DNA of 25,986 nucleotides, taken from a virus. The stretch is from IMG/VR virus record IMGVR_UViG_3300028400_000029, positions 1-25,986 of that record. The stretch is one strand, 5' to 3'. A program made the position numbers and the translations under genes. The notes under the pieces were generated by a model. The model ran no database searches and was not told the origin of the DNA. It was given only the letters and a program-made list of their open reading frames with translations. Within the stretch, counting starts at the first letter, position 1. Each line of letters begins with the position of its first letter. Positions 1-25,986 of this stretch are shown piece by piece.

Positions 1-185
1 GTGGTGATCGAATAGGTGGTATCTGTCAGATAGGCGCGGCCTTTGTGCAGCATTCCAATGAGAGTCCGATAGCTGAAAAGCTCCGGCCCGGAAAAATGGA
101 AAGACTCGCGCGCATTGCGCCCGTATGCCTGTCCTTGATGCGCCCAAACATGGGCAAGCTCCGAATTCGTGAAAACCGTTCTCAT
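1..185 (-). CDS. Hypothetical phage protein, 5' part only (cut by window edge)
   Basis: Reading leftward from an ATG at 185-183 the frame stays open to the window edge, giving at least 61 residues that begin MRTVFTNSELAHVWAHQ. A good ribosome site, AAAGGAG, sits about seven bases before the ATG, which fixes the start. The segment with AHVWAHQ, followed by aromatic and glycine residues (ESFHFSGPELFSYRT), resembles, from memory, small phage proteins of unknown function that share an 'AHVWAxQ...YFxG...YSY' pattern; I cannot name a family. It is transcribed away from the 869 operon, so 186-868 is a divergent control region. A GACTC (GANTC) site overlaps the ribosome site. Function unknown. Confidence 0.75.
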   Translation of the reverse strand, partial: MRTVFTNSELAHVWAHQGQAYGRNARESFHFSGPELFSYRTLIGMLHKGRAYLTDTTYSIT

Positions 186-260
186 GATTTTGACTCCTTT
201 AGTTTTTCTGTTCAGGCGCGCCGCCTGAATGGCGCGCCATGGGCAATTGCTAGCACGCAT

Positions 261-289
261 TTATTAACAATTTATTAACAGACGTGCAA
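261..289 (-). promoter_or_regulatory. Candidate leftward promoter
   Basis: On the minus strand TTGCAC (289-284) is followed after 17 bases by TAATAA (266-261), a fair match to a sigma-70 promoter. Transcription would start near 254 and run through the leader hairpin into the gene starting at 185. The -10 element lies in the tandem TTTATTAACA repeats, so a protein binding those repeats would control it. Predicted by eye. Confidence 0.4.
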
Positions 290-592
290 GAGCGAAATAC
301 GGTAAACGCCGGGTTAACCGTGATTGCGCAACCCTCTTGACTGGCGCGCCGCGCGCCCGGCGCAATGGCCATTGGCGGAATCCGCGCCGCACCAGGCGCG
401 CCCGCTGGCAAGTAAGACTCACTATGGCGGTATGGCCAGGGCATGGGCATACCGAACCGGAAAATTCGTGGTTAACGGACGTGGTAAACAGGTATGGTTA
501 ACGCCGGAAACGGGCGCGCAAAAACATTTCCGGAATGGCGGCCATGCGCGCCGCCAGACGCGCGACGCCGCGCCAGGCGCATTGCGGGATGG

Positions 593-676
593 CTCTATAC
601 ACGACGGCCGCATTGCGGGCCTCGTTGGGTATCGGTGGCGGGCGGCCCCGGCGGACGCATTGCGGGCCTCGCTGGG
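593..676. repeat. Dispersed repeat, left copy
   Basis: Two copies of GCATTGCGGGCCTCGTTGGG are seen at 610-629 (exact) and 657-676 (one T to C change). A ten-base partial copy lies at 579-588. The 37 bases 593-629 are identical to 5365-5401, so the two intergenic loci share more than the core. The spacer between cores is 27 bases here. No gene covers it convincingly and its role is unknown. Confidence 0.85.
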
Positions 677-868
677 ACTCTGCGCCGCCACGCCCGCCCC
701 CATGGACGCCCGCCCGCGCGTCGCGCCGAACCGTCTTGACCAGCGCCGCCAGCATCGGCGGAGAAGAAAAATCGTAATTCGATAAAATTGTTGCCACGGC
801 GTTAATCATTTGTTAGGAAATGTGCATTATCTGTGGAAACACCACAGACGAAACAAGGGAGAAAGAAG

Positions 869-1858
869 ATGCTTCGTGACGATGTTCGCTTTTACATCGA
901 GGAGATTCTGGCTGAAGAAAACCAGTTTGGTTTTCGCCTGCCGGGCGATATTGGATACAAGTATCAGCAGGCCATTTCGGCGCTCTTTCCCGGCCTCATT
1001 TCCGGGATTGTGGCCAAGGTGCCGCCCGGCATGACGTGGGAAGAGTATTCGGACAAGCACGGCCAGCCTTGCGTTGTCCGGCGTATCTGGCAGCACGCCG
1101 CCGAAGGGAGCAGCAGCGCCAGGACGGCGGCGTCGATCATTGCCGTCTATGCCGAACCGATGACACACGGCGCGGCCCTCAACACGGCTGAAATGGCACT
1201 GAAAAGCGTCGAAGAGCTCTACAAGACGGCGAGCAGCGAGTTGAACCGCCAGTATTGGCGCGACGCCATGAAGCTGCTCCAGCACATTGTGGCGAACGTG
1301 CATCTTGCCGCCGCCCACAAGGGCGTGGCCACCCCCGACCACAAGATGGCGGGCGTCTATCACAACGTCACGGCATTCATGCGCCTGCGTGGGCTGGCCG
1401 GGCTGAACGCCCTGGAGCAGGCCGTTCTCATTGCGGGCGGCCCGAACGCCTTGAGCGCCGCCTACGGAGCGGATGAATCGAATCCGGAAAATGAAAACCC
1501 GGAAATGAAATCCGCCGAATCGAAAAGCGAAAAACGAAAAGCCCGAATCGAAAAGCCCGAATCGAAATCCGGCAAATCGAAAAGCCGCCACGGCAAAGCC
1601 AAAGAGGAAAAGCCCGAAATGGCGCACGTCGAGATGGTGCTGTCCACTGTCGAGACACGCTGGCACACGATGGCGCTGGAGATGCCCGCCGCCATGGCGG
1701 CGGATAATGACGCCCTGCAAGAGGCCGTCGAGGCCGTGTGGGCGAATGAAGACAACCCGCCCGCTGGCGTGATTGTCCGCGCCTTCGAGGCGGACACGAA
1801 CATGGAAGTGACCGGCGGCCCGGAAATCGAGGAGAAGGAAATCTACAATGCGGAATGA
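869..1858 (+). CDS. Hypothetical protein with Lys/Ser/Glu-rich linker
   Basis: A 329-residue protein of unknown function. I chose the ATG at 869 because GGGAGAAAGAAG lies directly before it; a GTG at 833 would add 12 residues but has no ribosome site. Residues 1-200 look like a folded, helical domain with no motif I recognise. Residues about 203-250 form a low-complexity linker built from repeats such as ESKSEKRKARIEKPESKS, followed by a helical C-terminal part (251-329) with an acidic tail. The DNA of the linker shares 22 identical bases with the region just before the dCMP deaminase gene (1566-1587 and 6321-6342) and contains five GAATC sites. It is the first gene of the rightward operon, overlapping the next gene by 11 bases. 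Confidence 0.8.
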   Translation: MLRDDVRFYIEEILAEENQFGFRLPGDIGYKYQQAISALFPGLISGIVAKVPPGMTWEEYSDKHGQPCVVRRIWQHAAEGSSSARTAASIIAVYAEPMTHGAALNTAEMALKSVEELYKTASSELNRQYWRDAMKLLQHIVANVHLAAAHKGVATPDHKMAGVYHNVTAFMRLRGLAGLNALEQAVLIAGGPNALSAAYGADESNPENENPEMKSAESKSEKRKARIEKPESKSGKSKSRHGKAKEEKPEMAHVEMVLSTVETRWHTMALEMPAAMAADNDALQEAVEAVWANEDNPPAGVIVRAFEADTNMEVTGGPEIEEKEIYNAE

Positions 1859-2135
1859 CGAAAAGCAAAAGCTGATTTTGTGCCGGATCGTCATGACCGG
1901 CGCGAAAAGAGGGCAAGCGGTGGCCTATAGCACCGCACACGGCGGCCTTCTCTTTGTCCGCTATGGGGACGGCTCCGAAGGAACGGAAACGCTCCCCTTG
2001 GCCCTCAAAATCAGCCGCAAGCCGCGCACGGCCAGGGAGCGCGAGAAGTGCCGCGTGCTGGCCGAAGCTGTTGGCGGAAAGACCGTCACGGCAAAAACGT
2101 TCAGGAAAATCGTCGAGAAGGAAATCGGGAAATGA
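1848..2135 (+). CDS. Small basic hypothetical protein
   Basis: A 95-residue protein starting at the ATG at 1848, behind GGAGAAGG, overlapping the end of the previous gene by 11 bases. It ends at a TGA that overlaps the next ATG (ATGA at 2132-2135), so translation is probably coupled. The N-terminal half has beta-like segments (KLILCRIV, GGLLFVRYGDG). The C-terminal half is basic and helical (KISRKPRTAREREKCRVLAE...), which could bind nucleic acid, but that is only a composition argument. No family recognised. Confidence 0.75.
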   Translation: MRNDEKQKLILCRIVMTGAKRGQAVAYSTAHGGLLFVRYGDGSEGTETLPLALKISRKPRTAREREKCRVLAEAVGGKTVTAKTFRKIVEKEIGK

Positions 2136-2905
2136 AAACGCTCAAAACGAAAAGCTACACTGAATATCGCCGCATGGGATATCCCGCCGCGAGGGCGTGG
2201 GAAATGGCCGGAAAGAAGCGTCCCGGCCTTTGGGATGGCCGTGCGTGGTGGATGAATCCACACGACAAGGTGGGCCGGTCAACCAACGTCCCGTCTATCA
2301 TTCACCTGCCGAAAGGTAACCCCATGATCCGGCACATCCATGAAGACGGCACCGGCTGGTATGCCGACGCATTTTGCGACGAAACCTATACCGGCGCGGC
2401 CTTCCAGATGGCCGGGCGGTGGTGGAAGGACTCCGGGGACGCCCTCTATTTCCCCGGATACATCGAGGCCAATGGTGGCTATGCGGTCATTGATCTGTCT
2501 CGCCCCTTCTACGGTGGGCGCGACATGTTCGGAGATGATGAAGAGCGCGACAAGTGCATCCGCACCGGGGCGCGCATGGCCCGCGAGGCCGCCGAAGAAG
2601 CGCGCGAGTATGATGAGCTGTGGCAGTCCGGGGCGCGCACGGCGCACAAGGCAAACAAACTGATTGAAAAACGCCGCCAGCTTTTCGCCCTGCAACAGGT
2701 GCCGCACGGCAAAGCCCTGGACGATCTGGTCACCGAGCTGAAAGAGCGGATCGAAGAAATGGAGGAAGAAATCCGCGAGGCGTTCGAGGGCGTGTGCGAC
2801 GCATATATAGAAAATGCGTGGGAAGCGTTCCGCAACGGATTCGAAGCCGAGGCCAGCCGTGAGGCCGCCAAGGAATGGCTGGGTGAAGAGGAAAAAGCGG
2901 CATGA
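2132..2905 (+). CDS. Hypothetical protein with acidic coiled coil
   Basis: A 257-residue protein. The ATG at 2132 overlaps the preceding TGA and replaces a longer open frame that lacks a ribosome site. Residues 10-30 (EYRRMGYPAARAWEMAGKKR) resemble a short helical element seen at the start of many small phage proteins. Residues 67-130 are rich in aromatic residues and glycine and may form a beta domain. Residues 140-250 are strongly charged and helical, with a likely coiled coil near 195-220 (DLVTELKERIEEMEEEIRE). No catalytic motif is visible and no family is recognised. Coupled to its neighbours by ATGA overlaps at both ends. Confidence 0.8.
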   Translation: MKTLKTKSYTEYRRMGYPAARAWEMAGKKRPGLWDGRAWWMNPHDKVGRSTNVPSIIHLPKGNPMIRHIHEDGTGWYADAFCDETYTGAAFQMAGRWWKDSGDALYFPGYIEANGGYAVIDLSRPFYGGRDMFGDDEERDKCIRTGARMAREAAEEAREYDELWQSGARTAHKANKLIEKRRQLFALQQVPHGKALDDLVTELKERIEEMEEEIREAFEGVCDAYIENAWEAFRNGFEAEASREAAKEWLGEEEKAA

Positions 2906-3414
2906 TTTTCCTTTGCACAACATACGACTATCCAGACGATATTACCATCGTCGAGTCCTTCATGCCAGGGCACAACCCGGCGTGGAAGGTGAACGGCGAG
3001 GCTACGCCGCTGCAACCCGCCGCGTCCATCGAGGGCAATCTGAAATGGGCCGGATGGGGCCGCCTCAAGCGGTGCCGCGACGGGCATGACACGCGCCAAA
3101 TCGTGGCCGATCTGGAAATGGTGGAAACGCTGGCGAACCGAACAGACCAGGACATGCTTGGCCCGCTGAATCGCGAGGCGCTTGACGATTGTATCATTGT
3201 CCTGCCGCTGGAAGAGCTGCGGGAATGGCATGATGATCTGCCGTTCCCGCCGCTGGTGGCGGGGCGATGGGCGCGCGCCTTGGAGAACGCCGCCAGACGG
3301 GCCATTTCCGCCGCGCGCCGGGACGCATGGCGGGCCTGTCGGACGGCCCTGGGCGATGCTTACCGGGCGCTTGATCGCGCCATTGAGCAAACGGAAAAGG
3401 CGCTAGGGCTTTGA
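2902..3414 (+). CDS. Hypothetical protein
   Basis: A 170-residue protein beginning MIFLCTTYDYPDD; the ATG at 2902 overlaps the stop of the gene before. The middle contains LDDCIIVLPLEELREWHDDL. The C-terminus (residues 112-170) is an alanine/arginine-rich helix (ARRAISAARRDAWRACRTAL) that could bind nucleic acid or form a coil. No family recognised. The stop codon lies within TTGACA (3411-3416), immediately before the first copy of the duplicated leader, so this gene probably ends the first part of the operon. Confidence 0.75.
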   Translation: MIFLCTTYDYPDDITIVESFMPGHNPAWKVNGEATPLQPAASIEGNLKWAGWGRLKRCRDGHDTRQIVADLEMVETLANRTDQDMLGPLNREALDDCIIVLPLEELREWHDDLPFPPLVAGRWARALENAARRAISAARRDAWRACRTALGDAYRALDRAIEQTEKALGL

Positions 3415-3464
3415 CACCCTAATGAGTCTGAATCACTAAAAGCGAGGACAAAAAGAATGGCAAA
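3411..3464 (+). promoter_or_regulatory. Duplicated leader, copy 1, with paired GANTC sites
   Basis: Bases 3424-3464 match 4598-4638 at 40 of 41 positions, from GAGTCTGAATCACTAAAAGC through the ribosome site GAGGAC into the first codons (ATGGCAAA). Each copy has two GANTC sites one base apart (here GAGTC 3424-3428 and GAATC 3430-3434) inside an imperfect palindrome. A perfect TTGACA (3411-3416) lies upstream in this copy only. The best -10 candidates are weak (CACTAA or ACTAAA) and would place the transcription start on the ribosome site. An operator or translational leader is therefore as likely as a promoter. Confidence 0.6.
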
Positions 3465-4128
3465 GATTGTTATCCCCAAATTCTGGACTGGCATGTTCGA
3501 CTGGCGGGAGCGCCGCCAGATCGACAAAATCCGGCAAGATCGCGCCGCCTTGGCGGCGTATATCGAAGAGTGGGAAGCGAGGTGCGCCAGGCGGGCGCGT
3601 GAAAACGCGGTCACGCGAATCCCGTGGACGCATATCGTCTGGAGGCCCTCATGGCTCCGCGACTATGACGGCACCACCACGTGGTGGTGGCTCATGGGGC
3701 CGAATGCGGCGGCGTTTGATCGCCGCGACAAGATGGACATGGACAAGGCGCTCCGGGCGCGTTTCATTCGCGGCGAGCCGTGGCAGGCCGCCGCGGAATG
3801 GATAAGCTATAAGCCGCTCCGGCAGATGCTGGCGGCGTCATGGCAGCATCTGGACGACATTGCCGCCCGGTTGGCCACCTGCCACCTTACGGCACGCGAT
3901 GTGCATGACGATCGCGTGTCAACGTGGGCGCGCCGGGAGCATTTCGGGAAATGGGTCATGGAGCCCCCCGAAACATATCGTGATCTTGCCTGCGACCTGT
4001 CCGACGCCCTGTTTTCCGGGCCGCTGGCCCTGGACAGGGACGATCCGCTGTGGGCGTTCACCGGCCCCGAAGGCCCCGCGCAGGACACGCCGGGGCAAGA
4101 GGAAGCCGCCCCCGGAGAAATGGCATGA
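3457..4128 (+). CDS. Hypothetical protein with Trp-rich centre
   Basis: A 223-residue protein starting MAKIVIPKFWTGMFDW behind GAGGACAAAAAGA in the duplicated leader. The N-terminal 50 residues are basic and helical. Residues 55-80 are unusually tryptophan-rich (PWTHIVWRPSWLRDYDG then TWWWLMG). The tail (about 205-223) is Pro/Gly/Glu-rich and probably disordered. It overlaps the next gene by ATGA at 4125-4128. No hydrophobic stretch is long enough to be a clear membrane segment. No family recognised. Confidence 0.75.
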   Translation: MAKIVIPKFWTGMFDWRERRQIDKIRQDRAALAAYIEEWEARCARRARENAVTRIPWTHIVWRPSWLRDYDGTTTWWWLMGPNAAAFDRRDKMDMDKALRARFIRGEPWQAAAEWISYKPLRQMLAASWQHLDDIAARLATCHLTARDVHDDRVSTWARREHFGKWVMEPPETYRDLACDLSDALFSGPLALDRDDPLWAFTGPEGPAQDTPGQEEAAPGEMA

Positions 4129-4613
4129 GTCAATATCCCGTCATGTTCTATGCGTCTGCCAGCGGGGAGATCGTTCCAGCTGGCGAGACAGATCAGGCGC
4201 TGGCGTGGGGCCAGTCCGGGCGGCTCATGGACTGGCGGACAAAGGGCGGGGAGCCCCTGGAGCCGGTGGGAATGTTCTTTCCGGCTCAATTGGAATACGC
4301 GCCATTCCGGCATGAATGCCGCCACGCCGTGCGCCGGGCGAAAGAGCAGCGCGCCGCAAGGCTTCGCGTATTGCGCAATCGTGAGGCGGCGGCACGCGCG
4401 CTATGGGCAACGCTGGACACGCGCACCACGGGATGCGCCACGGCGGCGGAGCGGTTCGCCGTGCTGCGTGACGTGCTGGTCTATGGCGTCCCCGTGAGCC
4501 AGGCGGCGGAGCGTCACCGCCCGGAATCCGCCGCGCCTGAAACGTGGGCGCGCGACATGCGCCGTTTCATTCAGCGGCTCCGCGAGGGGGGCTTGGTGAG
4601 TCAGAATCACTAA
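4125..4613 (+). CDS. Hypothetical protein with HTH-like C-terminus (possible KorA/TrfB-like)
   Basis: A 162-residue protein whose ATG overlaps the previous stop. Residues about 112-150 (AVLRDVLVYGVPVSQAAERH then WARDMRRFIQRL) have the spacing of a helix-turn-helix. They recall the KorA/TrfB pattern 'ARxVLVxGxxxxxAA...V...V.RV', in which the segment after GVPVSQAAE would be the turn and recognition helix. This is a by-eye resemblance only. The last residues, VSQNH, and the stop codon are supplied by copy 2 of the duplicated leader, which suggests the leader was inserted or duplicated into the end of this gene. If it is a DNA-binding regulator, the adjacent palindromic leaders are natural targets. 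Confidence 0.75.
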   Translation: MSQYPVMFYASASGEIVPAGETDQALAWGQSGRLMDWRTKGGEPLEPVGMFFPAQLEYAPFRHECRHAVRRAKEQRAARLRVLRNREAAARALWATLDTRTTGCATAAERFAVLRDVLVYGVPVSQAAERHRPESAAPETWARDMRRFIQRLREGGLVSQNH

Positions 4614-4638
4614 AAGCGAGGACAAAAAGAATGGCAAA
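4598..4638 (+). promoter_or_regulatory. Duplicated leader, copy 2, with paired GANTC sites
   Basis: Second copy of the 41-base leader, differing from copy 1 at one base. GAGTC (4598-4602) and GAATC (4604-4608) lie in GTGAGTCAGAATCAC, an imperfect palindrome in which six of seven base pairs match about the centre. It carries the ribosome site GAGGAC and start codon of the next gene. It overlaps the 3' end of the gene before, and no TTGACA is present here. Confidence 0.65.
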
Positions 4639-4915
4639 ACCGATCATCAGTTACGCTTTGCATGTTTATGCGCCTGGCAAAGCGCCGCGAACGTTCATCA
4701 TTGGCGCGCGCGGCTGGTCTGCGCGAGATGGTGGCCGCCGCCTCTATCTGGAAGGGCGGTTTTATGGGCGCGACGTGAGCGACGCCTGTTACAGCCCGAT
4801 CCGGGCGGCGGAAATGCTTGCCGGATATGCGCCCAAACAGGTGATTTATACGCTGGCGTCGGATGTGAAAACACGCAAGATGTTCAGGGCGTTCAGCGCC
4901 CCTGTGGTGCGATGA
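4631..4915 (+). CDS. Small hypothetical protein
   Basis: A 94-residue protein starting MAKPIISYALHVYAPGKAPR at the ATG supplied by the duplicated leader; a longer open frame from 4544 has no support. It appears to be a small alpha/beta domain: strands at YALHVYA and TFIIGARG, an extended RLYLEGRFYG, and a helix SPIRAAEMLAG. No family recognised. Its TGA overlaps the ATG of a 38-codon membrane ORF at 4912. Confidence 0.75.
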   Translation: MAKPIISYALHVYAPGKAPRTFIIGARGWSARDGGRRLYLEGRFYGRDVSDACYSPIRAAEMLAGYAPKQVIYTLASDVKTRKMFRAFSAPVVR

Positions 4916-5028
4916 AACGCCTTGCCGCCATAATAGGCGCAGCGGTGCTGGCCGCCATATTCTGGCGGGACTGGACAACGCTTCTCGCCGCCGCCGCCGT
5001 AGGGGCGCTTTTGATCCCCCTGCTGTGA
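4912..5028 (+). CDS. 38-residue hydrophobic membrane microprotein
   Basis: An ATG at 4912 overlapping the preceding TGA (ATGA) opens a 38-codon frame, MKRLAAIIGAAVLAAIFW followed by RDWTTLLAAAAVGALLIPLL, ending TGA at 5026-5028. Two hydrophobic stretches (about residues 4-18 and 22-38) separated by a charged RDW turn make a helical hairpin or one long membrane segment, with positive residues at the N-terminus. The overlap spacing is the same as throughout the operon, which supports translation. It is the last gene before a terminator. A role as a small membrane effector or holin-like peptide is possible but unproven. Confidence 0.6.
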   Translation: MKRLAAIIGAAVLAAIFWRDWTTLLAAAAVGALLIPLL

Positions 5029-5035
5029 CGAAATG

Positions 5036-5070
5036 AAAAACCGTCTGGCGGAAAGGCCAGGCGGCTTTTC
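5036..5070. terminator. Bidirectional terminator
   Basis: CCGTCTGGC (5041-5049) pairs with GCCAGGCGG (5056-5064) across a six-base loop. It is followed by CTTTTC on the plus strand and, read leftward, by five T (5040-5036). It closes the 869-5028 operon rightward and would end a leftward transcript started near 5141. Confidence 0.8.
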
Positions 5071-5141
5071 CGCGCCCCCAAAGCTACGGGAAAGGCGGCC
5101 AGCCCCGCAAGACTGACCGCCTTTGACCTTACCACCCGGAT
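5036..5141 (-). ncRNA. Candidate leftward small RNA, about 105 nt
   Basis: On the minus strand TTGACA (5177-5172), an 18-base spacer and TATTGT (5153-5148) make a reasonable promoter with a start near 5141. The transcript would contain a perfect eight-pair stem (5117-5124 with 5091-5098) and finish at the bidirectional terminator hairpin and T-run at 5064-5036. No open frame with a ribosome site lies inside, so a non-coding RNA is the simplest reading. It is antisense to nothing annotated. Confidence 0.4.
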
Positions 5142-5185
5142 GCGCCCACAATAAGCCGCGAGGCGGCGGCCTGTCAACGTGATCT

Positions 5186-5226
5186 GCCCTTGTCGCAATA
5201 CCACAGCCTGCGGCAAGGGCTTTTTG
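5186..5226 (+). terminator. Rho-independent terminator
   Basis: GCCCTTGTCGC (5186-5196) pairs with GCGGCAAGGGC (5210-5220), eleven pairs with one G-T, followed by TTTTT. No gene ends directly before it; it may be a back-up terminator for the 869-5028 operon. Confidence 0.75.
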
Positions 5227-5241
5227 CTTGCGGCCAGGGCC

Positions 5242-5339
5242 TTGACAAGCCTGCCCGCCCCGTGGCATTCTCCAGATGCGTTTTCATGTGGGTTTCCCCC
5301 TATCTCGACTGGCCCGGCCTTGCGCCGGGCTTTTCTTTT
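5242..5339 (+). ncRNA. Candidate short transcription unit 1
   Basis: TTGACA at 5242-5247 is followed after 18 bases by CATTCT (5266-5271), a weak -10. Only about 60 bases later comes a terminator: GCCCGGC (5312-5318), loop CTTGC, GCCGGGC (5324-5330), then TTTTCTTTT. Nothing coding fits between. The same layout recurs at 5529-5634 with an almost identical terminator. Confidence 0.35.
5312..5339 (+). terminator. Rho-independent terminator
   Basis: Seven G-C pairs, GCCCGGC (5312-5318) and GCCGGGC (5324-5330), with loop CTTGC and a TTTTCTTTT tail. The same stem and loop recur at 5607-5625. Confidence 0.8.
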
Positions 5340-5364
5340 GTCCGGCTTTCGCTTTGGCGGATCC

Positions 5365-5508
5365 CTCTATACACGACGGCCGCATTGCGGGCCTCGTTGG
5401 GACTCGACGCCACCAAACAGCCGCATTGCGGGCCTCGTTGGGCATCGGCAACGACGCATTGCGGGCCTCGTTGGGCATCGGCAACGACGCATTGCGGGCC
5501 TCGTTGGG
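5365..5508. repeat. Dispersed repeat, right copy: four 20-bp cores
   Basis: Four exact copies of GCATTGCGGGCCTCGTTGGG lie at 5382-5401, 5423-5442, 5456-5475 and 5489-5508. Copies 2 to 4 recur every 33 bases with identical 13-base spacers; the first spacer is 21 bases. The 33-base unit contains TCGTTG and CAACGA arms around GGCATCGG, a possible small hairpin. Bases 5365-5401 are identical to 593-629. Spacers are not unique, so it is not a CRISPR array; iterons, a partition-like site or a small mobile repeat are options. Confidence 0.9.
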
Positions 5509-5528
5509 ACTCGACGCTCGGAAGGCGC

Positions 5529-5634
5529 TTGACAGGCCCGTCCGTGCGTGGCACACTGGCCTTGCGATTGATTCAGGATGACTCCTTTGGACTGAACCTC
5601 CGACTTGCCCGGCCTTGCGCCGGGCATTTCTTTT
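5529..5634 (+). ncRNA. Candidate short transcription unit 2
   Basis: TTGACA (5529-5534), 17 bases, CACACT (5552-5557, weak -10), then about 45 bases to a terminator hairpin at 5607-5625 (GCCCGGC, loop CTTGC, GCCGGGC) with ATTTCTTTT. The sequence around the -10 (GTGGCACACT) resembles that of unit 1 (GTGGCATTCT), as if the units are related. Two GANTC sites (5570-5574, 5580-5584) lie inside. Confidence 0.35.
5607..5634 (+). terminator. Rho-independent terminator
   Basis: GCCCGGC (5607-5613), loop CTTGC, GCCGGGC (5619-5625), tail ATTTCTTTT. Stem and loop are identical to the terminator at 5312-5330. Confidence 0.75.
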
Positions 5635-5643
5635 CCGGCGGGC

Positions 5644-5807
5644 TTGACATCGCGCCGGGGGCCGCTGTATCGTCGGCTTCGCAAGCGAACGCCTGCCCGA
5701 AACGACCGCCTTCCCGCTTTCTCCCTTTGGTTGCGAATGGCTCGGGTGGGTAGCCAACCCCCGTCTCGCGTCTTTGGGGGCTCCACGCGAGACGGGGGAT
5801 TCTATTT
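5644..5807 (+). ncRNA. Candidate structured small RNA, about 125 nt
   Basis: TTGACA (5644-5649), 18 bases and TATCGT (5668-5673) form the best promoter of the cluster; the start would be near 5680. The transcript could fold into TGGCT/AGCCA (5738-5742 with 5752-5756). It ends in a 14-pair hairpin (5758-5771 with 5785-5798) whose 13-base loop is CTTTGGGGGCTCC, followed by ATTCTATTT. No ribosome-linked open frame is seen. Alternatively the hairpin simply isolates the next operon from upstream transcription. Confidence 0.45.
5758..5807 (+). terminator. Strong hairpin terminator
   Basis: A perfect 14-pair stem, CCCCCGTCTCGCGT (5758-5771) with its complement at 5785-5798, is followed by a T-rich tail. 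It separates the short-transcript region from the next operon. Confidence 0.75.
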
Positions 5808-5829
5808 ACGGAACATGTCAAATAAGGGC

Positions 5830-5858
5830 TTGCAGCCTTGCACAGGTTTTGCTAGGGT
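5830..5858 (+). promoter_or_regulatory. Candidate promoter of the 5895-14520 operon
   Basis: TTGCAG (5830-5835), 17 bases and TAGGGT (5853-5858) lie between the strong terminator and the first gene of the operon. This is the natural place for its promoter, although the -10 is only a three-of-six match. Confidence 0.35.
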
Positions 5859-5894
5859 TTCTTCACCGGCAACACCTATCGAGGCGAAAGCACA

Positions 5895-6287
5895 ATGTGC
5901 GGAACAGACCCCACGGCGCCAGAGACAACTTCACGCGTATCCATTCGCGAGGAGTCCCAATCATACTGTGGCGCAATGCCGCAAGGCGATCGCCTCGCAA
6001 AAGACGTGGCGCGGATTGTGCGCGCGATGAAAGTCCTCGCCGCGCGCCTCTGCGTCGCCCCCGTGCCCCGGTTGTCTGTTCCCGGGGCACGGGATCCCCA
6101 CATGGAATTCCTGCTCAAAGCACTTGGCCGGTTACTGGCCCGGAACACCACGTCTCCGCGCAACTGGACGACGCTTGCCGTGCGCGCCCAAGGCGCCGGA
6201 GCGCATTTTGAGGACGCCAGCCGTCTGTTCTTTCGCGCGGCCAAAGCGGCGCGCCGAGGGTCAACGGAGACACGCGCAAAGCGTTGA
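5895..6287 (+). CDS. Hypothetical protein
   Basis: A 130-residue frame from the ATG at 5895, with GAGGCG about nine bases before it, ending TGA at 6285. The product is basic and Ala/Arg-rich. Residues 30-55 (GDRLAKDVARIVRAMKVLAA) and 70-85 (MEFLLKALGRLLAR) look like amphipathic helices, and the C-terminus (RLFFRAAKAARRGSTETRAKR) is strongly positive. No motif is recognised. It follows a predicted promoter and no competing frame has a better start, so I accept it, with less certainty than the overlapping genes elsewhere. Confidence 0.5.
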   Translation: MCGTDPTAPETTSRVSIREESQSYCGAMPQGDRLAKDVARIVRAMKVLAARLCVAPVPRLSVPGARDPHMEFLLKALGRLLARNTTSPRNWTTLAVRAQGAGAHFEDASRLFFRAAKAARRGSTETRAKR

Positions 6288-6373
6288 GATCAAATCAGAA
6301 ATTTGAAAACCTGAAAATGGAATCCGGCAAATCGAAAAGCCGGAATCGAAAAGCCAGAGAGGGAAAGCGGAAA

Positions 6374-6871
6374 ATGAAAAAGCCGGAATCGAAAAGCTGG
6401 CCACCAGAGGCGGGAGGTGAAAAGCGGCTGACGCCGTATCAATGGGATTGGCGTTTCATGAACTTGGCCCGGCACATCGCCGGATGGTCCAAAGACCCGT
6501 CAACGCAATGCGGCGCGGTCATCACGCGCCCCGACAAGACCATCGCATCGGTCGGCTATAACGGATTCCCGCGAGGGATTCGCGACGATACGCGCCTTGG
6601 AAATCGGAAAGCCAAGTATATCGCCGTCGTTCATGCCGAGATGAATGCCATCCTGAATGCGCATGAGCGCGACCTCTCCGGCATGTCCCTCTACGTGTGG
6701 CCCATCGCCCCGTGCGAAAGCTGTGCAAAACATATCGTTCAGACGGGCATTTCCTCTGTCATCATCATGCCGGACATCCCGCCCCGGTGGGACGCCAGCA
6801 TCACCGCCGGGCTCGCCCTGTTTTCTGAATCCGGTGTAGAAGTTCGTGTCATGACGAAATCCGTGGGGTAA
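6374..6871 (+). CDS. dCMP deaminase (zinc-dependent)
   Basis: A 165-residue deoxycytidylate deaminase-like protein. This family converts dCMP to dUMP, feeding dTMP synthesis in the phage's nucleotide pool. The zinc site is intact: HAE at residues 87-89 supplies the histidine ligand and proton-shuttling glutamate, and PCESC at 113-117 supplies the two cysteines. GYNGFPRG (61-68) is typical of the family, as is the N-terminal core around DPSTQCGAVI. I chose the ATG at 6374 because GAGAGGGAAAGCGG precedes it. Upstream in-frame ATG (6317) or TTG (6284) starts would add a Lys/Ser-rich tail made of the same low-complexity DNA found in the 869 gene. dCMP deaminase is more likely than cytidine or tRNA deaminase because of the GYNGFPRG segment. 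Confidence 0.9.
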   Translation: MKKPESKSWPPEAGGEKRLTPYQWDWRFMNLARHIAGWSKDPSTQCGAVITRPDKTIASVGYNGFPRGIRDDTRLGNRKAKYIAVVHAEMNAILNAHERDLSGMSLYVWPIAPCESCAKHIVQTGISSVIIMPDIPPRWDASITAGLALFSESGVEVRVMTKSVG

Positions 6872-6876
6872 AAGCC

Positions 6877-7158
6877 ATGCCGCCTGTTCCACATCTCAAA
6901 TATACGCGCCGCAGCACCTCGGTTCTGGAGATCGACGCAGGCGGCGCAGCGATAGTTGAGGCCCACGGCGACGGGCTCGCCATAGACCGCCTCTTGGAGG
7001 CCCTGGAGGCGCGCGACAACGCCTTGTGGGAGTGGGAGGAGTGGAAAAGCGCAGACGTGATAGCAGAAGTTCGCTGCGCCTTCATGGCCGCCGTCAAGGC
7101 TCGTTTTCCGGCGAAGGAGGCGGAGCGGTTGATCGAGATGTTGAGGGACTTGCCATGA
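6877..7158 (+). CDS. Small hypothetical protein
   Basis: A 93-residue protein from the ATG at 6877, six bases after the deaminase frame and with only a weak ribosome site. Residues 12-35 look like two short strands ([20 protein letters not shown]). The rest is helical and acidic ([19 protein letters not shown]), ending in a basic helix. It ends at a TGA overlapping the next ATG. No family recognised. Confidence 0.65.
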
Positions 7159-7661
7159 CCAGCCGCATTCCCCTTGACAGGCATGGCGAGCGCCACGCGC
7201 TTGTCTCTGACAGGGATTACCACTGGCTGACGGCCCTCGGCCTCTGGCACGCTTCACCAGGCGCCGCAGGCAACCTCTATGCGCGCCGGATCATCACGCT
7301 GGATTCCGGAAAACGCTCGGTGCTGTATATGCACCGGGCGATCGTAAAGCCGCCCATGGGCTATGTCGTCGATCATATCAATGGCGACAGCCTCGACAAC
7401 CGGCGGGAAAACCTGCGCGTCTGCACGGTGCGGGAGAACACCGCCAACAGGGCGTTCGCCACGGCTTGCGGGTTTCACGGAGTGCGCAAGCACGGCGCGC
7501 GCTGGCAAGCCCGTCTTCTCGGCAAGAGCCTCGGCATGTTCGATACGGCGGAGGAAGCGGCGCGGGCATGGGATGCCGCGGCGATTGCCCGGTTTGGGGA
7601 GTTCGCCCGGCTGAATTTCCCCCGTGAGCGGCCTCCGGAGCCGCAGGAGCCGCCATTCTAG
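7155..7661 (+). CDS. HNH endonuclease with AP2 DNA-binding domain
   Basis: A 168-residue homing-type endonuclease. The HNH part is at about 59-100: MHRAI, then [20 protein letters not shown] with the conserved DH-N and NxxxNLR pattern. It is followed by NTANR and an AP2-like domain at about 107-155 ([15 protein letters not shown], then [18 protein letters not shown] and LNFP). Such HNH-AP2 proteins are common freestanding genes in phages and usually spread themselves by cutting alleles that lack them. The ATG overlaps the previous stop; a longer upstream frame is not supported. It sits before the adenine methyltransferase. It appears intact, though a role as a general nicking endonuclease cannot be excluded. 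Confidence 0.9.
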
Positions 7662-7674
7662 GAGAACCGGCAGG

Positions 7675-8559
7675 ATGACACTGCACATTTTCAAATCGCC
7701 GCTCCGGGAGGCCCTGGAGCCCCGGCAGGAAAAGCCAAAGCCACCACGCAAGGAGCACATGGTGACGCCGCTCCGCTATCCGGGCGGGAAGGTCTGGCTG
7801 GCCGAGGTAGCGGAAGCGTGGGCCGCCACGCACGGGCGCAAGGCGCTGCTGGAGGGCTTTGCCGGTGGCGCGTCGGTGGGGCTGTATCTCATGAGCCGCC
7901 GCGCCATCCAGAGGCTGTTCCTCGTCGATCTGGACAAGCGCGTTACGCGCTTCTGGAAAATCCTGTTCGAGTATCCGGCAGCCCACGCCAAGCAGGTCAT
8001 CAAGCGCATCGAGACGTTCACCCCGGAAGAGGCGGAACTCCGCGCCGCGCTAAGCCGCCGGTGGGACACTCCGGCGGACTACGCCTTTGCCGTGCTGGTC
8101 CAGAACCGCTTTGCGGCGTCTGGAATTCTGGATTTTGGAAAGAGCCTGCGCAAATCCGGCTACAGGAATCGCGGCCTTGAGAGCATGTGGTATCCGGAAA
8201 CGCTGGCCGAGCGGATTGAAAACCTCATGGCTTTCCGGAGCAGGGTGCATGTGGCATGTGAAAACTTCTATGGGGTGTTCGTTCCCGAGAATGCCGCTGT
8301 CTATCTCGACCCGCCATACCCGTCCGCCGGGAAGCGCCTCTATGCGGAATCCGCGCATGATCTTAACGACTTAACCGCATGGCTTGCCGCTCACCGGGAC
8401 ACGCCGACGCTGGTCACGTATGAGGATGTGGGGGCCGAACCTTTCGAGCGCGCCGGACTGGCCGCGGCGCGCGTCGCCATGCAGTCCGGCAAGGCGGAAG
8501 TGAGGCGTGAGATTGTCGCAGCCTCTCACCACTCAACAGTGCTGGAGGGGGTGCTGTGA
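7675..8559 (+). CDS. Dam-type (D12 class) N6-adenine DNA methyltransferase
   Basis: A 294-residue enzyme expected to transfer a methyl group from S-adenosylmethionine to adenine in DNA. Motif order fits the D12 class: PLRYPGGK (32-39), FAGGAS for cofactor binding (62-67), the acidic VDLDKRV (84-90), and catalytic DPPY (212-215). The start at 7675 has AGGAG about ten bases upstream; an internal ATG at residue 29 (MVTPLRYPGGK) is an alternative. Residues 1-28 are not part of the family core. Its last bases form the GTGA overlap with the cytosine methyltransferase gene. With no restriction enzyme nearby it is an orphan, probably protecting phage DNA or altering host methylation. Target site unknown. 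Confidence 0.9.
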   Translation: MTLHIFKSPLREALEPRQEKPKPPRKEHMVTPLRYPGGKVWLAEVAEAWAATHGRKALLEGFAGGASVGLYLMSRRAIQRLFLVDLDKRVTRFWKILFEYPAAHAKQVIKRIETFTPEEAELRAALSRRWDTPADYAFAVLVQNRFAASGILDFGKSLRKSGYRNRGLESMWYPETLAERIENLMAFRSRVHVACENFYGVFVPENAAVYLDPPYPSAGKRLYAESAHDLNDLTAWLAAHRDTPTLVTYEDVGAEPFERAGLAAARVAMQSGKAEVRREIVAASHHSTVLEGVL

Positions 8560-9617
8560 AGTATTTGTCGCTATTCTCCGGCATTGAGGCGGCATCAGTG
8601 GCGTGGGAGCCTCTAGGTTTTGACCCGGTGGCTTTTGCGGAGATCGAACCTTTCCCCTGCGCCGTGCTGGCCAAGCACTTTCCGCACGTTCCGAATCTTG
8701 GAGATGTGAATGATTATCGAGAGTGGCCTGATATGGCTGTTGACCTCATCGTTGGAGGAAGCCCCTGTCAGTCGTTTTCCGTGGCCGGACTCCGTGGAGG
8801 GCTGGCTGACGAGCGAGGAAACCTGGCCCTCGTTTTCTGCCGCATTGTGCAGCGCTACAAGCCTCGATGGGTGTTGTGGGAAAATGTCCCCGGCGCGCTT
8901 TCCGTTGAGCGAGGCGCCGCCTTCGGGTCCATCCTCTCGGCGCTGGATGAAATCGGGTATGGTCTGGCGTGGCGAGTGCTTGACACTCAATACGTCCGAG
9001 TGCGCGGCTTCCCCAGAGCTATCCCGCAAAGACGAAAGCGTCTCTTCCTTGTGGGAAGTCTTGGAGACTGGCGAGGTGCAGGAGCGGTATTATTTGACCG
9101 CGAAAGCTGCCGCCGGGATACTCCGCCGCGCCGACGCAAAGAAAATCCGGCTGCCGGAAAGTTATCGCGAGATGCTAGAGCGCCGGAAAGCCGAATGATC
9201 CACGAGACAGCGTGGACTTTGCAAGCTTGTTTCGGGAAGAAACAAGGCTTGGAGGATCAGCACGTCAGAGCCGGAATGCCGATGTTTGTTCCCGCCGCAG
9301 CTCGTGGACTGACACGCCGGGGAGGGCGTGATGCTTTTGGCGGAAATGGCGTTACCATTTTTACGGACCCAAGAGACTTAAGGCTTCGCAAATTGACGCC
9401 AACCGAGGCGGAGCGCCTGCAAGGTTTCCCGGATGGCTGGACTGCCGTTCGATACCGGGGCCGTCCCGCCTGCGATTCTCCACGCTACGCCGCCCTTGGA
9501 AACTCCATGTCGGTAAACGTCATGCGGTGGTTAGGGGAGCGTATTCAGATGGTGGACGAGAAAATGAAGGAGCTGAACAATGGAAACGAATCGGGAAGCG
9601 ACAGAGGCCGAGCTTGA
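8556..9617 (+). CDS. C5-cytosine DNA methyltransferase
   Basis: A 353-residue enzyme expected to methylate cytosine at C5. It starts at a GTG overlapping the previous stop (GTGA). Family motifs in order: LFSGIEAAS (motif I, 6-14), GGSPCQSFS with catalytic Cys71 (motif IV), ENV (109-111, motif VI), PQRRKRLFLVG (157-167, motif VIII), and TPTEAERLQGFP plus GNSMSVN (281-321, motifs IX and X). All key residues are present, so it should be active. The target-recognition stretch (about 180-270) is short. A 162-codon frame (8710-9198) lies wholly inside it in another frame and is listed separately. Phage orphan enzymes of this kind usually block host restriction. Confidence 0.92.
   Translation: MKYLSLFSGIEAASVAWEPLGFDPVAFAEIEPFPCAVLAKHFPHVPNLGDVNDYREWPDMAVDLIVGGSPCQSFSVAGLRGGLADERGNLALVFCRIVQRYKPRWVLWENVPGALSVERGAAFGSILSALDEIGYGLAWRVLDTQYVRVRGFPRAIPQRRKRLFLVGSLGDWRGAGAVLFDRESCRRDTPPRRRKENPAAGKLSRDARAPESRMIHETAWTLQACFGKKQGLEDQHVRAGMPMFVPAAARGLTRRGGRDAFGGNGVTIFTDPRDLRLRKLTPTEAERLQGFPDGWTAVRYRGRPACDSPRYAALGNSMSVNVMRWLGERIQMVDEKMKELNNGNESGSDRGRA
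8710..9198 (+). CDS. Possible overprinted gene inside the cytosine methyltransferase
   Basis: A 162-codon frame beginning at an ATG (8710) with GGAG eight bases before it, wholly inside the methyltransferase gene. Its product has features I recall in separately annotated proteins of many tailed phages. These are a Ser/Pro-rich start (LTSSLEEAPVSRF), then KSGMVWRGECLTLNTSE, then SSLWEVLETGEVQERYYLTA and AAAGILRRADAKK. In those proteins the end typically reads 'SLSDILETGDVPxRYYLSxKAxxGILRRAEKRGKxLP'. The methyltransferase frame over the same bases is also conserved, so either both frames are translated or database entries are shadows of the methyltransferase. Function unknown. Confidence in translation is modest. 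Confidence 0.4.
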   Translation: MIIESGLIWLLTSSLEEAPVSRFPWPDSVEGWLTSEETWPSFSAALCSATSLDGCCGKMSPARFPLSEAPPSGPSSRRWMKSGMVWRGECLTLNTSECAASPELSRKDESVSSLWEVLETGEVQERYYLTAKAAAGILRRADAKKIRLPESYREMLERRKAE

Positions 9618-9822
9618 AGTCCTGCGGGCGGAGCTTGCGCACGCCGAGGACACGCTGCGCCGCCTCGAACACGCCGACTACATGGCCTCGATGTCTGACA
9701 ATCGCTACGCCACCTCCGGGCGTGCCAACGAGGCCGGAAACAAGATTCTGGAGATGAGAAAGCGCGTCTCCGAATTGAAAAACCGCATAGCGGATCTCGA
9801 AAGTTGGGGGCCACCCTATTGA
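9580..9822 (+). CDS. Small coiled-coil protein
   Basis: An 80-residue protein from the ATG at 9580, with AAGGAG upstream inside the end of the methyltransferase gene (38-base overlap). Residues 1-30 (EAELEVLRAELAHAEDTLRRLEHA) and 51-74 (KILEMRKRVSELKNRIADLE) have heptad spacing and likely form an antiparallel coiled-coil hairpin around a middle segment. No family recognised; many phages have such small coiled-coil genes among early genes. Confidence 0.75.
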   Translation: METNREATEAELEVLRAELAHAEDTLRRLEHADYMASMSDNRYATSGRANEAGNKILEMRKRVSELKNRIADLESWGPPY

Positions 9823-9876
9823 CCGGCGCCGCTTCATGTGCATAAATGTGAAAACCGGCAACACAGCGAGGCGATC

Positions 9877-10464
9877 ATGACCAAATTCACCATGCTTGCG
9901 GTGATTGATTCCGACGGCGGCGTTTACGCTCCCGAGGAAATCAATCACGTTCAAGCAATCCAGATGTCCCGGACGAAATCCTATCGGCGTCCGGTTGTGC
10001 TGTCTCTCCGGCACTGGAAGGCCAACTCGAATTGCGTCCATGGGCGCAAATATTTTCTGTGCCTCGACCCCTACCAGAAGCTGCCGCGGCCCCGGCAGAT
10101 GACCTTCTGCGTCAATTGGGAGGCCACGTTGTATTCCGCCGCGCGCGCCGCGGAGGACAACGGCTCGGGAGAGGTGGTCTGCATTGTCGAGCGCGAGGCG
10201 TGGCCGCGGGTCTTTCAGGCCATCCGGAACCTCGATGCCACGGAAGTTCGTCTTGAACTCATCGGGACCTTCGGATCGCTCCCGTATCGCGACCCGCCGA
10301 ACGGGGTGGCGCGCCCGGGCCTCGATCTGGCCTGCGCGATCGGATGCAAGCCGCCCGCGCCGATGCGCCGCATATCGCCTACCCGCCGCTGCGGATTTCA
10401 CACAAAGACGAAATACGCCGTTTCCATTGCCAGCATGAGAAAGGAAATCGAAGAAGATGTCTGA
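9877..10464 (+). CDS. Hypothetical protein
   Basis: A 195-residue protein. I chose the ATG at 9877 because GCGAGGCG precedes it; a GTG at 9838 would add 13 residues with no ribosome site. The N-terminal half looks like a mixed alpha/beta domain (TMLAVIDSDGGVYAPEEINH, then RPVVLSLRHW and KYFLCLDP). The part SGEVVCIVEREAWPRVFQAIRNLDATEVRLELIG could be a strand-helix-strand unit. The C-terminal 45 residues are basic with two cysteines. No catalytic motif is recognised. It overlaps the next gene by eight bases. Confidence 0.75.
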   Translation: MTKFTMLAVIDSDGGVYAPEEINHVQAIQMSRTKSYRRPVVLSLRHWKANSNCVHGRKYFLCLDPYQKLPRPRQMTFCVNWEATLYSAARAAEDNGSGEVVCIVEREAWPRVFQAIRNLDATEVRLELIGTFGSLPYRDPPNGVARPGLDLACAIGCKPPAPMRRISPTRRCGFHTKTKYAVSIASMRKEIEEDV

Positions 10465-11941
10465 CCCGAAAAAGATTCACGGGGAGAAAAAGCCGCCCCT
10501 CGACGCCACTCCGCCCATCGGCATTTTCACGATGGCGATGGCCATGGAAGACGGCGCGGGCAAGTATGGCCCGATGAACTACCGGGAGAGCAAGATTTGC
10601 GCCAGGACCTACTACAACGCCGCCATGCGCCATTGGATGGCGTGGTGGGACGGCGAAGACCTCGCGGACGATTCCGGCGTTCATCATCTCGGGCACGCCA
10701 TGGCTTGCGCGTGCATCATCCTCGACGCGCAGGCGTCCGGCACCCTGATCGACGACAGGCCCCCGAAGGGGAAGTTGGCGGATTGGCTGAAAGCCCACAA
10801 GAAAGACGACGAGCCGAACCCCGCCGCCGTGTATGGGCACCGCAGCACTCTTTCCGGCATGGCCGATTCATCGAGCGACAGATCGGCGTCATTTCCAGAG
10901 ACGAAACTCTGGAGAGCCGAAGCTCGTATCCCTGTCGCAAAGCCCGCCCGCGTGGCAGAAAATTCCGGCGTGTCCAAGCAGGATGCAGAGCGTATCGCTG
11001 ACACCGTTCAGAAGAAGCCGGACGCACAGCGCCCTGATCATGGCCTGCACTTTCCGCGGGCGCACATGAGCGCCCTCTTGGCGGGGACGGCGGCACCTTT
11101 CGCGCGCACCTTCCCGGAGGTCATGATCCGCACAAAGCACGTCATTATGGCCATGGCGGACGCTGGACTGCTGGACAAAACGGCAATCGAAAAGATGCCG
11201 GATGTTCTGGCCGCCCCTTCCCGGCGGGAGGATGTTTCGCGCAAGGAGTTCGTGGAGGCTGTCAACCTCATGGCGCTCCTCCTGACAGACTTCAAAGCGG
11301 CTATTTTCCGCCGGGTGTGGCTTGACTACGCCGCCCCCGTCCCCGGGAAGTGGAACACCATCAACCCCATGGCGAAAGCGCAGGCGACACAGGAGCATTG
11401 GCGGTTCATCTATCTGGCTGCGCCCATGTCCAATGTAAGGGATTTCAACTTCCCGTTCCTGTATTCCGCCGAGTGGGAATACGCCTTGCAACAGGCGGAT
11501 GATTCCCTGTGGCCCTTCAACCCTGCACGCGCGGCCAGACTGGATTCCGGAATGCATGCCGCGCCTGACGCCCTTTCCCCCGAAGGGGATCACAGCAAAC
11601 TCTCCGACGCCTACAACATCCGCAACGTCATGAGGCGGAATCTGGACTGGCTGACCACATACGCGGATGTTGTCCGGGTCCAATTCCCGGTCAGCGAAAA
11701 CTCGAAGGGCGTGGCTGCCGAATTGGCCGTGGCAAAGGCTATCGGAATCCCCGTGGCGCAGGCCAGACCTCACGACCATTGGTGCCGCGTAGCGGCGCGC
11801 AAGGACGTTCCGCTGGCGCTGCTGCCTTTCCTCGGCCCGATGACGGATTTCGAGCGGGAGGCGTATGACAGCGTTTCGCGCAACAGCCAAACCATGTTCT
11901 GCAAACCTCGCAGAAAAGACAAGGAGCGAAAAAATGTCTGA
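10457..11941 (+). CDS. dATP/dGTP diphosphohydrolase-like and deoxyribosyltransferase-like fusion
   Basis: A 494-residue protein that seems to join two nucleotide-related domains. Residues about 33-103 resemble the 'dATP/dGTP diphosphohydrolase N-terminal' family of phages. The pattern is KYGPMNYRE, a helix with YYNAAMRHWMAWWDGEDLADD, GVHHLGHAMACA, and DDRP. Residues about 316-436 resemble DUF4406/nucleoside 2-deoxyribosyltransferase-like domains: FIYLAAPMS at the start, LWPFNPAR, YADVVRVQF, and SENSKGVAAELAVAKAIGIPV, where Glu422 would be the conserved nucleophile-like glutamate. The middle (about 120-315) is helical and unassigned. The ATG at 10457 overlaps the gene before by eight bases. 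The context (dCMP deaminase, methyltransferases) fits control of the dNTP pool. Substrate unknown. Confidence 0.75.
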   Translation: MSDPKKIHGEKKPPLDATPPIGIFTMAMAMEDGAGKYGPMNYRESKICARTYYNAAMRHWMAWWDGEDLADDSGVHHLGHAMACACIILDAQASGTLIDDRPPKGKLADWLKAHKKDDEPNPAAVYGHRSTLSGMADSSSDRSASFPETKLWRAEARIPVAKPARVAENSGVSKQDAERIADTVQKKPDAQRPDHGLHFPRAHMSALLAGTAAPFARTFPEVMIRTKHVIMAMADAGLLDKTAIEKMPDVLAAPSRREDVSRKEFVEAVNLMALLLTDFKAAIFRRVWLDYAAPVPGKWNTINPMAKAQATQEHWRFIYLAAPMSNVRDFNFPFLYSAEWEYALQQADDSLWPFNPARAARLDSGMHAAPDALSPEGDHSKLSDAYNIRNVMRRNLDWLTTYADVVRVQFPVSENSKGVAAELAVAKAIGIPVAQARPHDHWCRVAARKDVPLALLPFLGPMTDFEREAYDSVSRNSQTMFCKPRRKDKERKNV

Positions 11942-12233
11942 CGATTCCAAGATCATCAACCTGAACGGCAATTCCGCCACCGTGCTGCGCCGCCTCGTCG
12001 AGCGCATCGAAAACCTGGAGGAGGAGAAACGCGCCATCGCCGCCGACATCAAGGAGGTCTATGCCGAGGCCAAAGGCTCCGGCTTCGACACGAAAGCCTT
12101 GCGGAAGGTCATCGCGCAGCGCCGCCAGGATCAGCACGAGCTGGAAGAGCAGCAAGCCATGATCGACCTCTACCTGCAAGTGCTGGCCGCGCCCGTGAAT
12201 ACGGACGGCGAAGATGAGGAGGATATGCTGTGA
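11934..12233 (+). CDS. GapR-like (DUF2312) DNA-binding protein
   Basis: A 99-residue protein matching the GapR/DUF2312 pattern almost throughout: LVERIENLEEEKRAIAADIK (21-40), EVYAEAKGSGFDTKALRKVI (41-60), and QRRQDQHELEEQQAMIDLY (62-80). In alphaproteobacteria GapR is an abundant nucleoid protein that wraps overtwisted AT-rich DNA ahead of replication forks and transcription and is needed for a normal cell cycle. A phage copy may organise phage DNA or compete with the host protein. The ATG at 11934 has AAGGAG ten bases upstream and overlaps the gene before. The acidic tail (DGEDEEDML) goes beyond the family core. This is one of the strongest host clues in the window. Confidence 0.9.
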   Translation: MSDDSKIINLNGNSATVLRRLVERIENLEEEKRAIAADIKEVYAEAKGSGFDTKALRKVIAQRRQDQHELEEQQAMIDLYLQVLAAPVNTDGEDEEDML

Positions 12234-12547
12234 AGAACATCCTGTTCGGATTCATGTCAACGCTCATGGCGTTTTTGAGCGGCGTCATGTGGGCTTTCGC
12301 GTTTCTGCTCTACAATGCCCCTGATGGCGGCTTTGACGCCCCAACGGCGGCTGCTGCCGTTGGCTCTTTCCTTGCCATGGGGATGTCATGGCTTTTCAGA
12401 CCTATCGAAAAGAGCGCGCGGCGACACACAGGCGGCGCACAGCCGCTGAGTCGCCATCCTCGGGCACGGACACACGTCAGCACGAGAGACGGCGCTGTGG
12501 CGCCGGGAGATGACCGCTGGTGGGAGGATTACCAATGGAAGGGCTAA
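12230..12547 (+). CDS. Small membrane protein, two predicted helices
   Basis: A 105-residue protein starting at a GTG that overlaps the previous TGA (GTGA), with AGGAGGAT upstream. Residues 5-28 (LFGFMSTLMAFLSGVMWAFA and on) and about 38-57 (APTAAAAVGSFLAMGMSWLF) are hydrophobic and likely span the membrane. The C-terminal half is charged, probably cytoplasmic, and ends with a tryptophan-rich DDRWWEDYQW. The topology resembles small holins, but it lies in the early operon far from the lysis genes, so an unknown membrane role is as likely. Confidence 0.7.
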   Translation: MKNILFGFMSTLMAFLSGVMWAFAFLLYNAPDGGFDAPTAAAAVGSFLAMGMSWLFRPIEKSARRHTGGAQPLSRHPRARTHVSTRDGAVAPGDDRWWEDYQWKG

Positions 12548-13116
12548 TGCCACCTACGCCCCTGCAACGCCAGATGGCGCGCAAATGGCTGGCGGCGACG
12601 GAAGATGAGCGAGCACTCACTTCCGAGCGCCAGCAGATCGCGCACCTGAAAGCGGCCCTCGCCTGCGTCCAGTATGACGCGGCAATGCTTGAGCAGGACA
12701 AACTCGGCACAAACGAACTGATGCGCCTGTGGGGCCGCCCCTCGAAGCATGCCAAAGAAAACGCCAGAACGCAGCCTGTGGCTGCCACCATTGACGCCTT
12801 CGCGCGCGCTGTGGCGGAGGAACTCACCGTGCCGGTAGAGTCCCTCTACTCGGCGGACAGGCGGCCTGCCGTGTGCGCGGCCCGGTATGCCGCATGGGCG
12901 TTGGCTTATGCCATGTCGAGCCTCCCGGTGAGCCTGTCTGATCTTGGAGCGGCATTCAACAGGCACCATACGACGATCCTGCACGGGATCGACCAGGTGC
13001 TGACGAACAAAACCGCCCGGCAGGTAGCCCTCCGTGTGGCGCATAGGCTCCAGCGGCAGGATCAATTCCGGCAGTGGCTGAAAGACCACGCCGCGCGTGA
13101 CAGGGGGGCGGCATGA
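12535..13116 (+). CDS. DnaA domain IV-like DNA-binding protein
   Basis: A 193-residue protein whose C-terminal half resembles the DNA-binding domain IV of the replication initiator DnaA. The core is at about 87-160: AVAEELTVPVESLYSADRR, a helix with ARYAAWALAYAM, LSDLGAAFNRHHTTILHGI, and a final helix. FNRHHTTILHGI (141-152) corresponds to the DnaA signature 'RDHTTVxxA' that reads the DnaA box. The N-terminal half is helical, unlike DnaA, and no AAA+ ATPase motif is present. It could therefore bind DnaA boxes without initiating by itself. I chose the ATG at 12535 (GGGAGGATTACCA upstream); it overlaps the membrane-protein gene by 13 bases. Role inferred: origin recognition or interference with host DnaA. 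Confidence 0.85.
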   Translation: MEGLMPPTPLQRQMARKWLAATEDERALTSERQQIAHLKAALACVQYDAAMLEQDKLGTNELMRLWGRPSKHAKENARTQPVAATIDAFARAVAEELTVPVESLYSADRRPAVCAARYAAWALAYAMSSLPVSLSDLGAAFNRHHTTILHGIDQVLTNKTARQVALRVAHRLQRQDQFRQWLKDHAARDRGAA

Positions 13117-13721
13117 CGGACAATAACACACCGCCGTTCCCCGCCGGGAAGTTCAAGGTCATCCTTGCCGACCCGCCGTGGGATTTCCGCGTCCGCTCCC
13201 CGAAGGGGGCTGGCCGGAGCGCCTCACAGCACTATGGCACGATGCCGACAAAGGACATTTGCGCCCTGCCAGTAGCCGATCTGGCGGACAAGGATTGCGC
13301 TTTGTTCCTGTGGGCCACTGGAACAATGCTCCCGGATGCTTTCGAGGTCATGAAGGCGTGGGGCTTCACCTACAAATCCATGGCCTTCACGTGGATCAAG
13401 GTGAACAAGGACGGGGAGACGCCGTTCACCGGCATGGGGTTCTGGACGCGCCAGAATGCCGAGTATGTCCTGCTTGGCACACGGGGCCGCCCCAAGCGCC
13501 TGTCGGCGTCTGTGCACCAGGTGGTGCTCGACAGGCGCATGAAGCACAGCCGCAAACCTGACGAGGTTCACAGGCGCATCCAGCAGCTCATATCCGGCCC
13601 CTATATCGAACTCTTCGCGCGCCGCCCCTTTCCGGGATGGGCCGTGTGGGGCAACGAGCTCTCGCCGGAAGTGATGCAGGAATCCGCCGTGCATGCGCTT
13701 GCCATGGGGGAGGTCTTGTGA
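13113..13721 (+). CDS. MT-A70 family adenine methyltransferase
   Basis: A 202-residue protein of the MT-A70 family, which uses S-adenosylmethionine to methylate the N6 of adenine; phage members are thought to act on DNA. Catalytic DPPW is at 20-23 within FKVILADPPWDF. Typical later segments are YGTMPTKDICALPV, CALFLWATGTML, WGFTYKSMAFTWIK, GFWTRQNAEYVLLGTRG, and the C-terminal SRKPDEVHRRI, ELFARRPFPGWAVWGNE. Length and motif order fit a complete enzyme. ATGA overlap with the DnaA-like gene and TGATG junction with the GcrA-like gene show tight co-translation. This is the third DNA methyltransferase of the operon; its target is unknown. Confidence 0.92.
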   Translation: MTDNNTPPFPAGKFKVILADPPWDFRVRSPKGAGRSASQHYGTMPTKDICALPVADLADKDCALFLWATGTMLPDAFEVMKAWGFTYKSMAFTWIKVNKDGETPFTGMGFWTRQNAEYVLLGTRGRPKRLSASVHQVVLDRRMKHSRKPDEVHRRIQQLISGPYIELFARRPFPGWAVWGNELSPEVMQESAVHALAMGEVL

Positions 13722-14275
13722 TGGGAGGGCGTTGGACGGAAGAAGAGACGCAACGCATGCTGGATGTGCTCCGGGACGGCGGCTCGTATGATGACGCCGC
13801 AAGGGCCGTTGGCCGCCCTCGGAACGCTATCGCCGGGAAGTTTGACCGCTTGATCCGAGCGGGAGACGATCGAGCGATACTGGCTTCTCGGGCAGTTGGG
13901 AAAAACCGGCAGATGCGTTGGGAAAGGGCAAGGCGCCGCCGCGCTGATATGGCCGCCAAAAAGCGGCTCATGAGGGAAGCGAAGGCCCGGAAGAAAAAGG
14001 CGCAAAAACCACCGGAAGAGGCCCCAAAGCCAGAGGTAGTCGTGCAGAAGGACGCTCACCCGCAAGAGGCGCCTCGGGAGATGTCTTTCCAGATGGAGGT
14101 CATTGATTCCGGCGGGATTGGCTTTGCCGATCTCAAGAGCAGATCGTGCCGGTATATCATCTCTGGAGAGGAGAGGCCCATCCGGTATTGTGGAGAGAAA
14201 ACGGAATCGGATAACGTGCCGTGGTGCGCACGTCACGCCGCCAGAGTCTACGTGAGGAAAGGAGAATCGCGATGA
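13721..14275 (+). CDS. GcrA-like cell-cycle regulator
   Basis: A 184-residue protein resembling GcrA of alphaproteobacteria. The N-terminus (1-47) has the family's helix-turn-helix pattern: RWTEEETQRMLDVLRDGGSY, then AARAVGRPRNAIAGKFDRL. The C-terminus (about 141-178) has the cysteine/histidine segment SCRYIISGEERPIRYCGEKT and PWCARHAARVY, like the GcrA end that contacts sigma-70. The middle is a long basic and proline-rich linker (65-125), longer than I recall for cellular GcrA. GcrA activates promoters with CcrM-methylated GANTC sites together with sigma-70, so this copy may redirect host RNA polymerase. It starts at the ATG overlapping the TGA of the MT-A70 gene and overlaps the next gene by ATGA. 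Confidence 0.85.
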   Translation: MGGRWTEEETQRMLDVLRDGGSYDDAARAVGRPRNAIAGKFDRLIRAGDDRAILASRAVGKNRQMRWERARRRRADMAAKKRLMREAKARKKKAQKPPEEAPKPEVVVQKDAHPQEAPREMSFQMEVIDSGGIGFADLKSRSCRYIISGEERPIRYCGEKTESDNVPWCARHAARVYVRKGESR

Positions 14276-14520
14276 CGAAAGAAACGAAAGCCCCGGAGGG
14301 GGTTGCCGAAGGACTCAAATCGGCGGCGGAAGCCGTCCGGGAGTGGGCAAAGGCCCGGCAAGACGAAATCTTCAAGGACGGCGAAGAGGCCATGCGCCTG
14401 CTGAATGAGTTTGGCGAGCGCGCGACGGACCGGCAGTCCGCAATCAACGCGCTCGCTCGGGAGAACGAAGACGACCTCCGGGACACCTTGAAAAAGATCG
14501 AGGAGCGCCGCTGGCGCTAA
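14272..14520 (+). CDS. Small charged helical protein
   Basis: An 82-residue protein, the last gene of the rightward operon. The ATG at 14272 overlaps the GcrA-like stop and has AGGAAAGGAG upstream. The sequence is almost all charged helix (EGLKSAAEAVREWAKARQDE, then EEAMRLLNEFGERATDRQ). No family recognised. Its TAA (14518-14520) shares bases with the TAG of the opposing late operon (14519-14517), so the two operons meet with no terminator between them. Confidence 0.75.
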   Translation: MTKETKAPEGVAEGLKSAAEAVREWAKARQDEIFKDGEEAMRLLNEFGERATDRQSAINALARENEDDLRDTLKKIEERRWR

Positions 14521-14945
14521 AAGGTGCTCTTTGCCCAGCGATACAGGCGCGCCGGGGTCATCCGCCACGGCTTCGGCGCGCCAACGAGATGCGCCGCCAG
14601 TTCCGAGCAGAACCACCTCTTTCGGCGCTCTGCCCGCCACGGGCACAACACGGTGCAAAACGCGCCGAGCCAATCATATTTGGCGCCGAACGGGACTCGC
14701 CCATACGTCTCGATAAGCGCCGGGCTTGGCGGCAGAGCGATATAGGCCCAATGACCCGGCTTTCCGGCTATCCGTTTTGCCCGAACACCCCCGTCGCGCG
14801 GACTGCTGGAAACCCATTGGCCCCCCGGGAAGATCACTTCGACGTGAGAATACTTCGACAGGGTGGCGATCCTGACAACCCAATCCCACAGGCGGCCACG
14901 CCCCTTGTAGAATGCGAGAACGACGAACTGCTGCCGGTCATCCAT
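14517..14945 (-). CDS. Permuted NlpC/P60-like (YiiX-type) protein
   Basis: A 142-residue protein with the layout of circularly permuted papain-like (YiiX/NlpC-P60) domains, where the histidine comes before the cysteine. SKYSHVEVIF places His34 after the first helix, DGGVRAKRI follows, and KYDWLGAF with KRWFCSELAAHLVG supplies Cys113 and Glu115. Such phage proteins may act as peptidases or amidases, or on lipids; substrate unknown. I chose the ATG at 14945, which overlaps the upstream gene by eight bases; a longer frame is unsupported. It is the last gene of the leftward late operon, downstream of fibre genes, so it may be a virion-associated or lysis enzyme. Confidence 0.75.
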   Translation of the reverse strand: MDDRQQFVVLAFYKGRGRLWDWVVRIATLSKYSHVEVIFPGGQWVSSSPRDGGVRAKRIAGKPGHWAYIALPPSPALIETYGRVPFGAKYDWLGAFCTVLCPWRAERRKRWFCSELAAHLVGAPKPWRMTPARLYRWAKSTF

Positions 14946-15603
14946 TTCCAAGCGCCTCCATGAACTCTTGCAGCCGCGCCGGGGCCGCGGCGCGGACAGC
15001 GGCAGCGAACCCCATAAGTGCATCAGCGTCCTCCGGCAGTGCCGCCAACGACGCCCACGCCTCCCGGCGCGCCTTCTCTGCGGCTGTCATGGCGGCGGTG
15101 TAAGCTTGTGCCTTCGGGGCGATCTTGGCGGCCATGTAGAGCGCCTTGTCTGCCTCGCTGGCCAGCCCGGCAGCTTCTGCCTCATTGTCAGGCACCATGG
15201 CCGCCAGCGCCGTGCGCGCGGCATTCGCCTTGTCGGCGTCCCCGCTGTTCAGGTCTTCAACGAGCTGGCGCTTCGGCGTCCACGTCGCCATCTCGATAGG
15301 GGTAGCATGGCCCGCAATCTGGTCAAGCGCCCACGCATACATGATTCGAACCGTCTGCTCGGCAACCCGGCGGGCTGTTGGGGCGTCCAGATCGGGGATC
15401 TTGTATCCCGTCACAACAGGCTCGCCGGGAATAATCTCCCCACCCTCGCCAAGCACGTCGGGGCCAGGCTCATACTCCACATCGAGCAGCACGTCGTCAG
15501 GCAACCATACCTCGACGCACCCCGGGTGGCGCCCCAAAGGAACATCCACGTCGTCCCGATAGTTGGCCACCACATAGCCAAGGTCATCAACAAAGTGCCT
15601 CAT
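14938..15603 (-). CDS. Probable tail-fibre accessory or chaperone-like protein
   Basis: A 221-residue protein directly after the fibre gene, coupled by ATGA. The N-terminus (1-60) is beta-like with YVVANYRDDVDVPLGRHPG and an acidic VWLPDDVLLDVEYEPGPD. The C-terminal half is helical: ATPIEMATWTPKRQLVEDLN, LASEADKALYMAAKIAPKAQ, and AAMTAAEKARREAW. The order 'E-x-x-x-W-x-x-x-x-x-L-V-E' followed by 'A-x-x-I-x-x-K-A-x-x-Y' recalls tail-fibre-associated proteins of the DUF4376 type. That similarity is by eye. Position after the fibre gene supports a role in folding or attaching it. Confidence 0.65.
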   Translation of the reverse strand: MRHFVDDLGYVVANYRDDVDVPLGRHPGCVEVWLPDDVLLDVEYEPGPDVLGEGGEIIPGEPVVTGYKIPDLDAPTARRVAEQTVRIMYAWALDQIAGHATPIEMATWTPKRQLVEDLNSGDADKANAARTALAAMVPDNEAEAAGLASEADKALYMAAKIAPKAQAYTAAMTAAEKARREAWASLAALPEDADALMGFAAAVRAAAPARLQEFMEALGNG

Positions 15604-17291
15604 GACAGATTCCACGCCCCATAGTTGCCCTCTGTGTTGTGTGCCGGGCTGTAAACCGGCGTGCCGCCCTGCGGGCTATAGTTGCGGATAACAGAGCCCC
15701 CTTGCGCGTAAAGGGTCCTCTTCGCACTCGGCTCGGACGACGCGGGGAATGTGTGGTTGTTCAGGTAAACCGTGCTCTTGTAGGCCGCATAGACCTGATA
15801 CCCTCGCGCCCCATTCGCTTTCGTGCGATATGCCTGGACCCACCCGCCATATGACGACGAGATGAATCGGCGGCAATCCCGTGCCGAAGTGTGGACGGCA
15901 TAGACCCCCGCCCCCGTGGCGGACACGAGCGCGTCGTATTTGATGTAGTCCATGATGGCCTTTTTGTCGGAGCGGCCATACAAGGCTATCGCGGACCCGT
16001 GCCCGGCGGCAACACCAGACGAGTAGTTGCCGAAATACGCTTGGGCGTCGCTGGCAGAGTAGATATAGACCACCCCGTTGTGTTCGCCCGTCAGCCCGTT
16101 TCCAACTTTGGCGTCTTTGCCAATGCAATGCGGCCCGCCCTGCATCATGACCGTCCCGGCCAGATCAGCATATCCGCCGGTCGCGCCGATGACGGAGCAT
16201 TTCCACGCCTGAATAAAGCTGCTCCGCGCGCGAAGCGCAACGCCGACATGGTTGGCGTCGCCATAGCCATTCCCATCGAACAGGATGCGCGATGTGTAGA
16301 GCTGGCCACCCCCGAAGTGCCATATCGCTGCCCACGAATCGAAAGCCAGCCGGACCTTGTAGGCGTCCTTCAAGAGTTGATGGTCATGTGCAGCATTGCC
16401 GGTATAGTCCCCCGCCGCCGGGACCGTGAGCGCCCCGGTGAGCGCCTGCAAGGTGATGCCACCGGAACACACCGGCGGCGTGATAGGGGACGTAATTCCG
16501 GTGTAATCCCCGTCGCGCAAGCGAATGTAAATTCGTTCCTGCCCGTCAACCATATAGCGGGTGCATTCGCGGAGGGCGGAAATGATGCCAGCCGCGCCAA
16601 CATCCTTCCAGTCCCCCACCTGTTTTGAGGCGGCGTCCGGGGCAATCGTGATATAGATGCTCCCCGGCGTGGCCTGCACAAGCGCCCGCCCGAGATACGT
16701 CGGCGCGGTCAGCTGCATATCCGCGTTCTGGTCAAAATTATCCAGCACCGCCTTGTTGGGGTGGTCATGCGCCAGTGCGGCAGCGTTATCTATGTCCGGT
16801 AGGGCGGCCCCGTGCTGGTGCCGCTTGATGGCGGCGTCATCAATGTTGGCCAGCGGCTGGCCGTGCTGGTGCCGCTTTACGGCAGCGTCATCAATGTCGG
16901 CCAGCGGTTGCCCGTGCTGGTGCATCCAGTCAACCGCCGTGTCTATGTCGGGGAGAGGGCGTCCGTGGTTGTGGGCGGCTCCGGCGGCAAAATCAATCTG
17001 CGCCGGAGTGGACGTTGGCTTGCCCTGAATGAGACTCCACGAATGAATGATGTCCGTGCTCTCCGCTTCGGACAGCTTTGTAAAGTCATCCGTAGCGGAG
17101 TTGTAGATGTAGATGGCCCCGCCGGAATCAACATTCGGATCGGCGGATGCATCCCGGACAATGACCATCTCACGGTCAGACAGATGCGGCTTCAAGGCGT
17201 CTCGATCCGCGATCGTTTCCACGGCGCGAACGTCCGTTCCGTCAGCGGCGCCGCCAGGAATGCCTGTGTGAATGTCGCCTAGATAAGGCAC
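15600..17291 (-). CDS. Probable tail fibre / receptor-binding protein with HxH repeats
   Basis: A 563-residue protein starting at a GTG that shares a base with the upstream TAG (AGGAG upstream). Residues 1-80 look like a tail-attachment domain (DREMVIVRDASADPN, GGAIYIYNSATDDFTKL), a pattern seen at fibre N-termini. Residues 107-174 are four 17-residue repeats beginning HNH or HQH, with a fifth partial repeat starting HDH (175). Residues about 190-563 are rich in Gly, Ser, Thr, Tyr and Asn with beta-strand spacing. The stretches SGGITLQALTG, LYTSRILFDGNG and GVYAVHTSARDCRRF suggest a beta-helix or similar trimeric receptor-binding region. No enzyme motif is evident. Confidence 0.8.
   Translation of the reverse strand: MPYLGDIHTGIPGGAADGTDVRAVETIADRDALKPHLSDREMVIVRDASADPNVDSGGAIYIYNSATDDFTKLSEAESTDIIHSWSLIQGKPTSTPAQIDFAAGAAHNHGRPLPDIDTAVDWMHQHGQPLADIDDAAVKRHQHGQPLANIDDAAIKRHQHGAALPDIDNAAALAHDHPNKAVLDNFDQNADMQLTAPTYLGRALVQATPGSIYITIAPDAASKQVGDWKDVGAAGIISALRECTRYMVDGQERIYIRLRDGDYTGITSPITPPVCSGGITLQALTGALTVPAAGDYTGNAAHDHQLLKDAYKVRLAFDSWAAIWHFGGGQLYTSRILFDGNGYGDANHVGVALRARSSFIQAWKCSVIGATGGYADLAGTVMMQGGPHCIGKDAKVGNGLTGEHNGVVYIYSASDAQAYFGNYSSGVAAGHGSAIALYGRSDKKAIMDYIKYDALVSATGAGVYAVHTSARDCRRFISSSYGGWVQAYRTKANGARGYQVYAAYKSTVYLNNHTFPASSEPSAKRTLYAQGGSVIRNYSPQGGTPVYSPAHNTEGNYGAWNLS
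16770..16973 (-). repeat. Four 51-bp tandem repeats in the fibre gene
   Basis: Codons 107-174 of the fibre gene hold four 17-codon units of the form H-x-H-G-x-x-L-x-x-I-D-x-A followed by four variable residues, in exact register; a fifth HDH at 175-177 starts a degenerate unit. The two middle units are almost identical. HxH motifs in phage fibres (for example T4 gp37) bind iron and lock the trimer. Confidence 0.9.
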
Positions 17292-17647
17292 TACCCGCTC
17301 CTGTGCAGAAGGTTTCGTGTCCCGGGAACGCCTCTCGACGCGACGCGCAAAACGAACGGCGTGTCGAAGTCCCTGACCTCAATGACGATGCGGTGCATCT
17401 CGCCGTAGAACTGCGCCGAGCGCTTCGGATGTGCCGGATCGAGCGCCGTGGCGTCGCCAAGGGAACCAGCCTTTTCCGGCCACGATTGAATGATCGTCCC
17501 GTCCCCCGCATCAACCTCGAAGCGGACGCGCAGTTTTGCATTGCCAGTCGGCCCCCACCATACCGCGGGATCCACGAAAATTGTCTGCGGCGTGAAGGAA
17601 TACTCCCCGTCCGCTTCGACATGCGCGTAACCGATGTGCTCCGTCAT
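17291..17647 (-). CDS. Hypothetical protein between lysis and fibre genes
   Basis: A 118-residue protein coupled by ATGA to the upstream membrane-protein gene and by TAGTG to the fibre gene. The sequence suggests a beta-sandwich: GYAHVEADGEYSFTPQTIFV, AKLRVRFEVDAGDGTIIQSW, HRIVIEVRDFDTPFVLRVAS. No signal peptide, membrane segment or catalytic motif is seen. A small virion or fibre-adaptor protein fits its position, but I do not recognise the family. Confidence 0.75.
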   Translation of the reverse strand: MTEHIGYAHVEADGEYSFTPQTIFVDPAVWWGPTGNAKLRVRFEVDAGDGTIIQSWPEKAGSLGDATALDPAHPKRSAQFYGEMHRIVIEVRDFDTPFVLRVASRGVPGTRNLLHRSG

Positions 17648-18009
17648 TTCGCCCCTCCGTCAAAACTGTGGCGCCTCTCGGAACGGTCCATGCGGTCGTT
17701 GAGGCGGTCAACCGAAACGAGGATGCGCTGGAGCAGCGCGTTCGTGGCCTCTATGGACTTTTCCAGCCTGGCCAGCCTTTCCCTCGCCGCGCCGTCTTTC
17801 GCGCGCAGCGCCTCGATGGCGTCATGGTTGAGGGCGATTGTCCTCCCAAGAGACTGAATCGACCGGGCATTCGTCTCGACATCGTTCCGCGTCGCGTTGA
17901 GAAACCCGGCGATGCCAAGGAGCAGCGTTGCGATCGTCAAGATCGTGGCCAGATTCACTCGCTTGTCCAAGTGCCATGCCCCGTCATTGATGTTGACTTC
18001 CTTCGTCAT
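17644..18009 (-). CDS. One-helix membrane protein with coiled coil (possible holin or lysis accessory)
   Basis: A 121-residue protein. Residues 18-37 (VNLATILTIATLLLGIAGFL) form one clear membrane helix; residues about 45-108 form a long coiled coil (LARLEKSIEATNALLQRILV and neighbouring heptads). The start MTKEVNINDGAWHLDKRVNL resembles the N-termini of small proteins found beside lysis genes in other phages ('DVNLNDGxWHLDKxV'), often called holin-like or hypothetical. The ATG at 18009 overlaps the Rz1-like stop by ATGA. Position at the end of the lysis cassette supports a lysis role; no other holin is obvious. Confidence 0.75.
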   Translation of the reverse strand: MTKEVNINDGAWHLDKRVNLATILTIATLLLGIAGFLNATRNDVETNARSIQSLGRTIALNHDAIEALRAKDGAARERLARLEKSIEATNALLQRILVSVDRLNDRMDRSERRHSFDGGAK

Positions 18010-18242
18010 TTTGTCCTCGCTATATCCCGCTCCCACGCCACGAGCTGCCTGTGTCGGGCCGCACATTCGGCCAGCGCGACCCTGTGATCCACGAGGGCGC
18101 GCCTGGCGGATTTGTCGATTTCAGGAATTTGGCATTCCTCCATGACGGCTTTCGGCGGGATCGGCCTCTCGCAAAATATGCTCTCACCTGATCCGGCGCA
18201 GCCGGTCAATGACAGAAGGATCAAGATTGCAGTCCTTCGCAT
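18006..18242 (-). CDS. Rz1: o-spanin, Rz1-like lipoprotein
   Basis: A 78-residue protein from an ATG at 18242 with AAGGAGGG just upstream. The N-terminus MRRTAILILLSLTGCAGSG is a lipoprotein signal with lipobox LTGC; Cys15 would be lipidated and anchored in the outer membrane. The mature part is short with a proline pair near the start (ERPIPP), as is usual for outer-membrane spanins, and a helical C-terminus with further cysteines. It begins inside the Rz-like gene in another frame (59-base overlap), the classic Rz/Rz1 arrangement. With the Rz-like protein it should bridge the periplasm and fuse the membranes in the last step of lysis. Confidence 0.88.
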   Translation of the reverse strand: MRRTAILILLSLTGCAGSGESIFCERPIPPKAVMEECQIPEIDKSARRALVDHRVALAECAARHRQLVAWERDIARTK

Positions 18243-18543
18243 TGCGGAAACCCTCCTTGAGTTTCGCCGCGATCTCTCTGGCTTCCGCCAGCACTCGATC
18301 CGCGTCCTTCTGTCGCTCCATGGCGGCCCGGAGGGCCTTCTGGATTTTCTCACGTTCGGCGGCGCGCGCTTCCGCCAGTTTGGCTTTCCATGAGGCGTCG
18401 CACTCCGCGCGTGCGGCAACGGCCCCTTGATGGGCCTTATATACCCCATACACCTGCGCCGCCGCAAGGCCCATGGCCAGCAGCACGATGGGGTTTTTGA
18501 GCAGAGAAAACGCCGCTCTGAATATGCCAAGATATGGGATCAT
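18184..18543 (-). CDS. Rz: i-spanin, Rz-like inner-membrane protein
   Basis: A 119-residue protein starting at the ATG (18543) that overlaps the endolysin stop by ATGA. Residues about 17-35 (NPIVLLAMGLAAAQVYGVY) form a membrane helix. Residues 40-105 form a charged periplasmic coiled coil (ARAAEREKIQKALRAAMERQ and on). The C-terminus CNLDPSVIDRLRRIR matches the ending typical of Rz-like spanins. The reading frame continues upstream to 18609, but that part overlaps the endolysin and has no ribosome support. It works with the overlapping Rz1-like lipoprotein after the endolysin has degraded the cell wall. Confidence 0.88.
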   Translation of the reverse strand: MIPYLGIFRAAFSLLKNPIVLLAMGLAAAQVYGVYKAHQGAVAARAECDASWKAKLAEARAAEREKIQKALRAAMERQKDADRVLAEAREIAAKLKEGFRNAKDCNLDPSVIDRLRRIR

Positions 18544-19769
18544 CGGGACAGATACTCCCCTGTCCGGTGCTTGATAACGCGGTTCCGGCGCGCCCGCCAC
18601 GCGATCCACATGATGAGCAGGCCAGACGCCCCGGCAAACACGATGGCGTGCCCCTCGATGAAGGCGGCAACATCCCCGGCCAGTTTCACGGCTTCGGAGA
18701 GCGTTCCGGAGTTCTCTTTGAGCACGGGCAGCACTTCGCGCGCCGCGCCAACGACCCCGGCGCCACCCGCAACCAGCGCCCCGGTCTGCATCCCCGTGTT
18801 GGCGCGTGCAATATCCGTGCTGCCCATTTCCGCCAGTTTCGAGGCCGTTACCTTTGCCCTGTCAGGGGCAGATTTTCTCGGCTCGGCATCATCGAGAGCG
18901 AGGATGAATTTTTCGTCGATGTCCAGATTGAGCGGAAGGCCATGCTCGTTCTTGAAGGCCAGCACGGCGGCTTGCGTGCGCGGCCCCCACACCCCGTCAA
19001 GCGTGCCAACCTCGTGATACCCGAGGCGCTTGAGGCGCGTCTGGATGGTCAGCAAACGCTGGCTGTAGCCTGCCCGCTCCGTCACATCGGGACGCGGAGC
19101 GTCGAGGCCAGCCTTGCGCAGGGCGCGTTCCAGGCGCTCCGCCAAACGCTTGATGGGCATGAAGCTGCTCTTGTCCCCCGGGTTTACAGTCTTGCGCGCC
19201 TTGGCGTAATCCAGCGCCTTCCCGGCGCGCAGATAGTGCGACAGCCGATACCGGGTGAACCAGCCCTTCAAGATGCCGTTGACCAGAATGAAGGCCGACA
19301 CGTCCACGCGCATGACGGCTTCCGGATTTTCGAGGATGTCCACTCCGAATTTCTCCCGGCATGCCTTGCGCGCCTTCCCGGCGTAATTGGAACGGTGCGT
19401 GATCTGCACCATTCCGCGGCCAATCCAGTAGTCGCCGTTGGCATCCCGCAGCCAGTATTTGTGCTTGACCCAGCGCAGCCTCCCCTGCCGCCACGCATGT
19501 TCGAGCCGCGCCGACGCCTGCTCGGGGCTGCTCGCATATGCCTCATAAACCGGCAGGATACGGCCACCCGTCTCCCAAATATCCGTGGCCAGAAAGAAGG
19601 CCACCACATCGGCGCGCATGGCGCCAGCCTCTTCCGCGGCCTCAATGATGGCGCGCAGGGCGCCCTTTCGCCGCGCTGTGAGGCGCAGCGGCTTTGGGTA
19701 GCCTTCGGCCTTGGCGTGCCGCCGCAGGTCCTTCACGGCGGCATACAAGGGCTTGTAGTTGATGGGCAC
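18540..19769 (-). CDS. Endolysin: GH19-like lysozyme + peptidoglycan-binding domain + C-terminal membrane segment
   Basis: A 409-residue lysis enzyme starting at a GTG with GAGGAG upstream. Residues about 45-200 look like a GH19/chitinase-like muramidase. ATDIWETGGR carries the candidate catalytic Glu66, and WIGRGMVQITHRSNYA (115-130) matches the 'GRGxxQxTxxxNY' motif. Residues 238-281 (LLTIQTRLKRLGYHEVGTLD, GVWGPRTQAAVLAFKNEHGL) are a peptidoglycan-binding type 1 domain. Residues about 374-391 (HAIVFAGASGLLIMWIAW) are a hydrophobic helix followed by RARRNRVIKHR, so the C-terminus is probably membrane-anchored. That last part is unusual for this enzyme type. It is the first gene of the lysis cassette, 12 bases after the large tail gene. 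Confidence 0.88.
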   Translation of the reverse strand: MPINYKPLYAAVKDLRRHAKAEGYPKPLRLTARRKGALRAIIEAAEEAGAMRADVVAFFLATDIWETGGRILPVYEAYASSPEQASARLEHAWRQGRLRWVKHKYWLRDANGDYWIGRGMVQITHRSNYAGKARKACREKFGVDILENPEAVMRVDVSAFILVNGILKGWFTRYRLSHYLRAGKALDYAKARKTVNPGDKSSFMPIKRLAERLERALRKAGLDAPRPDVTERAGYSQRLLTIQTRLKRLGYHEVGTLDGVWGPRTQAAVLAFKNEHGLPLNLDIDEKFILALDDAEPRKSAPDRAKVTASKLAEMGSTDIARANTGMQTGALVAGGAGVVGAAREVLPVLKENSGTLSEAVKLAGDVAAFIEGHAIVFAGASGLLIMWIAWRARRNRVIKHRTGEYLSR

Positions 19770-19781
19770 GGTGGGCTCTCC

Positions 19782-22160
19782 TCAAGTGATGTCGATGTCT
19801 TGTATCACGGATTTCCATGAATCGGAAGTCCCGCCACCCGGCTCGTCGCGGACGGCGGTCAGCCGGACTTTCCGCGAGACTGGCGCCGTCCCGAAATCTG
19901 CCAGCGGGATGTCGAAGCTGGTATCGCCCTCGGCGGCAACGTGCGTCGCCAGAACTGTCCCGCCGGAGTCCAGAACTTCGATCCGGGTGCGCTGCCCGGA
20001 TTCCGGCGTCCTCGTGGCGCCGTCCCACGCCACGGCCACGCCGTCCTCCGCCACGCGGTTCCGGTTGGCCCATGTCACCGTCACATCGGAGCTCCCGGAG
20101 TGGCTGGCTGTGGCGGGCCACGCCGTTCCAGCCAGCACCATGTTGGCGGGCCGCAGAGGCGCGTTGGCGCGCGAAGAGGGCGTCACCGTAGTGGCGGTGG
20201 CGGCAGAGGCATCAAGCACGCCCAGCCCCGTCCTGGTGAGCAGCTTCACGTCAAAGCTGGCGCCTTCATTGTGCGCCACGGGATCGACAGGGAAGATGTA
20301 TTGATTCCAGACCCAAACCGAAGTGCCGACGGGCCATTCGGACGGCAATGTATCGAACGCGCCGCGGAGCAGCGTCACTTCATCGTTCACGGAATCGTAG
20401 GATTTGATTATCACGATCTCGTGATCGTCTTCGCCGTCCCCGAAAATGAGCATGTTGCCCGTTTCCGGGCCATACGCCCCGGCGAAAGACGAAATGAGCT
20501 GATCGACAGGAATCGTCGTCTCCCACTCGATGGTCAGCGCCTGCCCAAGCGTGCCCTTGTCGGTGAGCGGAAGAGCGGCCTCTTCCGTCCACACCGTGTT
20601 TCCCGCACCGTCCGTTGTTTCGACAGCTACGGAAAATCCGGAACAGTCCGGGGCGCTATCCCGGGCCATGATGATGAGCCATGCTTCCGGGCTGATGTTG
20701 ACTTCGTTCGAGACGAGCGCATAAGGCGCCGTCATGATGACCTGTTGATCCAGTGGCGTCGGATCGGTCAGCGTGGCGTCCCACGCCGCATATGGGAGGG
20801 GGACGGCCGTCGGCGGCGCAAGGCTGTAGATGTCCTCTGCCAGCGTTGCGGTAATGGGCATCTTGCCCGGCGCGCCATAATCAACGCTGGTCACGCGCAT
20901 GATGATATTGCCCGTCTCGTATTCCGGCCAATTGAATCGGACAAGATCGCCCGGCTGGAGATTCCAGAAAGACCTATCCAATTTCACGTCCGCAAGACGC
21001 TGATTGTAGCCAGCCTGCCGGAGGTCCCGGAGGGCCAGCAGCCATGCCGTATAGTGGTCGCGGATCATATAGTAGTTCCGCGTGTCTGCGACAATCTGTC
21101 CGAAGGCGTTGATGGCCGCCGTATCCTGGGCGGAGACGGACTTCTGCGTTTCCGTGGCCGGGTCGGTCCACAGCACCGTGACCTGATTGATCGTGGCGGC
21201 GCAAGCCTTGCAGGCATATTGCGTCACATCCGCCACGCTCGGCGTGATCGTCCGGATGTTCGGATCATCCGATTGGTAATCGGAACGGAGAAGGCGCAGC
21301 CGCCACTTTCCGCTGTCCGGGTTCACTGTCATGACCGCTTGAATCGTGTCGATGATGTCTTTGATGACCTCCTCGACTTTCTTCTGGCGCGCCCACACAA
21401 AAGAGATTCCCAGCCCTTCCGTGTCCAGCACAGCCGCCGCATCGAGGAAACTCTGCGTGTCTATCCGGGAGGTTGGAACCCCGAGGCCATAGTCCGGATC
21501 GCGGAGGAGTTCGTAGAGCACGTGCGCGGGGTTGGCGTCTGGCGGCGTTGGCGCCTCGATGGTGCTGGTATTCTCGACGTTGTTTCCCGTTGTCCTGTCC
21601 GTCGCATACCTGACGGTGCCGGTCTTCGCAATAAGCGATGCTGCCGGATCGAGATACTGCGGGGCATACGTCACCTGGACGCTCACCGACAACCCTTTGG
21701 GGCGCTTCTTCTCCTTGTTCACGCCCCACACGAAATCGTGGAAATACAGCATTGCCACTCCGGACATCCCGGGCAGGGAAGAGGGCGTTCCGCCGTAGGC
21801 GTTGCTGGCAAGCCGAGCCGACATCTGCTGCCCGATCTGCCCGACGTAAAACTCGACATCGCCGCGCACGCCGTCGCCGTCCCCCATGAGATCGGGATAG
21901 TCGAAATAGAGGGTTTCATCCGTGGTGATGGCCCCCGTTTGCGAGGTGCCGTGGCTGCTTCCGCCGGTCAGGCCGGGAAACCCCTGGCTGGACAGGCGCT
22001 CCAGCACCTCCGACCAGACGAGGTGCCGGTTGATCCACATGGCGCGGAACGTAACCGGGCCGAAACACACGGCGAGATGCGACGCCATCTGGTATTCATA
22101 CCGGATTTCGCCGTTGCAGACCTTCGAGCGCTGCCTGTTTACGCCAACCCCGCAGATCAT
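19782..22160 (-). CDS. Large phage tail-tip protein (GTA TIM-barrel/Phage-tail_3-like)
   Basis: A 792-residue tail protein. The true start is the ATG at 22160, overlapping the previous TGA (ATGA); a longer frame is unsupported. The N-terminus (VCNGEIRYEYQ, ASHLAVCFGPVTFRAMWINR) resembles the start of siphovirus tail-tip proteins. Residues about 270-420 (PDYGLGVPTSRIDTQSFLDA, VEEVIKDIIDTIQAVMTV) fit the Phage-tail_3 region. The C-terminal part (about 640-792) looks like a fibronectin-type beta domain (SGSSDVTVTWANRNRVAEDG, RKVRLTAVRDEPGGG). It likely forms the central tip or hub that connects to the fibre. Family call is by eye from pattern and position. Confidence 0.8.
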   Translation of the reverse strand: MICGVGVNRQRSKVCNGEIRYEYQMASHLAVCFGPVTFRAMWINRHLVWSEVLERLSSQGFPGLTGGSSHGTSQTGAITTDETLYFDYPDLMGDGDGVRGDVEFYVGQIGQQMSARLASNAYGGTPSSLPGMSGVAMLYFHDFVWGVNKEKKRPKGLSVSVQVTYAPQYLDPAASLIAKTGTVRYATDRTTGNNVENTSTIEAPTPPDANPAHVLYELLRDPDYGLGVPTSRIDTQSFLDAAAVLDTEGLGISFVWARQKKVEEVIKDIIDTIQAVMTVNPDSGKWRLRLLRSDYQSDDPNIRTITPSVADVTQYACKACAATINQVTVLWTDPATETQKSVSAQDTAAINAFGQIVADTRNYYMIRDHYTAWLLALRDLRQAGYNQRLADVKLDRSFWNLQPGDLVRFNWPEYETGNIIMRVTSVDYGAPGKMPITATLAEDIYSLAPPTAVPLPYAAWDATLTDPTPLDQQVIMTAPYALVSNEVNISPEAWLIIMARDSAPDCSGFSVAVETTDGAGNTVWTEEAALPLTDKGTLGQALTIEWETTIPVDQLISSFAGAYGPETGNMLIFGDGEDDHEIVIIKSYDSVNDEVTLLRGAFDTLPSEWPVGTSVWVWNQYIFPVDPVAHNEGASFDVKLLTRTGLGVLDASAATATTVTPSSRANAPLRPANMVLAGTAWPATASHSGSSDVTVTWANRNRVAEDGVAVAWDGATRTPESGQRTRIEVLDSGGTVLATHVAAEGDTSFDIPLADFGTAPVSRKVRLTAVRDEPGGGTSDSWKSVIQDIDIT

Positions 22161-22378
22161 TTGCACACCTTCTTCTCGACGAAAGATTCCCGGCCATACC
22201 AGAGGACGGCGGGGCCTTTGATGGTCACGGTGCCGAAGACGACGATCGTCGGCTCTCCGGAAGCATTCCCAACGGGGTCTTTGGCGCGCGCCCACGATGG
22301 GGTGGTGGCCGCCGGTTTCGGCTTGCCGGAACACCCGCGCGCGGCGCTGGAAACGAAGCCTGTCGGTGCGAACTCCAT
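22157..22378 (-). CDS. Small hypothetical tail-cluster protein
   Basis: A 73-residue protein from an ATG at 22378, one base after the previous stop and behind GAGAGGA; a TTG seven codons earlier is a poorer start. The first half is Ser/Ala/Pro/Lys-rich (SSAARGCSGKPKPAATTPSW) and may be unfolded. The second half looks like a short beta unit (TIVVFGTVTIKGPAVLWYGR). It ends in ATGA overlapping the large tail gene. No family recognised; its place suggests a small tail or assembly protein. Confidence 0.7.
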   Translation of the reverse strand: MEFAPTGFVSSAARGCSGKPKPAATTPSWARAKDPVGNASGEPTIVVFGTVTIKGPAVLWYGRESFVEKKVCK

Positions 22379-22379
22379 G

Positions 22380-23207
22380 TCAAGTCCTCTCGTCAGCAAA
22401 GGGCATGTTGCTTGTGATGGGCTCGGTTATCGTCCCGCCGAAATGCGGGAGATTGTTGAACACGTCGCGGCACGTCGCGTAAAGCTTATCACACCCCATG
22501 GAGAGTGTCACGGCGTCGCCCGTGTTCAGCCCTTCGGGGGCATTCGACAAGGTGATCTTGTCGTTTGCAGCATCGACGACGAGGATCCACGCCCGCGCCA
22601 CGCCGTGCTGCATTGACCACAGGGCCTCACCATAGACGAAGCGATCCTTGTCATGCGGGATATTCCATCCACTGGCCAGCGTTACCACGTTGCCGTCCAC
22701 GCCCGCCGCGGAAGCCGTGACCGTGAAGGAGGCCCGGGGCGCGAGACAGGCCGGGCCATACAGGATGTGTGGGCAGGTCTGCTGATACGTGCGGCGAAGC
22801 CCGGGCCGCGCCGCCTCGATCTGCTGCGACTCGAAAGCCGCCGTGAACCGCTGCTTCATGAAGATCGCCCCGGCCATGATACCGTGGAACCTTTCGATGA
22901 ACTCCGCATCGTCCAGGTGCCCGTCATAGATGGTCAGATGAATTGCCCAAAATACCGGGTGCGGGCCGTAGAAGAGCCGGGCAAAAGCCGCCTTGGCCCC
23001 CATGGAGACATTCACCCGGCGCCGGTCCGAGCCTGTGTTGGCCACGATCCGGTCATACATGATGGGCTCCGGATTGTAGGTGTCGCCAGCATAGGTCACG
23101 GCGTGCTCGGCATTGGTGTAGAGGTATTTCGTGTTTCCGATGACGATTTTGAACAACGTCACGGGGAGGCCGTCTTCACGGCTGGATTCTCTGGCGTCAA
23201 AAGACAT
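22380..23207 (-). CDS. Phage tail protein, BR0599/DUF2163 family
   Basis: A 275-residue protein. The start is the ATG at 23207, sharing a base with the TGA before it and preceded by GGAGG. The N-terminal part (VTLFKIVIGNTKYLYTNAEH, VTYAGDTYNPEPI, DRIVANT) fits DUF2163. CPHILYGPAC (145-154) matches the cysteine pair near the C-terminal BR0599 domain. Relatives lie in tail gene clusters of siphoviruses and gene transfer agents, between the distal tail and hub genes, as here. Probably a hub or baseplate component that precedes the large tail-tip protein. Confidence 0.85.
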   Translation of the reverse strand: MSFDARESSREDGLPVTLFKIVIGNTKYLYTNAEHAVTYAGDTYNPEPIMYDRIVANTGSDRRRVNVSMGAKAAFARLFYGPHPVFWAIHLTIYDGHLDDAEFIERFHGIMAGAIFMKQRFTAAFESQQIEAARPGLRRTYQQTCPHILYGPACLAPRASFTVTASAAGVDGNVVTLASGWNIPHDKDRFVYGEALWSMQHGVARAWILVVDAANDKITLSNAPEGLNTGDAVTLSMGCDKLYATCRDVFNNLPHFGGTITEPITSNMPFADERT

Positions 23208-24898
23208 CAATCAGCCTCCAATAGGCGGAACGACAAGTTGAACTCCCCAATGCCGCGCACCGGCCACGCCAGTGACAAGGCGTCGGAAGCAAAGCGAACA
23301 CGATAGACCCACTGGCACGTCACGATGTCCGACAGCGCGATGTCGCGGGGCCATGCGTCATTGACGATGATGTGCGTGTCATGGCCCTCCGGATCATCAA
23401 CCGCGACGATGCTCGTCACCTTTGTGGTGATGTAGGTCCCATCCGTCAAGCGGAGACGAATGGCCTTATGGACGGGGCTGTCGGCAAACGCCGCATAGAA
23501 ATCCTGCCCCTTGATCCGAAGAACATGCTGCCCGGATACGAGCGGGTCCATGGGGAAGAAGTCCTGCGAAAATGAAGGCAGCCAGAATGATTTGCACGTC
23601 CCCCGATGCAGGATGAAGAAGCCCTCCAGGGCTTTCGCCTCTTCAAGGCCGATCTCCGTCCACGTCGCGCTAATCGTCTGCCCGACAAACGGCACGGGCG
23701 TAGTGGTCCGAACCACCCCCTGCCCGAAGTCCAGCGTTTCGCGGAAGGACTGATAAATACGCTTCGGGGAAACGCGCCAGTTGAGGCGGATGTCGAGAAT
23801 CTTGCGGCCATCGAACTCCGCGGCCCACACACGATCCCACCACACCATCGCTCCCGGATCGGCTTCATACGTGACGACCGTTCCAGTTATCGTCCCGGTG
23901 GGAGACACTGCGGGTATCTGTTTTGCCAGCTTCCCGGGAACGCCGAGCATGAATTTCGATCCCTCGGGGTAGCTCCCGTTGATAGGTGAGTGAAGAGTCA
24001 CTTTCTTCGTGCCGGAATCAACCGCGTCAATGAGTCCGGATTCCATCCCGCCGCCGGGGGCCGACAGCACAACAAGCGCGCCTGGGAGCGCCCATTCCGG
24101 AACCTCGGAAAGTGTAACTTCGGTGTCTGCGGGCGAAGCGTCCTGCCCTGTGAGCACCCACCTGACGTAGTCCGGAAAGACCATCGACGTGTCCGCTTTC
24201 GTGGACAGCATGCGCAGCAGATAGTGCTGCTTATCCTTGATGCCCGTAACGCGCATCCGCGTGCCGCGACGAGGATACTTCCGCAAAGCCCGGCGCTGCT
24301 CATGCCCGTCGCGCGCCATGAATACGTCAGTCCGGAACTCCAGCTTGTCTGTCACGGCCTGCACCCAATTCGGCGGGAGCTCGAACAGCACAACACGCAA
24401 GCCGGAGACGGAGACATAGGGCGTCAGATTGTCAAAGTGGAACAGCACCTGCGCGTCGATGACCGGCGGGCCATCCATGGAGACGACAACATGCGTATCG
24501 ACGCTCTCAAGCGCCTTGAAAGTGCGAGGCGTTCCGAGCAGAACGGAGATCCCCGTGTCATTCAGGACGCCGATGCTGTTCAGGGTGTGGTCTTCGAGAT
24601 ACGCGGACCAGATCGAAAGCGGAATTTGTGTCTCCGCGGTGAGCGTCCCGAGATCAATCTTCTTCGGCGTGATGTGGTAGTCGTTATACCAGTCGTCGAA
24701 AAACGTGTGCATGCGCCATCCGCTGCCGGAGAACGCCCATGATACGTCAGCCGGGCCATGGAGCGTCGTCGCCCCGATGTCGCGCACGCGCACTTCCGGC
24801 TCATCTATAAGCCTCGCTTGCGGGCCGGGGGCGAGCCTGGAGGACCGGACAACCCATGCCGCCTCCGCTACTTCCCGATTTTCGTAAATGCTCGGCAT
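23207..24898 (-). CDS. Putative phage tail structural protein
   Basis: A 563-residue protein from an ATG at 24898, with AAGGAG directly upstream. It contains SGSGWRMHTFFDDWYNDYHI early, several repeated beta-type segments (DTEVTLSEVPEW, TKKVTLHSPINGSYPEGS), and FFILHRGTCKSFWLPSFSQD in the C-terminal half. The last recalls distal tail proteins of the DUF2460 type ('FFxxRRGxxxGFxxxD'). It precedes the DUF2163 gene, matching the order 'distal tail, DUF2163 hub, tail tip' in many siphoviruses. No enzyme motif is seen. Function inferred from position and a short pattern, so the family name is tentative. Confidence 0.7.
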   Translation of the reverse strand: MPSIYENREVAEAAWVVRSSRLAPGPQARLIDEPEVRVRDIGATTLHGPADVSWAFSGSGWRMHTFFDDWYNDYHITPKKIDLGTLTAETQIPLSIWSAYLEDHTLNSIGVLNDTGISVLLGTPRTFKALESVDTHVVVSMDGPPVIDAQVLFHFDNLTPYVSVSGLRVVLFELPPNWVQAVTDKLEFRTDVFMARDGHEQRRALRKYPRRGTRMRVTGIKDKQHYLLRMLSTKADTSMVFPDYVRWVLTGQDASPADTEVTLSEVPEWALPGALVVLSAPGGGMESGLIDAVDSGTKKVTLHSPINGSYPEGSKFMLGVPGKLAKQIPAVSPTGTITGTVVTYEADPGAMVWWDRVWAAEFDGRKILDIRLNWRVSPKRIYQSFRETLDFGQGVVRTTTPVPFVGQTISATWTEIGLEEAKALEGFFILHRGTCKSFWLPSFSQDFFPMDPLVSGQHVLRIKGQDFYAAFADSPVHKAIRLRLTDGTYITTKVTSIVAVDDPEGHDTHIIVNDAWPRDIALSDIVTCQWVYRVRFASDALSLAWPVRGIGEFNLSFRLLEAD

Positions 24899-24901
24899 GG
24901 C

Positions 24902-25986
24902 CTACTCCTTGTAGGCGATGCCAAACGGGCCGGTGTTCTCGTTGTCCGGATAGTAGCGCGATGTGGTGTAGTCTGCCTCATCGTCAACGAGGTTCATCTT
25001 CCCCAAGGGGAAAATCCACCACGTTGAAGTGCCAACCGTGACGGATTGTCCGGGCGTGAGATTTTGCAGGTTGACTGCACGCACGCCGATAGGGTGGCCG
25101 AGAGGCCGATAGAATCGCCCATTGGCACCGTCATCGTTGTTCGAGAAGAGCTCGATCGTGGCGAGGAGATTCGCCGTTGAAATAGGAGCGAACCCGCTGG
25201 CGATAAGCCCGTCGATCGGCCCGTCGTTCGGCCCGCCAAACACTTCGGTGCCGTCGCCAATCTTGTCTGGACTCTCGCTGCTCTCGTAATTCGTGGAATG
25301 CTCCATGTGGAACGGCCTGAACCGCGTCGCGTCGTCCGGATGGTCAATAAGCAGCCCACCGCTGTAGGGCGGCTGCCATTCGTCGGAGGCGCCGCCGGAC
25401 GGGGCAAGGCCACCGAAGGGGTGCCGGTGCTCCGGAGAATCCCATTCATACGGGTCGGAATAGTATCCCTTGCGGCAGAGGACGTTCGATCCCGTCATGA
25501 CGATGCCGTCGCCATAACTCCCGTGCCGCTCAATGCGGCCAAGATAGAAGTGCCGATAGTGCTTGTTGTCGAACTCCACCGCACCCGCGATGAACGTGGC
25601 GTCTCCGCTGGCCGCGTCATGACCGAACATGTGAAGCTGCACCGCATTCCGGGGCGCGGCGTCAGATGAGCCGGTGCCCGTCGGCTTCGTCGGCGCATAC
25701 ACCCGGCACTCATCCGCCACGGGATTCCCGCCATCGAAGCTGAACCACATGTAGTTGTTAAACAGCCTGGCGCCGCTCCCATTTTGCGTCGTCCCGTTCA
25801 GCGCCATGATCTTGAAAGTCCGGCTCGGGCTGTTCGTGCCCGCCGGAAACGTCATGGTGGCCGTTGTCTCGCCGTTCGGGCCAGCCGAACCCGTCGCCGC
25901 ACTCCATGAGGGGAGGTGGTTCGTGATGAAATCCACGATCTTCGCGGGCACATCCTCGATGTTCGTCAAAGCATAGGCGACATGCG
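24902..25986 (-). CDS. Putative phage tail protein, 5' end outside window
   Basis: A frame of at least 361 residues, open to the right edge. A TTG at 25969 could serve as a start, but the frame continues in-frame to the edge (HVAYALTNIEDVPAKIVDF), so the gene probably begins a few codons outside. The N-terminus IVDFITNHLPSWSAATGSAG, then TMTFPAG and SRTFKIMALNG, resembles tail proteins whose start folds around a 'W' motif. The rest is rich in Gly, Asp, Asn and aromatic residues with beta character. It may bind receptor or form part of the tail tip. It is followed by the next tail gene with AAGGAG overlapping its stop. Confidence 0.65.
   Translation of the reverse strand, partial: HVAYALTNIEDVPAKIVDFITNHLPSWSAATGSAGPNGETTATMTFPAGTNSPSRTFKIMALNGTTQNGSGARLFNNYMWFSFDGGNPVADECRVYAPTKPTGTGSSDAAPRNAVQLHMFGHDAASGDATFIAGAVEFDNKHYRHFYLGRIERHGSYGDGIVMTGSNVLCRKGYYSDPYEWDSPEHRHPFGGLAPSGGASDEWQPPYSGGLLIDHPDDATRFRPFHMEHSTNYESSESPDKIGDGTEVFGGPNDGPIDGLIASGFAPISTANLLATIELFSNNDDGANGRFYRPLGHPIGVRAVNLQNLTPGQSVTVGTSTWWIFPLGKMNLVDDEADYTTSRYYPDNENTGPFGIAYKE

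Follow-up and report, generated by a model that had tools for sequence, protein, structure and literature searches.

Short promoter–terminator units between two operons of a phage genome fragment: a candidate small-RNA locus

To our knowledge, phage small RNAs have rarely been predicted from sequence alone, and hardly ever in phages of alphaproteobacteria. Described examples include OOP and PreS of lambda, VpdS of VP882, 24B_1 of phi24B and sar of P22 (reviewed in PMC12197685). The locus considered here resembles them in that its predicted products are short and non-coding, and several of those RNAs likewise have their own promoter, but it differs in holding three to five predicted units in a single gap of 780 bases together with a conserved repeat array. 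It also resembles the late leader pR'-tR' of lambda (6S RNA; antiterminator Q), where a strong promoter, a short leader and a strong terminator precede an operon on the same strand. Unlike at pR'-tR', no Q-like gene was recognised, the units stand in series, and the genes downstream form a mixed early/middle block rather than lysis genes. The alphaproteobacterial small RNAs SorX, a product of RNase E cleavage of a 3' UTR (PMC6238624), and MmgR/suhB share with the gap units a GC-rich terminator hairpin after a C/U-rich stretch, but the gap units score only about half the curated threshold.

The window, i.e., the whole stretch of DNA analysed, is the IMG/VR fragment IMGVR_UViG_3300028400_000029 of 25,986 bases. 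The late genes, oriented leftward, span 25986 to about 14517 and encode tail assembly proteins, a hub protein and an endolysin; the hub protein is ~30% identical to those of Casjensviridae, e.g., Achromobacter phage phiAxp-2. Two operons run rightward, operon 1 at about 869–5027 and operon 2 at about 5895–14520, and their products include a dCMP deaminase, an HNH endonuclease, DNA methyltransferases, homologs of GapR and GcrA, and a DnaA C-terminal domain protein. The GapR and GcrA homologs point to an alphaproteobacterial host, and the source is a new Chi-like siphophage, with an alphaproteobacterium as the probable host. When the hub protein was used to look for the host, none of 385 alphaproteobacterial genomes had a match at E 1e-30; a set of 200 genomes from a single family yielded one remote hit (28% identity). 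Alphaproteobacterial cell-cycle and nucleoid homologs stand together in one operon, namely GapR (11865–12233), the DnaA C-terminal (DNA-binding) domain protein (12547–13116), GcrA (13637–14275) and an MT-A70-type methyltransferase (13113–13721). Besides, two 42-base stretches that are 98% identical (TGAGTCWGAATCACTAAAAGCGAGGACAAAAAGAATGGCAAA; 3423–3464 and 4597–4638) precede the genes at 3457 and 4631 and represent a duplicated translation start region.

Layout and non-randomness of the gap

The gap of ~780 bases between operon 1 and operon 2 contains four exact TTGACA promoter candidates, at 5242, 5529 and 5644 on the forward strand (units R1, R2 and R3) and at 5177 on the reverse strand (unit L), as well as a weaker unit, R0. 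It also contains five T-tailed hairpins, at 5041–5064, 5186–5220, 5311–5331, 5606–5626 and 5758–5798. The one leftward and three rightward promoters and the five hairpin terminators reported in an earlier note on this DNA were all located. The features are as follows, including a related array outside the gap.

594–676, forward strand: second array of the 20-base repeat found in the gap (GCATTGCNNRCCYCRTTGGG), copies at 610 and 657, upstream of operon 1
5041–5064, forward strand: operon 1 terminator, 9-bp stem, −17.6 kcal/mol; the operon 1 stop codon is at 5027
5036–5177, reverse strand: predicted unit L, TTGACA 5177–5172, 18 nt, TATTGT 5153–5148; predicted RNA from about 5141 to 5036
5123–5226, forward strand: predicted unit R0, TTGACC at 5123, 18 nt, CACAAT; predicted RNA about 5159–5226
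5242–5340, forward strand: predicted unit R1, TTGACA at 5242, 18 nt, CATTCT; predicted RNA about 5278–5340
5366–5508, forward strand: array of four 20-base direct repeats (GCATTGCGGGCCTCGTTGGG), copies at 5382, 5423, 5456 and 5489, spacing 41, 33 and 33
5529–5635, forward strand: predicted unit R2, TTGACA at 5529, 17 nt, CACACT; predicted RNA about 5565–5635
5644–5809, forward strand: predicted unit R3, TTGACA at 5644, 18 nt, TATCGT; predicted RNA about 5680–5809
5840–5868, forward strand: candidate separate promoter of operon 2, TTGCAG ... TGCTAGGGT, read by eye; the first gene starts at 5895

The hairpin at 5041–5064 primarily serves operon 1, but it is bidirectional, and in leftward use (5068–5037, −13.8 to −16.2 kcal/mol on the reverse strand) it would end unit L. 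The promoter of unit L is a 10/12 match, and its RNA has a fold of −55.9 (z −3.6), with G–U pairs on the reverse strand that are mismatches on the opposite strand. R0 ends in the 12-bp stem at 5186–5220, a hairpin otherwise without an assigned unit. R1 and R2 end in identical hairpins, GCCCGGC-CTTGC-GCCGGGC, at 5312–5330 and 5607–5625, while the terminator of R3 (5758–5798) has a 14-bp stem and −30 kcal/mol. L, R0, R1 and R2 fold better than their shuffles.

The short-unit architecture is real and lies far beyond chance. A unit was defined as TTGAC, 16–18 nt, xAxxxT, and then a hairpin of −12 kcal/mol or lower with a T tail 30–150 nt past the start. Five units in the window match this rule, R0 and the four from the first reading, all within 5123–5810, and none occurs in the other 25 kb, a result that holds when the thresholds are varied. 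When the region was dinucleotide-shuffled 3000 times, no unit appeared in 2967 cases and one unit in 33; shuffles of the whole window gave a mean of 0.2 units, and 1.35 Mb of other loci, mostly from related phages, held seven scattered units. The earlier note had seen no ribosome-linked frames inside the units, which agrees with the absence of any gap ORF with coding-like codon use. The long ORFs through the gap score −0.06 to −0.27 per codon, versus 0.0 to 0.32 for genes, and a coding role for them is ruled out by these scores.

R1 and R2 had also been described as looking duplicated, with one stem-loop in common, and the comparison bears this out: the hairpins with their flanks (P<0.001) and the promoters (P=0.003) are alike, whereas the bodies are not (P=0.98). 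The exact hairpin core is rare: of 385 alphaproteobacterial genomes, 4 contain it, each a single time. Its presence twice in the gap, at a distance of 295 bases, is therefore best explained by duplication.

A related genome and the 20-base repeat

IMG/VR was scanned for TTGACA followed 50–80 bases on by GCCCGGCN5GCCGGGC, and among the 36 contigs returned was IMGVR_UViG_3300028030_000044 (G615; coordinates are given on the reversed contig). This relative was recovered only via the promoter–terminator pattern, having been missed by the first protein searches, and a search with a 75%-identical early protein returned it alone again. None of the relatives in the hub alignment (25–37% identity) has the gap, and a DNA-level search of the gap against phages and plasmids gave no match. 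The comparison is one of two genomes. G615 is syntenic with nearly the whole window, with identities of 75% for the hub, 77% for the MT-A70 protein, 76% for the deaminase and 59% for the GapR-like protein. Because the unit rule was shaped on the gap region, G615 provides the fairer test: its orthologous gap holds two units by the rule, R2' and R3', and at least one unit arose in 26 of 3000 shuffles.

The order in the G615 gap is operon 1 terminator, R0-like hairpin, four repeats, R2', R3' and operon 2. The operon 1 terminator (6631–6651) is placed as in the window, and at the place of R0 there is a hairpin (6698–6723) with a poorer promoter. R2' has TTGACA at 7088, a spacing of 17 and a hairpin core identical to that of R2, while R3' has TTGACA at 7194, a spacing of 18 and an equally strong GC-rich hairpin (−31.1 kcal/mol) whose sequence differs from that of R3. 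The promoter spacings of 17 and 18 are kept between the two phages while the spacer sequence has changed. After the repeat array, conservation between window and relative was highest for the R2 terminator (z=5.8), followed by the R3 promoter (3.5) and the R2 promoter (2.7); the body of R2 is not conserved (z=0.2) and that of R3 little (z=2.0), with local tests at P 0.34–0.87. Predicted promoter positions, terminators and the repeat array are conserved in the two genomes, and the predicted RNA bodies are not. No counterpart of R1 or L was seen in the G615 gap, and R1, as read from the two genomes, is a duplicate present only in the window. At the place that R1 occupies in the window, G615 has three tandem 28-base palindromic repeats (TGACGCTGGAACATAGCGTCACCCGCCAG; 6737–6820, L155), which the window lacks.

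The repeat array, overlooked in the first reading, ends 20 bases before the −35 of R2. G615 has four copies at the equivalent place (array 6950–7070; 6950, 6985, 7018 and 7051, spacing 35, 33 and 33), of which 17–18 of 20 bases are identical to the copies of the window (array z=14.5), with diverged spacers. Copies are alike within one phage, indicating concerted change, and the 33-base phase is kept in both phages. The repeat also occurs upstream of operon 1 in G615 (3544 and 3581; 3544–3600). Given its presence before operon 1 in both phages, the 20-base repeat is most likely the binding site of a phage regulator. The exact 20-mer had no match in IMG/VR; a single match, due to chance, was obtained among 85,000 species genomes and falls within a GAPDH-like gene. 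Also upstream of operon 1 (260–510 in the window, 3390–3450 in G615), both phages have several GGTTAACG/GGTAAACG-like motifs, which are possible operator sites.

Small RNAs, terminated leaders and other readings

At the sequence level, the units show what marks an independently transcribed small-RNA gene, a short non-coding body flanked by a promoter of its own and an intrinsic terminator. We propose that each unit would be started at its TTGACA promoter by the host sigma-70-type RNA polymerase and its transcript stopped 60–130 bases on by its own hairpin, and that short RNAs would accumulate. Very probably, short RNAs are indeed made from the gap units; the chances that they have a trans-acting function are about even. 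At least R2 may pair with ribosome-binding sites via its CU-rich stretch CUCCUUU and CCUCC, and R2' via CCUCCC. The targets would mostly be host mRNAs, and the bodies would therefore change fast. The array just upstream of R2 would bind a phage regulator that also acts before operon 1. Anti-Shine-Dalgarno pairing was above shuffles for R2 (P=0.045) and R2' (P=0.016), values that are marginal after counting the tests made, and not above shuffles in the other units; the signal is suggestive only. Target prediction against phage mRNAs, a check put forward in the earlier note, covered the window's own genes, and no target exceeded the shuffles: the unit bodies paired with the translation starts of these genes no better than shuffled sequences did. 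Similar promoters and terminators around different bodies, as in R1 and R2, would fit sibling small RNAs by analogy.

An Rfam search of the gap returned no family at its threshold. SorX (RF02784) scored 26.1, 25.9 and 27.0 bits for R1, R2 and R2' against a gathering threshold of 46.6, and MmgR/suhB (RF00519) scored 20.2, 13.4 and 22.1 against 41 bits. Terminators of protein genes with similar hairpins reached 22.0–31.5 bits with SorX, equalling the scores of the units, so the resemblance to SorX is driven by the terminator. Membership in either family was rejected, as the scores are below threshold and control terminators score alike.

Fixed promoters and terminators with unconserved bodies fit fast-evolving small RNAs, but they also fit terminated leaders of the lambda pR'-tR' type. 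Here R3, and perhaps R2, would be the true promoters of operon 2, the hairpins would stop the polymerase until a phage antiterminator acts, and the short RNA would be a by-product of irrelevant sequence. Though unlikely on balance in our view, this rival has to be taken seriously, most of all at R3, whose promoter, short leader and terminator lie directly upstream of operon 2 in both phages. In both, R2, R3 and operon 2 follow one another on the same strand, and units of the same shape occur in other contigs of the scan (L114, L118, L122, L125, L127, L135 and L145), directly before holin or endolysin genes where the gene was identified (L118, L125, L127 and L145); by analogy, they resemble late promoters of the lambda type that are followed by a terminated leader. 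The unit of L127 lies just after a Q-like antiterminator gene (phrog_127, E=1.4e-12). On the other hand, PHROG, Pfam and NCBIfam matches gave no antiterminator in operon 1 of this contig, which is a fragment, and operon 2 has a possible separate promoter past the last hairpin. The TTG...TGCTA of that candidate recurs in G615, in a region whose conservation is not above shuffles (z=1.0). Several independent units in series and the leftward unit L would also be left unexplained.

Three further readings are less probable. Four or five strong hairpins between operons of the same direction, in both phages, could be a terminator stack that insulates the operons, with incidental promoter-like sites; this is improbable, as G615 has TTGACA at equal places with equal spacing, every TTGACA follows directly on the terminator before it or on the repeat array, and no shuffle produced five such units. 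The repeats might instead be iterons of a replication origin that the short transcripts open or prime, for which only transcription and not RNA sequence would matter. The number of repeats and their 33-base phase are conserved while the spacers diverged, and the phage encodes a DnaA C-terminal domain protein, but the second array before operon 1 suits a regulator site better, and the lack of an AT-rich unwinding region and of a DnaA-box match in the window makes an origin a decidedly poor candidate. Racr, an RNA anti-CRISPR (PMC10651486), is likewise known to take the form of a short non-coding RNA transcribed from a promoter within an intergenic gap; on this reading, one unit would carry a mimic of a CRISPR repeat (solitary repeat unit). 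This is very improbable, since no Rfam CRISPR family was matched in the gap even at E=10 and the orthologous bodies keep no repeat-like sequence.

Among the contigs of the scan, a near-identical unit of 53–54 nt (body CCCATCCTAGAAATTGTCACTTCA) occurs in L114 (4719–4795), L122 (653–730, reverse strand), L125 (6893–6970, reverse strand), L135 (4773–4849) and L145 (2063–2140). A phrog_3373-type gene, for which a match was obtained in L125 and L145, lies on one side of it and a holin gene on the other. It is probably a late leader of the lambda pR'-tR' type, and phrog_3373 is perhaps an unrecognised antiterminator.

Meaning of the locus

The earlier note had read the gap as a small-RNA locus between two operons. 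Its short non-coding units stand, being non-random and partly conserved, and their products may act as small RNAs. We hold the reading of the gap as a small-RNA locus, with three to five short non-coding units between rightward operons, to be evenly poised between right and wrong. A more far-reaching and doubtful version is a phage small-RNA cassette whose promoter, terminator and regulator-bound array would be kept while its bodies are duplicated and replaced fast, giving lineage-specific, host-targeting RNAs at one fixed site.

Overall, the closely packed units are not a product of chance, a second genome retains part of them, and the shared repeat array suggests that their control is coordinated.
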